A DNA stretch of 64,000 bases. Origin: Plastoroseomonas arctica (lineage in GTDB: Bacteria; Pseudomonadota; Alphaproteobacteria; Acetobacterales; Acetobacteraceae). This document shows, piece after piece, positions 1 through 64,000 of the stretch (its first letter is position 1; each line of letters starts with the position of its first letter). The translations under genes and the position numbers were made by a program. The stretch spans positions 1 through 64,000 of the forward strand of contig NZ_JAAEDH010000002.1 in NCBI RefSeq assembly GCF_018128965.1. Direction: 5' to 3'. A model generated the notes under the pieces. The model was given only the letters and a program-made list of their open reading frames with translations. It was not told where the DNA came from and did not search any database.

Positions 1-110
1 CTGCGGCGAGCCGCGAGACGACCCTGCCCGCGACGCGCCCCGCCGCCACGGCCCCCGCCGGACCGCTGCGCCAGGCGGTGGCGCGGGAGGCCGATCTTGC
101 GGCTCGTTGA
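1..110 (+). CDS. ftsI: C-terminal end of FtsI / penicillin-binding protein 3 (partial)
   Basis: Only the last 35 codons and a TGA stop are inside the window, with codons starting at base 3. The visible tail is rich in Ala, Pro and Arg and holds no catalytic motif, so the protein cannot be identified from its own sequence. The assignment rests on position: in proteobacterial dcw clusters ftsI, the septal transpeptidase gene, directly precedes murE. The tail overlaps the TTG start of murE by 14 bases, which suggests translational coupling. Another upstream dcw gene is possible but less likely. Confidence 0.55.
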   Translation, partial: AASRETTLPATRPAATAPAGPLRQAVAREADLAAR

Positions 111-1554
111 CCTGACGCGCGCCGCGGGACTGCCGGGGGAGGCGGCCGGGTTGGCCGAGGTCACCGCCATCACCGCCGACAGCCGCGCGGTCGAGACCGG
201 CACGCTGTTCGCCGCGCTGCCCGGCACCCGCGCCGATGGCGCGAGCTACATCGCCGAGGCCGTGGCGCGCGGTGCGGCCGCCGTGCTCGCACCCTCGGGC
301 ACGCCCTGGCCGGCGGGCATCGCGCCGGTGCCGCTGCTGCGCGCCGATGATCCCCGCCGTGCCCTCGCACTGATGGCGGCCGCCTTCCATGCCGCGCAGC
401 CCGCCACGCTGATCGCCGTGACCGGCACCAACGGCAAGACCAGCACGGTGGATTTCCTGCGCCAGCTCTGGACGCTCGCCGGGCAGCGCGCCGCGTCGAT
501 CGGCACGCTCGGCATCGTGGCCGAGGGGTTTCCGCCTGGTCCGACGCTGACCACGCCCGACCCGGTGACGCTGCATGAACGGCTCGCTGCGCTGGCTGCC
601 GCGGGCGTGGCGCGCGCCGCGATCGAGGCCTCGTCGCATGGGCTGGAGCAGCGGCGCCTGGATGGCGTGCGGCTGGCGGCGGCGGGGTTCTCGAATCTCA
701 CGCGCGATCACCTCGATTTCCACGGCGGGATGGATGGTTATCGCGCCGCCAAGCTGCGCCTGTTCGACACGCTGCTGCCCGCCGGTGCCCCGGCCGTGTT
801 CAACGCCGACATGGACGGCGCCACGCTCGACTGGCTGCGCGCCATCGCGGCCCGCCGGGGGCTACGCCGCATCGAGGTCGGCGAGGCGGGCCGCGAGATC
901 CGCCTGCTGGCGCTGCACCCGCAGACCACCGGCCAGGTGCTGGAGATCGAGGCCGGCGGCGTGCCGCAGACACTGGAACTTGCCCTGCCCGGCCGGTTCC
1001 AGGCGGAGAACGTGTTGATGGCCGTGGCCCTCGCCATCGCGACCGGCCTGCCCGAGGCGCTGTCCCTGGCACCCAGGCTGGTCGGCGTTCGCGGCCGGAT
1101 GGAGTTTGCCGCACGGCTGCCGAATGGCGCGGCGGTCTATGTGGACTACGCGCATACGCCCGACGCGCTGGAGCGCCTGCTCATGGCACTCCGCCCGCAT
1201 GTCACGGGGCAGCTGCACGTGGTGTTCGGCGCCGGGGGCGACCGCGACCCCGGCAAGCGGCCGCTGATGGGGGCGGCCTGCGCGCGCCTCGCCGACCGTT
1301 GCTGGATCACCGACGACAATCCGCGCGGCGAGGACCCGGCGCTGATCCGCGCCGCCATCCGCGCCGCCTGCCCCGACGGCATCGAGATCGGCGACCGCGC
1401 CGAGGCGATCGCGGTGGCGATGGCGGCGCTGCGCGCCGGCGATATCCTGGCCGTCGCCGGCAAGGGGCATGAGAGCGGGCAGACCATCGCGGGTGTGACC
1501 CTGCCCTTCGATGATGCCGCGGTGGTCAAGCGCCTCGCGGGAGTGGCGCCATGA
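97..1554 (+). CDS. murE: UDP-MurNAc-L-Ala-D-Glu:meso-diaminopimelate ligase
   Basis: MurE is the cytoplasmic ATP-dependent ligase that adds the third residue of the peptidoglycan stem peptide. The 485-residue length is normal. The ATP-binding loop GTNGKT is near residue 110. The DNPR motif near residue 405 is the family signature for meso-diaminopimelate rather than lysine, so this is a DAP-type wall. The Mur ligase N-terminal, central and C-terminal domains are all present. The start is TTG at base 97, because the alignable N-terminus (MRLVDLTRAAGL) begins there and no upstream ATG exists in frame. It overlaps the upstream ftsI stop and shares ATGA with murF, so it is part of a coupled operon. 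Confidence 0.95.
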   Translation: MRLVDLTRAAGLPGEAAGLAEVTAITADSRAVETGTLFAALPGTRADGASYIAEAVARGAAAVLAPSGTPWPAGIAPVPLLRADDPRRALALMAAAFHAAQPATLIAVTGTNGKTSTVDFLRQLWTLAGQRAASIGTLGIVAEGFPPGPTLTTPDPVTLHERLAALAAAGVARAAIEASSHGLEQRRLDGVRLAAAGFSNLTRDHLDFHGGMDGYRAAKLRLFDTLLPAGAPAVFNADMDGATLDWLRAIAARRGLRRIEVGEAGREIRLLALHPQTTGQVLEIEAGGVPQTLELALPGRFQAENVLMAVALAIATGLPEALSLAPRLVGVRGRMEFAARLPNGAAVYVDYAHTPDALERLLMALRPHVTGQLHVVFGAGGDRDPGKRPLMGAACARLADRCWITDDNPRGEDPALIRAAIRAACPDGIEIGDRAEAIAVAMAALRAGDILAVAGKGHESGQTIAGVTLPFDDAAVVKRLAGVAP

Positions 1555-2912
1555 CGCCGCTCTGGACCTCGGTCGAGATGGAAGCGGCGACCGGTGGGTC
1601 CATGATGCACGCCGCCGACGTCACCGGCGTCGCCATCGACAGCCGCGCGGTCGCGAAGGGCGACCTCTTCATCGCGCTTGTAGCCGAGCGCGACGGGCAT
1701 GATTTCGTCGGCCCCGCAATGGCGGCCGGCGCCGGGGCCGCGATGGTCCATCGCGACCCGGGCGTGGCGGCGCCGCTGCTGCGCGTGACGGATACCCTCG
1801 CCGGCCTCGCCGCCCTCGGCGGCGCCGGGCGGGCGCGGAGTGCGGCGCGCGTCGTGGCGGTGACCGGCAGCGTCGGCAAGACGACGACGAAGGAGATGCT
1901 GCGCGCCATCCTCGCGGCCAGCGGCGTCACCCATGCCGCCGAGGCTTCCTACAACAACCAGTGGGGCGTCCCGCTGACCCTCGCGCGCACGCCGCGCGAC
2001 GCGGAATACGCGGTCATAGAGATCGGCATGAACCACGCCGGCGAGATCGCCCCCCTCGCGCGCATGGCGCGCCCGGACGTGGCGCTGATCACCTCGGTCG
2101 CCGCCGCGCATATCGGCCATCTCGGCAGCCTCCAGGCCATTGCGCGCGAGAAGGGCGCGATCTTCTCCGGCCTCGATGCCGGCGGGATCGCGGTGTTGCC
2201 CGGTGACGCGCCGCATCTCGACATCCTGGTCGAGGCCGCCGGCGCGGCGCGCGTGATCCTGTTCGGCGAGGGCGGCGAGGCGCAGGCGCTGCGCGTCGCC
2301 GCCGATGCCGAGGGCGGCGACATCGAGGCCGACATCCTGGGCACGCGCCTGGCTTTCCGCCTCGGCACGCCGGGTGCGCACATGGCCCGCAACGCCATCG
2401 CCGCCCTGGCCGCCGCTGCCGCGCTCGGTGCCGACATCGCGGCGGGGAGCGCGGCGCTTGCCGACTTTCGCGCGATGCCGGGGCGTGGCGATCGCCGGAC
2501 CGTCGCGACGCCGGATGGCGGCTCCGCGCTGCTGCTGGACGAGGCCTATAACGGCCAGCCGCCCTCGATGCGCGCGGCGCTGGCGCTGCTGAAGCTGCTG
2601 CCGGCGAAGCGGCGCGTCGCAGTGCTCGGCCAGATGGGCGAGCTCGGCGATTTCGCCGAGGCGGAGCACACGGCCCTTGCGCCGCATGTCGCTGCCGCCG
2701 CCGACCTGGTGTTTGCCTGCGGGCCCCTGATGCGCCACACCCTCGCCGCATTGCCCGCTGGATCGATCGGCGCCTGGGCGGAGACCTCCGCCGCATTGGC
2801 GCCCCTGGTGGCGGCCGCGCTGCGCGACGGGGATGGCGTCCTCGTCAAGGGCAGCCTCGCCACCGGCATGAAAACCGTGGTGCGGACACTGACCGAAAGT
2901 TCGCCCCGATGA
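1551..2912 (+). CDS. murF: UDP-MurNAc-tripeptide:D-Ala-D-Ala ligase
   Basis: MurF is the cytoplasmic ligase that adds the D-alanyl-D-alanine dipeptide and completes the UDP-MurNAc-pentapeptide. It is 453 residues, usual for the family. The P-loop reads [12 protein letters not shown] near residue 105, with the GxxGKT spacing of Mur ligases. The segment [12 protein letters not shown], which follows, is characteristic of MurF. The ATG overlaps the murE stop as ATGA, and its own stop overlaps the mraY start the same way. The dipeptide substrate would come from the ddl product encoded later in the same cluster. Confidence 0.95.
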
Positions 2913-3997
2913 TCTTCAATCTGCTTGCGCCCTTCGCCGAAGGGTTCCCGCTGTTCAACCTGATCCGCTACACGACCTTCCGCGCGGGTGCCGCCTGCCT
3001 CACCGCGCTGATCATCGCGCTGTTCTTCGGGCCCTCGATCATTCGTTGGCTGCGCGCGCGCCAGCGCGGCGGCCAGCCGATCCGTGAGGATGGGCCGGCG
3101 AGCCACCTCATCACCAAGAAGGGCACGCCCACCATGGGCGGGGTGCTGATCCTGCTCGCACTCGCGGGATCGACCCTGCTGTGGGCGGACCTGCGCAACG
3201 GCTTCGTCTGGTGCGTGATGATGGTCACGCTGGGCTATGGCGCGCTGGGCTTCGCCGACGACTTCCTCAAGGTCACCAAGCGCAACACCAAGGGCGTCTC
3301 GGGCCGCATGAAGCTGATCGCGCAGGCGGGGCTCGGCCTGGTCGCCGCGATCTGGCTCAGCTACCTGATGCCCGGTCCGCTGTCGGACAAGCTGGCCATG
3401 CCGGTGTTCAAGGAAGTGCTGATCCCGCTGGGGATCCTGTTCCCGCTGCTGGCGACGCTTGTGATGATGGGCGCCTCCAACGCCGTGAACCTCACCGACG
3501 GGCTGGACGGCCTGGCCATCGTGCCGGCGATGATCGCGGCGGCGGTCTTCGCGCTGATCGCCTACCTGGTCGGCAACCGCATCTTCGCGGACTACCTGCA
3601 GCTGCACGCGGTGCCTGGCACCGGGGAGCTCGCCGTCTTCGCCTCGGCAATGATCGGGGCGAGCCTCGGCTTCCTGTGGTTCAACGCGCCGCCGGCCGCG
3701 GTGTTCATGGGCGATACCGGTTCGCTCGCGCTGGGCGGCGCGCTGGGCGCGCTCGCGGTCGCGACCAAGCATGAGATCGTGCTGGCCATCGTGGGCGGGT
3801 TGTTCGTGGTGGAGACGGTGTCCGTCATCGTCCAGGTGTTCTGGTACAAGCGCACCGGCAAGCGGGTGTTCCTGATGGCGCCGCTGCACCATCATTTCGA
3901 GAAGAAGGGCTGGGCCGAACCCACCATCGTGATCCGCTTCTGGATCATCGCGATGATCCTGGCGCTGGTCGGCTTGTCCACGTTGAAGATCCGGTGA
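2909..3997 (+). CDS. mraY: Phospho-MurNAc-pentapeptide transferase (lipid I synthase)
   Basis: MraY is the integral membrane enzyme that moves phospho-MurNAc-pentapeptide from UDP to undecaprenyl phosphate and makes lipid I. The 362-residue protein has about ten hydrophobic segments. Family signatures are visible: [15 protein letters not shown] with its acidic pair, [22 protein letters not shown], and [11 protein letters not shown] near the C-terminus. All catalytic-site aspartates expected for the family are present. It is joined to murF by ATGA and to murD by GTGA, so it is translated from the same coupled message. Confidence 0.96.
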
Positions 3998-5340
3998 CGC
4001 CGTTCGTGGGACAGCGGGTCGCGGTGATGGGTCTGGGCAAGGCCGGCTTCGACGCGGCCAGGCGCCTGCGCGACTGGGGCGCGGATGTGACCGCCTGGGA
4101 TGACTGCGCGGATGCACGCGATCGCGCGGCCGCCGAGGGCCTCACGCTGCGCGATCCGGCCGAGGGGCTGGACGCGGATGCGCTGCTGCTCTCGCCCGGC
4201 ATTCCGCACACACACCCCGTGCCGCATGCGGCCGCGCAGGCCGCGCGAGCCGCTGGCGTTCCCATCCTCTGCGACGTGGAATTCCTGTTCCGCGCGGTCC
4301 GGGCCAGCGGCTCCGAGGCGCGCTTCGTGGGCGTCACCGGCACCAATGGGAAGAGCACCGTGACGGCGCTGATCCACCACATCCTGACCACCGCGGGCCG
4401 GGTGTCCGAGGTTGGCGGCAATCTCGGGCCGCCGGCGCTCGGACTCAACATGTTGTGGCACGAGGGCATCTATACCCTCGAAATGTCGTCCTACATGTTG
4501 GAGCGACTCGCGCGGATGCGCTTCAACACAGGGGTAATGCTGAACCTTTCCCCCGATCATCTCGACCGCCATGGGAGCATGGCCGGCTATGTCGCTGCGA
4601 AGGCGAATATCTTCGCGCGCCAGGTCGCCGGCGACACCGCGGTGGTCGGGATGGATGACGAGGCCAGCGCCGCGATGGCGCAGGGCCGGGCGGGTTTCGT
4701 GCGCCGAATTTCGGCGACCACGCGCCAGCCAGGCGGCGTCTGGTGCGACGATGGCGTGCTGCGCGATGAGGAGGGCGCGTTCTGCGACCTGCGCGAGGCG
4801 CGCGCCTTGCCCGGCGCGCACAATGCGCAGAACGCCGCCGCCGCCGCCGCCGCCTGCCTGGCACTCGACGTGCCGCGCGCGGCCATCGCGGCGGGGGTGC
4901 TCAGCTACCCCGGCCTGCCTCACCGGCTCGAGCGCGTGGCCGAGTTCGGCGGCGTCGCCTGGATCAACGACAGCAAGGCCACGAATGCCGACAGCGCCGC
5001 GCGCGCCCTGGCCAGTTATGACCGCGTCGCCTGGATCGTGGGGGGCATCGCGAAGGATGGCGGCATCGAGAGCCTCGCGCCGTGGCTTGGCCGCGTCGCG
5101 AAGGCCTATCTGATCGGGCGCGACGCGCCGCTCCTCGCCGCGACGCTGGCGCGCCACGGCGTGCCGCACGCGGTGGTCGGCGACCTCGCCAGCGCCATTG
5201 CCGCCGCCCATGCCGAGGCTGCCGCGCCGGTGGTGCTGCTCTCGCCGGCCTGCGCCAGCTGGGACCAGTTCCCGGGCTTCGACGCGCGCGGCGATGCGTT
5301 CCGCGCCCAGGTCCTCGCACTCGCCGGGGGGGCGCGCTGA
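3994..5340 (+). CDS. murD: UDP-MurNAc-L-Ala:D-Glu ligase
   Basis: MurD is the cytoplasmic ligase that adds D-glutamate to UDP-MurNAc-L-alanine. It has 448 residues. An N-terminal Rossmann-like glycine motif ([15 protein letters not shown]) is followed by the P-loop TGTNGKST near residue 115, and by the C-terminal segment [16 protein letters not shown] that is typical of MurD. The start is GTG at 3994, overlapping the mraY stop as GTGA; no in-frame ATG lies close by that would keep the nucleotide-binding N-terminus. The next gene, ftsW, begins at the last base of its stop codon. Confidence 0.94.
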
Positions 5341-6482
5341 TGGCCGCCTTCTCGCGCAGCGATGATTCGACCCTCGGCCGCTGGTGGTGGACCGTAGATC
5401 GCTGGACGCTCTCGGCGCTGATGGCGCTGATCGCGATCGGCTATGTGATGATGCTCGCGGCGTCGCCGGCGGTGGCCGAGCGCATCGGCACCTCCTCGCG
5501 CCACAGCTTCTTCATCAAGCAGGTGGCCTACCTGGCACTCGCGGCCACGGTCATGGTGGTTGTCTCGCTGCTCTCGCCCAAGAACATCCGAAGGCTCGCG
5601 CTGCTCGGCTTCGCCGGCGCGCTGGTGGCCACGGCGGCGACGCTCGTGATCGGCGTCGAGATCAAAGGTGCGCGCCGCTGGCTGCCGATCCCCTTCCTGT
5701 CGCTGCAGCCTTCGGAATTCCTCAAGCCGTGCTTCGCGGTGGTGGCGGCCTGGCTGATCGCGGAAGGCCGCGCGCCGGGCAGCAAGCTGCCGGGAATGAT
5801 CATCACGCTGTGCCTGTTCGCGATCGTCGGGCTGATCCTGAAGCAGCAGCCGGATATCGGCATGCTGTTCGTCGTGACCGTGGTGCTGTTCGCACAGATT
5901 TTCGTCGCCGGGATCAACCTGTTCGTCGTCGGTGGAGCGGGGGCGCTCGCGGTCGGGCTGGGCGCGGTCGTCTACCTCACCCGCCAGCATGTGCGCGACC
6001 GCGTGGCGGCCTTCCTCAGCCCGGTCTGCAATGACCGCGAGAACTACCAGATCTGCACCGCGCTCGAGGCCTTCGGCAATGGCGGGCTGCTCGGCCGCGG
6101 CCCCGGCGAGGGAAGGCTGAAGAACGTGCTGCCCGACGCGCATGCCGATTTCGTCTTCGCCGTCGCCGGCGAGGAATTCGGCATGGTGGTGTGCCTGGTC
6201 ATCTTGGGGCTGTTCCTGTTCGTGGTGGTGCGCGGCTTGCTGAAGCTGCTGAGCGAGAGCGACCTGTTCGTGGTGCTCGCGGCCGCGGGGCTGCTCACGC
6301 AGTTCGGCCTGCAGGCCTTCATCAACATGGCCTCCACCCTGCACCTGATCCCGACCAAGGGCATGACGCTGCCCTTCGTGAGCTATGGCGGGTCCTCGGT
6401 GATCGCGATCGCGCTGGGGATGGGAATGCTGCTCGCACTCACCCGCCGCCGCGTGACGCGCAGTTCCGGGGCGGAGGCGTGA
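5340..6482 (+). CDS. ftsW: Septal peptidoglycan glycosyltransferase FtsW (SEDS family)
   Basis: FtsW polymerises lipid II into glycan strands at the division site, together with FtsI. The 380-residue protein is mostly transmembrane segments. SEDS landmarks are visible: SLQPSEFLKP, KQQPDIGM and, near the end, PFVSYGGSSVIAIALGMG. The ATG at 5340 uses the last base of the murD stop (TGATG). An upstream extension in the same frame runs antiparallel to no known domain and is simply murD sequence in another frame, so I discarded it. The gene sits between murD and murG, as in most proteobacterial dcw clusters. Confidence 0.94.
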   Translation: MAAFSRSDDSTLGRWWWTVDRWTLSALMALIAIGYVMMLAASPAVAERIGTSSRHSFFIKQVAYLALAATVMVVVSLLSPKNIRRLALLGFAGALVATAATLVIGVEIKGARRWLPIPFLSLQPSEFLKPCFAVVAAWLIAEGRAPGSKLPGMIITLCLFAIVGLILKQQPDIGMLFVVTVVLFAQIFVAGINLFVVGGAGALAVGLGAVVYLTRQHVRDRVAAFLSPVCNDRENYQICTALEAFGNGGLLGRGPGEGRLKNVLPDAHADFVFAVAGEEFGMVVCLVILGLFLFVVVRGLLKLLSESDLFVVLAAAGLLTQFGLQAFINMASTLHLIPTKGMTLPFVSYGGSSVIAIALGMGMLLALTRRRVTRSSGAEA

Positions 6483-6490
6483 GGGGCCCC

Positions 6491-7603
6491 GTGGCACGTC
6501 CGATCGTCATCGCCGCCGGGGGCACCGGCGGGCATCTGTTCCCCGCCGAGGCGCTCGCGGTGGCGCTGATCGCGCGCGGTGAGCGGATCGCGCTGATGAC
6601 CGATGCGCGCAGTGCCGCCTTCGACAGCCCGGCCTTCGCCAATGCGGAGCGCTTCGCCCTGGCCGGCGCGGGGCTTTCGGGGCGCGGCTTGGTGTCGGCC
6701 GTTCGCGGTGCCGCCGCACTTGTCGCCGGCACCTTCGCCGCGCGGCGGCTGTTCAAGCGCCTGGATGCGAGCGCGGTGGTGGGCTTCGGCGGCTATCCCT
6801 CCGTCCCGCCGCTGATGGCAGCGTCGCTGATGCCGTCGGCGCGCAGGCCGGCGATGATCCTGCATGAGCAGAATGCCGTACTCGGCCGTGCCAACCGGGC
6901 GCTCGCGACGCGCGCCGATCTGATCGCGCTCTCCTTCGCCGGCACGCGCTCGGTGCCCGAGGGCACGCGCGCCGAGGTCGTGGGCAACCCGGTGCGCCCC
7001 GCGCTCGCGGCGCTGTCGGGGGCTGGCTATTCTCTGCCCGATGGCGCGCTGCGGCTGCTGGTCACCGGCGGCAGCCTCGGTGCGCGGGTTTTTGCCGATG
7101 TGGTGCCCGAGGCGGTTGCACTGCTGCCCGAGGCGTTGCGCGCGCGCCTGGTCGTCACGCAGCAGGCCCGCGCCGAGGATTTCTCCCGCACGCGGGATGC
7201 CTATTCGGCGCTCGGCATCCCCGCCGAGGTCTCGGCCTTCTTCCCCGACATCGCGAACCGGCTGTCGATGGCGCATCTGGTCGTCGCGCGCGCCGGCGCA
7301 TCGACCATCGCGGAGCTCGCCTGCGCGGGGCGGCCGGCCATCCTGGTGCCGCTGCCGCACGCGATCGACGACCACCAGAGTGCGAATGCGCGCGCGCTGG
7401 AGCACGCCGGTGCCGCCGTGGTCATGCCGCAGCCCCGCTTCACGGCCGAGGCGCTGGCCGAACTGCTGAGCGAGCTGCTGGCCGATGCCGGGCGCCTCGC
7501 GCGCATGGCGGGTGCCGCGCAGCCGCTGGCGCGCCCCGATGCGGCGAGCGTGCTGGCGGACCGGGTGCAGGCGTTGATCGCCGCGAGAGCGGAGGCAAGC
7601 TGA
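6491..7603 (+). CDS. murG: Lipid II synthase (GlcNAc transferase MurG)
   Basis: MurG is the membrane-associated GT-B glycosyltransferase that adds GlcNAc to lipid I. Motifs are clear: [10 protein letters not shown] at the N-terminus, VTGGSLGAR in the middle, and [19 protein letters not shown] followed by [12 protein letters not shown], the UDP-GlcNAc site. Two GTG starts are possible. I prefer 6491, because GAGG at 6481-6484 is well spaced before it. The alternative at 6479 overlaps the ftsW stop (GTGA) but has its GGAGG only one base upstream. Either choice gives 370-374 residues, normal for the family. Confidence 0.94.
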
Positions 7604-9042
7604 TGCGCGCGCTGCCGCTCGACATCGGGGCCATCCATTTCGTCGGCATCGGCGGCATCGGCATGTCCGGCATCGCGGAGGTGCTGCACAATCTCGGCTA
7701 CCGCGTGCAAGGCAGCGACATCGCCGAGGGTGCCAATGTGCAGCGCCTGCGCGCTGCCGGGATCGCCGTCACCGTGGGCCATGCGGCGGCCAATCTCGGC
7801 GAGGCGCAGGTGGTGGTCACCTCCACCGCGGTGAAGCGCGACAATCCCGAGGTCGTCGCGGCGCGGCAAAAATTCATTCCGGTGGTGCGCCGCGCCGAGA
7901 TGCTCGCCGAGCTGATGCGGCTGAAATGGTCGATCGCGATCGGCGGCACCCATGGCAAGACGACCACGACCAGCCTGGTCGCGACGGTGCTGGAAGCGGC
8001 CAAGATCGACCCGACCGTGATCAATGGCGGCATCATCAATGCCTATGGCACGAACACGCGCCTGGGCGCAGGCGACTGGATGGTGGTGGAGGCCGATGAG
8101 AGCGACGGCAGCTTCCTCAAACTGCCCGCCGTGGTCGCAGTCGTCACCAACATGGACCCCGAGCACCTGGACCATTGGGGCACCGGCGAGGCGATGAAGG
8201 AGGGCTTCTACCAGTTCGTCTCGAACATCCCCTTCTACGGCTTCGCGGTGCTGTGCATGGACCACCCGGAGGTGCAGGCGATGATCCCGCGCCTGGCCGA
8301 CCGGCGCCTCATCACCTACGGCTTCTCGCCCCAGGCCGATGTGCGGGCGGAGCGCATGATCTCCGACCGCATGGGGGCCACCTTCGAAGTGGTGGTGAGC
8401 GATCGCGCGACGCGGCGCTCGCGCATGCTCAAGCCCTTCCGGCTGCCGATGCTCGGCGCGCACAACGTGGCCAATGCGCTGGCCGCCATCGCGATCGGCG
8501 TCGAGATGGACGTGCATGAGGATGTGATCCGCTCGGCACTCGCGGGCTTCAAGGGCGTGAAGCGGCGCTTCACGCGCACCGGTGAATCGGGGGGCATCAC
8601 CGTCATAGACGATTACGGGCACCATCCGGTGGAGATCGCGGCGGTGCTGAAGGCGGCGCGGCAGGCCGGCGCGCGCGACGTGATCGCGGTGGTGCAGCCG
8701 CACCGTTACAGCCGCCTCGCGACGCTGTTCGAGGAATTCTGCCAGTGCATGAATGACGCGGGCACGGTGATCGTGGCCGACGTCTACGCCGCCGGCGAAG
8801 CGCCCATCGAGGGCATCGACAAGGACGGGCTGGTCGAGGGTCTGCGTTCGCACGGGCACCGCTCCGTGGTGCCGCTGCCGGGGCCGGAGAGCCTGGCGGA
8901 AATGGTCAACGCCATCGCCAAGGCCGGCGACTACGTGGTGTGCCTGGGTGCCGGCACGATCACCAACTGGGCGCATGCGTTGCCGGCCCAGTTGACCGCG
9001 CTGCAGACGCGCAAGCCTGCCCGTCCGGGTGGTGGGGCGTGA
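7603..9042 (+). CDS. murC: UDP-MurNAc:L-alanine ligase
   Basis: MurC carries out the first amino-acid addition to UDP-MurNAc in the cytoplasm. The 479-residue protein starts with the Rossmann-like [16 protein letters not shown] segment. It has the P-loop [12 protein letters not shown] near residue 115, then EADESDGSF and [10 protein letters not shown], both typical of Mur[11 protein letters not shown] and QPHRYSR in the C-terminal domain are also family signatures. Its ATG uses the last base of the murG stop, and the murB ATG uses the last base of its own stop, so expression is coupled on both sides. Confidence 0.96.
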
Positions 9043-9947
9043 TGCCGCGCGCGCCCCTCGCCGCCACGTTGCCGCCGCTGCGCGGGCGGGTGCAGCACGA
9101 CGTGGCGCTCGCCCCCTTCACCTGGTTCCGCGTGGGCGGCCCGGCCGATGTTCTGGTGCGGCCTGCGGATGTGGATGACCTGCTGGTGCTGCTGCGCGAC
9201 ATGCCCGGCGCGATGCCGCTGACCGTGCTGGGCGCGGCGTCGAACCTGCTCATCCGCGATGGCGGCATCCGCGGCGTGGCGCTGCGCCTCGCACGCGGCT
9301 TTTCGGCAATCGACGTCGAGGCGGATGGGATCGTCGCGGGTGCGGCGGCGCTGGACGTGACGCTGGCGGAAACCGCGGCAGCGAGCGGCCTTGCGGGGCT
9401 GGAATTTCTGGTGGGAGTTCCCGGCACGGTCGGTGGCGCGGTCGCGATGAACGCGGGCGCCTACGGCGGCGAAATCCGCGATGTTCTGGATTGGGCGGAG
9501 GTCGCAACGCCGGATGGCCTCGTGCGCCTAAGCGCTGATGCGCTAGCCTTCGCCTATCGGCACGCGACGCTGCCCGCGCGCGGTGTCGTCACCCGCGCGC
9601 GCTTCCACGCCATCCCCGGCGACCGCGCCGCTGTCACCGCGCGCCTCGCCGCCATCCGCGCCGAGCGTGAGGCCGCGCAGCCGGTCCGTGCGCGTACGGG
9701 TGGTTCCACCTTCAAGAATCCGCCCGGGGAAAAAGCCTGGGCGCTGATCGACGCCGCCGGCGCGCGCGGGCTCACCCTCGGCGCCGCGCAGGTCAGCGCG
9801 AAGCATTGCAACTTCCTGCTCAATCTCGGTGGCGCAAGTGCTGCCGATCTCGAAGCGCTGGGCGAGGACGTGCGCGCGCGCGTGCTGGCGCATGCCGGCG
9901 TGACGCTGGAGTGGGAGATCAAACGCATCGGGGAGCCCGCGCCATGA
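9042..9947 (+). CDS. murB: UDP-N-acetylenolpyruvoylglucosamine reductase
   Basis: MurB is the FAD enzyme that reduces enolpyruvyl-UDP-GlcNAc to UDP-MurNAc with NADPH. It has 301 residues. The FAD-binding part contains TWFRVGGPADVLVRPAD, GAASNLLIRDGG and VGVPGTVGGAVAMNAGAYG. The C-terminal part carries RTGGSTFKNPPGEKAW, which includes the proton-donor serine region, and AKHCNFLLN. The lack of an extra Tyr loop insertion suggests the type II form, an inference from length only. The ATG at 9042 overlaps the murC stop, and the ddl start overlaps its own stop as ATGA. Confidence 0.95.
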   Translation: MPRAPLAATLPPLRGRVQHDVALAPFTWFRVGGPADVLVRPADVDDLLVLLRDMPGAMPLTVLGAASNLLIRDGGIRGVALRLARGFSAIDVEADGIVAGAAALDVTLAETAAASGLAGLEFLVGVPGTVGGAVAMNAGAYGGEIRDVLDWAEVATPDGLVRLSADALAFAYRHATLPARGVVTRARFHAIPGDRAAVTARLAAIRAEREAAQPVRARTGGSTFKNPPGEKAWALIDAAGARGLTLGAAQVSAKHCNFLLNLGGASAADLEALGEDVRARVLAHAGVTLEWEIKRIGEPAP

Positions 9948-10864
9948 CGCGCGTCGCGGTCCTCATGGGCGGCATTTCGAACGAGCGCGCGGTCAGCCTC
10001 GCCTCCGGCGCGCAGGTCGTTGCCGCGCTGCGCGAGGCCGGCTTCACCGTCACCACCATCGATGCAGGTGCCGATCTCGGCGCGCTGGTCGCGGCGCTGA
10101 CCCCCGCGCCGGATGTGGTGTTCAACGCGCTGCATGGCCGCTTCGGGGAGGATGGCTGCATCCAGGGCGTGCTCGATTGGATGAGCATTCGCTATACACA
10201 TTCGGGCGTGCTCGCCTCCGCACTCGCGATGGACAAGGTCGCAGCGCGCGCGGTTTTCGCGGTGCATGGGCTGCCAATCGCGGAAGGGCGCGTCGTGACG
10301 CGCGCCGCACTTGAAGCCGAAGACCCCCTGCCGCTCCCCTATGTGGTCAAGCCGGCGCAGGAAGGCAGCTCCGTCGGCGTCCACATCATCCGCGCCGGCG
10401 ACAATCGCCGTGCCGAGATCGCGCGCGGCTGGCGCTTCGGCGACGACATTTTGGCCGAGCGTTTCATCCCCGGCCGCGAGCTGACCGTGGGCGTGCTAGG
10501 CGACCGCGCGCTGGAGGTCACCGACATCCTCGCCGATGCCGGGGAGTTCTACGACTACGACAGCAAATACGCTGCTGGCGGCAGCCGCCACATCATCCCC
10601 GCGCGGATCCACCCCGCGGTCCGCGACCGCGCGATGGATGTGGCCCTCGCCGCGCATCGCGCGCTGGGCTGCCGCGGCGCCACGCGCGCCGATTTCCGCT
10701 ACGACGACACGCGGGGCGAACCCGGCGAGCTGGTGCTGCTGGAGGTCAACACTCAGCCCGGCCTCACGCCGACCTCGCTGCTGCCCGAGCAGGCCGCGCA
10801 TTGCGGCATGAACTTCCCCGCGCTCTGCGCCTGGATGGTCGGGGAGGCGCGCCATGGGTGTTGA
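9944..10864 (+). CDS. ddl: D-alanine--D-alanine ligase
   Basis: Ddl joins two D-alanines with ATP and supplies the dipeptide that MurF adds. It is an ATP-grasp enzyme of 306 residues, the usual length. The N-terminus MGGISNERAVSL is the family signature; the ATP-grasp loop KPAQEGSSVGVH follows, then LEVNTQPGLTPTSLLPEQA near the end, which holds the metal and substrate ligands. The ATG at 9944 forms ATGA with the murB stop. The downstream ftsQ begins 11 bases before its stop. Confidence 0.95.
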   Translation: MTRVAVLMGGISNERAVSLASGAQVVAALREAGFTVTTIDAGADLGALVAALTPAPDVVFNALHGRFGEDGCIQGVLDWMSIRYTHSGVLASALAMDKVAARAVFAVHGLPIAEGRVVTRAALEAEDPLPLPYVVKPAQEGSSVGVHIIRAGDNRRAEIARGWRFGDDILAERFIPGRELTVGVLGDRALEVTDILADAGEFYDYDSKYAAGGSRHIIPARIHPAVRDRAMDVALAAHRALGCRGATRADFRYDDTRGEPGELVLLEVNTQPGLTPTSLLPEQAAHCGMNFPALCAWMVGEARHGC

Positions 10865-11762
10865 AGCCCCTCCGCGCCTGGCCGGGCCCGCAGCGCAATC
10901 CCGCCGCGCACCCACGCGACGCGCCAAGCCCATCGATCGTCCGTCGCGCCTGAAGCTGTGGCTGCGCCGGCGGCGGGGCATGCTGCGGCCGGCCGCCCTC
11001 GGGATCGTAGCCGTCACGGCACTCGGTTTCGCCGGTGCGGCGATCTGGGCCGCGGACCCGGCCGGGCGTGCGCAGGCGCTGATCGAGGATGTCTCCGACC
11101 TCGGCCGCGGCTTCGGGATGAGCATCCAGCGCGTGGAGATCGTGGGCCGGCAGAACACGCCGCTCGACATGATCGGCGCCGCCCTGGGCGTCTCCCGCGG
11201 CGACCCGCTGCTGGGCTTCTCGCTCGAGGCGGCGCGCGTGCGGCTCGAGACCATCGCCTGGGTGCAGCGCGCGCATATCGAGCGCCGCCTGCCCGAGACG
11301 CTGATCATCCGCATCGAGGAGCGCAGCCCCTTCGCCATCTGGCAGCGCGAAGGCCGCTTCGTGGTGATCGATCGCGGCGGGCGGGTGATCGCGCAGGACC
11401 GGCTCGACCAGTTCGGACCATTGCCGCTGATCGTCGGGCCGGGTGCGAACCTCGCCGCCGCCGGGCTCTACGACACGCTGCGCGGCGAGCCGGACATCGC
11501 AAGCCGCGTGCAGGCGCTGGTCCGCATCGGCGAGCGGCGATGGAACCTCAAGCTGCACAACGGCGCCGACGTCATGCTGCCCGAAGGGGCGGAGGCGGCC
11601 GCCATCACGCGCCTCGCCGCGCTGCAGCGCGAACAGCAGCTGATGGACCGCCCGCTGGTGGCCATCGACATGCGCCTGCCGGACCGGCTGGTGCTGCGCC
11701 AGGTCAGCGCGCCCGCCGCACCCGAAGCGCCGCGCCCGACCGGCGCGCGGAGGGGCGCATGA
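10854..11762 (+). CDS. ftsQ: Cell division protein FtsQ
   Basis: FtsQ is a bitopic inner-membrane divisome protein that links the early Z-ring to FtsW/FtsI. The 302-residue protein has a basic cytoplasmic tail of about 45 residues rich in Arg. One transmembrane helix follows at about residues 45-65, then a periplasmic POTRA region starting near MSIQRVEIVGRQNT. The C-terminal FtsQ domain contains PFAIWQREGRFVVIDRGG. The gene overlaps ddl by 11 bases and ftsA by four (ATGA). Sequence of this family is poorly conserved, so position adds weight. Confidence 0.92.
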   Translation: MGVEAPPRLAGPAAQSRRAPTRRAKPIDRPSRLKLWLRRRRGMLRPAALGIVAVTALGFAGAAIWAADPAGRAQALIEDVSDLGRGFGMSIQRVEIVGRQNTPLDMIGAALGVSRGDPLLGFSLEAARVRLETIAWVQRAHIERRLPETLIIRIEERSPFAIWQREGRFVVIDRGGRVIAQDRLDQFGPLPLIVGPGANLAAAGLYDTLRGEPDIASRVQALVRIGERRWNLKLHNGADVMLPEGAEAAAITRLAALQREQQLMDRPLVAIDMRLPDRLVLRQVSAPAAPEAPRPTGARRGA

Positions 11763-13057
11763 ACGAGATCGCACGGGTGCCCCCGGGCGTGGGGCGCGAT
11801 GCGCGCCGCCGCCGCAATGCGCGCAGCGGCCCCTTCGGCATCATCGACATCGGCTCGACCAAGGTGGTCTGCATCATCGCCCGCATCGAGAGCGACGGCG
11901 AACCACGCGCGCTCGGCTTCGGCTGGCAGCGCGGGCGCGGCGTGAAGGGCGGGTCCATCGTCGACCTCGACGAGGCGGAGCGCGCGATCCGCGCCGCGGT
12001 CGGCCAGGCGGAGGAGATGGCGGACACCCAACTCGCGGGTGCCATCCTCAACCTCTCCTGCGGCCAACCGGAATCGCGGCTGCTGCCGATCCAGTGGCCG
12101 ATCGGCGGGCGTGCGGTCACCGAAACCGACCTGCGCGCCATCCTCGCCGAGGGCCGTCGCCGCTCCGGCGAGGCGGAGCGCGAGGGGCGGGAGACGGTGC
12201 ACGCCATCCCGCTCGCCTTCACCGTCGATGCGACGCCCGGCGCGGAAGATCCGCGCGGGATGATCTGCGACACGCTGAGCGCGCGCCTCCACATGGTCGA
12301 AGCCAGCCAGGCATCCCTGCGCAACCTGGGTGCGACCCTGCAGCGCTGCGACCTCGACGTGGAGGAGCTGGTCTCCGCCCCCTTCGCCTCGGGCCTCGCG
12401 ACACTCGTCGAGGATGAGAAGCACCTGGGCTGCACGGTGATCGACATGGGCGGCGGCACCACCTCGCTCGCGGTCTTCTCGGAGGGGCTGCTGCTGCATA
12501 CCGCGCAGATCGCGGTCGGCGGGCAGCACGTGACCAACGATCTCGCCGGCATCCTCTCCACCCCCGTCGCACATGCGGAGCGGTTGAAGACCATGCATGG
12601 CGGCGTCCACGGCGGGCCTGGCGACGACCGTGATTTCCTCGCGGTGCCGATGCTGGGCGAGGAAGACCAGCACATCGCCCGCATCCCGCGCTCCATGATC
12701 ACCGGCATCATCCGCCCGCGCATCGAGGAGACCTTCGAGCTGCTGCGCGAGAAGCTCGATGCTGCGGGCCTCGGCCGGGAGGCTGGCACGCGCGTGGTGC
12801 TGACCGGCGGCGCGAGCCGGCTGATCGGCGTGCATGAGCTCGCCGCGCGCATCCTCAATCGCCAGGTCCGCCTCGGCCGGCCGCACCCCGTGCGCGGCCT
12901 GCCGGAGAGTTTGATGGTCGCCGATTTCGCGACCGCCACCGGCCTGCTCGCCTGGGGCGCCGGCGTCGGTCGCCCCGTGCTCGACATCGCCCCCGGCCCC
13001 GATCCCCGACGCGGGCCACTCAAGCGTCTCGTCCATTGGCTGAAGGACCGCGTGTGA
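11759..13057 (+). CDS. ftsA: Cell division protein FtsA
   Basis: FtsA is an actin-like ATPase that tethers FtsZ filaments to the inner membrane. The protein has 432 residues. The actin-fold phosphate 1 motif is [14 protein letters not shown] near residue 25; phosphate 2 is [14 protein letters not shown] near residue 230; the adenosine motif [13 protein letters not shown] follows. The 1C domain lies in between. The C-terminal end HWLKDRV looks like a short amphipathic membrane anchor, as in the family. The start ATG overlaps the ftsQ stop; the upstream in-frame extension is ftsQ sequence read in another frame. Confidence 0.94.
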
Positions 13058-13084
13058 TGCGCAGCGCCTTCGGCTTCCCGCATT

Positions 13085-13106
13085 ACTGAGGAAGGAGAGT
13101 TATCGA
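13085..13106 (+). promoter_or_regulatory. Strong ribosome binding site before ftsZ
   Basis: The ftsA-ftsZ junction is the only one in the cluster with a real gap (49 bases). It carries an AGGAAGGAGAG stretch 8-18 bases before the ftsZ ATG at 13107. This purine-rich Shine-Dalgarno region is much better than those of the overlapping upstream genes. It fits the high FtsZ level a cell needs independently of FtsA. Any separate ftsZ promoter must lie inside ftsA, and I cannot point to one. Confidence 0.6.
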
Positions 13107-14621
13107 ATGACCCTCGAATTCACCGTGCCGAAATCCGTCCACCATACGGATTTCTCTCCGCGCATCACCGTCATCGGCGTGGGCGGCGGCGGCTGCAACG
13201 CCGTCAACAACATGATCTCGATGGGGCTCGACGGGGTGGAATTCCTCGTCGCCAACACCGACGCGCAGTCGCTGGTGCATTCGAAGAGCGAGCGCCGCGT
13301 GCAGCTCGGCCATCATCTGACGCAGGGCCTGGGCGCCGGTGCGAAGCCCGATATCGGGCGCGCGGCGGCCGAGGAAGCCAGCGAGGAAATCGCCAAACAT
13401 CTCGACGGCGCGCACATGGTCTTCATCACCGCCGGCATGGGCGGCGGGACGGGGACGGGTGCCGCGCCGGTCATCGCGCGCATGGCGCGCGAGCGCAACG
13501 TGCTCACGGTGGGCGTGGTGACGAAGCCCTTCGATTTCGAGGGCCCCAAGCGCCGCCGCGGCGCCGAGCAGGGCCTCGAGCTGCTGCAGGAGGTGGTCGA
13601 TACGCTGATCGTCATCCCGAACCAGAACCTGTTCAGGATGGCCAATGAACGCACCACCTTCGCCGAGGCCTTCAAGATGGCCGACAACGTGCTCTACATG
13701 GGCGTGCGCGGCGTGACCGACCTGATGATGAAGCCCGGCCTCGTGAACCTCGACTTCGCCGATATTCGCACGGTGATGGCCGAGATGGGCAAGGCGATGA
13801 TGGGCACCGGCGAGGCCGAGGGCGACGACCGCGCCCGCAAGGCCGCGGAGAGCGCGATCAGCAATCCATTGCTGGAGGACACCTCGCTGCGCGGCGCCCG
13901 CGGCGTGCTGATCAACATCACCGGCGGCCACGACATGACGCTGTTCGAGGTGGACCAGGCGACGCACCGCATCCGCGAGGAAGTGGACGAGGAAGCCAAC
14001 ATCATCTTCGGCTCCTCGGTCGAGGAGGATCTGAACGGGCGCATCCGCGTCTCGGTCGTCGCGACCGGGATCGACGTGGCCACCGCCGTGCAGGGCAAGC
14101 CCGAGACCAATGTGCGCCCCACGCTGGTCGCCGTCGGCGGCGTCGCCGCGACGCCGCCGGCCATGGCGCCGATGGTGCAGGAGGTCGAGCCGCTAATCGT
14201 GCAGGCGACCGGCACCTACGGCGCGCAGCCGGCAGGCCCGCAGCCGGCGGCCGGCGCGCAGATGCCGAGCTTCATGCGCCGCGCCGCGGACCAGAGCCCG
14301 CCGCGCATCACCGCGCCGCAGATCGAGACCGCCCCGGGCGAGCACCCTGTGTTCCTCGCCCCCGTCGCGCCACGTGCGGAGCTCGAGGCGATGCCGGCCG
14401 CCCGGCCGCAGCCGCAATCCCAGCCCGAGCCCGCGCGTGGCGGGTTCCGCGCCTTGTTCAAGCGCGTGACCCTGCAGGGTGGCGACATGCTGGTGCGCAC
14501 CTTGCCGCCCGAAGCACCGCGCGCGGTGCAGCCGCCGGAGCCGCCGCGCCAGGCGGAGCACGCACCGCAGGACGAGATGGGCATCGAGATCCCGACCTTC
14601 CTCCGCCGGCAGAGCAATTAG
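13107..14621 (+). CDS. ftsZ: Cell division GTPase FtsZ
   Basis: FtsZ is the tubulin-like GTPase that forms the Z-ring. The 504-residue protein has the GTPase core at residues 1-320. It shows [13 protein letters not shown] near residue 20, the tubulin signature [13 protein letters not shown] near residue 112, and the T7 synergy loop [12 protein letters not shown] long Pro/Ala/Gln-rich linker of about 150 residues follows, common in alphaproteobacteria. The protein ends with a conserved tail peptide, EIPTFLRRQ, that binds FtsA and other partners. It is the last gene of the dcw block; the next gene belongs to another pathway. Confidence 0.97.
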
Positions 14622-14690
14622 ACGGCCTTCAGGTGCCGGGCGCGGCCAGATAGGGTGGCCTCCGGTGCCTTGAGGTCTGGTTCCTCCGAG

Positions 14691-14716
14691 GCCTGGGGAA
14701 ATTCCCTTCCCCAGGC
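14691..14716. terminator. Perfect hairpin between ftsZ and metW
   Basis: Ten-base arms GCCTGGGGAA and TTCCCCAGGC enclose the six-base loop ATTCCC. The hairpin lies 70 bases after the ftsZ stop and 12 bases before the metW start. There is no T tract, so it may not be an intrinsic terminator. Its GGGGAA/TTCCCC core resembles the palindromic element found at 36882, 36983, 48515 and 54324, and it may be a decayed copy. Confidence 0.45.
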
Positions 14717-14728
14717 TAGTCTCCGCCC

Positions 14729-15361
14729 ATGCCTGACGACATTCGCTACGTTGCCAAGAACATGCGCCTCGATCTCCGCCTGATCGCGGAGATGGTGCAA
14801 CCTGATGCCCGCGTGCTCGACATCGGCTGCGGCGACGGCGCGCTGATCGCGCTGCTTGCGCGTGAGAAGCGGGCCGATGCGCGGGGGATCGAGATCGACA
14901 TGGCCGAGGCGACGCGCGCCGTCGCCGCAGGCCTCGCGGTCATCCATGGCGATGCCGACCACGACCTGCAGCACTACCCCGACGGCGCCTTCGACTACGT
15001 CATCCTCTCGCGCACGCTGCAGGCGGTGGAGCGGCCGCGCGCGGTGCTGCAGCAGATGCTGCGCATCGGCCGCCGCGCCATCGTGAGCTTCCCCAATTTC
15101 GGTCATTGGCAGATGCGCTGGCGCCTGCTGGTGACCGGCCGCATGCCCGACAGCGAGACTTGGTCACGCCCCTGGTACGAGACCCCCAACATCCATCCCT
15201 GCACCATCGCGGATTTCTTCGCGCTGTGCCGCATGGATGGCTACCAGGTCGAGCAGTGGCTCGCAGTGGATGAGAAGGGCCTCAAGGGGCCATGGCGGCG
15301 CAGCGTGCGGCTGGCCAACCTGTTCGGCCAGCAGGCGCTGTTCCTGCTGCGCCGCGCCTGA
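14729..15361 (+). CDS. metW: Methionine biosynthesis protein MetW (class I methyltransferase fold)
   Basis: MetW is a small SAM-methyltransferase-fold protein that works with homoserine acyltransferase MetX in methionine synthesis. The 210-residue product matches the family in length and layout. The SAM-binding motif VLDIGCGDGALIALL is near residue 30, the post-II region is FDYVILSRTLQAV, and SFPNFGHWQMRWRLLVTGRMP plus SWYET-like WYETPNIHPCTI are typical of MetW. metX normally sits directly upstream, but here the upstream gene is ftsZ, so the gene has lost or never had its usual partner at this locus. It converges on a 66-residue gene two bases away. Confidence 0.88.
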   Translation: MPDDIRYVAKNMRLDLRLIAEMVQPDARVLDIGCGDGALIALLAREKRADARGIEIDMAEATRAVAAGLAVIHGDADHDLQHYPDGAFDYVILSRTLQAVERPRAVLQQMLRIGRRAIVSFPNFGHWQMRWRLLVTGRMPDSETWSRPWYETPNIHPCTIADFFALCRMDGYQVEQWLAVDEKGLKGPWRRSVRLANLFGQQALFLLRRA

Positions 15362-15363
15362 GC

Positions 15364-15564
15364 TCAGTGCAGCGGGTTGAGCGTCATCGGCGCCGGCGCG
15401 ATGCCGGCCTCGGTGATGGAGGCGGCCGCCTGCGCCGCATGCCGGGCGGCGGCGAGGGCGCCGATGCGGCGGCACTCGACCTCGACATATTCCAGCATCA
15501 TGCGGAGCGCCTCCCGATCGGCGCTCGAGCTCTCCGGCACGGTCAGGATCACGGCTTCGGCCAT
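15364..15564 (-). CDS. Small hypothetical protein, 66 residues
   Basis: I do not recognise this protein. It is a short, soluble, mostly helical sequence with an acidic and alanine-rich middle (MLEYVEVECRRIGALAAARH) and no membrane segment or cysteine pair. A purine-rich AAGGA lies about ten bases before the ATG, which supports translation. It is convergent with metW, with stops two bases apart, and divergent from phaB across a 225-base gap. The reading frame is intact and the codon pattern fits the region. A role related to PHB granules is only a guess from proximity to phaB. Confidence 0.55.
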   Translation of the reverse strand: MAEAVILTVPESSSADREALRMMLEYVEVECRRIGALAAARHAAQAAASITEAGIAPAPMTLNPLH

Positions 15565-15725
15565 TGGAACAGGATCCTTGTCAGCAACGCGTCGACCATT
15601 TCGTTAACAGAAGCATACCCGCGCGACGACAGGAAGTGGTCTCGCAGAGACCAGCAGCAATTGTGATGCGCGCTTGCCGCAGGCTCACGAAGCGCGATAT
15701 CGCGCCGCACCATGATGGTTACCGC

Positions 15726-15754
15726 TTGCGGGCCGGCCCGCGAACGGGTCTAGG
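15726..15754 (+). promoter_or_regulatory. Possible promoter of phaB
   Basis: In the 225-base gap before phaB, TTGCGG (15726-15731) and TCTAGG (15749-15754) are separated by 17 bases. This is a plausible though weak sigma-70-type pair, 36 bases before the ATG. The same gap holds a short palindrome, TGGTCTC-GCA-GAGACCA, at 15637-15653 that could be a protein site. Just before the gene, AGGGAGG at 15776-15782 is a good ribosome binding site. Confidence 0.35.
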
Positions 15755-15789
15755 GTAACGGTATAAGATTCAGAACAGGGAGGCTGGAC

Positions 15790-16512
15790 ATGGCTCGTGT
15801 GGCACTCGTGACGGGCGGTCAGCGCGGCATCGGCGCGGCGATCAGCGAAGGCTTGCAGGCAGCGGGGCGCAAGGTCGTCGCATCCTATGCCGGCAATGAC
15901 GCGGCCGCGGCCGCCTTCACCGATCGCACCGGCATTCCCTGCGTCAAGTTCGACGTGTCCGACTTCGATGCCACGCAAGCCGCGGTCAAGGCGATCGAGG
16001 AAGCCCATGGCCCGATCGAGATCCTGGTGAACAACGCCGGCATCACGCGCGACGGGATGATGCGCAAGCTAACCCGGCAGATGTGGGACGAGGTGATCGA
16101 TACCAACCTCGGCAGTTGCTACAACCTGTGCAAGGCGGTGTGGGACGGCATGGCGGCGCGCAAGTTCGGCCGCATCGTCAATATCGGGTCGGTCAACGGC
16201 CAGGCCGGGCAGCTCGGCCAGGTGAACTACGCCGCCGCCAAGTCGGGCATTCACGGCTTCACCAAGGCGCTCGCCCAGGAAGGCGCGCGCAACCAGATCA
16301 CCGTCAACGCCATCGCGCCGGGCTACGTGGACACCGAGATGGTGCGCGCCGTGCCGGCCGACGTGCTGGAGAAGATCATCGCGCGCATCCCGCGCGGCCG
16401 GCTCGGCACCGCCGAGGACATCGCGCGCGGCGTCGTGTTCCTCACCGCCGACGAGGCGGATTTCGTCACCGGCTCGACCCTGTCGATCAATGGCGGCCAG
16501 CACATGTACTGA
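15790..16512 (+). CDS. phaB: Acetoacetyl-CoA reductase (PHB synthesis)
   Basis: PhaB reduces acetoacetyl-CoA to (R)-3-hydroxybutyryl-CoA with NADPH for polyhydroxybutyrate. It is a 240-residue short-chain dehydrogenase. The cofactor motif is VTGGQRGIG near residue 10, NNAG is present, and the catalytic Ser-Tyr-Lys set appears as NIGSVNG then YAAAK. The sequence ITRDGMMRKLT and the segment GQAGQLGQVNYAAAKSG separate PhaB from FabG. No phaA or phaC gene lies in the window, so it is detached from the rest of the pathway. A FabG-type 3-oxoacyl-ACP reductase is the main alternative. Confidence 0.85.
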   Translation: MARVALVTGGQRGIGAAISEGLQAAGRKVVASYAGNDAAAAAFTDRTGIPCVKFDVSDFDATQAAVKAIEEAHGPIEILVNNAGITRDGMMRKLTRQMWDEVIDTNLGSCYNLCKAVWDGMAARKFGRIVNIGSVNGQAGQLGQVNYAAAKSGIHGFTKALAQEGARNQITVNAIAPGYVDTEMVRAVPADVLEKIIARIPRGRLGTAEDIARGVVFLTADEADFVTGSTLSINGGQHMY

Positions 16513-16539
16513 TCGACCTGGTCGGGGGGAGCAATTCGG

Positions 16540-17178
16540 ATGGGCTATGCGGTCTTGGCGTTCGACGGGCCTGACCCGGCGCGGCGGATGCAGGCGCGGT
16601 CGCGCCACCTCGCGGTCATCACGGCGTGGGCGGAGGATGGGCGGCTCGCGCTCGGCGTGCCGCTGTTCGACGCGGCGTTCCAGCCGGTAGGGTCGCTGAT
16701 GATCCTTGAGGTGCCCGACAGGGCGGGCCTTGATGCCTACCTTGCGGCGGAGCCCTTTGCGGCGGAGGGTGTGTGGGACCGCATCGAGACGATGCCCTTC
16801 CGCATCGCCCCGCTCCCCTATCGGCCCTTGCCGTCCGGGCCGGCGGCGAGTTCACGCACCCACACCATCACGCTCGCCTACGACGCGCAGGATGGCGAGG
16901 CGCCCGCGCGGCGCGCCAGCGCACGACCGCCGCACCTCGACCGGGTGACCGCTTGGGCAAAGGACGGCACGCTTGCACTCGGCGGGGCGATCTTCGACGC
17001 CGACGAGGCGAGGATGATCGGCTCCATCGCCGTCACGGCGCATGCCTCGGATGCGGAGGCTGAAGCCGCCTGGGCGGAAGACCCCTACGTGACCGGGGGT
17101 GTGTGGAAGGATGTGCAGCGGTGGGGCACGCGGTTCGCGCCCCTCCCCTATCGCCCGTTGCCGGGCGCGGCGTCCTGA
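16540..17178 (+). CDS. Tandem YCII-related domain protein
   Basis: This 212-residue soluble protein is built from two similar halves of about 100 residues. Each starts with a beta strand and a short helix (MQARSRHLAVITAWAEDG and ASARPPHLDRVTAWAKDG), and each ends in RIAPLPYRPLP or RFAPLPYRPLP. The ferredoxin-like layout with His and Asp in the first part of each half fits the YCII family, whose single-domain members act on small aromatic substrates or have unknown roles. The internal repeat indicates a gene duplication and fusion. It follows phaB by 27 bases and may share its message. The function is unknown. Confidence 0.7.
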   Translation: MGYAVLAFDGPDPARRMQARSRHLAVITAWAEDGRLALGVPLFDAAFQPVGSLMILEVPDRAGLDAYLAAEPFAAEGVWDRIETMPFRIAPLPYRPLPSGPAASSRTHTITLAYDAQDGEAPARRASARPPHLDRVTAWAKDGTLALGGAIFDADEARMIGSIAVTAHASDAEAEAAWAEDPYVTGGVWKDVQRWGTRFAPLPYRPLPGAAS

Positions 17179-17180
17179 CC

Positions 17181-17492
17181 TCAGCTGAAGCGGATGCCGC
17201 TCCGGTGATGGGCAAGGTCGCGGGCGCGGCGCATGCGCTCGTCCATGACCGCGAAGGCCAGGCTTGCCGCCGTGCCGAGCGCGAAGGTCACCGCGCCGCC
17301 GATGCCGCCGATCAGCCAGCCCGCCGACGCCCAGATCAACGACGTGATCACGCCGGGCAGCGAGATGTGCCAGCGCGACATGCGCTCGGTCACCTGGTGC
17401 AGCAGCCAATGCATCACGAGCGCCAGGATAAGGACGACGGGCACAAGGTAATCAGCGAAAAAAACCGTTTCGAAGTCGGCAGAGGGATCCAT
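17181..17492 (-). CDS. Small membrane protein with two to three helices
   Basis: I do not recognise a specific family. The 103-residue product has a hydrophobic helix at about residues 13-32 (DYLVPVVLILALVMHWLL) and a hydrophobic hairpin at about residues 46-83 rich in Gly and Ala. A basic and histidine-rich tail follows. The start at MDPSADF is chosen because the in-frame sequence upstream is Arg/Ser-rich and has no sign of coding. The gene converges on the YCII gene with two bases between the stops, and it diverges from the DMT exporter. Confidence 0.6.
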   Translation of the reverse strand: MDPSADFETVFFADYLVPVVLILALVMHWLLHQVTERMSRWHISLPGVITSLIWASAGWLIGGIGGAVTFALGTAASLAFAVMDERMRRARDLAHHRSGIRFS

Positions 17493-17607
17493 GATGGCCT
17501 CCGAATCCTGTTCGACGAAAACAAGTGTATAGACCCTGGGTTGCGGCAGCGGGCATGAAAGCGCCGCAATGCTGTGACGCGCGCAGCACAACGGCGCGAT
17601 TGGCTGG

Positions 17608-18471
17608 ATGACTGCGCAACGATCGACCTTGTCCGGCGTTGGCGCGCTCGTTCTTTGGGCTTTCCTGGCGGTGCTCAGCCGCCTCACCGCACCGCTGCCG
17701 CCGCTGCAGGTCACCGCGCTGGGCTTCGCAATCGGTGGCGGTCTCGGACTGGCGGTGGTGGTTTGGCGCGGGCGCGCGGCGGCGCTGGCACAGCCGCCGC
17801 TGGCCTGGGCGCATGGCGTGGGCGGGTTGTTCGGTTACCACGCGCTGTTCTTCGCCGCACTCGCCTGGGCGCCGCCGGTCGAGGCGAACCTGCTCAACTA
17901 TCTCTGGCCTTTGCTGATCGTGGTGTTCGCGGCGCCGCTGCTGGGCATGCCGCTTGGCGGGCGACGCCTGCTCGGGGTGGGGTGCGGCTTTGCCGGCTGC
18001 GTACTGGTGGCGGGGGGCGGCGAAGGCTTCGGCACGGCCGGCGCGCTGCCCGGCTTCGCCGCCGCGATCGGCGCGGCGCTGGTCTGGGCGCTCTATTCGG
18101 TGACCTCGCGGCGGATGGCCGCGGTGCCGACCGAGGCCGTGGCGGGGTTCTGTCTGGCCAGCGCTTTGCTCGCCGCCATCGCGCACCTGGTCTTCGAGAC
18201 CACCGTCGCGCCCGGCCCGTCGCAATGGCTGGCGCTCCTGCTTCTCGGCGCCGGGCCCGTGGGCGCTGCCTTCTTCCTATGGGATATCGGCATGAAGCGC
18301 GGCGACCCGCGGCTGCTCGGGGTGCTGGCCTACGCCGTTCCGGTCGGCTCCACCTTGCTGCTGGTGCTGGCCGGCGAGGGCACGCTGGGCTGGCGCGTGG
18401 CAGCCGCGCTCGTGCTGGTGGTGGGCGGCGGCTGGCTCGCCGCTACGGCTTCCGGAACAGCGCGCGGATGA
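17608..18471 (+). CDS. DMT-superfamily exporter (EamA type, YddG-like)
   Basis: This is an inner-membrane drug/metabolite transporter of 287 residues with about ten hydrophobic segments arranged as two EamA repeats. The first repeat contains EANLLNYLWPLLIVVFAAPLLG. That NYLWP stretch is typical of YddG-like aromatic amino acid exporters, so an export role for amino acids or related metabolites is likely, but the substrate is not shown by sequence. The protein ends in VVGGGWLA. Its last 29 bases overlap, tail to tail, the methyltransferase gene on the other strand. Confidence 0.82.
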   Translation: MTAQRSTLSGVGALVLWAFLAVLSRLTAPLPPLQVTALGFAIGGGLGLAVVVWRGRAAALAQPPLAWAHGVGGLFGYHALFFAALAWAPPVEANLLNYLWPLLIVVFAAPLLGMPLGGRRLLGVGCGFAGCVLVAGGGEGFGTAGALPGFAAAIGAALVWALYSVTSRRMAAVPTEAVAGFCLASALLAAIAHLVFETTVAPGPSQWLALLLLGAGPVGAAFFLWDIGMKRGDPRLLGVLAYAVPVGSTLLLVLAGEGTLGWRVAAALVLVVGGGWLAATASGTARG

Positions 18472-19048
18472 CTTCGGCCTGGCCCTGGTGCTTGGGGCCT
18501 TCGTCGAGCAGCACGGCGCCTTCGAGCAGTTCCAGGGTCTCGAGGCCGGCGAACAGCGTCTCGACGATGCTGCGGGTAAAGAGCAGCGAGGGCTCCTTCG
18601 GCCCGCCGCTGCGCCGGCCTTCCTGCGCGGGCGAAAAGCATTCGAGCGCCAGCAAACCGCCCGGCGCGAGGCTGCGCACGGCACCCTCGGCGACGCGGGC
18701 GCGATCGCCGGCGGGAAGGTGGACGAAAATCCAGGCGACGAGATCGAACTGCGCCGTTGGATATTCCCATGCGGTGAGGTCGGCCGTGACGACGTCCATC
18801 GCCACGCCCTGCGTCGCGGCGAAGACACGCGCCTTGGCGGATGCGACGGGGGACCAGTCGAGGCTGGTGGTCGCGAGCCCCTGCCCGGCGAGCCATGCAC
18901 CATTGCGGCCCTCGCCGTCGCCCAGCGCCAGGGCGCGCAGGCCGGGCCGCAGGCGTGGCGCGAGGGAGCGAAGATACAGGTTCGGTTCCGCGCCGAAGGC
19001 GAAGCCCTCACCGGCGTAGCGCTGGTCCCAGGCGCGGGAATCACTCAT
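18443..19048 (-). CDS. TehB-like SAM-dependent methyltransferase
   Basis: This is a 201-residue class I methyltransferase. The N-terminus WDQRYAGEGFAFGAEPNLYL is typical of the TehB/thiopurine-like subgroup, followed by the SAM motif LALGDGEGRNGAWLAGQG near residue 40 and a post-I acidic region SLDWSPVA. VAWIFVHLPAGDR matches motif IV. The ATG forms ATGA with the stop of the desaturase gene, so the two are co-translated. The substrate is unknown; family members methylate tellurite, thiols or other small molecules. A role next to a lipid desaturase is suggested by coupling only. Confidence 0.78.
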   Translation of the reverse strand: MSDSRAWDQRYAGEGFAFGAEPNLYLRSLAPRLRPGLRALALGDGEGRNGAWLAGQGLATTSLDWSPVASAKARVFAATQGVAMDVVTADLTAWEYPTAQFDLVAWIFVHLPAGDRARVAEGAVRSLAPGGLLALECFSPAQEGRRSGGPKEPSLLFTRSIVETLFAGLETLELLEGAVLLDEGPKHQGQAEVIRALFRKP

Positions 19049-19998
19049 CGCTGTGCTCCCTGTGCGCCGGCGCGTGGCACCGATACGGTCGTGGGCCGCA
19101 GGGTACCCACGCGGCGAAGTCCTTCGCGCCGGGGCAGGTCCCCAGGCTGCCTGATGTCCCACGCCAGGCCCAGGCGGCGCAGTGCCAGGATGAACCACCA
19201 GCCAGGATCGGCCTGCCCCGGCTCCAGCCCCAGCCGCGCAGAGCCGGGCCAGGCGTGATGATTGCCATGCCAGGCCTCCCCGAAGGTGACGAGCGCGGCG
19301 GCCGGCAGGTTGTGGCCTTGCACCGCGGCGCCGTCCACAACCCAGCCCTGCGGGCCCCGCCGATGGGTGACATGGCCCACCAGCCAATGGCCGTTCAAGC
19401 TGATCGCGACCCGCAGGGGCACGCCCCAGATCAGCCAGGGCATCCCGCCGATCGCGAAGAACAGGATGGCCCAGGGCAGCTGTTGCGCCATCCAGCTGCG
19501 CTCGAGCCAGAGATAGAACCGGTCTTCGCTCAGGCGGGACTCCGGTGCGAAGCGCGGCGGGTGGGCGAGGTCGAGCCGGCAGTGCATCTGCCACCAGGCG
19601 TCGCGCAGCGGGCCGGCACGATGGGCGTGCAGGTCGTGGCAGGCGACCTGGCGCTGGGCCCAGTCCCGCGTGTCGTGCAGCCGCACCATGCCGATCGGGC
19701 CCGCCATTCCCACCAGCGTTCCGAGATAGACGAGCAGCCGTTCGACCCACAAGGGAGCGGCGAAGCTGCGATGGATGAGCAGGCGGTGCATGCCGACCGA
19801 GTGGCCCGCGCAGATCGTCACGGCCGTGGTCGCGAGGAACAGGATGATCGCGCCGGGGGTCGCGAAGGCCGGGGCCAGCAGCGCCGCCGCGGTCATGCCG
19901 CCGGTGAAGATGGAGCGCGCGGGCGACCAGCGGATGGTGCCATCCGTGGCGCTGGTGGTCGCCGACGCGATCATGCGATCCGTGGAAAGGCAGGTCAT
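19045..19998 (-). CDS. Membrane fatty acid desaturase
   Basis: This 317-residue protein belongs to the acyl-lipid/acyl-CoA desaturase family, diiron membrane enzymes that add a double bond to fatty acyl chains. The first histidine box is GMHRLLIHRSF (HxxxxH), and the third is EAWHGNHHAW (HxxHH). The second box is unusual: HDTRDWAQRQVACHDLHAH replaces the common HxxHH. Several hydrophobic segments flank the boxes. It is first in a two-gene operon with the methyltransferase, and an ArsR-type regulator diverges from it. An inverted repeat in the shared 75-base gap is the likely control site. Confidence 0.82.
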   Translation of the reverse strand: MTCLSTDRMIASATTSATDGTIRWSPARSIFTGGMTAAALLAPAFATPGAIILFLATTAVTICAGHSVGMHRLLIHRSFAAPLWVERLLVYLGTLVGMAGPIGMVRLHDTRDWAQRQVACHDLHAHRAGPLRDAWWQMHCRLDLAHPPRFAPESRLSEDRFYLWLERSWMAQQLPWAILFFAIGGMPWLIWGVPLRVAISLNGHWLVGHVTHRRGPQGWVVDGAAVQGHNLPAAALVTFGEAWHGNHHAWPGSARLGLEPGQADPGWWFILALRRLGLAWDIRQPGDLPRREGLRRVGTLRPTTVSVPRAGAQGAQR

Positions 19999-20035
19999 GA
20001 CGTTGGCTCCGCTTGGCGTTGCGCTTATTCAATTC

Positions 20036-20070
20036 GTTAACTACCTAACTATAACTTGTTAGCAGTTAGC
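20036..20070. promoter_or_regulatory. Inverted-repeat operator between desaturase and ArsR genes
   Basis: In the gap between the divergent genes the left arm TTAACTACCTAAC (20037-20049) and the right arm GTTAGCAGTTAGC (20058-20070) form an imperfect dyad with an eight-base spacer. The half-site TAACTA recurs several times. The site is AT-rich compared with its surroundings and ends three bases before the regulator's ATG. A TATAGT on the minus strand lies inside the spacer, so a bound regulator would cover the start regions of both genes. This is the layout expected for an autoregulated ArsR-type repressor. Confidence 0.6.
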
Positions 20071-20073
20071 GCA

Positions 20074-20433
20074 ATGCCTAAATACCATCCGACCCGATCC
20101 AGGCAGCCCATGCAGCGCGTCTTCGAAGCCCTCGCATCCTCCGTCCGCCGCCAGATCCTGGCGCTGCTGAGCCATGCCGAGCTGAGCGCGGGCGACATCG
20201 CGTCCCGCTTCAAGATTTCCAAGCCGTCGATCTCCCAACACCTCTCGATCCTCGAGGCGGCGGGGCTGGTCGCGAGCGAACGGCGCGGGCAGTTCGTGTT
20301 CTATCGGCTGGTCCGCGAGAACCTGGTGAACACGCTGGACGGCTATGTGCAGCAGGTCTGCCCGGTGCGCCGGCCGCTGCGCAAGGAAAGCGCTACGCGC
20401 GCGGCGAAGGCGACGCCGCTGTCCGAGGGGTAA
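20074..20433 (+). CDS. ArsR-family winged-helix transcriptional regulator
   Basis: This 119-residue DNA-binding protein has the ArsR/SmtB winged helix. The core FEALASSVRRQILALLSHAELSAGDI leads into the recognition helix FKISKPSISQHLSILEAAGLV and the wing SERRGQFVFYRL. No CxC metal-binding motif is visible, and the single Cys lies in the C-terminal QVCPVRR, so classical metal sensing is unlikely. I chose the ATG at 20074; an in-frame TTG six codons upstream falls inside the operator. It is divergent from the desaturase-methyltransferase pair and probably controls it and itself. Confidence 0.83.
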   Translation: MPKYHPTRSRQPMQRVFEALASSVRRQILALLSHAELSAGDIASRFKISKPSISQHLSILEAAGLVASERRGQFVFYRLVRENLVNTLDGYVQQVCPVRRPLRKESATRAAKATPLSEG

Positions 20434-20453
20434 AAGGACGGTCGCCTGCCGGG

Positions 20454-20888
20454 TCAGGTGCCGGAGCGGGGCGACCATCCCTCGGGCGCCAGGTCGAAGC
20501 CGGCGAACTCGAAAGCGGGGCTCACCGTGCAGCCGACCAGCGTCCAGGCGCCAAGGCTGCGCGCCGCCTGCCATTCGCCGGCCGGCACCAGGGCGAAGGG
20601 ATGCTCCCCCGCGCCGATGTCCGGACCGACCAGGACGGTCCGGGTGCCGACGCCCAACTCCAGCGGGGCGCCCGCATACCAGTGCCAGCCCTCCGCGGCA
20701 TCGACGCGATGCCAGTGGGAACGCTCCCCGGCCGCGAGCAGGAAGTAGATCGCGGTGCCGGCGCCGCGGCCGCCGCCGGGCGGGGCGTCGCGCCAGATCT
20801 CGCGGTAGTGGCCGCCTTCGGGATGGGGCGCGAGGTCCAGCGCGGCGATCACCGCGCTGGCGTCCAGCGTCTTGTCCCGAAGGTCCAC
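20454..20888 (-). CDS. Cupin protein of the DUF985 (Cupin_5) family
   Basis: This is a 144-residue single-domain cupin. The segment HPEGGHYREIWRD and then ERSHWHRVDAAEGWHWYAG hold the metal-ligand-like His residues of the family. The C-terminal GCTVSPAFEFAGFDLAPEGW is also characteristic. I place the start at the GTG on 20888, because it lies two bases from the stop of the upstream GST gene (TGAGGTG) and no ATG exists before the conserved part. Function in the family is not well defined; sugar epimerase or isomerase activity is sometimes proposed. Confidence 0.8.
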   Translation of the reverse strand: MDLRDKTLDASAVIAALDLAPHPEGGHYREIWRDAPPGGGRGAGTAIYFLLAAGERSHWHRVDAAEGWHWYAGAPLELGVGTRTVLVGPDIGAGEHPFALVPAGEWQAARSLGAWTLVGCTVSPAFEFAGFDLAPEGWSPRSGT

Positions 20889-20889
20889 C

Positions 20890-21486
20890 TCAGCCGACGG
20901 GCTTGGTGAGCGCGATCGGCGGCAGGGACGAGACCGATTCGAACCACGCCGCGAGCTTGGGCGCGGCCTCGCGCCAGGGCTCGGCGGCGTAGCGGAAATC
21001 AAGGTAGCCGAGAGCGCAGGCGACGCTGATGGCACCGATATCGGCGAGGCCGGTGGGCGGGTTCGCCTCGAAGGTCGCCAGCGTGCGTTCGACGATGGCC
21101 TTCTGCCGCGCGACCCAGCCGGCGCGGGCCTCGTCCTGCGGGTGGCCCATCTGGCCGCGGCGGCCGACGGCGGCATCCATGAGCCCGTCCGCCAGGGCCT
21201 CGCGCACGAGGGCGGCCAGGCGCTCGGGGCCCGCGGCCGGGATCAGCTTCGGCGCGTCGCCGATGCCGTCGAGGTATTCGCAGATCACCGGGCTGTCGGG
21301 GATGGCGACGCCGTCATCGGTGACCAGGGCGGGGATCTTGGACAGCGGGTTGTCGGCCAGCAAATGCGCCGGGCTCTCATGCGGGTTGGTCCTGACCAGC
21401 TCGATCTGGCCATCGATGCCGCGGGCGATGGCGCAGGCCATCACTTTGCGGACGAAGGGGCTGGCGGGGGAGTGGTGCAGCTTCAT
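20890..21486 (-). CDS. Glutathione S-transferase family protein
   Basis: This is a cytosolic GST-like protein of 198 residues. The thioredoxin-like N-terminal domain starts with KLHHSPASPFVRKVMACA and contains NPLSKIPALV with its cis-proline, then DSPVICEYLD, the glutathione-binding Asp-Ser pair. A helical C-terminal domain follows from about residue 85. It conjugates or reduces substrates with glutathione; the actual substrate is unknown. It is translated just before the cupin gene, and gloB, another glutathione-dependent enzyme, lies immediately upstream on the same strand, so a small glutathione-related operon is plausible. Confidence 0.88.
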   Translation of the reverse strand: MKLHHSPASPFVRKVMACAIARGIDGQIELVRTNPHESPAHLLADNPLSKIPALVTDDGVAIPDSPVICEYLDGIGDAPKLIPAAGPERLAALVREALADGLMDAAVGRRGQMGHPQDEARAGWVARQKAIVERTLATFEANPPTGLADIGAISVACALGYLDFRYAAEPWREAAPKLAAWFESVSSLPPIALTKPVG

Positions 21487-21501
21487 CGGATGGGGTTCCT
21501 C

Positions 21502-22227
21502 TCAGCGGAAATTGTTCTTGGCGGTGCGGTATTCGGCAAACGTCACGGCGTCGCGGGCGCGCAGAAAGACATTGGCCTTCATCTCCTCGCCCAGCGTCGT
21601 CGGCACGGTGGGCTGGCCGGCGGCGCGCTGTTCCTTCACCTCGGCCGCGCGGGCGATGAGGTCGGGGTTCTCGGGCTCGATTGTCAGGCAGAAGCGGGCA
21701 TTGTCGGCGGTGTATTCATGGCCGCAGCAGATCAGCGTGTCGTCGGGCAGGATCTTGAGCGGTTGGATGGAGTGGTACAGTTCCTCCGCCGTGCCTTCGC
21801 TGGGGCGGCCGCAGCCGAGCGAGAATAGCACGTCGCCGGCGAGCAGGATGTGCGCCTCGGTGAAGTTGAACACGATGTGGCCATGGGTGTGGCCGGGCGC
21901 GTCGATCACCTCCGCACCACTCGATCCCAGCATGAAGGTGTCGCCGGGGCGCAGCGCGAGGTCGAGCTCGGGCAGGCGATGGCGGTCGGCCAGCGCACCG
22001 GCGACCTGGCAGCCGAAGCGGGCGCGGACCTCGTCCACGCCGTCGACATGGTCGCCATGGTGGTGGGTGAGGATGATCCAGTCCAGGCGCCCGCCCGCGG
22101 CCTCGATGGCGGCAATGCAGGGCGCCGCCTCGCCGGGGTCGCAGAGGCCGACCGTGCCGTCGGAATCGCGCAGCAGCCAGGCGTAGTTGTCGCGGAGGTT
22201 GGGGATGGCGGTGGCGGTGACGCTCAT
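21502..22227 (-). CDS. gloB: Hydroxyacylglutathione hydrolase (glyoxalase II)
   Basis: GloB hydrolyses S-lactoylglutathione, the second step of methylglyoxal detoxification, in the cytoplasm. The 241-residue metallo-beta-lactamase-fold protein has the binuclear metal motif THHHGDHVDG near residue 55, then DAPGHTHGHI and DVLFSLGCGR, with a later His in CCGHEYT. The C-terminal substrate-binding domain is present. The gene diverges from a methyltransferase gene 53 bases away, an arrangement I recall as common in alphaproteobacteria. It runs into the GST-cupin pair on the same strand. Confidence 0.93.
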   Translation of the reverse strand: MSVTATAIPNLRDNYAWLLRDSDGTVGLCDPGEAAPCIAAIEAAGGRLDWIILTHHHGDHVDGVDEVRARFGCQVAGALADRHRLPELDLALRPGDTFMLGSSGAEVIDAPGHTHGHIVFNFTEAHILLAGDVLFSLGCGRPSEGTAEELYHSIQPLKILPDDTLICCGHEYTADNARFCLTIEPENPDLIARAAEVKEQRAAGQPTVPTTLGEEMKANVFLRARDAVTFAEYRTAKNNFR

Positions 22228-22280
22228 GGGGCGCGTGCTCCTTGTTGGGGCGCGGGGTGGTTCTGGCCTATATCGGCCGG

Positions 22281-22997
22281 ATGAATGCTGAGGTCCACGG
22301 CCTGGAGGCGTTTTACGCGGAGCCGCTCGGCCGCATCGCGGGGCGGCTGCTGCGCGCGCGGCTGGGCGCGCTCTGGCCGGACCTGACCGGACAGTCCGTG
22401 CTCGGCATCGGCTATGCCAACCCCTATCTGGGGCTGTGGCGCGGCCAAGCGCAGCGATGCCTGTCGCTGGTGACCGAGGGCGCGGTGCCGCCTGTCGCCT
22501 GGCCGCGCGGTGGCCCCTTCGCGACCGTGGTGGCGGAGGAGGACTCCCTGCCGCTGCCGGACCTGTCGGTGGACCGGGTGCTGCTGGTGCACGGGCTGGA
22601 AGCCGCGGGCAACGCGCGCCGACTGCTGCGCGAGGTGTGGCGCATCCTCAAGGATGATGGGCGGCTGCTGGTGGTGGTGCCGAACCGGCGCGGGCTGTGG
22701 GCGTATCAGGAAGGCACGCCGTTCGGGCATGGGCAGCCCTATTCGGCGGGGCAGCTGCAGCGGTTGCTGGTGCGCCACCTGTTCCGGGTGGAGCGGCGCG
22801 ACAGCGCGCTGTTCCTGCTCCCCTATGGCGGGCCGCTGCTGCGGACCGCGCGGGTGTGGGAGGGCGTGGGGCGGGCGCTGTGCCCGGCGCGCTTCGCCGG
22901 CGTCGCGATCGTGGAGGCGGAGAAGGATGTCTTCGCCGCGATCCCGAGCGGGGGGGTGACGGCGCGGCGACGGGTGGTGGTGCCGACGCCGGGGTAG
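22281..22997 (+). CDS. Class I SAM-dependent methyltransferase beside gloB
   Basis: This 238-residue protein has a methyltransferase fold. The SAM-binding region reads SVLGIGYANPYLG and is degenerate compared with the usual GxGxG. EEDSLPLPDLSVDRVLLVHGLE is the motif II region, and REVWRILKDDGRLLVVVPNRRG is the post-II segment. I chose ATG 22281 over an earlier in-frame start at 22242, because conserved-looking sequence begins at MNAEVHGLEAFYAEPLG. Its substrate is unknown. The head-to-head layout with gloB suggests shared control but no shared pathway has been shown. Confidence 0.8.
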   Translation: MNAEVHGLEAFYAEPLGRIAGRLLRARLGALWPDLTGQSVLGIGYANPYLGLWRGQAQRCLSLVTEGAVPPVAWPRGGPFATVVAEEDSLPLPDLSVDRVLLVHGLEAAGNARRLLREVWRILKDDGRLLVVVPNRRGLWAYQEGTPFGHGQPYSAGQLQRLLVRHLFRVERRDSALFLLPYGGPLLRTARVWEGVGRALCPARFAGVAIVEAEKDVFAAIPSGGVTARRRVVVPTPG

Positions 22998-23051
22998 CGG
23001 CACGGCGATTGCGTTTACCCGCCGCAACGCACTCACCGGGAGCCTCGCTTG

Positions 23052-24677
23052 ATGCCGTTTTCCGATTTTTCCCGCCGCGCCCTGCTGGGTGCCGGCGCAT
23101 TCGGCCTTGCCATGCCGCCTCTGTCGCAGGCATCCGCCCAAACCGTGGGCGGCGAGCGGGTGCTTCGATACGGCATCTCGATGAACGATATCCCGCTGAC
23201 CTCCGGCCAGCCGGACCGCGGCGCCGGTGCCTACCAGTTCACCGGCTACACCATCTATGACCCGCTGGTCGCCTGGGAGATGGATGTCGCCGACCGGCCG
23301 GGCAAACTTGTCCCGGGCCTCGCGCTGAGCTGGGAGGCCGATGCGACCGACCGAAAGAAATGGGTGTTCCGGCTGCGCCCGGGCGTGAAGTTCCATGACG
23401 GGTCGGATTTCGACGCAGATGCGGTGATCTGGAACTTCGAGAAGGTGCTGAACCCGCAGGCGCCGCATTTCGACAACCGCCAATCGGCCCAGGTGCGGCC
23501 GCGCCTGCCCTCCGTCGCGTCCTGGCGGAAGGTGGATGCGATGACCGTCGAGGTCACGACGCGCGCCGTCGACAGCATCTTTCCCTACCAGATGCTGTGG
23601 TTCCTGATCTCCTCGCCGGCACAGTTCGAACGGCTGGGCCGCAACTGGGATCGGTTCGCGTCGGAGCCGTCGGGGACTGGGCCGTTCCGCCTTGCTCGCC
23701 TCGTGCCGCGCGCGAGTGCCGAGCTGGTTAAGCACGCCGGCTATTGGAACCCCGCGCGCATGGCCAAGGTGGACCGGCTGATCCTGGTCTGCGCGCCCGA
23801 GGCCATCACGCGCTCGAACGCGCTGCTCACCGGCCAGGTCGACCTGATCGAGACGCCGGCGCCCGACGTGGTCGCGCGGCTGCGTCAGGGCGGCAACCGC
23901 ATCGTCGAGAACGTCACGCCGCATGTGTGGAACTACCACCTCAGCCTGCTGGAGGGCTCGCCCTGGCGCGATATCCGGCTGCGCAAGGCGATGAATCTCG
24001 CGATCAACCGCGACGAGGTGGTGCAGCTGATGAACGGGCTGGCGAAGCCTGCCTATGGCGTGGTGGACCGCACCTCGCCCTGGTTCGGCAACCCGACTTT
24101 CGAAGTGAAGCACGACCCGGACGAGGCGCGGCGCCTGGTGCAGCAGGCCGGCTTCTCGCGCGCCAATCCGCTGCGGACGAAATTTCTCATCGCGACCGGC
24201 GGATCAGGGCAGATGCTGTCCCTGCCGATCAACGAATACTGCCAGCAGGCCTTCCGTGAGATCGGCGTTGAGATCGAGTTCCAGGCGGTGGAGCTGGAGG
24301 TGCTCTACACCTGCTGGCGCCAGGGAGCCGCGGGCGAGATCGCGCGCAACGGCATCACCGCGAACAACGTGGCCTATGTGACGTCCGATCCGCTCTACGC
24401 GCTGATCCGCTTCTTCCACTCGAACCAGATCGCGCCCACCGGGGTGAACTGGTCGCATTACCGCGACGCCGAGATGGACCGGCTGATCGACACCGCGATG
24501 AACACCTTCGACAGCACCGAGGTGGACCGGCTGATGGCCCAGGTGCACCAGAAGGCGGTGGACGAGGCGCTGCTGGTGTTCGTGGTGCACGACACCAACC
24601 CGCATGCGCTGGGCCGCAACGTGCGCGGCTACACCCAGGCGCAGCACTGGTTCCAGGACCTCACCACGCTGAGCTGA
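23052..24677 (+). CDS. ABC transporter substrate-binding protein, family 5 (dipeptide/oligopeptide type)
   Basis: This 541-residue periplasmic protein has a Tat-like export signal, SRRALLGAGAFGLAMPP, ending near QASAQT. The mature part shows the SBP family 5 pattern: GLALSWEADATDRKKWVFRLRPGVKFHDG near residue 105, then FEKVLNP and RKAMNLAINRDEVV. Such proteins bind peptides, opines or glycosides for import. No permease or ATPase gene lies next to it, so it must work with a transporter encoded elsewhere or act as a receptor. The start follows TTG-ATG; the ATG at 23052 is used here. Confidence 0.88.
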   Translation: MPFSDFSRRALLGAGAFGLAMPPLSQASAQTVGGERVLRYGISMNDIPLTSGQPDRGAGAYQFTGYTIYDPLVAWEMDVADRPGKLVPGLALSWEADATDRKKWVFRLRPGVKFHDGSDFDADAVIWNFEKVLNPQAPHFDNRQSAQVRPRLPSVASWRKVDAMTVEVTTRAVDSIFPYQMLWFLISSPAQFERLGRNWDRFASEPSGTGPFRLARLVPRASAELVKHAGYWNPARMAKVDRLILVCAPEAITRSNALLTGQVDLIETPAPDVVARLRQGGNRIVENVTPHVWNYHLSLLEGSPWRDIRLRKAMNLAINRDEVVQLMNGLAKPAYGVVDRTSPWFGNPTFEVKHDPDEARRLVQQAGFSRANPLRTKFLIATGGSGQMLSLPINEYCQQAFREIGVEIEFQAVELEVLYTCWRQGAAGEIARNGITANNVAYVTSDPLYALIRFFHSNQIAPTGVNWSHYRDAEMDRLIDTAMNTFDSTEVDRLMAQVHQKAVDEALLVFVVHDTNPHALGRNVRGYTQAQHWFQDLTTLS

Positions 24678-24704
24678 TCGGCACGCAGCGGTCGTCAGGA
24701 CTTA

Positions 24705-24733
24705 GCGAACGGGCGCTTCTCTCGCCCGATCGC
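24705..24733 (+). terminator. Hairpin after the substrate-binding protein gene
   Basis: GCGAACGGGCG and CGCCCGATCGC pair over 11 positions with one mismatch around a seven-base loop. The hairpin lies 28 bases after the stop codon. It has no T tract behind it, so termination may be imperfect or rho-assisted. It separates this gene from the peptidase gene that follows on the same strand. Confidence 0.5.
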
Positions 24734-24873
24734 AATTCCTACGTGCAGCAAAGAGATTGTCTTCGCGTTTTCGCCCCGCGCTCGCCCGACCGTGAGGACA
24801 TCGGCACAAAATACCCTTGCCGCGTTCGTTGCGACGCCATACCGTTCTGCATCGAACGAGAAGGGATACCATC

Positions 24874-25491
24874 ATGGGCAGTTGGTTCGTCCGCTTCACC
24901 AAATTCGCGACCGCGCACGTGGTCCACAAGCAGGAACAGGTGAATTCCTGCGGCATCGCCTGCATCCTCATGCTGAACTTCAAGATGAAGAAGGGGCTGA
25001 TGTTCTCCGGCATGGCCGCCGGGGCCAGCCTGCAGACGGTGCCCGTGGTGGGCAGCTACCTCGGCGCCACGCTGGCCAAGGCTTCGGTCGATTTCGCGGT
25101 GAAGACGGAACCGGAAGTCTACAAGATCTACGGCGACGTGTGTGGCACCGTCTATGACGGCACCTCCTACACCAATGGCCTGAACCACCCCGAGGTGCTC
25201 AAGCGCCTCTGGCTCGGCAACTGGGAATGCGTCGACGTCGGCGAGGGCGGGATGGCCGCGGCCATCACGGCAGCGGTCGCCGGCGGGGCGCCCTGCATCG
25301 CGCACGTGGTCTGGGATGGCGGCGGCGCGCATTTCGTCTGCATCGACGAGACCGCCGGCGCGTTCGGCATCAACTACGCGATGATCAACGACCCCGGCGA
25401 TGGCGACGTCCATCCGACGCTGATGACCCTCGGCACCACGGTGCGCTTCAAGACCGGCAAGATGAGCGGCTGGATCGTACGGCGGAAATAG
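24874..25491 (+). CDS. C39-like (papain-fold) cysteine peptidase, orphan
   Basis: The 205-residue protein looks like a cysteine peptidase of the C39 type. The expected triad is visible: Gln20 and Cys26 in KQEQVNSCGIAC, His153 in GGAHFVCID, and Asp173 in INDPGDG. There is no signal peptide, no ABC transporter domain and no neighbouring bacteriocin precursor or exporter. Between Cys and His there is a Gly/Ala-rich, partly hydrophobic stretch at residues 42-72 that could contact membrane. A GAGAAGGGA stretch just before the ATG supports the start. Upstream is a hairpin and downstream is aroQ. Substrate and role are unknown. Confidence 0.6.
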   Translation: MGSWFVRFTKFATAHVVHKQEQVNSCGIACILMLNFKMKKGLMFSGMAAGASLQTVPVVGSYLGATLAKASVDFAVKTEPEVYKIYGDVCGTVYDGTSYTNGLNHPEVLKRLWLGNWECVDVGEGGMAAAITAAVAGGAPCIAHVVWDGGGAHFVCIDETAGAFGINYAMINDPGDGDVHPTLMTLGTTVRFKTGKMSGWIVRRK

Positions 25492-25601
25492 CCCAGCCGG
25501 CAGGTACCATGAGGGATCGGGGCCAGGGGCACGGCGGCTTGCCCCTGGCAAACCCCCCGTGCTAGCCCCTCCGGCATCGAGAAAATTTCGGGACTCCGCC
25601 C

Positions 25602-26054
25602 TTGCAGCCCCCGCTCATCGTCATCCTGAACGGTCCGAACCTCAACCTGCTCGGGACTCGGCAGCCGCATCTCTATGGCTCCGCCACGCTCGACGATGTC
25701 GAGGCGCTGTGCGTGGACACCGCCGAGGAATTCGGTCTCGCGGTCGATTTCCGCCAGACCAATGCAGAGGGCGAGCTGGTCACCTGGGTGCAGGAATGCC
25801 GTGGCCGCGCGCGCGGCATCATCATCAACCCGGCCGGCTACACCACCACCTCGATCGCGCTGCTCGATGCGCTGCTGGCGTCGGACCTGCCGGTGATCGA
25901 GGTGCACATCACGAACATCCATCGGCGGGAGGAATTCCGCCAGCACAGCTATGTCTCCAAGGCCGCGACCGGCGTGATCGCGGGGCTTGGCGTCGAAGGC
26001 TATGCGCTCGCGATGCGGGCGATGGCCGGCATCATCGCAGAAGGCCGCGCGTAA
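25602..26054 (+). CDS. aroQ: 3-dehydroquinate dehydratase, type II
   Basis: AroQ dehydrates 3-dehydroquinate to 3-dehydroshikimate in the shikimate pathway. The 150-residue length is that of the dodecameric type II enzyme. Motifs include NGPNLNLLGTRQPHLYG at the start with the catalytic Arg and Tyr, NPAGYTTTS, and EVHITNIHRREEFRQHSY with the catalytic His. The start is TTG at 25602, since the family begins within a few residues of IVILNGPN and no ATG is available. The aroQ-accB-accC order is common in alphaproteobacteria. Confidence 0.95.
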   Translation: MQPPLIVILNGPNLNLLGTRQPHLYGSATLDDVEALCVDTAEEFGLAVDFRQTNAEGELVTWVQECRGRARGIIINPAGYTTTSIALLDALLASDLPVIEVHITNIHRREEFRQHSYVSKAATGVIAGLGVEGYALAMRAMAGIIAEGRA

Positions 26055-26055
26055 C

Positions 26056-26517
26056 ATGGCATCCGGCATCCAGTTCGACCCGGCGGCGATCCGCGCGCTG
26101 GCCGATATCCTGCGCGAGACCGACCTCTCCGAGATCGAGATCGTCGAGAAGGACAGCCGCGTGCGCGTGGTGCGCCATGTGGCGCCACCGCAGCAGGTGA
26201 TGGTGCATGCCGCGCCGGCGCCGGTCGCGGCCGTCGCGCCGGCTGCCGCGAGTGCCGCGGCCGCGGAAGCCGAGGCCGACCACCCCGGCACCGTCACCAG
26301 CCCGATGGTGGGCGTCGCCTATCTCGCCCCCGAACCCGGTGCGGCGCCCTTCATCCAGATCGGTGCCAAGGTCGCGCAGGGGCAGACGCTGCTGCTGATC
26401 GAGGCGATGAAGACCTTCAACCAGATCCGTGCCCCGCGCGCCGGCACCATCACACGCATCCTCATCGAAACCGGCACCCCCGTGGAATTCGGCGAAGCCC
26501 TGCTGGTGCTCGAATAG
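26056..26517 (+). CDS. accB: Biotin carboxyl carrier protein of acetyl-CoA carboxylase
   Basis: AccB carries the biotin that AccC carboxylates, for malonyl-CoA and fatty acid synthesis. The protein has 153 residues. A helical N-terminus is followed by an Ala/Pro-rich linker at residues 43-76 and the biotinyl domain from about 77. The biotinylation site is EAMKTFN with Lys119. The start at 26056 is two bases after the aroQ stop and gives the usual N-terminus. The accC gene follows after five bases. Confidence 0.95.
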   Translation: MASGIQFDPAAIRALADILRETDLSEIEIVEKDSRVRVVRHVAPPQQVMVHAAPAPVAAVAPAAASAAAAEAEADHPGTVTSPMVGVAYLAPEPGAAPFIQIGAKVAQGQTLLLIEAMKTFNQIRAPRAGTITRILIETGTPVEFGEALLVLE

Positions 26518-26522
26518 CCCGG

Positions 26523-27872
26523 ATGTTCCAAAAAATCCTGATCGCGAATCGCGGCGAGATCGCGCTGCGCATCCATCGCGCCTGCCAGGAGATGGGCATC
26601 CGCACGGTGGCGGTGCACTCGACCGCGGATGCCACGGCGATGCATGTGCGCCTGGCCGATGAGAGCGTCTGCATCGGCCCGCCGGCGGCGCGCGACAGCT
26701 ACCTCAATGTCGCGGCGATCCTCTCGGCGGCTACGATCACGGGAGCGGAGGCGATCCATCCGGGATATGGGTTTCTGTCGGAAAACGCCCGCTTCGCCGA
26801 GATGGTGGAGGCGCATGGCTTGGCCTTCATCGGGCCGACCTCGGCGCATATCCGCATGATGGGCGACAAGATCGCGGCCAAGGCGGCGATGCGCTCGCTC
26901 GGCGTGCCCCTGGTGCCCGGTTCGGACGGGGCGTTGAACACGCTCGAGGAGGCGCGCGCGATCGCCGCCGAGATCAAGTATCCGGTGCTGATAAAGGCGG
27001 CGGCCGGCGGCGGCGGGCGCGGCATGAAGGTCGCACTCGACGAGAGCGAGATCGAGGAGGCCTGGCGCGTCGCGCGCACGGAATCCAAGGCCGCCTTCGG
27101 CGATGACAGCGTCTACCTGGAAAAATACCTCGACCGTCCCCGCCACATCGAATTGCAGGTGATGGCCGACACCCACGGCAATGTCGTGCATTTCGGCGAA
27201 CGCGACTGCTCCCTCCAGCGCCGCCACCAGAAGCTGCTCGAGGAGGCCGGCTCGCCCGCGCTGAACGCGACGGAGCGCGATGCACTCGGCGCGACAGTGA
27301 CGGCCGGCCTGCGCAAGCTCGGCTATCGCGGCGCCGGCACGCTGGAGTTCCTGTACCAGGACGAGCAATTCGCCTTCATCGAGATGAACACCCGCCTGCA
27401 GGTCGAGCACCCCGTCACCGAGATGATCTGCGGCATCGACCTGGTGAAGGAGCAGATCCGCGTCGCCGCCGGCCTGCCGCTCGGCTACGGGCAGGGCGAT
27501 ATCCGCTTCACCGGCCACGCGATCGAATGCCGCATCACGGCGGAAGACCCGGAAACCTTCGCCCCGTCGCCCGGCAAGGTGACGCAGTACCACGCGCCCG
27601 GCGGCCTGGGCGTGCGGGTCGATAGCGCGCTCTACGCCGGCTACACGGTGCCGCCGCATTACGACAGCCTGGTCGCCAAGCTCATCGTGCATGCTCCCAA
27701 CCGCGCCGAGGCCATCGGCCGCCTGCGCCGGGCACTGAGCGAAATGGTGGTGGCGGGGATCAAGACCACGCTCCCGCTGCACCAGCGCATCGTGGAGGAT
27801 CCCGAATTTCAGGCCGGCGACTATACCATCCACTGGCTGGAGCGCTTCGTGGCGCGCGTCCCTGAGCTCTGA
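26523..27872 (+). CDS. accC: Acetyl-CoA carboxylase biotin carboxylase subunit
   Basis: AccC carboxylates biotin on AccB using ATP and bicarbonate. The 449-residue protein has the standard three-domain carboxylase layout: FQKILIANRGEIALRIHRAC at the start, the ATP-grasp loop KAAAGGGGRGMKVA near residue 160, then GERDCSLQRRHQKLLEEAGSPAL and EMNTRLQVEHPVTEM with the catalytic Arg and Glu residues. HYDSLVAKLIV is the typical C-terminal part. It completes the aroQ-accB-accC operon; accA and accD are not in the window. Confidence 0.96.
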   Translation: MFQKILIANRGEIALRIHRACQEMGIRTVAVHSTADATAMHVRLADESVCIGPPAARDSYLNVAAILSAATITGAEAIHPGYGFLSENARFAEMVEAHGLAFIGPTSAHIRMMGDKIAAKAAMRSLGVPLVPGSDGALNTLEEARAIAAEIKYPVLIKAAAGGGGRGMKVALDESEIEEAWRVARTESKAAFGDDSVYLEKYLDRPRHIELQVMADTHGNVVHFGERDCSLQRRHQKLLEEAGSPALNATERDALGATVTAGLRKLGYRGAGTLEFLYQDEQFAFIEMNTRLQVEHPVTEMICGIDLVKEQIRVAAGLPLGYGQGDIRFTGHAIECRITAEDPETFAPSPGKVTQYHAPGGLGVRVDSALYAGYTVPPHYDSLVAKLIVHAPNRAEAIGRLRRALSEMVVAGIKTTLPLHQRIVEDPEFQAGDYTIHWLERFVARVPEL

Positions 27873-28044
27873 CGCGGATCAATTTACCGCATTCCTGGTT
27901 GGATTATCTTGTCTCACGTTCGTCCGGCGTGATTAAAGGGCGCATGCCGCGGACGCTCACCGAAACCCCAGGCGTGCCGGCGACGGCACCGCACTTGCGG
28001 CCACCACGCGATCCCCGGCACCCTTGACCCAGGAGACATGACGC

Positions 28045-29064
28045 ATGATGACCCGCACCCCGCTCGCGCGGCGCGGCTTTCTCGCCGCCGCCTCCACCCT
28101 TGCCGCCGCACCGGCGCTCGCCCAGTCGGCCTCCACGCTGCTGAACGTCAGCTACGACCCGACCCGCGAATTCTATCGCGCCTTCAACACGGCCTTCGTG
28201 GCGCACTGGACCAGCCTCGGTCAGCCCCGGCCCACGATCTCGACCTCGCATGGCGGGTCCGGGCGGCAGGCGCGCGCGGTGATCGACGGGCTCGCGGCCG
28301 ATGTGGTGACCCTTGCCCTCGCCTATGACATCGACGAACTCGCCGAGCGCGGCCTCATCGCGCGCGAGTGGCAGGGCCGGCTGCCCGAGAACAGCAGCCC
28401 CTACACCAGCACCATCGTGCTGCTGGTTCGGCGCGGGAACCCCAAGGCCATCCGCGACTGGGGCGACCTGCTGAAGCCCGGCGTGTCCATCATCACGCCC
28501 AACCCGAAGACATCGGGAGGGGCTCGGTGGAACTATCTTGCCCTCTGGGCCTGGGCGCTGCGCCAGCCCGGCGGCAGTGCGGCCACGGCCGAACAGGCCG
28601 TGACGCAGCTCTTCCGCCAGGTGCCGGTGCTCGATTCCGGCGCGCGCGGCAGCACCACCACCTTCGTCCAGCGCGCCCAGGGCGACGTGCTGCTGTCGTG
28701 GGAGAACGAGGCCCACCTGGCGCTCCAGGAATTTCCCCAGGCCGGGCTTGAGATCGTCTACCCGAGCCTGTCGATCCTGGCCGAACCGCCGGTTGCCGTC
28801 GTGGACCGCAACGTGGACCGGCGCGGAACGCGGGCGCTGGCCGAGGCCTACCTTCAGCACCTTTATACCCCGGAGAGCCAGCGCCTGGCGGCCACGCATT
28901 TCTACCGCCCGCGCGACCGCGCCATCCTCGCCGAGGCCGGGACGCGTTTCCCGGCACTGGAGTTGGTGACCGTGCAGGATGTCTTCGGCGGCTGGGGCGG
29001 CGCGCAGCGGACGCATTTCAACGATGGCGGCGTGTTCGACCGCATCTACCGGCCGGGACGATGA
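28045..29064 (+). CDS. sbp: Sulfate ABC transporter, periplasmic binding protein
   Basis: This protein captures sulfate (or thiosulfate) in the periplasm for the CysTWA importer. The 339-residue precursor begins with a twin-arginine-like signal, [20 protein letters not shown]. The mature part starts with [17 protein letters not shown] and holds [33 protein letters not shown] in two blocks, [21 protein letters not shown], and ENEAHLA, all Sbp/CysP signatures. AGGAG lies nine bases before the ATG. The stop overlaps cysT (ATGA), so it leads a four-gene operon. Confidence 0.93.
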
Positions 29065-29927
29065 CGGCCGCCGCCACGGCGCTGCGGCCGGCGCGGGTCG
29101 GGCGTGCGACGGGCCGGCGCGCCCTGCCAGGGCTGGGGCTTTCGCTGGGCGTGACGCTCGCCTGGCTGGGGCTGATCGTCCTGATCCCGCTGGCCGCTCT
29201 GGCGATCAAGCCGTGGCAGATCGGCATCTCCGGCGTCGTGGCGGTGCTGCTGGACGCGCGGGTGCTCGCGGCGTTCCGGCTGTCCTTCGGTGCCGCGCTG
29301 CTCGCGGCGATCATCAGCCTGCCCCTGGGGTTGCTGTTCGCCTGGGTGATCACCCGCTACCGCTTCCCGGGACGCCGCTTGCTGGATGCGCTGGTGGACC
29401 TGCCCTTCGCATTGCCAACGGCGGTGGCCGGCCTCGCGATGACCGCACTGCTCGCCAACAATGGCTGGCTGGGGGCACCGCTCGCCGCGGCGTTCGGCTG
29501 GCAGATCGCGTATCGCCCGGTCGGCGTGCTGATCGCGCTGGTCTTCGTCGCCCTGCCCTTCATGATCCGCAGCGTGGAGCCGGTGCTGCGCGACCTGGCC
29601 CTCGAAGGCGAGGAAGCCGCCGCTACGCTGGGTGCAACGCGCATGCAGACCTTGTGGCGGGTGGTGCTGCCGGCCCTGGCGCCGGCGCTGATCACCGGCT
29701 TCGGCCTGGGTTTCGGGCGCGCGGTCGGCGAGTATGGCTCCGTCATCTTCATCGCCGGGAACATGCCCATGGCGACCGAGATCGCGCCGCTGCTGATCGT
29801 GACCAAGCTGGAGCAATATGACGACGCCGCTGCGGCCGCGATCGGTCTCGCGATGCTGGTCCTGGCCTTCCTCATCCTCCTCGCGCTCAACCTGCTGCAA
29901 CGCTGGGTCCGGCGGGGCCGCGCATGA
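29061..29927 (+). CDS. cysT: Sulfate ABC transporter permease CysT (CysU)
   Basis: CysT is one of two permease subunits of the sulfate importer in the inner membrane. The 288-residue protein has about six transmembrane helices. [18 protein letters not shown] and the EAA loop [31 protein letters not shown], seen here in pieces, fix the family. [20 protein letters not shown] is characteristic of CysT. The gene overlaps sbp and cysW by four bases each, so the subunits are co-translated. Confidence 0.93.
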
Positions 29928-30757
29928 GCGTGGCGACGGATGACGCGCCGTGGCTGCGCCGCCTGCTGGTTATGCTGGCCCTGGTCTTCGCGGTGCTGAT
30001 CTTCCTCGCGCCGCTCGCCGCGGTGTTCACCGAGGCGCTGCGGCGGGGGATCGCGCCGGCGCTGGAGGCCATCGTGGAGCCCGACGCCCTGTCCGCCATG
30101 CGGCTCACGTTGCTGGTCGCCGCCGTCGCGGTGCCGGTGAACACGCTGGGCGGCGTCGCGGCGAGCTGGGCCATCGCGAAATTCGACTTCCCCGGCAAGC
30201 GCCTGCTGGTGACGCTGATCGAGCTGCCCTTCTCGGTCTCGCCGGTGATCTCGGGCCTGGTCTACGTGCTGATCTTCGGCGCCCAAGGCTGGTTCGGCCC
30301 CTGGCTGCGGGAGCACGACGTCCAGATCATTTTCGCGCTGCCTGGCCTGGTGCTGGCGACGACCTTCGTCACCTTCCCCTTCGTCGCCCGCACCCTGCTG
30401 CCATTGATGCAGGAGCAGGGGCGCGAGGAGGAGGAAGCCGCCGCGACGCTGGGCGCCGGCGGGTTGCAGACCTTCTTCCGCGTCACCCTGCCGAACGTCA
30501 AATGGGCGCTGCTCGGTGGCGTTTTGCTGTGCAATGCCCGGGCGATGGGCGAGTTCGGCGCCGTCGCCGTCGTCTCCGGACACATCCGGGGTGCCACCAA
30601 CACCATGCCGCTGCATGTGGAGATCCTGTACAATGAATACATGTTCGTGGGCGCCTTCGCCGTCGCTTCCCTGCTCGCACTGCTCGGCCTGGTGACGCTC
30701 GCGGCCAAGGCCTTGCTGGAATACTGGACCGCGCGGCCGATCGGCATCGAGGCATGA
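29924..30757 (+). CDS. cysW: Sulfate ABC transporter permease CysW
   Basis: CysW is the second permease subunit and pairs with CysT. It has 277 residues and about six membrane helices. [20 protein letters not shown] and the cytoplasmic EAA loop [24 protein letters not shown] are typical, and [21 protein letters not shown] with [10 protein letters not shown] is the CysW C-terminal signature. It overlaps cysT and cysA by four bases each. The N-terminal cytoplasmic tail is short. Confidence 0.94.
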
Positions 30758-31836
30758 GCGTCGAGATCGAGGCGGTGACGCGCGATTTCGGCACCGCGGC
30801 GAACCCCGCGCTGCGTGGCGTTTCGATGGCGCTGCGTTCGGGCGAATTCGTGGCGCTGCTGGGACCGTCGGGGTCGGGCAAGACCACCTTGCTGCGCATT
30901 CTCGCGGGGCTGGATTTCCCCGATGCCGGGCGCGTCCTGATCGGCGGACGCGATGTCGCGCAGGTGCCGGCGCGCGATCGCAATGTCGGCGTGGTGTTCC
31001 AGAACTACGCACTGTTCCGCCACATGACCGTGTTCGAGAACGTGGCGTTCGGATTGCGCGTGCGTCCTCGCGCGCAGCGTCCCGCCAATGCCGAGATCGA
31101 CCGGCGCGTTCGGGAGCTGCTCGCGCTTGTGCAGATCCCCGAGCTTGCGCCGCGCTACCCGGAGCAGATCTCCGGCGGCCAGCGCCAGCGCGTGGCCCTG
31201 GCGCGGGCGCTCGCCATCGAGCCGCAGCTGCTGCTGCTCGACGAGCCGTTCGGCGCGCTCGACGCGCTGGTGCGCAAGGATGTGCGGCGCTGGGTGCGCG
31301 GGCTGCACGACCGCCTCGGCCTCACTTCGCTCCTCGTCACCCATGACCAGGAGGAAGCGATGGAGATGGCCGACCGAGTCGCGGTGATGGAGCAAGGCCG
31401 GATCGTGCAGTTCGACCCGCCGCATACGCTGATCGATGCGCCGGCCTCCGCCTTCGTCGCGCGCTTCGTGGGCGATGCGAACCGGCTCGCGGCCTCGGTG
31501 CATGGCGGTCGTCTCGACATCGCGGGCTTCGGCGGGTTTGACGCCGCGGGGCTGCCCGAAGGTGCGGCCGAAATCTTCGTCCGCCCGGACGACCTGCGCA
31601 TCCTGCCGCCACGCGATGGCCTCGCGCCCGGCCTCGTGGAATGGTCGCGGCCGGCCGAGCGCGGCCGCTGGAAGATGCTGGTGGCGGTCGGCGAGCATCG
31701 GCTGGAAGGCTATGGCGAGCGTGCCTTCGAGCGCGGCGCCGCCTGCGCGCTCGAGTTCCAGGCGCTGACCGCTTTCGGCGCGCGCGGCGAACGCGTCTCG
31801 ATCAACGGGCGCGAGGCGGCGCCGAGCCTGCGCTGA
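30754..31836 (+). CDS. cysA: Sulfate ABC transporter ATP-binding protein CysA
   Basis: CysA is the ATPase that drives sulfate import. It has 360 residues. The Walker A motif is [12 protein letters not shown] near residue 38, the signature is [15 protein letters not shown] near residue 135, Walker B is [12 protein letters not shown], and the switch His is in [17 protein letters not shown]-terminal regulatory TOBE-like domain begins near residue 245. It is the last gene of the sbp-cysT-cysW-cysA operon and converges on the uricase gene six bases away. Confidence 0.94.
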
Positions 31837-31854
31837 GGCCGCTCAGTCGCGGCC
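31837..31854. terminator. Short hairpin at the cysA-uricase convergence
   Basis: GGCCGC and GCGGCC pair perfectly around the six-base loop TCAGTC. The hairpin begins at the first base after the cysA stop and covers the uricase stop codon on the other strand. It could end transcripts from both sides, but the stem is short and no T tract follows. Confidence 0.35.
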
Positions 31855-32682
31855 CACGGTGCATTCGATCTGGCCGTGCGGCTCGTCGGTCGGCAGCAGG
31901 ACCATGTTGTCGTAGTCCATGCCGAAGGGCTTGAGGTTGATCGGCACGTAGTGCTTGTTCGGGCAGGCCATGTGGATGTCGATCAGCTCCGGCACCGCGT
32001 CGAGCGCCGCCATCCCCATGCGGTAGAGGCTGTCCTGCACGCTCTCGGAATAGGTGGAGACGAAGACCTTCAGCATGGTCTTGAGGATCAACGCGTTCGC
32101 CGCGGCGTAGTCGGCAGGGTCGCGGGACCAGCGCCAGCGGGCTTCCATCGCAGTCGCGGCGATGCGGTCCCGCGTCTCGGCCAGCGTCGTGTACTCATCC
32201 TTGAAGAACTTGTCCCAGCCGGATTCCGTGGACTTCATGAAGGTGAATCCGCTGAGACCGGAGGTCACCGCCATGCCCGCGCGGGTGGCCTCGACGGTCA
32301 CCGTGGGCTTGCCGTTGGCGTCGAGGATGAAGCCGTGATCCTGCTCCTCGCCATCGACGACCATGCGCGTCCACTTGGTCTCCTCGGATATCACGGTGAC
32401 GGTCTCCACCTGCGGATAGGCGTCGAGGAATTTTTGGGCCAGCGCCTTGCCGTAGAGCTCGCTGTCGAGCCCCACATTCTCGCGCGCGACGATCCAGGTG
32501 ATGTTCTTCACCGTGTCGGTGCACAGAGCGGCGGAATTATCCGCATCGGTGAAGACGCGGTCGAAGCCCCCGGTGAGCAGCGTCTTCACGCTGAGCTCGC
32601 GCACCTCGTGGCGCGCGGTGTCGCGCTTGACCCGCATGATGCGGACGCGGCCCTTGCCGTAGGTGGAGTTGATCAAGGCCAT
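31843..32682 (-). CDS. Urate oxidase (uricase)
   Basis: Uricase oxidises urate to 5-hydroxyisourate without a cofactor, the first step toward allantoin. The 279-residue protein has the family's two T-fold domains. Landmarks are YGKGRVRIMRVKRD near the start with the catalytic Lys, CTDTVKNITWIVARE with the conserved Thr-Asp pair, GLSGFTFMKSTESGWDKFFKDEYTTL, and IHMACPNKHYVPINLKPFG toward the end. AGGAGA lies eight bases before the ATG. A purine permease of the urate type lies just upstream on the same strand, which fits urate uptake and use. Genes for the next steps (hydroxyisourate hydrolase, OHCU decarboxylase) are not in the window. Confidence 0.94.
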   Translation of the reverse strand: MALINSTYGKGRVRIMRVKRDTARHEVRELSVKTLLTGGFDRVFTDADNSAALCTDTVKNITWIVARENVGLDSELYGKALAQKFLDAYPQVETVTVISEETKWTRMVVDGEEQDHGFILDANGKPTVTVEATRAGMAVTSGLSGFTFMKSTESGWDKFFKDEYTTLAETRDRIAATAMEARWRWSRDPADYAAANALILKTMLKVFVSTYSESVQDSLYRMGMAALDAVPELIDIHMACPNKHYVPINLKPFGMDYDNMVLLPTDEPHGQIECTVGRD

Positions 32683-32799
32683 GGGGGCGTTCTCCTAGCA
32701 GGCGTCAGCGGAGTCAGAGTCGCTCGGCGCGCACCGCACGCCGCAAGGCCGCATGGCCGTCGCCGCTCGTGCGGCGAGCCAAGCGCCTGAGGGCGTGCA

Positions 32800-34203
32800 T
32801 CAAGCATGATCGGCGGTCGCTGCGGCGGACGCTGCCTTTGCCGCGGCTTCCTCGGCGCTTTCCAGGCCGTTGAAGAAGGCGTTCAGCACCACCGCCACGA
32901 TGGCCGCGAGCAGGATGCCCGATTCCATCAGCGGGTGCAGGTCATGCGGCAGGTTCTTGAAGAAGCTGGGTGCGACCAGCGGGATCATCCCGAACCCCAC
33001 CGAGACCGCCACCACGAACAGGTTGCCTGAATTCGTCTTGAAATCCACTGCGGTCAGGATGCGCGCGCCGGTCGCCGCCACCATGCCGAACATCACCAGC
33101 CCCGCGCCGCCGAGCACCACCTGCGGCACCGCCTCGACCAGGGCCGCCATCTTCGGCAGCAGCCCGAGGATGAGCATGATCACGCCGCCGGCCACCGTCA
33201 CCCAGCGCGAGCGAACGCCGGTCACACCCACCAAGCCCACATTCTGCGAGAAGGAGGTGTAGGGAAAAGTGTTGAAGATGCCGCCGAGGAAGGTGCCGAC
33301 GCCATCGGCGCGCAAGCCCCGCGTGAGGTCATCCTGCGTGATGCGCTTGCCCGTCATCTCGCCCAGGGCGAGGAACATGCCGAGCGATTCGATCATCACC
33401 ACGACCATCACGATGCACATGGTCACGATCGGGATCAGGTGGAATTGCGGCACGCCGAAATGGAACGGCATCACCACGTCGAACCACCCCGCCGTGCCCA
33501 CCTTCTCGAAATGCATCAGGCCGAGCGATGCGGCGAGTACCGACCCCGCGACGATGCCGAGCAGCACGGCGACATTCTTCACGAACCCCTGGCCCCATTT
33601 CAGCAGGCACAGGATGGTCACCAGCACGAACAGCGCGATGCCCAGGCCCTGCAGCTGGCCGTAGTTCGGGTTGGGAAAGGCGCCCGGAGCGCCGTCGACC
33701 ATGCGGGTCATCGTGGGCTGGCCGCCGCCCGCCCAGTTGATGCCCACGCGCATCAGCGAAATGCCGATCACCAGGATGATCGTGCCCGTCACCACCGGCG
33801 GGAAGAACGGCAGCAGCCGGCTGACGAAGGGTGCGACCAGGATGCCGAAAATGCCCGCCGCGATGACCGATCCGAAGATGCCGAGCAGGCCGACCTCGGG
33901 TGCGGCCGCCATCGACAGGATGGGGCCCAACGAGGCGAAGGTCACGCCCATCATCACCGGCAGGCGGATGCCCGACCAGGCGACGCCGTAGCATTGCACG
34001 AGCGTCGCGAGGCCACAGGCGAAGAGGTCCGCGCTGATGAGGAAGGCCACGTCCTCAGGCGACAGGCGCAGCGCACGGCCGACGATCAGCGGCACCGCGA
34101 CGGCACCGGCATACATCACCAGCACATGCTGCACGGCCAGCGGTATCAGCCGCGGCAGCGGCAGCTTCTCGTCGACAGGATGAACCGGTATCGCCACGCG
34201 CAT
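32800..34203 (-). CDS. NCS2 purine permease, urate/xanthine type
   Basis: This is an inner-membrane nucleobase:cation symporter-2 protein of 467 residues with about 12-14 hydrophobic segments. The N-terminus PLIPLAVQHVLVMYAG-like region, seen as RLIPLAVQHVLVMYAGAV, and the later GTFLGGIFNTFPYTSFSQNVG are hallmarks of the urate/xanthine branch (UacT/PucJ type) rather than uracil permeases. The start MRVAIPVHPVDEKLP is preferred over an upstream GC-rich extension. Pairing with uricase, 117 bases downstream, favours urate as substrate. A Pro/Ala-rich tail closes the protein. Confidence 0.88.
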   Translation of the reverse strand: MRVAIPVHPVDEKLPLPRLIPLAVQHVLVMYAGAVAVPLIVGRALRLSPEDVAFLISADLFACGLATLVQCYGVAWSGIRLPVMMGVTFASLGPILSMAAAPEVGLLGIFGSVIAAGIFGILVAPFVSRLLPFFPPVVTGTIILVIGISLMRVGINWAGGGQPTMTRMVDGAPGAFPNPNYGQLQGLGIALFVLVTILCLLKWGQGFVKNVAVLLGIVAGSVLAASLGLMHFEKVGTAGWFDVVMPFHFGVPQFHLIPIVTMCIVMVVVMIESLGMFLALGEMTGKRITQDDLTRGLRADGVGTFLGGIFNTFPYTSFSQNVGLVGVTGVRSRWVTVAGGVIMLILGLLPKMAALVEAVPQVVLGGAGLVMFGMVAATGARILTAVDFKTNSGNLFVVAVSVGFGMIPLVAPSFFKNLPHDLHPLMESGILLAAIVAVVLNAFFNGLESAEEAAAKAASAAATADHA

Positions 34204-34346
34204 GCTCCATTCCAGCGTTGCGGGACGGAACGGCGCAGGGCGCAGGCGTGCCAACGGTGGCTGATGCCTCCGCCGTTGCCGTCGCCCCATTCCCTACGCG
34301 GGATTTCAGCGCGGACGGCCGCACCTTACAAGCGGGAAATGCGCGC

Positions 34347-36857
34347 TCAGGCGCGCAGCGTCGCGCCCGTCGCCTTCACCACCGCGGCGATGATCTTCTG
34401 CGCCACCGCCTCGATCGCCGCATCGGTGAGCGTCGCCTCGCGCGGCTGCAGCGTCACGTCGATGGCCAGGCTGATCTTGCCCTCGGGCAGCTTGTCGCCG
34501 GCGTAGCGGTCGAACAGCGCGACGTCGGTGATGAGTGCGCGATCGGCGCCACGCGCGGCACGCAGCAGCGTCTCGGCAGGTGTGGCGGCATCGACCAGGA
34601 AGGCGAAGTCACGCCGCACCGGCTGGAAGGGCGCGAGGTCGGGCGCGGATTTCTTGCGCCGCTTGGGGTCGGGGATGGCATCGAGGAACACCTCGAACGC
34701 GACCGCTGGGCCGGTGAGGTCGAGCGCGGCAGCGATGCGCGGATGCACCTCGCCGAAGGTGGCGAGCACGGTCTTGGGGCCCTGGCGCAGCACCCCCGAA
34801 CGGCCGGGATGGTAGAAGCCGGGCGCATCCGCCGTGGCCGACAGCGCGGCCATCGGCACGCCTAAGGCCGCCAGCACGGCCAACGCATCCGCCTTCGCGT
34901 CGAAGGCATCGAGCGCGCGGGCGGGTGCAGCCCAATGGCGCGGCGTCTCCCCCGTGCGGATGCCGCAGGCAAGCGTGAGCTGGCCGTCGATGCCGGTGTG
35001 GCGATAGGCGCCGCCGATCTCGCACAGCGCCACCGCCGCATGCCCTCGCGCGGCGTTGCGCGCGGCGGCCAGCAGCAGGGAGGCGACGGGGGTGGGGCGC
35101 ATCTGGTCGAGATCGGCTGCGATCGGGTTCTCCAGGCGCAGGCTGGCCGGCGTGTCGCCGAACAACGCCGCGGTCGCATGGTCGAGGAAGCCGTAGGTCA
35201 CGCAATCCATCATGCCGCGCGCCGCGATGACGCGCCGCGCGAGCCCCTGGCGCGCCTGGCGCGGGCTGAGCGCGGCCGGTGGCACAGGCGACGCGACGGG
35301 CAGCGACAGCGGCGCGATGGCATCGAGACCGCGGATGCGCAGCACCTCCTCGATGAGGTCCGCCTCGTGCTCGATCACGGCGCAGCCGGCGGCAGCGGCA
35401 GTGGCGCGTTCAGGCGACAGATCGGCCGGCTGCACCAGGATCCCGCCACGTGGGTCGAGTGCCGCGTCCGCATTGCCGGAAGCGACCTGCGCGACGTCGT
35501 TGCGCCAGGGCGGCACCGCGACGGTCACCGAACCCGCGTCGCGATGCGATGCCACGAAGCCCAGGTGCTCCAGGATCGCCACCGCTTCGTCCGGCAACAC
35601 CGTCGCGCCGCCGAGTTCGGCGAGGCGCGCGAAGCGGAGCGTCGCCTGGCGCTGCCAAACGGGCGGCGTGCCGGCTTCGCTGATCTCACTCGCCTCGCCA
35701 CCGCAGAGTTCGATCATGGTGGCCGTCGCCATCTCCAGCGCAAGGCGCGGCAGGTCCTGGTCCACGCCGCGCTCGAAGCGCGAGCGGGCATCGGTGGTCA
35801 CCGCGTGACGCCGGCCGGAGAGGGCAATGCGCACCGGGTCGAAGATCGCGCATTCGATGAAGCACTCGGTGGTCGTCTCGTCGCAGCCGGTCGGCGCGCC
35901 GCCGATGATGCCGCCCAGCGCCTCGGGGCCGGCGGCGTCGGCGATGACGCCGTCCTCCTCCGTCAGTGCGTAGGTCTTGCCGTTCAGCGCCTCCAGCGTC
36001 TCGCCCGCACGCGCCATGCGCATGGTGAGCGTGGTGTCCTGGACCTTGGCCACGTCGAAGACGTGCAAGGGCCGGCCGAGGCCGAAGCAGTAAAGGTTCG
36101 TCACGTCGACCAGCGCATTGATCGGCCGCTGCCCGATCGCGGTCAGCCAATCCTGCAGCCATTGCGGCGAAGGCCCGTTGGTGACGCCGCGAATGGCACG
36201 GCCAAGCACGTAGGTGCAGGCTTGCGGGTCCGCGATCTCCCATGTCAGCGGCGAGGCATAGGCGGGCGTGATCACCGGCGAGGGCAGCGGCTTCAACCGC
36301 CCGAGCCCGGCGGCGGCGAGGTCGCGCGCGACGCCGTGCACGCTCAGTGCATCGCCACGGTTCGGCGTGACCGCGATTTCGATCACCGGATCGCCGAGCT
36401 TCGCATAGGCGACATAGGCCATGCCGATGGGCGCATCCGCCGGCAGGTCAATGATGCCGCTATGGTCGTCGCCGAGCCCCATCTCTCGCGCCGAAAGCAT
36501 CATCGCCTCCGAAGCCACGCCGCGGATTTCGCCCTTCTTGAGCGTGATGCCGGTGCCCGGGATGAAGGCGCCTGGCAGTGCCACCACGCCGCGCATCCCC
36601 GCCCGCGCATTCGGCGCGCCGCAGACGACGGAGAGCAGAGGGCCCTCACCGGTGTTCACCTTCAGCGCGCGCAGGCGGTCGGCATTGGGGTGCTGCTCGG
36701 CCTCAACCACCTCGGCGATTCGAAAGCCGGCGAGGGCCGCGGCGCGGTCCTCCACGCCCTCGACCTCAAGGCCGATGGTGGAGAGCGTGGTGGTGATCTG
36801 GTCGAGCGTCGCCTCAGTCTCGAGATGCGCGCGCAGCCAGGAGAGGGTGAATTTCAT
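34347..36857 (-). CDS. pheT: Phenylalanyl-tRNA synthetase, beta subunit
   Basis: PheT is the large subunit of the heterotetrameric enzyme that charges tRNA-Phe. The 836-residue protein has the N-terminal KFTLSWLRAHL segment, an EMAP-like tRNA-binding domain at about residues 40-150, and B3/B4 editing and B5 domains in the middle (FERGVDQDLPRLALE). The catalytic-like core is followed by the C-terminal FDX-ACB anticodon-binding domain (PVRRDFAFLVDAATP). I start at MKFTLSW because the family begins there; the upstream in-frame part is repeat sequence. It follows pheS after 156 bases that contain an inverted pair of dispersed repeats. Confidence 0.95.
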   Translation of the reverse strand: MKFTLSWLRAHLETEATLDQITTTLSTIGLEVEGVEDRAAALAGFRIAEVVEAEQHPNADRLRALKVNTGEGPLLSVVCGAPNARAGMRGVVALPGAFIPGTGITLKKGEIRGVASEAMMLSAREMGLGDDHSGIIDLPADAPIGMAYVAYAKLGDPVIEIAVTPNRGDALSVHGVARDLAAAGLGRLKPLPSPVITPAYASPLTWEIADPQACTYVLGRAIRGVTNGPSPQWLQDWLTAIGQRPINALVDVTNLYCFGLGRPLHVFDVAKVQDTTLTMRMARAGETLEALNGKTYALTEEDGVIADAAGPEALGGIIGGAPTGCDETTTECFIECAIFDPVRIALSGRRHAVTTDARSRFERGVDQDLPRLALEMATATMIELCGGEASEISEAGTPPVWQRQATLRFARLAELGGATVLPDEAVAILEHLGFVASHRDAGSVTVAVPPWRNDVAQVASGNADAALDPRGGILVQPADLSPERATAAAAGCAVIEHEADLIEEVLRIRGLDAIAPLSLPVASPVPPAALSPRQARQGLARRVIAARGMMDCVTYGFLDHATAALFGDTPASLRLENPIAADLDQMRPTPVASLLLAAARNAARGHAAVALCEIGGAYRHTGIDGQLTLACGIRTGETPRHWAAPARALDAFDAKADALAVLAALGVPMAALSATADAPGFYHPGRSGVLRQGPKTVLATFGEVHPRIAAALDLTGPAVAFEVFLDAIPDPKRRKKSAPDLAPFQPVRRDFAFLVDAATPAETLLRAARGADRALITDVALFDRYAGDKLPEGKISLAIDVTLQPREATLTDAAIEAVAQKIIAAVVKATGATLRA

Positions 36858-36878
36858 TCGTAGTTTCCTCTGACGACA

Positions 36879-36930
36879 GCGTGGGGGAAAAGAATTTCCC
36901 CCAAACCCCCATTCTTTCTTTTTTGTATAC
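36879..36930 (+). repeat. Dispersed palindromic element, copy 1
   Basis: This copy has the core TGGGGGAAAAGAATTTCCCC followed by CA at 36882-36903, then CCCCCATT and a T-rich tail (TTCTTTCTTTTTTG). It faces copy 2 in the opposite orientation 31 bases away, inside the pheS-pheT gap. The low-GC tail and the G5/C5 palindrome are unlike the surrounding coding DNA. Confidence 0.75.
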
Positions 36931-36960
36931 TGGTGCTGGCTGCGCAACCAGATCCAATAG

Positions 36961-37014
36961 ACAAAGATAAAAGATGGGGGTCTGGGGGAATTCTTTCCCC
37001 CATGCTTGCTTTCT
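36961..37014 (-). repeat. Dispersed palindromic element, copy 2 (inverted)
   Basis: The palindrome TGGGGGAATTCTTTCCCCCA is at 36983-37002. Read on the minus strand the order is AGAAAGCAAGCA, palindrome, GACCCCCATC, then a tail CTTTTATCTTTGT, which matches copies 3 and 4. It begins right after the pheS stop codon. Together with copy 1 it forms a long inverted repeat over 36879-37014, with a small near-palindrome (CTGGCTGCGCAACCAG) in the centre. Confidence 0.8.
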
Positions 37015-38096
37015 TAAACACCCTCGGCCAGCGAGGCCGGCGCCAGCGGATCGCTTGCGTAATGCCGCAGCCACCGGACATCCGCCTCGTAGAAGGGCCG
37101 CAGGTCGGCCATGCCGTGCTTGAGCATGGTGATGCGCTCGATCCCCATTCCGAAGGCGAACCCCTGCCACTCGCGCGGGTCGAGCCCGACATTGGCCAGC
37201 ACGCGCGCGTGCACCATCCCGCTGCCCAGGATTTCCAGCCAGTCGGACCCCTTGCCGATCTCGCCCGTCTTCCGGTTCCAGCCGATATCGACTTCCATCG
37301 AGGGTTCGGTGAACGGGAAGTAGCTCGCGCGGAAGCGCACCGGCAGGTCCGCCACCGCGAAGAAGGCGCGCAGGAAATCGACCAGGCAGCCCTTCAGGTG
37401 CGCGAGCGTGATGCTGCGGTCGATCACCAGCCCCTCCACCTGGTGGAACATCGGCGAATGCGTCGCGTCATGGTCGGCGCGCCAGGTGCGACCCGGGGCG
37501 ATGATGCGGATGGGCGGTTCGCCCTTGAGCATGGTGCGGATCTGCAGCGGGCTGGTCTGGGTGCGCAGGACGATCTGATGCCCATCCGCGTCGCGGCCGG
37601 GCAGGTAGAAGGTGTCGTGGTCCTGGCGCGCGGGATGGTGCTCGGGAATGTTGAGGGCCGAGAAATTGTGCCAGTCGGACTCGATGTCGGGCCCGTCCAC
37701 GACGGAAAAACCCATGGCGCCGAAGATCCCCGTCAGCTCCTCGATGGTGCGGCTGATCGGATGGATGCCGCCGTCTCCCGCGCCTGCCGGCGGTGATGGC
37801 CGCGGCGGCAAGGTGACGTCGATGCGCTCGGCGGCCAGGCGCGCGTCCAGTGCCGCATCCTCGAGCGTCGCACGGCGGGCGTCGAGCGCGCCTTCGATCG
37901 CGGCCTTGAGGGCATTGATCGCCGCGCCGCGTTCCTTGCGCTGGGCCGGCTCCACCGTGCCGAGTGACTTCAGCAGCGCGGTGACGCTGCCCGCCTTGCC
38001 CAAGGCCGCGACCCGCACCGCGTCGAGCGCGCGGAGATCGGCGGCGGCCGCGATCGCGGCAAGGGTTTCGGAACGGATCGTATCATCGGCGAGCAT
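37014..38096 (-). CDS. pheS: Phenylalanyl-tRNA synthetase, alpha subunit
   Basis: PheS is the catalytic class II subunit. The 360-residue protein starts with a coiled-coil arm at about residues 1-95 that binds tRNA. Class II motif 2 is [23 protein letters not shown], shown here in two parts around residue 200; motif 3 is [17 protein letters not shown] near the C-terminus. [17 protein letters not shown] contains the conserved HP before the catalytic core. The start is ATG at 38096, since the upstream frame is Arg/Pro-rich and lacks coding character. In most related genomes rplT lies directly upstream; here a seven-kilobase plus-strand block intervenes. Confidence 0.95.
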
Positions 38097-38271
38097 GGCG
38101 GCGACCTCGAGGCGGGCGGAGACGGTAAGACAATGGTTTTCCCCCCGATGCAACCGGGGGCACGCGGAAACGCACGCATGACGGCTTCGCGGCAGGCGCG
38201 GGCGCGGTCTATCGTGACCCGCCGGGCGCGAACCCGGCCGGCGTGCGGGGGGCGCGCCAGGAAGGGGTGGG

Positions 38272-39471
38272 ATGCGGGTCGAGGGAAAACTGCAGCTGTT
38301 GCTCGTCGCACTCGGCGCGATGTTCCTGCAGCAGACCTTCGCCGCGCTGGGGCGCAACATGCCGCCGATCATCGCCCCGGCCATCCTGGACGACCTGGCG
38401 CTCGATCCCGCCTGGCTCGGCGTCTATGTCGGGCTCGGGGCCGCGGCGGCCCTGGTGTTCCAGCTCGGCTGCGGCAGCTTCATCATCCGCTACGGCGCGC
38501 TGCGCACCAGCCAGGCGGCGCTGGTCATGCTCGGAGCCGGGCTGGCCGCGGCCGCAGCGGGACCGCTGGCGTTCTTCGCCATCTCGGCGGTGATCGGCGG
38601 CGGCGGATCGGCGGTTTCCACGCCCGCGAGCTCGCACCTGCTGGGGCGGTACTCGCCGCCGCGACAGGCGCCGCTGGTGTTCTCGATCAAGCAGACCGCG
38701 GTGCCGGCGGGGCTGCTGCTGGCAGGGCTGCTCGGGCCGCTGATGACGCTGTGGTGGGGCTGGCGCGGCGCGCTGCTGGCCGGCGGCGCCGCCTGCGTGG
38801 TGTTCGCGGTGATGCTGCAGCCGCTGCACGCCGAGTTCGACGCCGACCGCGACCCCACGCGCAGCTTCCGCTTCTCCGATTTCGCGACGACCCTCGCCGT
38901 GGTGCTGCGGCTGCCGGCGCTGCGGCGGCTGGCCTTCGCCTGCTTCGCGTTCAACGGGCTGCAGACGGTGTTCACCGCCTATTTCGTGACCTACCTGGTC
39001 GCCCTCGGCCATGACTTGGCAGCCGCGGGCTTCGTCTTCTCGATGGCGACGCTGGTCGCGGTGCCCGGACGCATCCTGTGGGGCTGGATCGGCAGCGGCC
39101 CCGCCGAGCCCGGGCAGGTGATGGCCTGGCTCGCACTCGGCATGGCGGCGAGCACCGTGCTGATGGGTCTGTCCGGATCGCATTGGCCGCTCGGGCTGAT
39201 CGGCATCGCCGGGGCCGGACTGAGCCTCACGGCGCTGAGCTGGCACGGCGTGCTGCTGGCCGAGGCGGCGCGGCTCGCGCCCGAGGGGATGCGCGGGGCC
39301 GCGACCGGCGGCGTGCTCTCCTTTGGCCAGACGGGTGCGTTGCTGCTGCCGCTTGCCTTTGCCGGGGTGCTGGTCACGACGGGCAGCTACGCGGCCGGCT
39401 TCATGCTGTGCGGCGTGCCGGCGCTTGCGGTCGGCATCGCGCTGCTGCACGGCGGGACACCGGACCCCTGA
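38272..39471 (+). CDS. MFS transporter
   Basis: This inner-membrane protein of 399 residues has about 12 hydrophobic helices and the two-lobe layout of the major facilitator superfamily. The N-lobe contains [33 protein letters not shown] in two stretches, a pattern seen in CynX/NarK-like or uncharacterised MFS members. There is a cytoplasmic loop between lobes at about residues 190-205 ([16 protein letters not shown]). The substrate cannot be told from sequence. It diverges from pheS across 175 bases and is the first gene of the plus-strand block between pheS and rplT. Confidence 0.82.
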
Positions 39472-39852
39472 CGTGGACCATGTGATCTTCACTATTTTGT
39501 GAGTAAGGCTCGGAAGCCATTACTCGTTTGATACGATCGCGGGGGGAAGGGGGAGTCGCTATGCGCTGTTGCGTTATGGTTCTGGCCAGAGGCCCAGTTG
39601 GACCCTGGCTACGGCAACCAGACAGGCGCGGCGCGCATCCATCGAGACACGCGCGAAGCCTCATCGCGTGACGCACCGATCCATTCTTCACAACCCGTCA
39701 ACGCCTCACGCGACATGTGGCAGTTCGGCCATGCGGGCTTGCAGGCCCGCGCACCGGCCCCAACCTCGCACACGCCTCTCAGACGCGTCTGGACGAGTTG
39801 GCGCCTGGTGGCACCTTGCCACCGGCGCGCTTCGATGACTGGAGACTTTGGT
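39472..39852 (+). other. Gap of 381 bases before the first histidine kinase
   Basis: No convincing gene is seen. The first 80 bases are AT-richer than the region (CACTATTTTGTGAGTAAG, GTTTGATACGAT) and likely hold a promoter, though no clean -35/-10 pair stands out. A 36-codon frame at 39561-39671 begins after a GGGGGAG stretch but has no recognisable product. The kinase reading frame stays open back to 39598, yet that part reads as Arg/Ser/His-rich non-coding translation. Confidence 0.5.
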
Positions 39853-41943
39853 ATGCCGATCGCCCTGCGGGGCCCGGGCGCGTCGGCGCCGCCGGTGGTC
39901 ATGAACGCGCCCGCGCCCCTCTGGCGATGGCGCCCGGATGCCCTGCTCGCCGCCGCCGTCATCCTGCCACTGGTCATCCTCGGTGCCTGCGCGTGGATCG
40001 CCTGGACCGATGCCTGGCGCTCCACCGAGCGGGAGTTGGCCAGTGACGCCGATGCTGTGGCCGAATACGCCTCCAGGGTGCTTGAGGGCCATCGGCTGGC
40101 CGGGGAATTCGCGAACCATCTGCTCCGCGGCCTGTCGGATGACGACATCCGAGAACGCGCGGCGGAGCTGCATCGCGAGCTGAACACCATGCTGCCCTCG
40201 CTCGCCGGGGTGACCACCATCGCCGTCCTCGACCGCGAGGCCGAGATCATGATCCTGGCCAACCTGTTCCCCGTCCCGCCCGGCATCCGGGTGCCGGACC
40301 GCGAGTGGATGCGCGCGCTCAGCGGGCCGGCCGCGCCGCCGCTGCACATCAGCGCCCTGACGACCGGCCGGATCGACGGCAACCTGTTCTTCTCGGTCAG
40401 CCAGCGGCGCACCGGCGCCGGCAACGGGCGCCCGGAAGGCGCCTTCGACGGCGTCATCAGCGTCTCGGTCGATCCCGTCCGGCTCTCCGCCGGCCTCGCC
40501 CAGATCAGCGGCGAGCACGACAATGTCGCCGCGCTCGTCCGCGACGACGGCGCGGTCCTGGCGCGTAGCAGCGGCGTGCCCGGTCTGCTCCCGCAGATCC
40601 CGGAGGACAGCCCCTTGCGCACCGCGGCGCGCGATGGCGTGGCACGGGGCAGCTACATGGGCCGCGCCCTCGGGCCAGAGCGCGAGGTCGGCGAAAGCCG
40701 CCTCATTGCCTTTCGCCGCGTGGCCGGGCTGCCGGTCTATGCCACGGTCGGTCGGCCGACACCGATGATCCTGGCGCGCTGGCGCGGGGTGGTGGCCTCC
40801 CAGCTCGTGATCGGGCTGCCGGCCTGGTTCGCCTTCATCGCGCTCGCCTGGATGCTGCGCGCCGGCCAGCGCGCGCTGGCCGCGGCCAATGCGCAGCTGG
40901 AGCGCCGGGTCGAGGAACGCACGGCCGCCTTGCGGCTCGGCGAGGCGCAGCTGCGCGTGGCCCAGCTCGCCGCGCGCATCGGCACCTGGGTGCTCGACCC
41001 CGACACCGGGGAGGTCGCCTGGTCCGACGAGCAATACGCCCTGTTCGGCCTGAGCCAGGAGCGCGACGGCGGCATGACCTATGCGCGCTTCCTCGACGAG
41101 GTGGTCCATCCCGATGATCGCGAGACCGTCGCGGCGATCGGGGCGGACGCCTTTGCCTCGGGCGAGCTCGACGCCGATTTCCGGGTCTGGCAGCGGCTGC
41201 CCGATGGGCAGCGCCGCGTGCGCTGGGTCACCGGGCGCGGCCGGCGCGTGCCTGGGCCGGACGGCAAGGGCCGGCTGTTCGGCGTGAACGTGGACATCAC
41301 CGAGCGCAAGGATTCCGAGGAACGCCAGCAGCTGCTGATGCATGAGGTGGACCACCGGGCGAAGAACGTGCTCGCCGTTGTACAGGCCGCGCTCCGCATG
41401 ACGCCGAAGGACGACCCGCACGCCTATGCGAACGCCGTGCAGGGGCGCGTCGCCGCGCTCGCGCGCGCGCACGTCCTGCTCGCCGAACGGCGCTGGGCCG
41501 GTGCCTCCCTGCAAGACCTGGTGGCGTCCGAGGTCGCGACGCTGCACCCGGGCGGCGAGGCGCCGCCACCGGATGTGGCGATGCCCCGCGTCGAGGCGCA
41601 TGGACCGGAGGTGACGCTCGCACCGCCTGCCGCCCAGGCCCTGTCGATGGCGCTGCACGAGCTCGCGACGAACGCCACCAAGTATGGCGCGCTCAGCGTC
41701 GCATCCGGGCATCTCAGCGTCACCTGGGATGTCGATCCCGCGTCGGGCCTGCTCGACCTGCGCTGGGTCGAGACCGGCGGGCCACCCATCGCGGCGGTCC
41801 CGGAGCGGCGCGGCTTCGGCTCGCGCGTGATCGAGGCGGCGATCCGCGACCAGCTGGGCGGCAGGTTCGACCGGCAGTGGCGGGCGACCGGGCTCGCCTT
41901 CGTCATCGCGCTGCCGCTGGCGGGCCCCGCGTTGCGCAGCTAG
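39853..41943 (+). CDS. HWE-family membrane sensor histidine kinase with PAS domain
   Basis: This 696-residue kinase senses signals at the membrane. A first transmembrane helix at about residues 30-52 is followed by a periplasmic region of about 260 residues that looks like a double-Cache sensor. A second helix lies at about 312-336, then a short coiled coil and a PAS domain at about 375-485 (IGTWVLDPDTGEVAWSDEQY). The HWE kinase core has the phospho-acceptor His near 501 (DHRAKNVLAVVQ), the N-box His near 602 (LHELATNATKYG) and the WVE motif near 638. I chose ATG 39853, since GGAGA lies eight bases before it. Confidence 0.85.
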   Translation: MPIALRGPGASAPPVVMNAPAPLWRWRPDALLAAAVILPLVILGACAWIAWTDAWRSTERELASDADAVAEYASRVLEGHRLAGEFANHLLRGLSDDDIRERAAELHRELNTMLPSLAGVTTIAVLDREAEIMILANLFPVPPGIRVPDREWMRALSGPAAPPLHISALTTGRIDGNLFFSVSQRRTGAGNGRPEGAFDGVISVSVDPVRLSAGLAQISGEHDNVAALVRDDGAVLARSSGVPGLLPQIPEDSPLRTAARDGVARGSYMGRALGPEREVGESRLIAFRRVAGLPVYATVGRPTPMILARWRGVVASQLVIGLPAWFAFIALAWMLRAGQRALAAANAQLERRVEERTAALRLGEAQLRVAQLAARIGTWVLDPDTGEVAWSDEQYALFGLSQERDGGMTYARFLDEVVHPDDRETVAAIGADAFASGELDADFRVWQRLPDGQRRVRWVTGRGRRVPGPDGKGRLFGVNVDITERKDSEERQQLLMHEVDHRAKNVLAVVQAALRMTPKDDPHAYANAVQGRVAALARAHVLLAERRWAGASLQDLVASEVATLHPGGEAPPPDVAMPRVEAHGPEVTLAPPAAQALSMALHELATNATKYGALSVASGHLSVTWDVDPASGLLDLRWVETGGPPIAAVPERRGFGSRVIEAAIRDQLGGRFDRQWRATGLAFVIALPLAGPALRS

Positions 41944-42039
41944 CCGCGCCGCGTTTTCGTCCCCTGGCACCGGTCGCACAAGGAATGGTGTCGGCCGCGC
42001 AGGCGGCTCGCGACAACTTTCCTGATCCTCCGCCGTTTG

Positions 42040-42068
42040 TTGACACCGAGTGTTACGCGGTGAAGTGT
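42040..42068 (+). promoter_or_regulatory. Possible promoter before the CheB-CheR kinase gene
   Basis: A consensus TTGACA at 42040-42045 is followed after 17 bases by AAGTGT at 42063-42068. The -35 is perfect but the -10 is weak. The pair lies about 45 bases before the preferred GTG start at 42112, inside the 168-base gap after the first kinase gene, so the fusion gene and its response regulator could be transcribed on their own. Confidence 0.4.
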
Positions 42069-42111
42069 CTGGCGCGCGGGCAACGTCGATTATTTGAGTT
42101 CCGGAGGCATT

Positions 42112-45100
42112 GTGCCAGGAGAAGCTTCGCTACTCGACGCGGCGCAAACGAACCTGTTCCCGATCGTGGGCGTGGGCGCGTCGGCCGGCGGCATCGAGGC
42201 GCTGGAAGGCTTCCTGCGCGGCATGCCCGAGCGTCCCGGGGTGGCCATCGTCGTGGTGACCCACCTCAACCGCGAGCGCGAAAGCCTGCTGCCGGAAATC
42301 CTCGGGCGCTTCACCGCGATGCCGGTCCTGCGTGCCGAGCACAGCGTCGAGGTGCGGCCGGACCACGTGTACGTCATGGTCTCGAACACGATCCTGGAGA
42401 TCAAGGACCGCCATCTGCGCGTCGAAGTCGAAGGTGCCGGGCGGAACCACAAGCCGGTCGATGTCTTCTTGAGCGCGCTCGCCATGGACCTTGGGGAATT
42501 GTCGGCGGGCGTGATCCTGTCGGGCGGCGATGGCGACGGCACGCTCGGCATCAAGGCCATCAAGGAGCGTGGCGGGCTGACCATGGCACAGGTCAGCGAC
42601 GGGCACGGGCCGCAGCATCCCAGCATGCCCGAGAGCGCGATCGCCACGGGCCTGGTGGATTTCGCGATCCCGGTCGAGGAGATGGGCCGCAAGCTCAAGG
42701 AGTTCTCGGCCGATACCTCGGGCAACGGGACCACCTCGCCTGCCGCGGTCGCCGATGAGCCCGTGGAACAGCGGATCCCCACCATCTACAGCATCCTGCG
42801 CAACCAGATCGGCCATGATTTCAGCGGCTACAAGACCAAGACCTTTCTCCGCCGCGTCCGCCGCCGCATGCATGTCGGCCGGCTGCCCTCGATCGACGCC
42901 TATGTCGAGCGGCTGCAGCAGGAGCCCGTCGAGGTGGCGGCCCTGTTCCGCGACCTGCTGATCAACGTCACCAGCTTCTTCCGCGATGCCGAGGCGTTCC
43001 GCAGCCTTGCGGAACTGGTCATCCCGAAGCTGTTCGAGAACCGCGGCGCCGATGACAGCGTACGCGTCTGGGTGCCGGGTTGTGCCACGGGCGAGGAGGT
43101 GTTCTCCATCGCCATCCTGTTGCGCGAGCACATGGACACCCTGGCGGCGGCACCGCGGGTGCAGATCTTCGCCACCGACATCGATGAACGCTCGCTGATG
43201 GTCGCGCGCGCCGCGCGGTTCCCCGAGGCGCTGCTCGACGGCGTCTCCGAGGCGCGGCGGAAGCGCTTCTTCATCCCCGATGGCGGCAGCTACGTGATCG
43301 CCAAGGAAGTGCGCGAGCTGTGCATCTTCTCGCCGCACAACATCATCCGCGACCCGCCCTTCTCGCGCATCGACCTGATCTCCTGCCGCAACCTGCTCAT
43401 CTATTTCGGGCCGCAGGTGCAGAACCAGGTCATCCCGACCTTCCACTACGCCCTGCATCCGGGCGGCCGGCTGTTCCTCGGCTCGGCCGAAAACGTCAGC
43501 CAGTATGACGACCTGTTCATTGCGATCGACAAGCGGCACCGCATCTTCCGCCGGCGCTCCGACCGGAGCACCAGCCTTCGGTTGCCGATGCTCATGACCG
43601 CGATGCGCCATGGGGGCGCAACCGACGCGATCATCCGCCGGCCGCAGTCAACCAAGCTCGCGCTGCGCGATGCCGTGGACGTGCAGCTGCTGGAACGCTT
43701 CATGCCGGCGCATGTGGTGGTGAACCGCGATGGCGACGTGCTGAACTTCTCGGGCCATACCGGCAAGTATCTGGAAGCGCCGCCGGGCGCGCCGACGCGC
43801 AACGTGCTCATCATGGCGCGCAAGAGCCTCCGTCTCGACCTGCGCGCCGTGTTCACCGAGGCGGTGGAATCCGGCCGATCGATCACGCGCGACGGCATCG
43901 CGGTCGAGAATGACGACGGCCAGATCCAGGTCATCTCGCTGATCGTGGAGCCGCTCAATCAGTCGCGCATGCCGTCTGAGAATTTCGAGCCGCTTTACCT
44001 CGTGCTGTTCTTCGACCGCGGGCCGCCCTTGAGCCGCGAGGAGGCGCTGGGTCGCGCGAACGCCGCCGATGACGGCGCTGCGGCGCAGATGGAACGCGAG
44101 CTGCGCGACACGCGCGATCGCCTGCAATCGCTGATCGAGGAATACGAGACCGCGATGGAGGATCTCAAATCCGCCAATGAGGAGCTGGTTTCGGTCAACG
44201 AGGAGATGCAATCCACCAATGAGGAGCTCGAAGCCTCGCAGGAGGAGCTGCAGTCGGTGAACGAAGAACTGCAGACCGTGAACGCCGAGCTGCACGACAA
44301 GGTCGACAAGCTCGACCGCGCCAATGCCGACCTGCGCAACCTGTTCGACATCACCGATGTCGCGACCGTCTTCCTCGACCGAAAGCTGGTCATCCGCAGC
44401 TTCACTCCTGCGGTTGGAAAGGTGTTCAACATCCTGCCCACCGATCGCGGGCGCCCCATCACCGACCTCGCGATCAACCTGCGCCTGGCCAATCTCGAGC
44501 GCGATATCGACGAGGTGTTTTCCGGGCGCGGGGCCGTCGAGACGCGTGCCGAACGGGACGACCAGAGGGCGAACTTCCTCATCCGCATCGCGCCCTATCG
44601 CGGCGAGGACCAGCAGATAGACGGCGTGGTCGTGACCTTCATCGACATCACCACGCTGACCCGCGCCGAGGCACGGCAGCGGGTGCTGATCGCCGAGCTG
44701 CAGCACCGCACGCGCAACCTGCTCGCCATCGTGCAGTCGATCGCGCGACGGACGCTGGGCAATGGCGGCTCACTGCCTGATTTCACCGCGCGGCTCGAGG
44801 CGCTGGGCCGGGTGCAGAACCTGGTGAGCGGCGAGACGGAGAATGTGATCGAGCTGCGCGACGTCATCCTGATGGCGCTGAACGCGGTGGCGCCGGGCTT
44901 CGAGGGCAAGGTCCGGCTCACCGGGCCGGCCGTCACCTTGGAGTTCCAGCAGATGCAGACCTTCGCGCTGGCCCTGCATGAACTCTCCAGCAATGCGGTG
45001 AAGCATGGCGCGCTGCGCCCCGGCTCGGGCGAGGTGACGATCACGTGGGAGCTTGAGGGCGTGGACAACCGGGACCAGTTCCTGACGTTCCACTGGCGGG

Positions 45101-45297
45101 AGACTGGGATAGAAGGTATGGCGCGCCCAATTCATCGAGGCTTTGGCACTGAGTTGATCGAACGGGCGAGCGGCTTCACGCGCGATACCGAAGCTCACCT
45201 CGATTTCGGCGAGTCAGGAATCGACTGCCGTATCCGGATGGCCTTGCCGGCCACGGCGGAGCCGCGCGAGATGATGGACGCGGCGGCGCGGCCATGA
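42112..45297 (+). CDS. CheB-CheR-PAS-HWE histidine kinase fusion protein
   Basis: This 1061-residue cytoplasmic protein joins several signalling domains. A CheB methylesterase domain (about 12-195) has the triad-like Ser24 in GASAGG, His51 in THLN and Asp142 in GDGDGT. A CheR methyltransferase (about 220-480) has CheR-N and the SAM motif GCATGEE near 324. A coiled coil at about 660-740 with EELQSVNEELQTVNAEL leads to a PAS domain, then an HWE kinase with His near 865 (LQHRTRNLLAIVQ), N-box His near 956 and WRE near 995. The CheB receiver domain is missing. GTG 42112 follows GGAGG; an upstream TTG at 42094 has no such site. Confidence 0.86.
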   Translation: MPGEASLLDAAQTNLFPIVGVGASAGGIEALEGFLRGMPERPGVAIVVVTHLNRERESLLPEILGRFTAMPVLRAEHSVEVRPDHVYVMVSNTILEIKDRHLRVEVEGAGRNHKPVDVFLSALAMDLGELSAGVILSGGDGDGTLGIKAIKERGGLTMAQVSDGHGPQHPSMPESAIATGLVDFAIPVEEMGRKLKEFSADTSGNGTTSPAAVADEPVEQRIPTIYSILRNQIGHDFSGYKTKTFLRRVRRRMHVGRLPSIDAYVERLQQEPVEVAALFRDLLINVTSFFRDAEAFRSLAELVIPKLFENRGADDSVRVWVPGCATGEEVFSIAILLREHMDTLAAAPRVQIFATDIDERSLMVARAARFPEALLDGVSEARRKRFFIPDGGSYVIAKEVRELCIFSPHNIIRDPPFSRIDLISCRNLLIYFGPQVQNQVIPTFHYALHPGGRLFLGSAENVSQYDDLFIAIDKRHRIFRRRSDRSTSLRLPMLMTAMRHGGATDAIIRRPQSTKLALRDAVDVQLLERFMPAHVVVNRDGDVLNFSGHTGKYLEAPPGAPTRNVLIMARKSLRLDLRAVFTEAVESGRSITRDGIAVENDDGQIQVISLIVEPLNQSRMPSENFEPLYLVLFFDRGPPLSREEALGRANAADDGAAAQMERELRDTRDRLQSLIEEYETAMEDLKSANEELVSVNEEMQSTNEELEASQEELQSVNEELQTVNAELHDKVDKLDRANADLRNLFDITDVATVFLDRKLVIRSFTPAVGKVFNILPTDRGRPITDLAINLRLANLERDIDEVFSGRGAVETRAERDDQRANFLIRIAPYRGEDQQIDGVVVTFIDITTLTRAEARQRVLIAELQHRTRNLLAIVQSIARRTLGNGGSLPDFTARLEALGRVQNLVSGETENVIELRDVILMALNAVAPGFEGKVRLTGPAVTLEFQQMQTFALALHELSSNAVKHGALRPGSGEVTITWELEGVDNRDQFLTFHWRETGIEGMARPIHRGFGTELIERASGFTRDTEAHLDFGESGIDCRIRMALPATAEPREMMDAAARP

Positions 45298-45659
45298 GCG
45301 GCAGGGTCGAACTGGCAGGGCTGCGCATTCTCGTCGTCGAGGATGACTTCTTCATCGCCATGGACATGGCCGAGCTGCTGCGCAGCCATGGCGCCGAGGT
45401 GCTTGGCCCGATCGGCCGCGTGGACGAGGCCGTGGCCTTCGTCGAAGAGCATCATGGAGGGCTGGACGCCGTGGTGCTGGACATGAACCTGCACGGGCTG
45501 AAGACCTACCCCGTCGCCGACGCCCTGATCGAGCAGGGCGTGCCCTTCGTCTTCACCACAGGCTATAGCGCCGATGCCGTGGACCTGGCCTATCGCGAGC
45601 ACCCGCGTTGCGAGAAGCCGGTCAATACCAAGGCGTTGTTGCACGCGCTGACGCGCTGA
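45294..45659 (+). CDS. Single-domain response regulator
   Basis: This 121-residue protein is a receiver domain with no output domain. Acidic residues Asp17 and Asp18 (VVEDDFF), the phospho-acceptor Asp63 (VVLDMNLHG) and the conserved Lys108 (CEKPVNT) are present. Its ATG forms ATGA with the stop of the CheB-CheR kinase gene, so it is very likely the phosphorylation partner of that kinase, and perhaps of the membrane kinase upstream. Stand-alone receivers paired with HWE kinases are common in alphaproteobacteria. The target it controls cannot be read from sequence. Confidence 0.88.
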   Translation: MSGRVELAGLRILVVEDDFFIAMDMAELLRSHGAEVLGPIGRVDEAVAFVEEHHGGLDAVVLDMNLHGLKTYPVADALIEQGVPFVFTTGYSADAVDLAYREHPRCEKPVNTKALLHALTR

Positions 45660-45660
45660 A

Positions 45661-45688
45661 CGGCGCATCTCCTGGCGGAGACGCGCCG
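45661..45688. terminator. Bidirectional hairpin between response regulator and rplT
   Basis: CGGCGCATCTCC and GGAGACGCGCCG pair over 12 positions with one mismatch around the loop TGGC. It occupies most of the 36-base gap between two convergent genes, so it probably ends transcripts from both sides. It marks the downstream border of the plus-strand signalling block. Confidence 0.6.
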
Positions 45689-45695
45689 GTCGAAT

Positions 45696-46058
45696 TCACG
45701 CGGCGGGACGCGCGGTCCGCGCCTGTTCGATCAGCGCCTTGAAGCCGGCCGGATCCTCATAGGCGATCGCCGCCATGACCTTGCGGTCCATCTCGATGCC
45801 CGCCGCCTTCACGCCGGCGATGAACTTCGAATAGGTGAGGCCTTCCTCGCGGACGGCGGCGTTGATGCGCTGGATCCACAGGGCGCGGAAGGCGCGCTTC
45901 TTGTTGCGCCGGTCGCGATAGGCGTATTGCAGCGCCTTCTCGACGCGCTCGAGTGCCGGGCGGTAGGCGTTGTTGGAACGCCCCACATAGCCCTTGGCGA
46001 GGCGGATGATCTTCTTGTGGCGGGCGTGCTTGGTAACGCCGCGTTTGACACGAGCCAT
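45696..46058 (-). CDS. rplT: 50S ribosomal protein L20
   Basis: L20 is a 23S-rRNA-binding protein needed for early 50S assembly. The 120-residue product is basic and has the family sequence from the start: [23 protein letters not shown] in two parts, [26 protein letters not shown], and [24 protein letters not shown]. It follows rpmI by 12 bases on the minus strand, the conserved rpmI-rplT pair. The usual downstream partners pheS and pheT are on the same strand but about 7.6 kb away. Confidence 0.97.
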
Positions 46059-46070
46059 GCTGCTTCTCCC

Positions 46071-46277
46071 TTACCGCGCGCTGCCGTAGGGCATCCATTG
46101 CAGGATGGTCAGACCGTCCTGATGGCGCAGAACCTGGCTGCCGCGGTTCTGGCGCTTCATCTTGTTGGTCTTGGCGGTGAGCTGGTGGCGCTTGTTGCCG
46201 GGACCCGCGAGCACCTTGCCCGAGGCGGTCAGGCGGAAGCGCTTCTTCACGCTGCTTTTGGTCTTCATCTTGGACAT
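46071..46277 (-). CDS. rpmI: 50S ribosomal protein L35
   Basis: L35 is a small basic protein of the large ribosomal subunit. The 68-residue product reads [20 protein letters not shown] at the start and has the typical [18 protein letters not shown] stretch, later ending in [16 protein letters not shown] lies nine to ten bases before the ATG. The long open frame upstream belongs to GC-rich non-coding leader and to the other frame of the glycosyltransferase gene, so I start at MSKMKTK. infC, often the gene before rpmI, is not in the window. Confidence 0.95.
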
Positions 46278-46292
46278 TTGGCCCTCCTGTGT

Positions 46293-46337
46293 CGGGGTGC
46301 GGGGACCGTTCCGCGGGGTGCGGGGGCCTCCGTTCCG
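46293..46337 (-). repeat. Two-copy tandem repeat in the rpmI leader
   Basis: CGGGGTGCGGGGACCGTTCC(G) at 46293-46313 is followed directly by a 24-base version at 46314-46337 that differs only by a three-base insertion and one change. On the rpmI message the unit reads CGGAACGG, then CCCCGCACCCCG. It sits just before the ribosome binding site, in the 149-base leader where ribosomal protein operons often carry control elements. Confidence 0.55.
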
Positions 46338-46426
46338 GCCGGGCATGTCCGAGAGGCCACGGCGCGGGAGGGCGGGGTGTAGCGGGGGCGGGGATGCGGC
46401 GCAAGGGCCACGTCGCCTGACCCGCG

Positions 46427-47761
46427 TCAGCCTTGAAGGGCCCGCGGGCGCACGGCGGCTGATTCCATCGCATCGAGCATGGCCGACAGCGCGGCGGGCG
46501 CGATGGTGAAATCCGCCAGATGCGGGGCCTCGGCGGCCATGGCCGGGCCGTAGCAGGCGAAATACGCATGGCCCCGCATCGCCGCCAGATCCCAGTAGAA
46601 GGGTTCCAACCAGCCCTCGGGCGCGAGATGTCCGACGACCGTCGCCGGCGGCGCGAACAGGGTGTTGGTCATCGCCGCGCCCATGACGCCCGCCACCATC
46701 GCCGTCCCGGCGCAGAGCCCCGCCTGGTCCGCAAAGCTCAGCGCGGCGGCCTCGACGCGCACAAACCCCCGGGCCGCGAGCAATGGCCACAGCGCCGCCT
46801 CGTTCAGCAAGCTGCGCCCGGAGCTGACGCCGCGCGCGAGGTAGAGCCGCGTGCGGCCAGCCGCAGGCGCCGCCACGCGGTTCGCGAGCCACTCGAGCGC
46901 GTGGGGGCTTTTCAGCATGGGGTGGCAGCTCACGGGCGTCGCGTAGCTGAGGCCATCGCAGCGATAGACCCGGTCCGGCCGCAGCCACACGACCTCCGCG
47001 CCCACGCCGCAGAGCGCCTCGACGGAGTCCTGCCGCACCTGGTCCATGGGCCCGCCGCCCGCCACCATCAGCAGCCGCACCGGCGCGGTGGTGCGCAGCA
47101 GCGGCAGCGCGGCCAGGCGCGGCAGGTCGTCCACGAGCCAATGGCCGTAATTGAAGCTCCCGGCCGAACCCAGGAACATCGTCTCCCGCCCAGGCACGGT
47201 CAGGTCGGTGACCCTGCGCGGCAACGGCTCGCCAAGCCAAGGCACGTAGGGGCGGTCGACCTCCCGATAGGTTTCGTAGATCACCCGCCGCCTGGCGCCG
47301 CTCGCGTCGTAAAGCACGTTGCCATGGATCAAGGCGCGGCGCAGCCGCACCAGCCCGCTCGCGGCGCCGACGGCTTTGTCCTCGCCATGGTGAAGGTTTG
47401 CCCTCAGGACCGCATCGCGCGCGGGCTCGGCGCAGCTGAACACGGCGGGGGCGGGACGGAGGGCCTGGAACGGCGGGAACACTTCGCCGATCAGTTCCAC
47501 GGCCCCGGCCGCCGGCGTGGCCATCAGCAGGTCCGCCTCCGCCGCCGTGGCATAGAGCCCGCCGGCGCGATAGAGCGCCGCCGCCGCGCAGGACACGGCG
47601 GGCGGGACCGCGGGTGGCACGCCGGCCACCACGACGCGGTGGCGCCATCGGCCCAATCGGCGCCCCACGCGCCGCCGCAGCCCAGCGAGGATCCATGCCA
47701 CGCCGCCTCGCTGGAGCGCGCGCGCCAGGATCCGCCCGGCGGCTCCGCGCTCCGGGACCAT
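46427..47761 (-). CDS. Glycosyltransferase family 61-like protein
   Basis: The 444-residue protein resembles the GT61 (DUF563) family, which transfers pentose or hexose residues onto glycans. The central segment [25 protein letters not shown] is the best match: a conserved NYGHWLxDxLPRL motif. The downstream part contains [21 protein letters not shown] (in two pieces) and a final region typical of the fold. The Arg-rich N-terminus has no clear signal peptide. The ATG overlaps the stop of the methyltransferase gene (TGATG), so the two are coupled. A role in cell-surface polysaccharide is inferred. Confidence 0.7.
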
Positions 47762-48462
47762 CAGCTCAGCAATCGCACAGCGGCCTGCTCGTAGCTCGGC
47801 ACCAGGCCGATCCACTCGTAGGCGCGGTTGGTGGAGGCGATGAATTCCACGAAGGCCTTGTGCTCGTGCATCTGCCAGCTGGGATAGTTCAGGTATTCGT
47901 CGAAGGCGATGATGGTGCCTGGCCGCAGACGCGCGTTGAGCTGCGCCAGGATGGTCTGGGTGGAGCTGTAGAGGTCGCAATCGACGTGGACGAAGGCGAC
48001 AGGCCCGGGATGCGCGTCGAGGAAGCCGGGCAGCGTGCGGTCGAACCAGCCGGGATGGAGCGAGACGTTGTCCGGCACGCGGGGCAGCGCTTCAAGCGCG
48101 AAGGTGCCGGCGTCGAAGCCGGGCCGCCAGAATTCGGGCAGGCCGGTGAAGCTGTCGAAGCCGTGGATGGCGCGGCCCGGGCGCGCGTTGGCGAGGCGCG
48201 TGATGGAGTGGCCTGAGAAGACGCCGAATTCGAGGATGAGGCCGTCGGTGGGCGCCTGCGCGATCATGGCATCGAGGAAGCTGTCGGGGCTGGGGAAGCG
48301 GGGCGCGCGCGGCAGGTGCTTCGCCACGAACTCGGCGGAGGTGATGGCCGCGGCGAGCGAGGCGATCCGGTCGATATCATAGTGTTCGTATGCGCCTTGC
48401 CCGAGTTCTCCCTGCATGATGATTGTCTTGGCGATTGCCGCGATGCGCGCGTCGTCGGTCAT
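47761..48462 (-). CDS. TylF-like class I methyltransferase
   Basis: This 233-residue SAM-dependent methyltransferase resembles the macrocin O-methyltransferase (TylF) family and related sugar methyltransferases. The SAM-binding region is [17 protein letters not shown] near residue 75, followed by [32 protein letters not shown] holds the metal-ligand Asp residues of this family, and [16 protein letters not shown] follows. It is co-translated with the GT61-like gene, which suggests methylation of a glycan or of a glycosylated lipid. The 80-base gap to purQ holds copy 3 of the dispersed element. Confidence 0.8.
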
Positions 48463-48494
48463 GCGTGCTCCTGCGCCTTTGGCGCCACGTCACC

Positions 48495-48542
48495 AAACAT
48501 AAAAGAACAGGGCCTTGGGGAAATTCTTTTCCTCGGCCTTGC
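48495..48542 (-). repeat. Dispersed palindromic element, copy 3
   Basis: On the minus strand the element starts just after the purQ stop with GCAAGGCCGAGGAAAAGAAT, then TTCCCCAAGG, and ends in a tail GTTCTTTTATGTTT. The palindrome (48515-48534) is less perfect than in copies 1 and 2, but the order of parts and the tail match copy 2. It fills the gap between purQ and the methyltransferase gene. Confidence 0.7.
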
Positions 48543-49229
48543 TTACGCCGCTGCCAGGCTCTCGAACATCGGCAGTCCATCGACCCCGCCCATCAGCGGA
48601 TCGACCAGATCTTCGGGGTGCGGCATCAGCCCGCAGATGCGCAGGTCAGGCGAAAAGATCCCGGCAATGTTGCGCGCGCTGCCGTTGCGGTTGGCGGCCG
48701 ACGTTGGCTGCGCGTGCTCATCGACGTAGCGGAAGGCAATCAGGTTCTCGCCTTCCAGCCGGTCCAGGGTCGCGTCGTCGGCAAAGTAATTGCCGTCGCC
48801 ATGCGCCATGGGCGCGCGGAAGGTCGCCCCCTGCTGCCAGTGGTTGGTGAAGGCGGTGCCGGAGCGCTCGACGCGGAGGATGCAGTCCATCGACAGGAAC
48901 CGCAGCGTGGCGTTCTTCAGCAGGCCGCCCGGCAGCAGCCCCGCCTCGATGAGCGTCTGGAATCCGTTGCAGACGCCCAGCACCAGCCCGCCGCGCGCCG
49001 CGTGGGCGCGGACCGCGGCCATGATGGGCGAGTGGGCCGCCATGGCGCCGGAGCGGAGATAGTCGCCATAGGAAAAGCCGCCGGGCAGCACGACGAGGTC
49101 GGTGCCGGTGGGCAGTTCGGTCTCGCGGTGGAAGACCAGCGCCGGCTTGCGGCCGGAGGCGCGTTCGAGCGCGATGGCCATGTCGCGTTCGCGGTTGGTG
49201 CCGGGAAACAGGATGATTGCCGCGCGCAT
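48543..49229 (-). CDS. purQ: Phosphoribosylformylglycinamidine synthase, glutaminase subunit
   Basis: PurQ releases ammonia from glutamine for PurL in the fourth step of purine synthesis. The 228-residue class I glutamine amidotransferase has the catalytic Cys in [19 protein letters not shown] near residue 87, the [14 protein letters not shown] oxyanion segment, and the His-Glu pair in [11 protein letters not shown] near the end. It belongs to the minus-strand cluster purC-purS-small gene-purQ; purL is not in the window. A small membrane-protein gene separates it from purS. Confidence 0.95.
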
Positions 49230-49233
49230 GATC

Positions 49234-49470
49234 TCACCCGCCTTGGAGAATTCGCAGCCAGTGCAGGCCGCCGAAGATGACGATGGTGGTCAGCGCCGCG
49301 AGGGCGGCGGCGGTGACGTAGCGGTTGGCCTTGGCCTTCAACCCCGCGACAAGTCCGAGCCGACGCGGCTTCACCACGGCAACATGGGCCGTGCGCTCCT
49401 CGCGCCAGCGCAGCCCGATGGCGATGAGCACGGTGAGTGCGATCATCACCGCGAGGCTGAGCTTCATCAT
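49234..49470 (-). CDS. Small two-helix membrane protein inside the purine operon
   Basis: I do not recognise this 78-residue protein. It has a hydrophobic helix at residues 5-20 ([15 protein letters not shown]), a basic loop of about 30 residues ([19 protein letters not shown]), and a second helix at about residues 52-73 ([20 protein letters not shown]). It lies four bases from each neighbour between purS and purQ on the same strand, so it must be co-transcribed with purine genes. A role in anchoring or regulating the complex is only a guess. Gene spacing and an intact frame support that it is real. Confidence 0.65.
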
Positions 49471-49474
49471 GATC

Positions 49475-49714
49475 TCAGGCCGGCTCCACCGAGAAGCTCT
49501 CGATCACCGTGTTGGCCAGCAGCTTCTGCGCCATCTCGCGCGCGGCGGCCTCGGCCTTGGCGGGGTCGGTCTCGGCCAGGTCGAGCAGGATGGTCTTGCC
49601 GGCGCGCACGTCGGTGACGCCGGCGAAGCCGAGCGTGGCCAGGGCCTGCGCGATGGCCTTGCCCTGCGGATCCAGCACGCCGGGCTTGGGCATGATCGTG
49701 ACGCGGAGTTTCAC
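49475..49714 (-). CDS. purS: Phosphoribosylformylglycinamidine synthase subunit PurS
   Basis: PurS is the small structural subunit of the PurL-PurQ-PurS complex and helps pass ammonia between the other two. The 79-residue product has the usual length and start ([20 protein letters not shown]) and the [18 protein letters not shown] segment. The ATG overlaps the purC stop by four bases. Presence of a separate purS means that PurL here is the short form, which fits alphaproteobacteria. Confidence 0.93.
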
Positions 49715-50475
49715 TGCAGACCCTCCGGGCCCTTCATGTCGCGGATGCCGGCCTCAGGCAGGATGCCCAGGCGGCGCGCCACTTCCTGATAGCCTTCCTC
49801 GACCTTGCCGAGGTCGCGGCGGAAGCGGTCCTTGTCCATCTTCTCGCCGGTCTTGGTGTCCCAAAGGCGGCAATTGTCGGGGCTGATCTCGTCGGCGAGG
49901 ACGATGCGCATGTCGTCATTCTCGAACAGCCGGCCGAACTCGATCTTGAAGTCGACCAGCGTGATGCCGACGCCCAAGAACAGCCCGGTGAGGAAGTCGT
50001 TCACCCGCAGCGCGAGTGCGACGATGTCGTCGAGGTCCTGGGTTGCGGCCCAGCCGAAGCAGGTGATGTGCTCCTCGCACACCATCGGATTGTTGAGCGC
50101 GCTGTTCTTGTAATAATACTCGACGATCGAGCGCGGCAGCCGCGTCCCCTCCTGGATGCCCAGGCGCGTGGCCAGCGATCCGGCCGCGACATTGCGCACC
50201 ACGATCTCGAGCGGGATGATCTCGACCTCGCGGATCAGCTGCTCGCGCATGTTCAGGCGACGAATGAAATGGGTGGGCACGCCGATCTCGGCCAGGCGCA
50301 TCATCAGGTATTCGCTGATGCGGTTGTTGAGCACGCCCTTGCCAGTGATGGTGCCCTTCTTCTGCGCGTTGAAGGCGGATGCGTCATCCTTGAAGTACTG
50401 AACCAGGGTGCCGGGCTCGGGACCCTCGAACAGGATCTTGGCCTTGCCCTCAAAAAGCTGTCGGCGGCGCGCCAT
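49711..50475 (-). CDS. purC: SAICAR synthetase
   Basis: PurC joins CAIR and aspartate with ATP in purine synthesis. The 254-residue protein starts with [16 protein letters not shown], the family N-terminus, and has [16 protein letters not shown] and the substrate segments [20 protein letters not shown] and [10 protein letters not shown], with [14 protein letters not shown] following. I start at MARRRQLF; an earlier in-frame ATG at 50523 would add 16 residues not seen in the family. It is the first gene of the purC-purS-x-purQ cluster. Confidence 0.95.
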
Positions 50476-50592
50476 GCGTGGTGAATCCTTCGTGGCCGCC
50501 GGGCAGAGGGCGCCGGGCAGCAATTTGCGGGGGTATAGCAGCGGGGGATGCCCCGCGCCACAGGCCCCGCCGCAGGGCCGTCCCGCGTGATT

Positions 50593-51555
50593 TCAGCTCC
50601 CCCGGATATTGGCCGTCGCGATCACCTGGCCCCAGACCGCCCGGTCCCGCTGGATTTCCGCGCGATAGGCCGCCTCCGTCCCGTTCACCGGCAGCCAGAG
50701 CAGGCGCTCCATCCGTTCGCGGATCGCCGGCGTGTCCATCAGCCGGTTGATCTCCGCGTTCCAGAACGCGACCCAAGGCGCCGGCACGCCGGCCCCGGTC
50801 ACCAGCCCGTAGGCCACGTCGCCGGTGAAGCCGGAGACCGTCTCGGAGACCAGGCCCACCTGCGGCAGCACCGGGCTGCGCTCGGCGGAGGCGAAGGCGA
50901 TGGCGCGCATCCGGCCGTCCTGGATGAAGGGCAGCGATTCCGGCAGCAGCGAGAAATACAGGTCCGCATGGCCGGACAGGATATCCAGCAGCGCCGGCGT
51001 GCCGCCGCGATACTGTATGTGCTCCATCGCGAGCCCAGACTCATGCAGCAACCGCGCCGCCAGCAGATGCGTCTGCGACCCCGGGCCGGAATTGCCGATA
51101 TTCATGACGCCGGGGCGGGCGCGGGCATGGGCGATCAGTTCCGGCAAGGTCGCGTAGGGCGCATCCGAGCGCGCCACCAGCACCATCGGAACACGGATCA
51201 GGTTCACCACCGGGGTCAGCGCGCGGTCCGGATCGATCGGCATGACGAAGCCCGGCAGCACGGGCGCGGTGGCGAGCACGGTGCCCGGCGCAATCATCAG
51301 GGTATGCCCGTCGGGTGGGGCCTGCGCGGTCGCCTGCATGGCGATGAAGGTGCCGCCGCCGCTGCGGTTCTCCACCACGATGCTGCGCCCGCCGAGGCGC
51401 GGCGCAAGGGTCTCCGCCAGCAGCCGCGCCAGGATGTCCACCGTGCCGCCCGGGGCGAAGGGCACGATCAACCGCACATCGCGTGCGATCGTCTGGGCAA
51501 AGGCTGGGGCGCTCGACAGCCCGAGTGTGACAAGCAGGATGGCGAGGATGCGCAT
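50593..51555 (-). CDS. Bug-family tripartite tricarboxylate transporter binding protein
   Basis: This 320-residue periplasmic protein begins with a signal peptide (MRILAILLVTLGLSSAPAFA). RLIVPFAPGGTVDILARLLAE and the segment VVENRSGGGTFIAMQA are the ligand-loop hallmarks of the Bug family, which binds carboxylates such as citrate, glutamate or aromatic acids. VMNIGNSGPGSQTHLLA and HIQYRGGTPALLDILSG complete the pattern. No TctA or TctB membrane subunit lies nearby, which is usual for the many orphan Bug genes. The start is chosen at the signal peptide. Confidence 0.88.
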   Translation of the reverse strand: MRILAILLVTLGLSSAPAFAQTIARDVRLIVPFAPGGTVDILARLLAETLAPRLGGRSIVVENRSGGGTFIAMQATAQAPPDGHTLMIAPGTVLATAPVLPGFVMPIDPDRALTPVVNLIRVPMVLVARSDAPYATLPELIAHARARPGVMNIGNSGPGSQTHLLAARLLHESGLAMEHIQYRGGTPALLDILSGHADLYFSLLPESLPFIQDGRMRAIAFASAERSPVLPQVGLVSETVSGFTGDVAYGLVTGAGVPAPWVAFWNAEINRLMDTPAIRERMERLLWLPVNGTEAAYRAEIQRDRAVWGQVIATANIRGS

Positions 51556-51763
51556 GCGCGGTCTCCGGCAGGACGCCCGGCGCGATGCGCCCCTCCCCCT
51601 CGCGCGCCGCAACCAGGCTTTTGATGGAACAGCCCAGCGTAAGGCGTTGCGCGACCTTCACGGAACGGCGCTGACGTCCCACGCCGCGGAAATCAGTGCC
51701 GGCGGGACCGGCGCCTGCCGCCACGCAGGGCAGGCCGCCTGCGCGGGAGGCGACGAGGGCGCG

Positions 51764-52468
51764 CTACAGCGAGACCGCGGCGAACGGCGCCTGCGACCCC
51801 GGCGCGAACTGCCACGCCCGCTCGTCCCCTGCCCCAAGCCCGATCAGCGAGGCGGAGACCGTGCCGAACCCTCCCGACGCCGGCACGTTCAGCGCCTCGG
51901 CGCGATCGCCCCCGCTGTCGCGCAGCAGCGCAGGCCAGGTGCCCCAGTCGGGCGGGCTCGGAGCGGCGGCCGCCTCGAAGCGCGGCAGATGCCGGCGCAC
52001 GCGCGGGCTGGCGGCGTGATTGGGGTCCATCGACGTCACCATCGTCACCCCTTCGGCCAAGGCGACGGCCGCGACCGGGCCCGCCCCCTCGCCGCGCAGA
52101 AACCAGGCGGTGTCTCGATCCGCCACGACTAGGTTGAAACTGCGCCATTCGCCGGAATCGAGGCCGCCGATGGCGGCGGCCGCCGCCGCGGCACTCGCGG
52201 CCCCGGCCGCCATCAGCGGCAATTCCCCGCGTGACCGCTTGCCCGGGGCCGGCCCGAGGCTGCCGGGACGGTTCAGCACGCCAGCCACGACGCCATGGCG
52301 GGACAGCGCGAGCCAGGTGCCGCCGCCGGTCGCGTCACGCCCGCCGGTGATGCCGGGCCAGAATTCCGCCGGCGCCTCCCAGGCGCGGTCCAGCCGCTCG
52401 TCGCGATTGGCGGCGAGCAGCAGCGGCCAGCCGTGGCCGGGCCGGCGCAGCAGGATCAGGGTGCACAT
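51764..52468 (-). CDS. NRDE-family (TANGO2-like) protein
   Basis: This 234-residue protein starts with MCTLILLRRPGHGWPLLLAANRDE; the Cys2 start and the NRDE tetrad define the family (PF05742-type, TANGO2 in eukaryotes). DATGGGTWLALSRHGVVAGVLNR follows. The family fold is Ntn-hydrolase-like, and roles in heme or lipid handling have been proposed for the eukaryotic members; the bacterial function is unclear. It lies nine bases after the glmS stop on the same strand. The C-terminal half is Ala-rich and less conserved. Confidence 0.85.
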   Translation of the reverse strand: MCTLILLRRPGHGWPLLLAANRDERLDRAWEAPAEFWPGITGGRDATGGGTWLALSRHGVVAGVLNRPGSLGPAPGKRSRGELPLMAAGAASAAAAAAAIGGLDSGEWRSFNLVVADRDTAWFLRGEGAGPVAAVALAEGVTMVTSMDPNHAASPRVRRHLPRFEAAAAPSPPDWGTWPALLRDSGGDRAEALNVPASGGFGTVSASLIGLGAGDERAWQFAPGSQAPFAAVSL

Positions 52469-52477
52469 CGGGCAGGC

Positions 52478-54301
<1,824 letters not shown>

Positions 54302-54315
54302 GGGAGAGCCTCCAG

Positions 54316-54366
54316 AAGAAAGGCTGGGGAGAAGAATGTCCCCAGACGTCGTTCTTTTATTTTTGC
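54316..54366 (-). repeat. Dispersed palindromic element, copy 4
   Basis: The palindrome CTGGGGAGAAGAATGTCCCC (plus AG) lies at 54324-54345, flanked by AAGAAAGG on one side and by CGTTCTTTTATTTTTGCGAC on the other. The tail contains the glmU stop codon (54357-54359), so the element overlaps the end of a coding region. It fills the glmU-glmS gap on the minus strand. Confidence 0.7.
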
Positions 54367-55658
54367 GACTTGGTGCCGCGGCCAGGTTTCACGGATTGCC
54401 GGGAACGGGCGATGGCGAGAGAGTTCGCGGGCACGTCGTCCGTGATGGTGCTGCCGGCGGCGACCAAGGCCTGGGCGCCAACGACCACCGGGGCGACCAG
54501 CGCCGAATTGCTGCCGATGAACGCGCCCTCGCCGATATCGGTGCGATGCTTCGCCACGCCATCGTAATTGCACGTGATGGTGCCGGCGCCGATGTTGGCG
54601 CCCGCGCCTATCGAGGCATCGCCGAGATAACTCAGGTGGTTCGCCTTCGCACCCTCGCCGAGCGTCGTCGCCTTCAGCTCCACGAAATTGCCCACATGCG
54701 CGCGCGCCTCGATCACCGTGCCCGGGCGCAGGCGCGCATAGGGGCCGATGATGCAGTCACGGCCGATCCGCGCACCCTCCAGATGCGAGAAGGCGCGGAT
54801 CTCCGAACCTTCGCCGACGCTGACACCCGGTCCGAACACCACATGCGGGCCAACCGTGACGTCCGCCGCCAGGCGCGTGTCGGACGCGAAGAACACGGTT
54901 TCCGGCGCCTGCAGCGTGGCGCCCGCCGCCATCGCCGCCGCCCGCAGGCGCGCCTGCATCGCCGCCTCGGCCTCGGCGAGCTCTGCGCGGGTGTTGATGC
55001 CGCGCAGTTCCGCCTCCGGCGCCTCGACCGCCACGGCCGAACGGCCCTCGGCCACGGCGAGGCCGACGACATCGGTCAGGTAGTATTCGCCCTTGGCATT
55101 GTCATTGCGGACGGCGCCGAGCCAACGCAGCAGGTCCGGGGCGGCGGCGCAGATCACGCCGGCATTGCACAGCGCCTCGTCCCGCTCCGCCGGCGAGGCG
55201 TCCGCGTATTCCACAATCCGCTGGACGCGCCCGGCCGCGTCGGCGATGACGCGCCCATAGCGCCCCGGGTCGGCCGGCCGCATCGCCAGCAGCGCCAGAT
55301 CGGCATCCGTGCGTGCTGCCAGCAGCCGCTCGATCGTCGCACGCGTGATCAGCGGATTGTCCGCGTAGAGCACCGCGGCATCGCCGGAAAAATCCTCCAG
55401 CAGCGGCGCCGCCTGCGCCGCGGCGTGGCCGGTGCCGAGACGGTCCTGCTGCACCACCACGGCATGCGGGGCGGCGATTGCCGACAGGCTCTCCATCCCC
55501 GGCCCCACGACGACGATGATCCGGTCGAACAGGCCCGCGCAGGCATCGATCAGATGGCCGAGCATGGGCCGCCCCGCGATGGCATGCAGCGCCTTGGGTT
55601 GGCGCGAGACCATGCGGGTGCCCAGGCCGGCGGCGAGGATGATGGCAGCGCGCATCAT
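54357..55658 (-). CDS. glmU: Bifunctional UDP-GlcNAc pyrophosphorylase / GlcN-1-P acetyltransferase
   Basis: GlmU acetylates glucosamine-1-phosphate and then couples it to UTP, giving UDP-GlcNAc for wall and LPS. The 433-residue protein has the nucleotidyltransferase start RAAIILAAGLGTRM, then PKALHAIAGRPMLGHLID. The C-terminal left-handed beta-helix has hexapeptide repeats with NFVELKATTLGEGAKANHLS, SIGAGANIGAGTITCNYDG and GAFIGSNSALVAPV, the acetyltransferase site. Two adjacent ATG codons exist; the first is used here. The last residues, including the stop codon, fall in the dispersed element. Confidence 0.95.
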   Translation of the reverse strand: MMRAAIILAAGLGTRMVSRQPKALHAIAGRPMLGHLIDACAGLFDRIIVVVGPGMESLSAIAAPHAVVVQQDRLGTGHAAAQAAPLLEDFSGDAAVLYADNPLITRATIERLLAARTDADLALLAMRPADPGRYGRVIADAAGRVQRIVEYADASPAERDEALCNAGVICAAAPDLLRWLGAVRNDNAKGEYYLTDVVGLAVAEGRSAVAVEAPEAELRGINTRAELAEAEAAMQARLRAAAMAAGATLQAPETVFFASDTRLAADVTVGPHVVFGPGVSVGEGSEIRAFSHLEGARIGRDCIIGPYARLRPGTVIEARAHVGNFVELKATTLGEGAKANHLSYLGDASIGAGANIGAGTITCNYDGVAKHRTDIGEGAFIGSNSALVAPVVVGAQALVAAGSTITDDVPANSLAIARSRQSVKPGRGTKSQK

Positions 55659-55746
55659 CGGGGCGTAGCCCGTTGGCCCGCGCCGGAGCAAGCGGCGTGA
55701 CGGTCACATCGCATTGCCAGGCGTTGCGGCGCTCCGGCCTGCGGCG

Positions 55747-56064
55747 TCAGCCCCGGTCCCAGGCCAGCGACATCGTGTAGGTCGCCCATGGCGTCGGCAC
55801 CGAGGCGCGCCAACGCTTGCGGCGCCGTTGCGCGTCGGGGGCACCGAATGCCTGCTGGATTGCGAAGAGCTGGCGCGCGGAGAAACTCGCCGCCACCTCC
55901 ACTGGCATTCCGGCGAGGAACGCGGCGACGAAGGCCGGGTCCGGGTAGTGTGCAAGCGGCGGCGGCGCGTCCTCGTCGAGCGTACGGAGTGAGACCGAAT
56001 GCGCCTGGCTCTCGGCGACCATGCTACAATATTTTGACATGTTGAAGGCTTTGAGGGCCGACAT
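55747..56064 (-). CDS. Conserved-looking small protein between glmU and gph
   Basis: I do not know its function. The 105-residue product has an acidic middle (SLRTLDEDAPPPLAHYPDPAF) and a helix FVAAFLAGMPVEVAASFSARQLFAIQQAFG. It ends in an Arg-rich segment, then VPTPWATYTMSLAWDRG. I recall similar small alphaproteobacterial proteins that end in a basic stretch and a hydrophobic beta hairpin. The start at 56064 is uncertain, as a second ATG eight codons later is also possible. It diverges from gph by 36 bases and lies 88 bases before the start of glmU on the same strand. Confidence 0.55.
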   Translation of the reverse strand: MSALKAFNMSKYCSMVAESQAHSVSLRTLDEDAPPPLAHYPDPAFVAAFLAGMPVEVAASFSARQLFAIQQAFGAPDAQRRRKRWRASVPTPWATYTMSLAWDRG

Positions 56065-56100
56065 GGTGTCCGCAAGGCTGGTCGAGGACACTTGAAGCAC

Positions 56101-56763
56101 ATGACATCGCCGATGATCCTGCTCGACCTGGACGGCACCTTGGTGGACAGCGTGCCCGATCTTGCCCGGGCGCTGAACCAACTCATGGCCGCGCATGGCC
56201 AGGAGGGGTTTGCGCATGCGACCGTCGCCGGCTTCGTGGGCGATGGCGTCGCCGCCCTGATCGAGCGCGGCTTCGCGGCCCGCGGCCTTGCGGTGCCGCC
56301 TGGCGCCGTGGGTGAATTCCTCAATGACTACGCACCGCGCGCCGCCGAGCTCACGCGACCCTTCCCAGGAGTGCGGGAGATGCTGGCGGCGCTGCGCGCG
56401 GATGGCTGGCGGCTGGCGGTCTGCACCAACAAACCCGAGGCGCCGGCGCGCGCCATGCTCGACACCCTCGGGCTGATGCCGCTGCTTGATGGCATAGGCG
56501 GCGGCGACAGCTTCCCCATGCGCAAGCCCGATCCGGGTCATCTGCTGGCGACGCTCGTCATGGCCGGGGGCGACGCCGCGCGCGCGATCATGCTCGGTGA
56601 CCACGCCAATGATGTGGTCGCCGCCGCCGGCGCCGGGTTGCCGGCGATCTTCGCGGGCTGGGGCTACGGTCCCCCGTCGATGGCGGGCGACGCCCCAGTC
56701 GCGCCGGAACCGGCAGCAGTCCCGCCGCTTGTCGCGACGCTGCGGCTCAGGGCGGGTTGGTGA
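56101..56763 (+). CDS. gph: Phosphoglycolate phosphatase (HAD family)
   Basis: Gph dephosphorylates 2-phosphoglycolate, which arises from DNA repair and photorespiration-like side reactions. The 220-residue HAD phosphatase has DLDGTLVDS at residues 11-19 with the nucleophile Asp, TNKP (motif II region), RKPDPGHLL with the motif III Lys, and GDHANDVVAAAGAG as motif IV, where the usual Ser is His. I start at ATG 56101; an in-frame TTG lies three codons earlier. Its 3' end overlaps the DUF3108 gene tail to tail by 17 bases. Confidence 0.88.
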   Translation: MTSPMILLDLDGTLVDSVPDLARALNQLMAAHGQEGFAHATVAGFVGDGVAALIERGFAARGLAVPPGAVGEFLNDYAPRAAELTRPFPGVREMLAALRADGWRLAVCTNKPEAPARAMLDTLGLMPLLDGIGGGDSFPMRKPDPGHLLATLVMAGGDAARAIMLGDHANDVVAAAGAGLPAIFAGWGYGPPSMAGDAPVAPEPAAVPPLVATLRLRAGW

Positions 56764-57511
56764 CGCGCACCAAGTCGACGCGGACCGTGCCGAACATCCG
56801 GGTCTCCATGTCGACGCGGAGCGGGATGGGCGGCAGATGCGGGCTGACAAGCCCCAGCCAGACGGTGCCCGGGATCACCCGGCCCGTGGTTTCGCGCGAT
56901 TCATCGCTGCGGAAGCCGGCGATGAGCTGCGTGGTGATGGCGCAGCGCAGCGCCGGCGCGCGGTAGGCGCCGCCAACGGCCACGAGTTCCTGGCGGCCCT
57001 CGGTACGCGCCGTCCATTCCTGCAAGCGCCGGCCGTCGAAGGTCATCGTCCGGCCGTCGCAGCGGTCGCCGAGACCGGCGAGCCGCGCCATCCAGATCAG
57101 GGCGGAGAGGGTGTCCATCGCGCCGGTGAGGCGGGCCGGAGGCACCGCCTCGCGTTCCGGCTCCATCACCGGCAGCAGGCTCCGCAGCACCGGCCTGCTG
57201 CCCTCGAAGTCGAGGTGGGTGCGGCGCTGCTCGCCCCGCCAGACGCCATCCGCGCGATAGCGCAGCGGAACGGCCTCGGCGCCGCGCCATTGTCCTTCGC
57301 TGATGGTCGTCTGGCCGCCGCGGACGAACAGCGCGGCGGCACCGGTGGTCTGCGAATGCGCCTCCACCCGATAGCCACGATCGGAGACGTCGAGCCGGGC
57401 GGTGATCTCCAACACGTTCATGCCCAGGGCGGTGAGGGTATAGGTCACGTCGACCGGCGCGCCGCGCGCCGGGACCGCGAAAAGAAGCAGGAGGATGAAG
57501 AGACTGCGCAT
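56747..57511 (-). CDS. Exported DUF3108-like protein
   Basis: The 254-residue protein has an N-terminal signal peptide (MRSLFILLLLFAVPARGAP) and a mature part of beta strands typical of the DUF3108 family: DVTYTLTALGMNVLEITARLD, then GYRVEAHSQTTGAAALFV, and later GRRLQEWTARTEGRQEL and PLRVDMETRMFGTVRVDLV. Such proteins are periplasmic and of unknown function; their fold suggests a lipocalin-like or beta-sandwich ligand binder. It diverges from the tRNA-Val gene, whose promoter lies within its upstream region. Confidence 0.75.
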   Translation of the reverse strand: MRSLFILLLLFAVPARGAPVDVTYTLTALGMNVLEITARLDVSDRGYRVEAHSQTTGAAALFVRGGQTTISEGQWRGAEAVPLRYRADGVWRGEQRRTHLDFEGSRPVLRSLLPVMEPEREAVPPARLTGAMDTLSALIWMARLAGLGDRCDGRTMTFDGRRLQEWTARTEGRQELVAVGGAYRAPALRCAITTQLIAGFRSDESRETTGRVIPGTVWLGLVSPHLPPIPLRVDMETRMFGTVRVDLVRVTNPP

Positions 57512-57558
57512 GAATGGTTATGTGGTCGAGGCCAGCCGATCGGCCAGCCCTGATCTGC

Positions 57559-57587
57559 TTGACACTCCCGGGAGCGCGCCGTATCCG
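57559..57587 (+). promoter_or_regulatory. Promoter of tRNA-Val
   Basis: TTGACA (57559-57564) and TATCCG (57582-57587) are spaced by exactly 17 bases, with the tRNA starting 26 bases further on. The -35 matches the sigma-70 consensus and the -10 matches at three of six positions. This is one of the best promoter-like pairs in the window. Confidence 0.7.
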
Positions 57588-57613
57588 AGGCGCCCCGGCG
57601 ACCGTGTCGCTGC

Positions 57614-57688
57614 GGGTGCGTAGCTCAGCGGTAGAGCATTGCCTTCACACGGCAAGGGTCACAGGTTCAATCCCTGTCGCACCCACCA
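57614..57688 (+). tRNA. tRNA-Val (anticodon CAC)
   Basis: The 75-base gene folds as a standard tRNA. The acceptor stem is GGGTGCG/CGCACCC, the D arm is GCTC-AGCGGTA-GAGC, the anticodon arm is TTGCC-TTCACAC-GGCAA with anticodon CAC, and the T arm is ACAGG-TTCAATC-CCTGT. The 3' CCA is encoded (57686-57688). It reads GTG codons, common in this GC-rich genome. It stands alone and is followed within 24 bases by the end of a restriction-modification gene on the opposite strand. Confidence 0.97.
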
Positions 57689-57711
57689 GTTGCGCCCGAA
57701 GGGCTTGGCCG

Positions 57712-60705
57712 TCATGGCGGCAGCAGCGCGTCCACCAGGGCTTCCATCTCCGCCGCGATCCCGTCGGCGATGAGCGCCGCGCGGATGGCCCGGCGCTTGG
57801 CGGTGAAATGGCGGTGCCCCTCCAGCGGGACCTGTGCTGCGACCTGCTCGGCGCGCTCCGCGGCTGCGGCCAGATCGCGGTGCAGGGTGTCGGATTCATC
57901 GAATTCGGGGATGGGCAGCGTCCAGACGAGGTTGTCGAAGTCGCGCTTGTCCCGCTGGCCGTGCGGCTGGAGGTCCGTGATTTTCGCCAGCACCGCCGCG
58001 CTGTTCAGCAGCGTCGTGAGATACCTTGCCTCACCGACCGAGCGGGCCGCCGCCCAATACGCCTTGTGGTCGATCACAGCGTTTTTCTCCGCGAGGATGA
58101 CCGCGCTGAGCCTGGTGCCCGCCTTGGTGCAGAGGACGCGCATGGATGCCGGTTCCGTCTGCACGGCGAGCAGCCTCTGATGATTGATCCGCTCCCGCAG
58201 CGTCATGCGCGGCCCACCATCCGTCGCTTTGTTGCTATTCGCCGCCCACTTCGCCTCGGCATCCGATAGCCACGCCGCCAGATTGACGTGCCCAGCCTCC
58301 CGCGCCGCCGCCGCGTCCAGTACGCGCCCATCTTCCATCGGAATCACCGTCGTCACCGTCTCCAGCATCCGGAACGGCGCCACGCTTTCCCCCAGCGCCA
58401 CCTGCCGCAGGAACGCCACCTCCACCGGCCCGCGCGGCGGCTCCACCAACGTCCAAGGGGCCTTGTCCAAGGCCCCAACCCGGCCCCGCACCCGCGGTGC
58501 ATCCCGCCGCCCGCCGAGCCGCCCCACCGCCTCCATCTCCACCAGGAAGAACCGCCGCGGCACCAGCGTCGCCCCCTGCCGGAACCGCGCCCGATAGGGC
58601 GAGACCCCTTCCAGCGTCCGCGCCCGCGGCCAGGCGACGCGCGCATGCGCCAGCACCGCCGCCGCCTCCGCCTCGCCCGCATCACGGCGCGGCAGATGCC
58701 CCACCCAGCGATCCATCTGCGCCGGCGCCCCGCCCGCCGCGTCCCGCTCGCCGAACAGCACGCAGGTGCTGGTCGTGCTGCTGCCCGACTGCGCCCCGAA
58801 AATCGGCCAGACCCGTTCCAGCGCCCAGCCCCCCGTCACCCGCACCTGCACGCTGCGCATCAGCCCCGCCCGCAGCCCGGCAAACACCTTCGCGTTCAGC
58901 ACCGCATAGGGCAGCACGAAGCCGATGCGCCCGCCCGGTTTCAGATACCGCTCCGCCCCGCGCGCCCAGAACAGCGCGAACATGTCCTGCTGCGTGGCCA
59001 GGTTGCCCCCCACCCACAGCCCATATTCGCCAAGCCCCTCCCGCACCCGGTCCTTCATCGCCGGGCTCAGGTGCCGGTAGACGATCCAGGGCGGGTTCCC
59101 CACCAGCACATCCGCCCGCTGCTCCGGCCGCGACAGCCACACCGGCCGCACGAGGTTGCGAAACACAAACGTCCAGATGCCGTTGCGCCCGGCGCGATAC
59201 AGCCCCTGCAAGCGCGCGAAGGTCTCGGCCATCGCCGCGGCATCCGCGGGCACGGCGCCGGCGATGCGCGCGAGGCGCCGCCCCACCGTCGCCGGACTCG
59301 CCTCCTCGCGCAGCCCCCGGTTCAGCACGTCCAGCCCCTGCTCGAAGGCCGCCTGGTCCTCGGCGAAACCGGCCGGGATCTGCAAGGGCGGGTCGCCCGG
59401 CACCTCCACCAGCACATCGGCGCGGTCGAGGTAGCGGCGCAGGTTCCACTGCATCGCATCGCCCAGGAACACCGGCACGGTCAGCCGCGCCGGCCGGTCC
59501 AGGATCAGCCGGCCCAGCGCCAGCAGCCAGGTCACCCGCGCGAGCGTGACCGCCACGGGATGCACATCGAGCCCGCGCACCTGGTCCGCGCAGGCTTCGA
59601 GAATCCGCGGCCCCGCCCAGCCCGCCGCCTGCCCCGCCGCGATCAGCCGGCGCAGCGCATGGAACAGGAAGGTGCCCGAGCCGCAGGCGGGATCCAGCAC
59701 ACGTTCGCTCAGCGGTGCGGCCACCGCCGCCGCCACCACCCGCCCGGCCAGCCAATCGGGCGTGTAGTATTCGCCCAGATCATGCCGCTGGTCCGGATCG
59801 ACCAGGCTCTCGTACAGCGTCTTGAGCACATCCGCCTCGACATCGCGTAGCCGGAACCGCGCCGCCTGGGCCGCGATGCGCGTGACCAGCGCGGCCCCCT
59901 CGGGCGCACGCAGCGGCCAGTCGAAGAAATCCGCCTCCACCGCGCCGGCGATGCCCTCATCGGCCAGCGCCTTGCCCGAGAGCAGCGCGGCCGGGTCATC
60001 GACCGGCAGGTCGAGCACCCGCGCCGCGATCGCCTTCACCACGGTGACCAGGTAGGTGTGCTGGAGGAACAGCGCATCCTCGCCCACCGCCTCGCCATAG
60101 GCCTCCGCCAGAAGCCGGTCCCACAGCTCCCGCTTGAGCCGCACCTCCGGGTCGTGCTGGAGCCGCGCCCACATCACGTCCAGTTCCAGCTTCGCGGCGC
60201 CGAACAGCATGCTTGTCCGCCCGAAGGCCTGCGCCACCGCGCGGGGTTCGGGCGCGAGGTCCGGCCGTTCGGACAATAGCGGCTCCAGCCAGGCCATTAG
60301 CGCCTCGGGCTGCTCGGCATCGGTCTCGAACCGCGCCAGCTCGCGCAAGCCGCCGCCTTGGGCGGTTCCATAGGCGAGGAACAACGCGCCATCGGTCGCG
60401 ATGCCGGTTGGCGGCCGGCCGCCCGGCGCGCGGGCCTGGGCGTCGGCCAGGTAGTCCGGCAGCCGCGCCAGCACGTCAGGCAATTCGCGGCGCAGGTCCG
60501 ACTTCAGCTCGATCACCGCCGCACCCCACATCGTGTCGATGCGCCCGGAGCGGTTGGTCAGGTACACCTCATGGCTGATTTCTTCGTAGGGCGCATCGAA
60601 GCCGGAGCGCAGCAATTCCGTCATCAGCCCGCGCAGCGCCTCGTGGCGCGGCCGCCCGGCCATGGCGCGCACGATCTCCGGCAGTCTTTCGCGCCGCCAC
60701 ACCAT
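57712..60705 (-). CDS. Fused PD-(D/E)XK nuclease / N6-adenine DNA methyltransferase (type IIG-like)
   Basis: The 997-residue protein resembles single-chain restriction-modification enzymes of the Eco57I kind. An N-terminal nuclease-like part has Asp57 and ELK (Glu66, Lys68) in the PD-(D/E)XK pattern. A helical region follows to about residue 300. The methyltransferase core starts with GEYYTPDWLA near 311, has the SAM motif LDPACGSGTF (337-346), and the catalytic NPPW at 537-540. The C-terminal 400 residues are probably the DNA-recognition domain. No separate modification or specificity gene lies nearby. Its GC content is like its neighbours. The start is ATG 60705; MAGRPRH at 60663 is possible. 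Confidence 0.82.
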   Translation of the reverse strand: MVWRRERLPEIVRAMAGRPRHEALRGLMTELLRSGFDAPYEEISHEVYLTNRSGRIDTMWGAAVIELKSDLRRELPDVLARLPDYLADAQARAPGGRPPTGIATDGALFLAYGTAQGGGLRELARFETDAEQPEALMAWLEPLLSERPDLAPEPRAVAQAFGRTSMLFGAAKLELDVMWARLQHDPEVRLKRELWDRLLAEAYGEAVGEDALFLQHTYLVTVVKAIAARVLDLPVDDPAALLSGKALADEGIAGAVEADFFDWPLRAPEGAALVTRIAAQAARFRLRDVEADVLKTLYESLVDPDQRHDLGEYYTPDWLAGRVVAAAVAAPLSERVLDPACGSGTFLFHALRRLIAAGQAAGWAGPRILEACADQVRGLDVHPVAVTLARVTWLLALGRLILDRPARLTVPVFLGDAMQWNLRRYLDRADVLVEVPGDPPLQIPAGFAEDQAAFEQGLDVLNRGLREEASPATVGRRLARIAGAVPADAAAMAETFARLQGLYRAGRNGIWTFVFRNLVRPVWLSRPEQRADVLVGNPPWIVYRHLSPAMKDRVREGLGEYGLWVGGNLATQQDMFALFWARGAERYLKPGGRIGFVLPYAVLNAKVFAGLRAGLMRSVQVRVTGGWALERVWPIFGAQSGSSTTSTCVLFGERDAAGGAPAQMDRWVGHLPRRDAGEAEAAAVLAHARVAWPRARTLEGVSPYRARFRQGATLVPRRFFLVEMEAVGRLGGRRDAPRVRGRVGALDKAPWTLVEPPRGPVEVAFLRQVALGESVAPFRMLETVTTVIPMEDGRVLDAAAAREAGHVNLAAWLSDAEAKWAANSNKATDGGPRMTLRERINHQRLLAVQTEPASMRVLCTKAGTRLSAVILAEKNAVIDHKAYWAAARSVGEARYLTTLLNSAAVLAKITDLQPHGQRDKRDFDNLVWTLPIPEFDESDTLHRDLAAAAERAEQVAAQVPLEGHRHFTAKRRAIRAALIADGIAAEMEALVDALLPP

Positions 60706-60747
60706 CCCCACTACCCCCGACTCGGAGCGCGATGCTACCCACCTCCC

Positions 60748-61038
60748 ATGTCCGCCGCCCAGCCTGACCTTTTCGCCGCCGCCCCGGAGCCGCCGCCCCC
60801 GGTGCCGCCCGAAGTTCTCGACATGGTTCGCGCGCGGCTGCACCGCCTCCTCGCGCTGGTGCGCGGGGCGGAGACGATGCCCTGGACCGACATGCTCCAG
60901 GCCGTGGCCGCCGACAACGCGTTCCGCTCCGGCTACACGATGCTGCCGCCCGAGGAGGGCGAGCCGCTCTGGCGCGAATTCGATGCCGAGCTGGATCGCC
61001 TCTACGCCATCGCGAATGAGGGCCAAGTGCTCGACTGA
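60748..61038 (+). CDS. Small hypothetical protein divergent from the restriction-modification gene
   Basis: I do not recognise this 96-residue soluble protein. It begins with SAAQPDLFAAAPEPPPPVPP, where a DLFAA stretch followed by a Pro-rich segment resembles a sliding-clamp binding motif, but that is only a resemblance. A helical part follows (VLDMVRARLHRLLALVRGAE) and an acidic end, LPPEEGEPLWREFDAELDRL. It diverges from the large gene, with 42 bases between the starts, so both could be controlled from the same short gap. It ends 40 bases before the stop of the EF-hand gene. Confidence 0.6.
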   Translation: MSAAQPDLFAAAPEPPPPVPPEVLDMVRARLHRLLALVRGAETMPWTDMLQAVAADNAFRSGYTMLPPEEGEPLWREFDAELDRLYAIANEGQVLD

Positions 61039-61077
61039 GCGCCTCGGCGCTGGCCTCGCGGCCAGCGCCTTGTCGCG

Positions 61078-61602
61078 TCACCGCGCCGGTGGCGCAGCCT
61101 CCGGCCCAGGGCGCGGCGCGCGCGGTCCCCGCCGCGGCTGCACCTCGTCTCGCGCCAGCGCCCCATCCCCATTGCGGTCCGCAGCGCGGAACATCGCCTC
61201 GGCGACGGGCGTCAGCTCGGCCAGGCTCACCTTGCCGTCGCCATTGGCATCGACGAAGCGGAAGCCGCGCGACAGGCCCTCGCGGATGCGGACCTGCATC
61301 TCCTCGCTCGGCGCCGGCCGGCCGGCGGCGCGGCGGGTCTGCATGAAGGCGACCAGCTCGTCGATCGTGACGCCGCCATCGCGGTCGGCATCCGCCTCGG
61401 CGAAGCGCGCCTGCAGCCAGCTGCGGCCCTCGTCGATCGTGACGCGGCCATCATTGTTGGCGTCGGCGCGGGCGAAGGCCTCGCCGGCGGCGAAGCCGCC
61501 CTCGCCGCGCGGACCGCCGTGGCGGTGCTGAGCGACGGCGGCGCCCGCGAGGCCGAGGCCGATGACGCCCGCGAGCAGGCCGATGGTGGCAGTCTTGCGC
61601 AT
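61078..61602 (-). CDS. Exported EF-hand protein with four calcium loops
   Basis: The 174-residue protein starts with a signal peptide (MRKTATIGLLAGVIGLGLAGAAVAQ) and then carries four EF-hand loops. They are DANNDGRVTIDE, DADRDGGVTIDE, DANGDGKVSLAE and DRNGDGALARDE, in two pairs. The C-terminal tail is Pro/Arg/Ala-rich. It probably binds calcium in the periplasm; a structural or signalling role is unknown. The start is set at MRKTATIG, since an AGGG lies just before it and the upstream MNNNQG start would place charged residues before the signal. It follows the M20 gene direction but is not coupled to it. Confidence 0.8.
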   Translation of the reverse strand: MRKTATIGLLAGVIGLGLAGAAVAQHRHGGPRGEGGFAAGEAFARADANNDGRVTIDEGRSWLQARFAEADADRDGGVTIDELVAFMQTRRAAGRPAPSEEMQVRIREGLSRGFRFVDANGDGKVSLAELTPVAEAMFRAADRNGDGALARDEVQPRRGPRAPRPGPEAAPPAR

Positions 61603-61698
61603 TGATCTACCCTGATTGTTGTTCATGGGCGGATCATGGACCAAGGCTGTAACAAACACATTGCGCCGGCGGTGAAAAACGGTAACGGGCGGTGCCGT

Positions 61699-63096
61699 TC
61701 AGACGCGCCCGGGGGTCCCGCCTTCGCCCAGGTCCCACCACATGCCGGCGAACCCCAGCAGCCCCTCGCGCGCCGGCGCGATCAGCAGGTGTTCGTCCGG
61801 CCCGTGCTGCTTGCATCCATTGTAGCTGTGCGGCACCCAGACCAGCGGCACGCCCAGATGGTCCACGAAGACATCGCCCGGCAGCCCGCCTGAGGAGTTG
61901 GGGATGATCTGCACGCGCTTGCCCAGGCTCTCCGCCAGGCTCGCCTGCGCCCAGCGCACCCAGGGGTGGTCCACATCGGTCCGGCTTGCCGGCATGCGGA
62001 TGAAGGAGGCCTCGACGGCGACCTCGGGGAAGCCGGCGCCGTCAAGATGGGTGCGGATGGCATCGGTGAACAGGGCGGGATCGGAATCCACCGTGTAGCG
62101 GATCTGGCAATGGGCGCGGGCATCGGGGGCGACAGCATTGACCGGGTTTTCCGGCCGGCCGGAGATCATCGACAGCACGATGAGGCTGTTCCAGCCATAG
62201 ATCTTCTCGGCCGGCGACAGGCCCGGCTCGCCCCAGCCGGGGTCGATCTTCGCCGCGTCGCCGCCACCGCCCAGCGGGCAGCCATCGAGCACGGCGCGCA
62301 CGGAATTGGGCAGCGAGGGCGGCAGGATGCCGCGCACCAGGACCTTGCCGTTGCGGTCCATCATGGAGGCCAGCGCATGGGCGAGGATGATCGCGGGGTC
62401 ACGGGTGAGCCCGCCCCAGTGGCCGGAATGAACCCCGCCCTCGCGCAGCTTCACGACCAGGTCGAAATGGAAGGTGCCGCGCGTGCCGACGGCAATGGTG
62501 GGCGTGCCGGGGTCCACGCGCGGACCGTCCGAGGCGATCAGAACATCGGCGGCGAGCAGCTCGGCATTCTGCGCGACGAAATCTTTCAGGCCTTTGGAGC
62601 CGCGCTCCTCCGCCATCTCCAGCACCAGCTTCACGTTGAAGCCGAGTTCGCCGCCGCGTTCCGCGATCACGGCTTCCAGGGCGGCGAGGTTCAGCGCGTG
62701 CTGGCCCTTGTTGTCGGCGGTGCCGCGGCCGTACCAGCGGTCGCCTTCCTCGGTGAGTGTCCAGGGGTCGAGCCCGGCGCGCCATTGCTCGGGCAGTCCG
62801 CGCACGGTGTCGCCATGGCCGTAGAGCAGCACGGTCGGCAGCGCCGGGTCCTCGATGCGCGTGGCCGTCAGGATCGGCCCGAAGCCGTCCAGCGGGTTGG
62901 CGTGGATCACGGCGGTGAAACCCAGGCGCTCGACCCAGGGCGTGATGGCGTCAGTGAGGTAGCTGTGCAGCGCGTCCTCGGCGCCGGCTTCCTGGCTGGT
63001 GGAGGGGAAGGCCACCAGATCCGTGAGCAGGGCTTTGAAGCTGCCATCGTCGAAATGGGCGGCGGCGCGGTCGAGTGCGCCCTGGCGGGTGGCCAT
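61699..63096 (-). CDS. M20-family metallopeptidase (dipeptidase type)
   Basis: The 465-residue cytoplasmic enzyme is a zinc peptidase of the M20 family. Metal-site residues appear as LLYGHGDTV near residue 92, YGRGTADNKGQ near 122, MAEERGSKG with the catalytic Glu-Glu pair near 160, SDGPR near 190, and a final His in KQHGPDEHLL. The dimerisation domain lies between about 200 and 330, with GGVHSGHWGG. Family members split dipeptides, carnosine-like or acylated amino acids; the substrate cannot be fixed from sequence. Confidence 0.9.
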   Translation of the reverse strand: MATRQGALDRAAAHFDDGSFKALLTDLVAFPSTSQEAGAEDALHSYLTDAITPWVERLGFTAVIHANPLDGFGPILTATRIEDPALPTVLLYGHGDTVRGLPEQWRAGLDPWTLTEEGDRWYGRGTADNKGQHALNLAALEAVIAERGGELGFNVKLVLEMAEERGSKGLKDFVAQNAELLAADVLIASDGPRVDPGTPTIAVGTRGTFHFDLVVKLREGGVHSGHWGGLTRDPAIILAHALASMMDRNGKVLVRGILPPSLPNSVRAVLDGCPLGGGGDAAKIDPGWGEPGLSPAEKIYGWNSLIVLSMISGRPENPVNAVAPDARAHCQIRYTVDSDPALFTDAIRTHLDGAGFPEVAVEASFIRMPASRTDVDHPWVRWAQASLAESLGKRVQIIPNSSGGLPGDVFVDHLGVPLVWVPHSYNGCKQHGPDEHLLIAPAREGLLGFAGMWWDLGEGGTPGRV

Positions 63097-63159
63097 GGGG
63101 AGGGTCCAGTGCTTGCGACGGGACGGGAGTTTGAGCGCGCCCGGGCGCGCGGTCCAGCC

Positions 63160-63624
63160 TCAACGGGTACTGGTCGGCGCCGCGATGCCGGAGGTGGTGG
63201 CGGTGGTGGTGCCGGAGCCGCCGCTGCCGGTACCGCTGTTGCCGCTGGGCCGGCCACCGAACAGCGTGGTCAGCGCCGCGACCGCCGCTAGGCCCAGCAG
63301 GGTGGGTGCGGCCTGCAGCGCGGCGCCGCCAAGACCATCCGCCTCGCCCGAAAACCCCGAAAAACTGCGCCCGAAGGAGAGCGGGCGGGGCGGCGGCACC
63401 CAACCGGGCGGGGCGGCGCCGATGCGCGCGCCGGTGGCCGCGGGGTCGGCGATGGCAACCTCGACGGCAGGCTGCGACGGCGCACGGACACCCCGGGGTG
63501 CGATCGCGACAACATCGCCGGACGGCACGACCTGCTGGCGGAGCGCCTGTGCTTGCACCGTCCAGGGCAGCAGCACGGCAAGGACGGGGGCGATGATGCG
63601 CATGGGTGAAATGAATAGCAGCAT
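63160..63624 (-). CDS. Small secreted protein with Gly/Ser/Thr-rich tail
   Basis: I do not recognise a family. The 154-residue product has a hydrophobic signal peptide (MLLFISPMRIIAPVLAVLLP to about residue 27) and a Pro/Ala-rich mature part with a possible short hydrophobic helix (LLGLAAVAALTTLFGG, about residues 114-129). The end is a low-complexity tail of Gly, Ser and Thr. I prefer the ATG at 63624 since AAAGGG precedes it. The ATG at 63603 has no such site and would give 147 residues. A perfect inverted repeat covers both starts. It follows the acyl-CoA dehydrogenase gene. Confidence 0.55.
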   Translation of the reverse strand: MLLFISPMRIIAPVLAVLLPWTVQAQALRQQVVPSGDVVAIAPRGVRAPSQPAVEVAIADPAATGARIGAAPPGWVPPPRPLSFGRSFSGFSGEADGLGGAALQAAPTLLGLAAVAALTTLFGGRPSGNSGTGSGGSGTTTATTSGIAAPTSTR

Positions 63625-63631
63625 TTCACCC
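63604..63631. promoter_or_regulatory. Perfect 10-base inverted repeat over the start of the small secreted gene
   Basis: GGGTGAAATG and CATTTCACCC enclose an eight-base loop. The repeat covers the preferred ATG at 63624 and ends just before the alternative ATG. In RNA it would hide the ribosome binding site, and in DNA it could bind a dimeric regulator. Another option is a terminator of the upstream acyl-CoA dehydrogenase message. Confidence 0.5.
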
Positions 63632-63645
63632 TTTGGTCGCAAGAG

Positions 63646-64000
63646 CTAGGTGAGCATCGCGCGCGATATGATCACCCGCATGATCTCGTTGGTGCCCTCC
63701 AGGATGCGGTGCACGCGCAGGTCCCGCACGATCTTCTCCACCCCGTAATCGGCCAGGTATCCATAGCCGCCGAGCAGCTGCAGCGCTTGGTCCGCCACCT
63801 GGTGCCCGGTATCGGTGACGAAGCGCTTGGCCATGGCGCAGAACGGCGTCGCATCCGGCGCGCCCGCATCGAGCTTCCCTGCGGCACGCCACAGCAGCGC
63901 GCGCGCGGCCTCAAGCTCCGTCCGCATGTCGGCCAGGCGGAACTGCGTGGCCTGGAAATCCGCCACCGGACGCCCGAAGGCGCGCCGCTCCTTCACGTAG
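63646..64000 (-). CDS. Acyl-CoA dehydrogenase, C-terminal part (runs off the window)
   Basis: Only the last 117 codons and the stop are in the window; the 5' part lies beyond base 64000. The visible part contains YVKERRAFGRPVADFQATQF, the start of the C-terminal helical domain of acyl-CoA dehydrogenases, and QLLGGYGYLADYGVEKIVRD and RVHRILEGTNEIMRVIIS, which include the FAD-contact GGYGY and the EGTNE catalytic/adenine region. The enzyme oxidises acyl-CoA to enoyl-CoA with FAD. The subfamily (medium-chain, isobutyryl or other) cannot be decided from this part. Confidence 0.92.
   Translation of the reverse strand, partial: YVKERRAFGRPVADFQATQFRLADMRTELEAARALLWRAAGKLDAGAPDATPFCAMAKRFVTDTGHQVADQALQLLGGYGYLADYGVEKIVRDLRVHRILEGTNEIMRVIISRAMLT

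Follow-up and report, generated by a model that had tools for sequence, protein, structure and literature searches.

What do the methylation enzymes of a protein act on when methylesterase, methyltransferase, PAS, and kinase domains are all joined in one chain? This question is raised by a gene in the 64,000-nucleotide stretch of DNA analyzed here (the window), for which the initial annotation had proposed a chemotaxis-independent methylation-kinase circuit. On the grounds of conservation and genomic context, we consider it fairly probable that the fusion is a self-contained methyl-accepting sensor kinase, in which its own CheR and CheB would set the methylation of its own coil and hence the gain of the kinase.

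The 1061-residue CheB-CheR-PAS-HWE chain described in the initial annotation is borne out by both the open reading frame, which has GGAGG 4 bases 5' of its GTG start, and the Pfam matches (cut-off, E 0.001). The latter comprised CheB at residues 19-195 (E 1.3e-41), CheR_N at 228-272, and CheR at 285-476 (7.9e-50), followed in the C-terminal half by PAS_10 at 741-847 and HWE_HK at 862-939 (E 2.4e-14); the MCP signaling domain (PF00015) was absent from these matches. Three parts are absent from the initial annotation, namely a PAS domain at residues 515-635, a Glu-pair coil at residues 681-727, and a second CheB-CheR fusion in the genome. The fusion and its parts are as follows.

42112..45297, plus strand: CheB-CheR-PAS-coil-PAS_10-HWE fusion, a single chain of 1061 amino acids with a GTG start
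42166..42696, plus strand: CheB methylesterase (residues 19-195) with an intact S24/H51/D142 and no receiver
42793..43539, plus strand: CheR_N and SAM-binding CheR domains (residues 228-476), motifs intact
43558..43653, plus strand: low-confidence linker between CheR and PAS (about residues 483-514), a possible tether
43654..44016, plus strand: hidden PAS domain (residues 515-635), from the AF2 model and a fold match
44080..44352, plus strand: single long helix (residues 657-747), from the AF2 model
44152..44292, plus strand: Glu-pair heptad coil (residues 681-727), the proposed methyl-accepting helix
44332..44652, plus strand: PAS_10 domain (residues 741-847), from Pfam
44695..45243, plus strand: HWE kinase with H-box LQHRTRN, comprising the acceptor-His and ATPase parts (residues 862 to about 1044)

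To compare the chain with its relatives, genome contigs were queried with the CheB-CheR part only, and the best 80 of 587 loci were kept. According to the names in their records, these best 80 come from many phyla and include two archaeal bins. Alignment of 77 loci with nine members of alignment A1, which include the window protein and its paralogue, gave a set of 86 sequences. We also built an AF2 model of the full chain (monomer, 49-row alignment, pLDDT 82.2, pTM 0.54). In this model, the CheB domain matched the fold of 3sft (Z 28.7, rmsd 1.8, 182 residues aligned) and the CheR domain that of 5ftw (Z 29.3, rmsd 1.9, 253 aligned). When aligned with solved structures, S24, H51, and D142 fell on the CheB residues and R291 on the arginine of the CheR FFR motif, all four of which have catalytic roles. 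The Ser-His-Asp triad and fold of a CheB methylesterase are present, and so are CheR_N and a SAM-binding domain with the conserved CheR motifs. The N-terminal receiver of a classical CheB is missing, as had been annotated: CheB begins at residue 19, and no Response_reg or other receiver domain was matched by Pfam in the fusion at E 0.001.

The motifs of all three activities had been called intact, and this reading holds, since the CheB triad and CheR motifs could be aligned and the acceptor His and ATPase fold of the HWE kinase were matched (5epv_B; Z 19.7, rmsd 4.0, 193 aligned in the AF2 model). Loss of key residues, named in the initial annotation as grounds for refutation, was not seen in the window protein on alignment, and only 10 of the 86 sequences differed from it at any of 25 CheB/CheR positions. 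Two had a changed triad: L065 at both Ser and His, and L059 with Glu in place of Asp. The fused CheB of L065 (Sphingomonas, 3815-8522) and, as read by eye, that of L008 (Rhizobium, 2977-8036) lack Ser and His, whereas CheR and the coil remain in the chains. In both loci a separate CheB gene with GGSAGS and the His and Asp motifs lies directly upstream, which we counted in favor of self-methylation; the two losses may represent one evolutionary event.

Between CheR and PAS_10, the AF2 pLDDT fell below 50 at residues 486-490 and 492-517, and the stretch at residues 477-520 varied from 37 to 65 letters across the 86 sequences. The following hidden PAS domain was modeled alone with a pLDDT of 92.4, and its best listed fold match was the PAS domain 7jl6 (Z 10.2, rmsd 5.9, 102 aligned). 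Pfam recognized PAS at this position in 12 of 52 alignment members and not in the window protein itself, and a search of PDB sequences gave one weak match, 1j7h (E 0.048). Being a monomer with pTM 0.54, the AF2 model does not show CheR in reach of the coil, which we counted against self-methylation.

The coil lies between the hidden PAS and PAS_10 domains. It contains Glu pairs at residues 690/691, 697/698, 704/705, 711/712, and 718/719 in strict heptad register, with a further pair at 676/677, and a small residue stands four positions after the first Glu of a pair, so that the pattern reads E-E-x-x-[A/S/T]. Heptad-spaced Glu pairs with this pattern are what is expected of MCP-type sites, and E/Q pairs in the window coil exceeded shuffled sequences both for heptad spacing (p 0.0002) and for a small residue at +4 (p 0.0004). 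A coil followed CheR in 77 of the best 80 relatives (of 587); the other three were frames that end earlier, two at contig ends (L050 and L055) and one of 559 amino acids (L043). Its length was 47 residues in 81 of the 86 sequences, and the exceptions had 40, 40, and 33 residues (shorter by the whole heptads 7, 7, and 14), 41 (L045), and 38 (L071, apparently frameshifted).

The coil was also the most conserved region among those compared in the 86 sequences, with a mean entropy of 0.77 bits over 47 residues against 1.52 for CheR, 1.61 for CheB, 1.70 for CheR_N, 1.91 for PAS_10, and 2.45 for the middle region. In the five pairs, 845 of 851 cells were Glu, and a small residue occupied +4 in 420 of 424. 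By heptad position, entropy was 0.04 bits at the first Glu, 0.07 at the second, 0.31 at the Asn, 0.43 at the small residue, and 0.82 at the core Leu, with 1.31 and 1.49 at the two free positions. Ordinary coiled coils conserve their core, whereas here the polar Glu and small positions are conserved beyond the hydrophobic core. We also looked for Gln in place of Glu as a signature of deamidation. The 851 cells contained 2 Gln and 2 Asp, so this signature is uninformative, CheB deamidation leaving no trace in the pairs; the upstream pair columns 676/677 and 683/684, where 18 cells were Gln and 13 were Asp, were also non-diagnostic. Many MCP sites have Gln, unlike these five pairs, a difference that we counted against self-methylation.

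Chemoreceptor sites follow the consensus E-E-x-x-A-S/T, in which the second Glu is usually methylated (PMC1079850, accessible text), and a spacing of seven places the sites on one face of the helix (PMC2535941, accessible text). The helices of Tsr, Tar, and FrzCD, with Glu/Gln pairs seven apart in this consensus, resemble the fusion coil as far as they are covered in the available parts of these two papers. Unlike these receptors, the fusion has no MCP signaling domain and its host genome no CheW match, and the five pairs at 690-719 together with 676/677 lie on one helix with almost no Gln at the five.

The chemoreceptor and CheW genes reported as missing from the window proved to be missing more widely: over the host genome, an assembly of 4.44 Mb in 51 contigs that is 99.02% complete, we obtained 0 matches to MCPsignal (PF00015) and 0 matches to the CheW domain (PF01584), which CheA normally carries. 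The same genome gave 2 CheR, 2 CheB, and 10 HWE matches, with every CheB and CheR match falling inside one of two fusions, the second of which lies elsewhere in the genome.

L003 5175-9428 (contig C2), minus strand: second CheB-CheR-coil-PAS fusion of the host genome, 1417 amino acids

Read by eye, the second fusion has a related coil, a HisKA-type motif, two receiver-like stretches, and an HTH-like end, and a coil profile matched only these two fusions in the host genome at E 1e-6. At the genome level, therefore, the proposal of a chemotaxis-independent methylation-kinase circuit is well supported. For the substrate, the initial annotation would turn to methyl-accepting proteins elsewhere in the genome; the evidence points rather to the coil between the PAS domains of the same chain.

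We next asked how closely the coil is tied to CheB-CheR, using a phylum sample of 120 genomes in which at most 13 candidates per genome were scored and fusions of 475 bits or more were called long form. All 47 long CheB-CheR fusions found had a coil match, 46 of them in the same open frame; the remaining one (G006) had its match in a gene interrupted by a transposase.

L093 3219-8648: fusion gene of the long form, interrupted by a transposase gene of the IS66 family

The next match below the long form (G083, 410 bits) lacks a coil match; its frame of 378 aa stops within CheR. Conversely, the 120 genomes contained 45 strong coil matches (E 1.1e-16 or better), and CheB-CheR accompanied every one, 44 in the same frame and one in the IS66-split gene. 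Among 51 coil matches in total, the four outside long fusions were a remnant (G051 C33) and three weak matches (1.3e-7 to 4.3e-7) in hybrid kinases.

Genomes without MCP matches numbered 19 of 120 in the phylum sample and 31 of 100 in a family sample, the 31 including drafts that are 77-100% complete. Four of the 19 and eight of the 31 had modules, judged in the family sample by coil match alone, and these are 11 distinct genomes because G000 is in both samples. Their 14 modules (2 of the host and 12 fetched, the G051 remnant excluded) all kept the CheR motifs and the coil, which we counted for self-methylation, and 13 of the 14 kept the CheB triad (L113 reads GAPGWE). We reject the idea that the module replaces MCPs. 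Its frequency did not differ in the phylum sample (4/19 without and 28/101 with MCP matches, p 0.78), and in the family sample it was rarer without MCP matches (8/31 versus 35/69, Fisher p 0.028, genome size uncontrolled), the opposite direction, which we counted against self-methylation.

At the level of sequence, then, the domains, the intact key residues, the conserved Glu-pair heptads, the linkage to CheB-CheR, and the lack of MCP and CheW matches are established. From these we infer a mechanism in which the hidden PAS domain (515-635) would sense a signal, and a dimeric coil would relay it along the long helix to PAS_10 and the HWE kinase, which in turn would phosphorylate the adjoining single-domain receiver. 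The exposed Glu pairs of the coil would be methylated by the CheR of the chain and demethylated by its CheB, in cis or across the dimer, and this methylation would reset kinase output, as it does in chemoreceptors.

Methylation of a kinase helix has a precedent. RsbM is a CheR-like enzyme. In Bacillus cereus, it methylates the S-helix of the sensor kinase RsbK, repressing sigma B (PMC4574943, available sections), so that by analogy the proposed target would again be a signaling helix of a sensor kinase rather than a chemoreceptor. As described in those sections, RsbM is encoded separately and has no cognate methylesterase, and the domain order of RsbK is CHASE3-HAMP-GAF-S-helix-HK-CA-REC, whereas the fusion holds CheB, CheR, coil, and HWE kinase in one chain and has its coil between two PAS domains. 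The arrangement of RsbK/RsbM, a separate methyltransferase gene by a GAF-S-helix-HK-REC kinase, is thus not that of the fusion. Methylation at Glu pairs is also reported for PhoP, and the title of that paper attributes it to CheR (PMC8546571, accessible part). Fusions as such are already known: the initial annotation had said so, and fusions are common in databases, where they go under 'CheR family methyltransferase' or 'chemotaxis protein CheB'. Genes termed cheBR, with CheB and CheR in one gene as here, have been counted in Geobacter, and the available text gives no architecture, substrate, or coil for them (PMC8396549). We found no proposal of an in-chain substrate for CheB-CheR fusions in the literature searched, which covered few subscription papers; what is new here is a concrete substrate candidate within the chain.

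The strong conservation of the coil could also reflect docking or kinase signaling rather than methyl acceptance, and to that extent it counts against self-methylation. The coil might simply be a dimerizing signal helix under strong structural constraint, with CheB and CheR acting in trans on another protein. It is ordinary for a long coil that joins a PAS domain to a kinase to relay signals, and the conserved Asn and Leu positions suit a coiled coil. In addition, residues 514-1050 of the full model overlap the LOV-helix-PAS-HK layout of the blue-light HWE kinase 6ph4 (Z 17.9 but rmsd 21.0); both share the order sensor domain, helix, PAS, and HWE kinase, with the hidden PAS in place of LOV in the fusion and neither CheB nor CheR in 6ph4. 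We nevertheless regard this explanation as rather unlikely, because conservation is higher at the Glu and small positions than in the hydrophobic core, the strong coil matches in the 120 genomes go without exception with CheB-CheR, and the module is intact in genomes without MCP matches.

It is more doubtful still that the coil goes unmethylated and serves to dock CheB and CheR onto a partner, for example the neighboring HWE kinase. Such a kinase is indeed encoded next door, and compact CheB-CheR genes stand beside hybrid kinases (see below), but in its spacing and its small residues the coil matches substrate sites, and the search of the host genome at E 1e-6 found no coil protein besides the two fusions. 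That CheB and CheR have been kept as SAM- or ligand-sensing folds and are no longer enzymes seems very improbable to us. The CheB serine is lost in L008 (by eye), L065, and L113, which would fit; against this stand the few sequences that differ at key positions, only two of them in the triad, and the separate CheB gene next door in L008 and L065. Methylation of the coil by the enzymes of its own chain remains our preferred reading.

The surroundings of the fusion bear on its output. The following genes flank it.

37014-38384, minus strand: pheS (Pfam)
39598..41943, plus strand: second HWE kinase, directly upstream of the fusion (HWE_HK 1.2e-17; PAS_3 below the cut-off)
45294..45659, plus strand: single-domain receiver with PFVFTTGY, overlapping the fusion gene by 4 bases
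45696-46058, minus strand: rplT (Pfam)

Phosphotransfer to the linked receiver, which the initial annotation suggested as a check, is plausible from the overlap of the genes, the PFVFTTGY motif, and the relatives, since 15 of the 24 HWE-bearing loci examined are followed by a related receiver; in the same count, for which L015, L082, and L091 were set aside, one receiver was upstream (L008) and eight loci had none in reach. FATGUY receivers have the motif PFxFATG(G/Y) and accept phosphate from several HWE kinases (PMC5964349, accessible text). With MrrA and SdrG, as treated there, the window shares an HWE kinase beside a single-domain receiver, but its PFVFTTGY has one mismatch to the motif. 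The upstream HWE kinase is kept at 72% identity in a same-genus genome, and one such genome (G147, L117) has the order pheS, HWE kinase, fusion, receiver, rplT, as in the window. Genes pheS and rplT usually lie close together; in the window (37014-46058), an MFS gene and three signaling genes lie between them. A link to general stress response output was rejected on the grounds of promoter sites: the EcfG-type motif GGAAC-N15-18-GTT did not occur upstream of the fusion or the kinase gene, and the window had 6 matches with 2.3 expected.

Outputs varied among relatives. The tails of ten of them carried HWE (2), HisKA-HATPase-receiver (1), further PAS domains (5), or nothing more (2). Downstream of ten chains taken as kinase-less (ten of 14 loci, by Pfam for L064 and L069 and by pattern and length for eight), we found a HATPase-receiver kinase in three cases, GGDEF in three (two with EAL), PAS in two (one with LuxR), and unrelated genes in two. 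Pattern-based typing of kinases and a pattern survey of the neighboring kinases were insensitive, missing L018 and L082, which are HWE by Pfam, and neither was used for counts. In L064, L072, and L092, a CheB-CheR-PAS-coil-PAS chain taken as kinase-less is followed by GGDEF or GGDEF-EAL genes, a layout that suggests a methyl-tuned c-di-GMP output.

More broadly, CheB-CheR-PAS-coil-PAS_10 might be a widespread bacterial and archaeal methyl-adaptation cassette with its own methyl-accepting helix, plugged into HWE, HisKA, neighboring kinase, or diguanylate cyclase outputs and bringing receptor adaptation outside chemotaxis in one polypeptide, even without a chemoreceptor; we see the case for this as evenly balanced. 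If the coil of the chain is the substrate, reversible methylation would be a general adaptation device of sensor kinases rather than a specialty of chemotaxis, and each fusion would be a complete unit of signal, memory, and output that can be tested in one tube.

A compact class of CheB-CheR proteins (open frames of 560-682 aa) has no coil. In all six loci fetched, its genes lie beside a hybrid kinase with sensor, GAF, HisKA, HATPase, and receivers. One more kinase of this kind, the seventh (L094, G057), adjoins a lone CheR and is among the three weak coil matches. The linker helices of these kinases are rich in Glu/Gln pairs, and heptad-spaced E/Q pairs were above shuffles in 5 of 7 (p 0.0044 or less). 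An MCP-like consensus was rejected for them, as in none of the seven did the pair with a small residue exceed shuffles, which we counted against self-methylation. It is possible that the compact CheB-CheR and hybrid kinase form a trans version of kinase methylation. The compact class in L099-L104, beside a sensor-GAF-HisKA-REC-REC kinase, shows the varied CheB motifs GGSADS, GGSTDS, GGSTGS, and GGSAGS. Truncated remnants that keep PAS_10-like sequence, their start lying within the coil or at its end, occur in L012 (3004-3989) and L095 (3939-4694, minus strand), and that of L012 also keeps a kinase part.

Follow-up and report, generated by a model that had tools for sequence, protein, structure and literature searches.

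Type IIG/IIL restriction-modification enzymes such as MmeI, DrdV, and BpuSI carry a nuclease, an N6-adenine methyltransferase, and a recognition part on a single chain. A review, in the part that bears on the MmeI family, holds that it would be "astonishing" for enzymes of that family to depend on one-strand modification, as unmodified infecting DNA and unmodified new host DNA would then be indistinguishable; the proposal made there is instead that of head-to-head site pairs (PMC3874165). Clamp-binding DNA polymerases, RecB, and transposases, for their part, share a short Q-x-x-[L/M]-F motif, according to the portions of PMC3716654, PMC13254535, and PMC4549789 drawn on here; the clamp consensus is cited as QL[S/D]LF or Q-phi-x-[L/M]-[F/L], with UmuC QLNLF, Pol II QLGLF, and Pol III QADMF as examples, and a revised consensus has L, I, V, or A at position 2 (PMC3716654, PMC13254535). 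The locus described here recalls both: within a window of 64,000 nucleotides, the whole stretch of Plastoroseomonas arctica DNA that was analysed (contig NZ_JAAEDH010000002.1, positions 1 to 64,000), a Type IIG enzyme is encoded back to back with a small protein whose tail bears a pentapeptide that resembles the motif of the second.

A Type IIG enzyme

The large gene runs on the minus strand from an ATG at 60705 to a stop ending at 57712 (57712..60705), and its 997 aa translation fuses nuclease, N6-adenine methyltransferase, and recognition region. The earlier note had proposed a Type IIG enzyme with intact nuclease and methyltransferase motifs, and both proposals hold up well. PADLOC assigns the protein to REase_MTase_IIG (6e-73) and Pfam to N6_Mtase (8e-9); the AF2 model of the whole chain (pLDDT 89.7) resembles MmeI (5hr4, E 1.6e-14), BpuSI (3s1s, 2.3e-14), and DrdV (7lo5, 1.3e-13) in a Foldseek search, at 10-13% identity over aligned columns. 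Residues 43-127 (60325..60579, minus strand), with strands at 43-48, 55-60, and 63-67 and a helix at 71-92 in the model, form what we take to be a PD-(D/E)XK nuclease core. Its D57 (60535-60537), E66 (60508-60510), and K68 (60502-60504), all on the minus strand, are invariant in an alignment of 42 homologues, as is methyltransferase motif IV, NPPW (residues 537-540; 59086..59097, minus strand); in motif I, DPACGSG (residues 338-344; 59674..59694, minus strand), the same alignment leaves D338, P339, and C341-G344 unchanged (DPxCGSG). Judged by these sequence and model features, the large gene almost certainly encodes an intact-looking Type IIG restriction-modification enzyme.

Membership of MADS and of BREX was tried and rejected. 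NCBIfam MAD2 reaches 54.8 bits against a curated cut-off of 720 (MADS), and PglX models give 12.9 to 32.6 bits where the cut-offs are 400 to 900 (BREX). The Type IIL Pfam domains MmeI_N and MmeI_Mtase score 19.5 bits each against a cut-off of 27, and no Type_ISP_C match was found in Pfam at E up to 1. A second N6-methyltransferase of the enzyme's type accompanies only 1 of the 80 homologous loci and is absent from the other 79. Nor is QQDMF, at about residues 573-577 of the enzyme, a credible clamp motif: it lies in a conserved methyltransferase stretch, and its F is lost in relatives. Similar pentamers are scattered in other enzymes at positions that are not conserved.

A small divergent partner

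The second gene (60748..61038, plus strand) encodes 96 aa and, as had been noted, diverges from the start of the large gene, the two starts being separated by 42 bp (60706..60747); the corresponding distance is 47-140 bp in the homologues compared. Both genes are native-like in composition, in agreement with the earlier description (GC and GC3 are 0.718 and 0.890 in the large gene and 0.715 and 0.887 in the small gene; the window as a whole has a GC of 0.700). The AF2 model of the small protein (pLDDT 91.0) predicts a three-helix bundle at residues 21-93 (60808..61026, plus strand; helices 21-40, 49-65, and 68-93), residues 1-20 lying outside the helices as an extended N-terminal tail. No convincing model for the small protein was found in Pfam, NCBIfam, PHROGs, or (for the window's protein) PADLOC. 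A fold search gave a best E of 1.1, an absence that carries no weight, and a second look returned generic helical bundles only (Z at most 7.6); these family and fold searches found no kinship with known DNA-binding or replication proteins. Plasmid and phage collections held no match to the window's small protein. The homologues from L237 and L220 both match a single plasmid record, from Qipengyuania; that from L168 has no plasmid match, and that from L220 no phage match.

Both genes have adjoining homologues in other genomes, so the locus is more than a chance arrangement. An HMM search for the small protein gave hits at 30 of the 80 loci kept in the enzyme scan, in addition to the window; 28 are divergent and 2 downstream. 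On the enzyme tree (79 rows; two loci with the enzyme in two frames, L170 and L194, are omitted), the rows with a partner fall into a single clade of 27, that of the window's enzyme, in which 26 have the partner, plus 2 further origins; the only exception in the clade, L178, begins at base 3 of a contig, and none of 500 shuffles was as clustered. Enzyme and small-protein distances correlate over the 23 loci found in both alignments (r=0.80; 0 of 5000 permutations as high). The small gene also stands beside enzymes of other types: PDLC03631 at seven loci (L120, L121, L239, L240, L242, L244, and L263), PDLC03610/31 at L123, and PDLC03629 at L122; in these other families it lies downstream of the enzyme gene, overlapping it or within tens of bases. 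A Qipengyuania citrea plasmid has it in divergent orientation to a gene annotated as 'type ISP restriction/modification enzyme'. Sampling of 385 alphaproteobacterial genomes yielded 11 small homologues, of which 7 adjoin such an enzyme, 2 lie at contig ends, and 2 do neither.

Judged by homologous sequences, then, the small protein moves together with the enzyme and evolves in step with it, and it is also found beside other Type IIG/ISP enzymes; the earlier idea of an accessory factor gains from the co-occurrence, the correlated distances, and the clustering on the tree, and we regard a genuine functional partnership as very probable. The partnership is not obligatory on either side. At 50 of the 80 enzyme loci no partner could be detected, so this enzyme type does not require one; conversely, two species of a single genus (G189 and G374) have the small homologue with no restriction enzyme nearby, so that it can also have an independent role. 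One remnant (L115) retains an intact small gene beside an enzyme fragment. The two proteins were not seen fused in the homologues compared.

A clamp-like pentapeptide in the tail

The tail of the small protein contains QPDLF (60760..60774, plus strand), which agrees with the clamp consensus cited above at positions 1, 3, 4, and 5 and has P at position 2. In 44 of 49 representatives (small homologues under 80% identity) a QxxL/MF pentamer lies within the first 48 residues, a count that treats L242 as motif-free though its proper reading has QGSLF; the same holds for 0 of 709 background genes called with a rough GC3-based gene caller. In the aligned tails Q is found in 43 of 48, D in 42, L in 45, and F in all 48, most neighbouring columns being variable. 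The codons at the motif vary (GAC 20, GAT 20, and five Leu codons), indicating that selection acts on the peptide, and this peptide is kept outside the folded core of the model. Position 3 is D, S, G, N, or E and position 4 is L or M, which fits known clamp binders; the revised consensus is satisfied by only 22 of the 49 representatives. A clean pentamer is missing from two members (L205 and L211); one member has EPADLF and one QPDFF, while several (for example L172, L175, L176, and L220) have two copies of the motif. The DnaE of the same genome has QIGLF at 923. We consider it somewhat more likely than not that the small protein binds the DnaN sliding clamp through its tail.

A proposed mechanism and its alternatives

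We suggest that the N-terminal QxDLF pentapeptide docks on DnaN, that the three-helix bundle holds the enzyme, and that the methyltransferase would thereby act immediately behind the replication fork; freshly copied host sites would so be protected, which would otherwise be exposed to the cell's own nuclease if a lone enzyme marks one strand. Taken as a whole, this explanation, in which the small protein assists single-chain restriction-modification enzymes by docking on the clamp and the locus is a horizontally spread two-gene module of a Type IIG enzyme and its dedicated small accessory, is the one we tentatively prefer, though we put it somewhat short of an even chance. That fork-coupled methylation is the purpose of the module may be slightly less probable.

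The small protein could act in other ways. If it did no more than serve the enzyme as a subunit or regulator, its QxDLF docking on the enzyme or on another host protein and not on DnaN, both the tight co-evolution and the agreement of only 22 of 49 representatives with the revised consensus would be accounted for; we nevertheless think this unlikely, since the motif is kept beside different PADLOC families and in the enzyme-free homologues, where an enzyme docking surface would differ or be missing, and since it varies at positions 3 and 4 as known clamp binders do. A clamp toxin is less probable again. SocB, from the same bacterial class, stops replication through the usual clamp-binding motif, as far as the account in PMC9690074 drawn on here goes, and by analogy the small protein might block the clamp when restriction fails or a phage replicates, the module combining restriction with growth arrest; the homologues with two motif copies would suit such a role. 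The persistence of G189 and G374 without an enzyme and the intact small gene in remnant L115 are unexpected for an unneutralised toxin, however, and no antitoxin-like neighbour was identified. The classical controller entertained in the earlier note, a C protein that delays the enzyme upon entry into a new host, fares worse and is very improbable: divergent genes with a short shared intergenic region are what it would have, but neither Pfam nor NCBIfam places the small protein or seven relatives in a helix-turn-helix family (one relative has a weak PHROGs HTH match, E 0.11), and the small genes that lie downstream in other families cannot share a divergent operator.

Insertion of the module at a tRNA gene by a site-specific integrase, which the earlier note had also raised, is largely refuted, and we give it next to no credence. 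The 3' end of the large gene does face the 3' end of a tRNA-Val (CAC) gene (57614..57688, plus strand; ARAGORN, Rfam 71 bits), and the reported adjacency is correct, with a gap of 23 bases by our count in place of the 24 given. The relatives that share the tRNA-Val locus, a comparison the note had recommended, lack the large gene at that place in 12 of 12 cases; homology to them stops at the tRNA 3' end, and the DNA behind it varies, as an integrase would have it, although such a sharp edge is expected wherever a conserved tRNA adjoins variable DNA, and the relatives' inserts are unrelated genes. No integrase gene was recognised by eye among the open reading frames listed for 50000-64000, and the tRNA 3' end is repeated neither in the window nor in the 60 kb that start at contig position 60000 (the sole near match, at 33218, has 2 mismatches in 16 bases), in line with the absence of integrase and flanking repeat first remarked on; neither of the two marks of a tRNA-integrated genomic island, an integrase and a duplicated tRNA 3' end, was thus found at the locus. 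A tRNA lies within 500 bp of only 1 of the 80 homologous enzyme loci. The place beside tRNA-Val is a variable spot with contents differing among relatives, and tRNA-Val is apparently an incidental neighbour, not an attachment site.

Should clamp docking by the small protein prove true, methylation would trail the fork, the cell would distinguish its own new unmarked DNA from invading DNA, and restriction would be joined to the replisome, a second solution to the one-strand problem of the MmeI family; a small protein family would also gain its first function. The sequence comparisons suggest that defence could be linked to newly copied DNA. The wider generalisation, that small adaptors recruited several times tether lone single-chain enzymes to DnaN in a replication-coupled form of restriction-modification, is less likely than not. 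In the open-access library that was searched, we found no paper that combines restriction-modification, the sliding clamp, and the clamp-binding motif, nor, by title or abstract, one that pairs a small clamp-motif protein with a restriction enzyme.

Comparison with known systems

The enzyme thus has the single-chain plan of MmeI, DrdV, and BpuSI, but departs from them in its low identity, in its sub-threshold MmeI Pfam scores, and in having a small clamp-motif partner, none being mentioned for those enzymes in the parts of the literature drawn on here. It also touches on Type ISP: the Type_ISP_C recognition domain is found in other partner-bearing enzymes (with matches such as 1.5e-47 and 4.3e-52), of which one bears the annotation 'type ISP', whereas the window's enzyme gives no match to that domain at E up to 1. 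The small protein shares the short Q-x-x-[L/M]-F pattern with the polymerases, RecB, and transposases that bind the clamp, but is a small separate protein genetically linked to a restriction enzyme. SocB of Caulobacter, also alphaproteobacterial, binds the clamp by the usual motif, as the small protein may; it belongs, however, to a toxin-antitoxin pair. By analogy, the proposed clamp-mediated modification of new DNA would resemble that by T4 alpha-glucosyltransferase with gp45 (PMC13216743) and, as described in the portion of PMC9690074 drawn on here, by Dnmt1 with PCNA; in both of these the enzyme itself bears the clamp contact, whereas here a separate protein would, and for T4 a 2026 paper holds that the pattern of modification is not chiefly due to clamp contact (PMC13216743).

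Enzyme, site and spread

By homology, the product of the large gene (997 aa, positions 57712-60705, minus strand) is a Type IIG enzyme. Both Pfam N6_Mtase (8e-9) and PADLOC's Type IIG model (6e-73) recognize it, and D57, E66, K68, DPxCGSG and NPPW are unvarying across 42 aligned homologues, the window counted in, which bears out the earlier note's view that the methyltransferase and PD-(D/E)XK motifs look intact. In an AlphaFold2 model (pLDDT 89.7), the surroundings of D57, E66 and K68 consist of three strands and then a long helix, and the model shows likeness to the solved structures of CamA, BrxX, MmeI, BpuSI and DrdV; against the MmeI domains of Pfam the gene scores below the cut-offs. Such a restriction enzyme is by itself ordinary. 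The gene does lie beside tRNA-Val(CAC) (57614-57688), as that note stated, 3' ends facing, across a gap of 23 bases and not 24; the small gene (96 aa, 60748-61038, plus strand) is indeed divergent from it, with 42 bases between the two starts, and the GC and GC3 of both genes are, as described, like those of their neighbors.

The DNA after tRNA-Val(CAC) (window 57689-61080; L125-L133, L137, L138, and L142 in relatives) is a variable spot in the family, near-empty in some relatives and filled with unrelated genes in others. Relatives have in common a block of glmU, a phosphatase-like gene, a DUF3108-like gene, and tRNA-Val (gene names being our reading of the sequences). Among 20 regions fetched around marker genes, tRNA-Val(CAC) is near the DUF3108-like gene in 12, none of which shows the restriction enzyme there, and the M20 peptidase of the other flank also falls within the region in 8 of these 12; the comparison of this locus suggested earlier thus reveals absence of the enzyme and varying content. 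The site after the tRNA is almost empty in three genomes (G019, G023, G005), carries unrelated genes in four (G002, G007, G026, G018), and in G001 holds 1.1 kb that looks like a transposase remnant; on the opposite side of the tRNA, G001 also has an insert of 2.9 kb that contains a large ORF. Neither of the two other genus members searched yielded a full-length enzyme. The proposal that the tRNA 3' end served as integration site is not supported: no second copy of that end occurs in the 57 kb before or in the 60 kb after, where the earlier note proposed looking for a duplicate, and a tRNA lies within 500 bp in 1 of the best 80 of 531 homologous enzyme loci.

In a set of 100 genomes (own, genus, family, class), a long enzyme match (42-72% identity) occurs in 8 besides the source genome, in a patchy distribution. 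A scan of a species-genome collection kept the best 80 of 531 loci; the closest of these 80 are about 73-74% identical and come from alphaproteobacterial MAGs, among them one of Phenylobacterium, and one short-branched sub-clade joins Mesorhizobium, Bosea, Aurantimonas, Sphingopyxis, and a Beijerinckiaceae MAG; the module therefore seems, from these relationships, to be mobile between orders. Decaying or split modules also occur (L109, L111, L115, L118): the enzyme gene is interrupted by stops in G042, is in two frames in G045, and in G016:C2 and G019 is a mere fragment of its end beside a whole or fragmentary small gene. In a Phenylobacterium MAG locus (L155), a 1062-aa second Type IIG-like ORF (942-4127) lies beside the module; among the best 80 of 531 loci, L155 alone has a second such methyltransferase and is also the one with the nearby tRNA.

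The small gene and its associations

An HMM built from 15 small-gene homologues, then iterated, finds the small gene in the window and in 30 of the best 80 of 531 enzyme loci, divergent in 28 and downstream in 2. On a tree of 79 enzymes, it is present in 26 of the 27 members of the window's clade, the sole exception (L178) starting at base 3 of its contig, and three rows outside the clade (L205 with L211; L220) point to two further origins; none of 500 shuffles clustered the bearing rows as tightly. Small-protein and enzyme distances are correlated (r=0.80, 23 loci; no value as high in 5000 permutations). Of the 8 further genomes in the 100-genome set that have a long enzyme match, 6 carry the small gene next to it, G051 ending at a contig edge and G070 giving no match. 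This co-inheritance marks the small gene as a real partner of the enzyme, which favors the earlier suggestion of an accessory factor.

The small protein is, by the same kind of comparison, not tied to one enzyme family. Homologues adjoin enzymes for which PADLOC gives PDLC03631, PDLC03610, or PDLC03629 as the best model; a Type_ISP_C domain is present in three of the enzymes tested, and beside enzymes of these models the gene is often downstream and overlapping, not divergent; on a Qipengyuania citrea plasmid (L266, NZ_CP098495.1), a hypothetical protein of the family is divergent from an annotated type ISP enzyme. In 385 alphaproteobacterial genomes PDLC03631 has 22 matches, 5 with the small gene, and a profile search recovers at least 11 small homologues in 9 genomes, a lower bound because the search scores few candidates per genome: 7 adjoin such an enzyme (one split into two frames), 2 are less than 600 bp from a contig end (G288, G378:C21), and 2, from one genus, have no enzyme (G189, G374). 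In these last two genomes (loci L235, L236), the small gene bears QLDLF or QLELF; in L236 it precedes what we take to be a diaminopimelate decarboxylase gene.

In the AlphaFold2 prediction for the small protein (pLDDT 91.0), an extended tail is followed by a three-helix bundle (residues 21-40, 49-65, 68-93), and no solved structure comes close to it. Pfam, NCBIfam, and PHROGs give weak, chance-level matches alone for this protein and the relatives tried, and PADLOC gives none for the window's protein; as far as these searches show, the partner family is undescribed.

A clamp-like motif in the tail

The window's tail reads Q5-P6-D7-L8-F9. Among 49 representatives sharing under 80% identity, the first 48 residues contain QxxLF or QxxMF in 44, 35 of them with QxDLF, compared with 0 of 709 further genes from these loci; the five counted as exceptions are EPADLF, QPDFF, L205, L211, and L242, the last correctly read as QGSLF. 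Column counts within the tail are Q 43/48, D 42/48, L 45/48, and F 48/48, and codons vary freely in 47 of 49 genes of a partly redundant list (GAC 20, GAT 20; CAG 31, CAA 16; ATG and five different codons for leucine). The conserved peptide, the partnership and the homology-based enzyme type are the parts of our proposal that the comparisons show. Several tails (L172, L175, L176, L182, L220, L239-L241, L243) have two xDLF-like copies. The motif agrees with the clamp-binding consensus of bacteria, QL[S/D]LF, of which UmuC QLNLF and Pol II QLGLF are examples (PMC3716654), and the Qipengyuania tail, QLGFGF, resembles its six-residue form. A revised consensus, Q-phi-x-[L/M]-[F/L], is given with Pol III QADMF (PMC13254535); with L/I/V/A at position 2 it covers 22 of 49 representatives, the window (P) falling outside, which tells against the fit. 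DnaE of the source genome carries QIGLF at residue 923, and a transposase of Acidiphilium, also an alphaproteobacterium, was shown to use a motif of this kind for clamp binding (PMC4549789). Elsewhere in the window, a 1067-aa ORF (42094-45294, plus strand) has QTNLF at residue 18, probably by coincidence. A conserved clamp-like motif makes a specific, cheap experiment possible.

Proposed role and alternatives

We infer that the bundle holds the enzyme while the tail docks on the sliding clamp DnaN, which would place the methyltransferase on newly copied DNA; clamp binding, enzyme contact, and the purpose of the arrangement are all putative. A companion methyltransferase of this type is not seen in 79 of the best 80 of 531 loci; therefore, were the enzyme to mark a single strand, every round would leave one daughter of each site unmarked. 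A review of MmeI-type enzymes names exactly this difficulty and proposes site pairs as a way out (PMC3874165).

The small protein might instead block replication as the Caulobacter toxin SocB does, but homologues without an enzyme, and L115, where the whole small gene lies beside an enzyme fragment, speak against an unneutralized toxin, and we consider this improbable. A transcriptional controller is more doubtful still, the downstream placement in other enzyme families arguing against a shared operator. It is a modest possibility that the protein serves as a subunit of the enzyme, with a tail that attaches to a target other than the clamp. For docking on DnaN, clamp-linked DNA modification has precedents: T4 alpha-glucosyltransferase binds gp45, with a minor effect on the modification pattern (PMC13216743), and Dnmt1 binds PCNA (PMC9690074).
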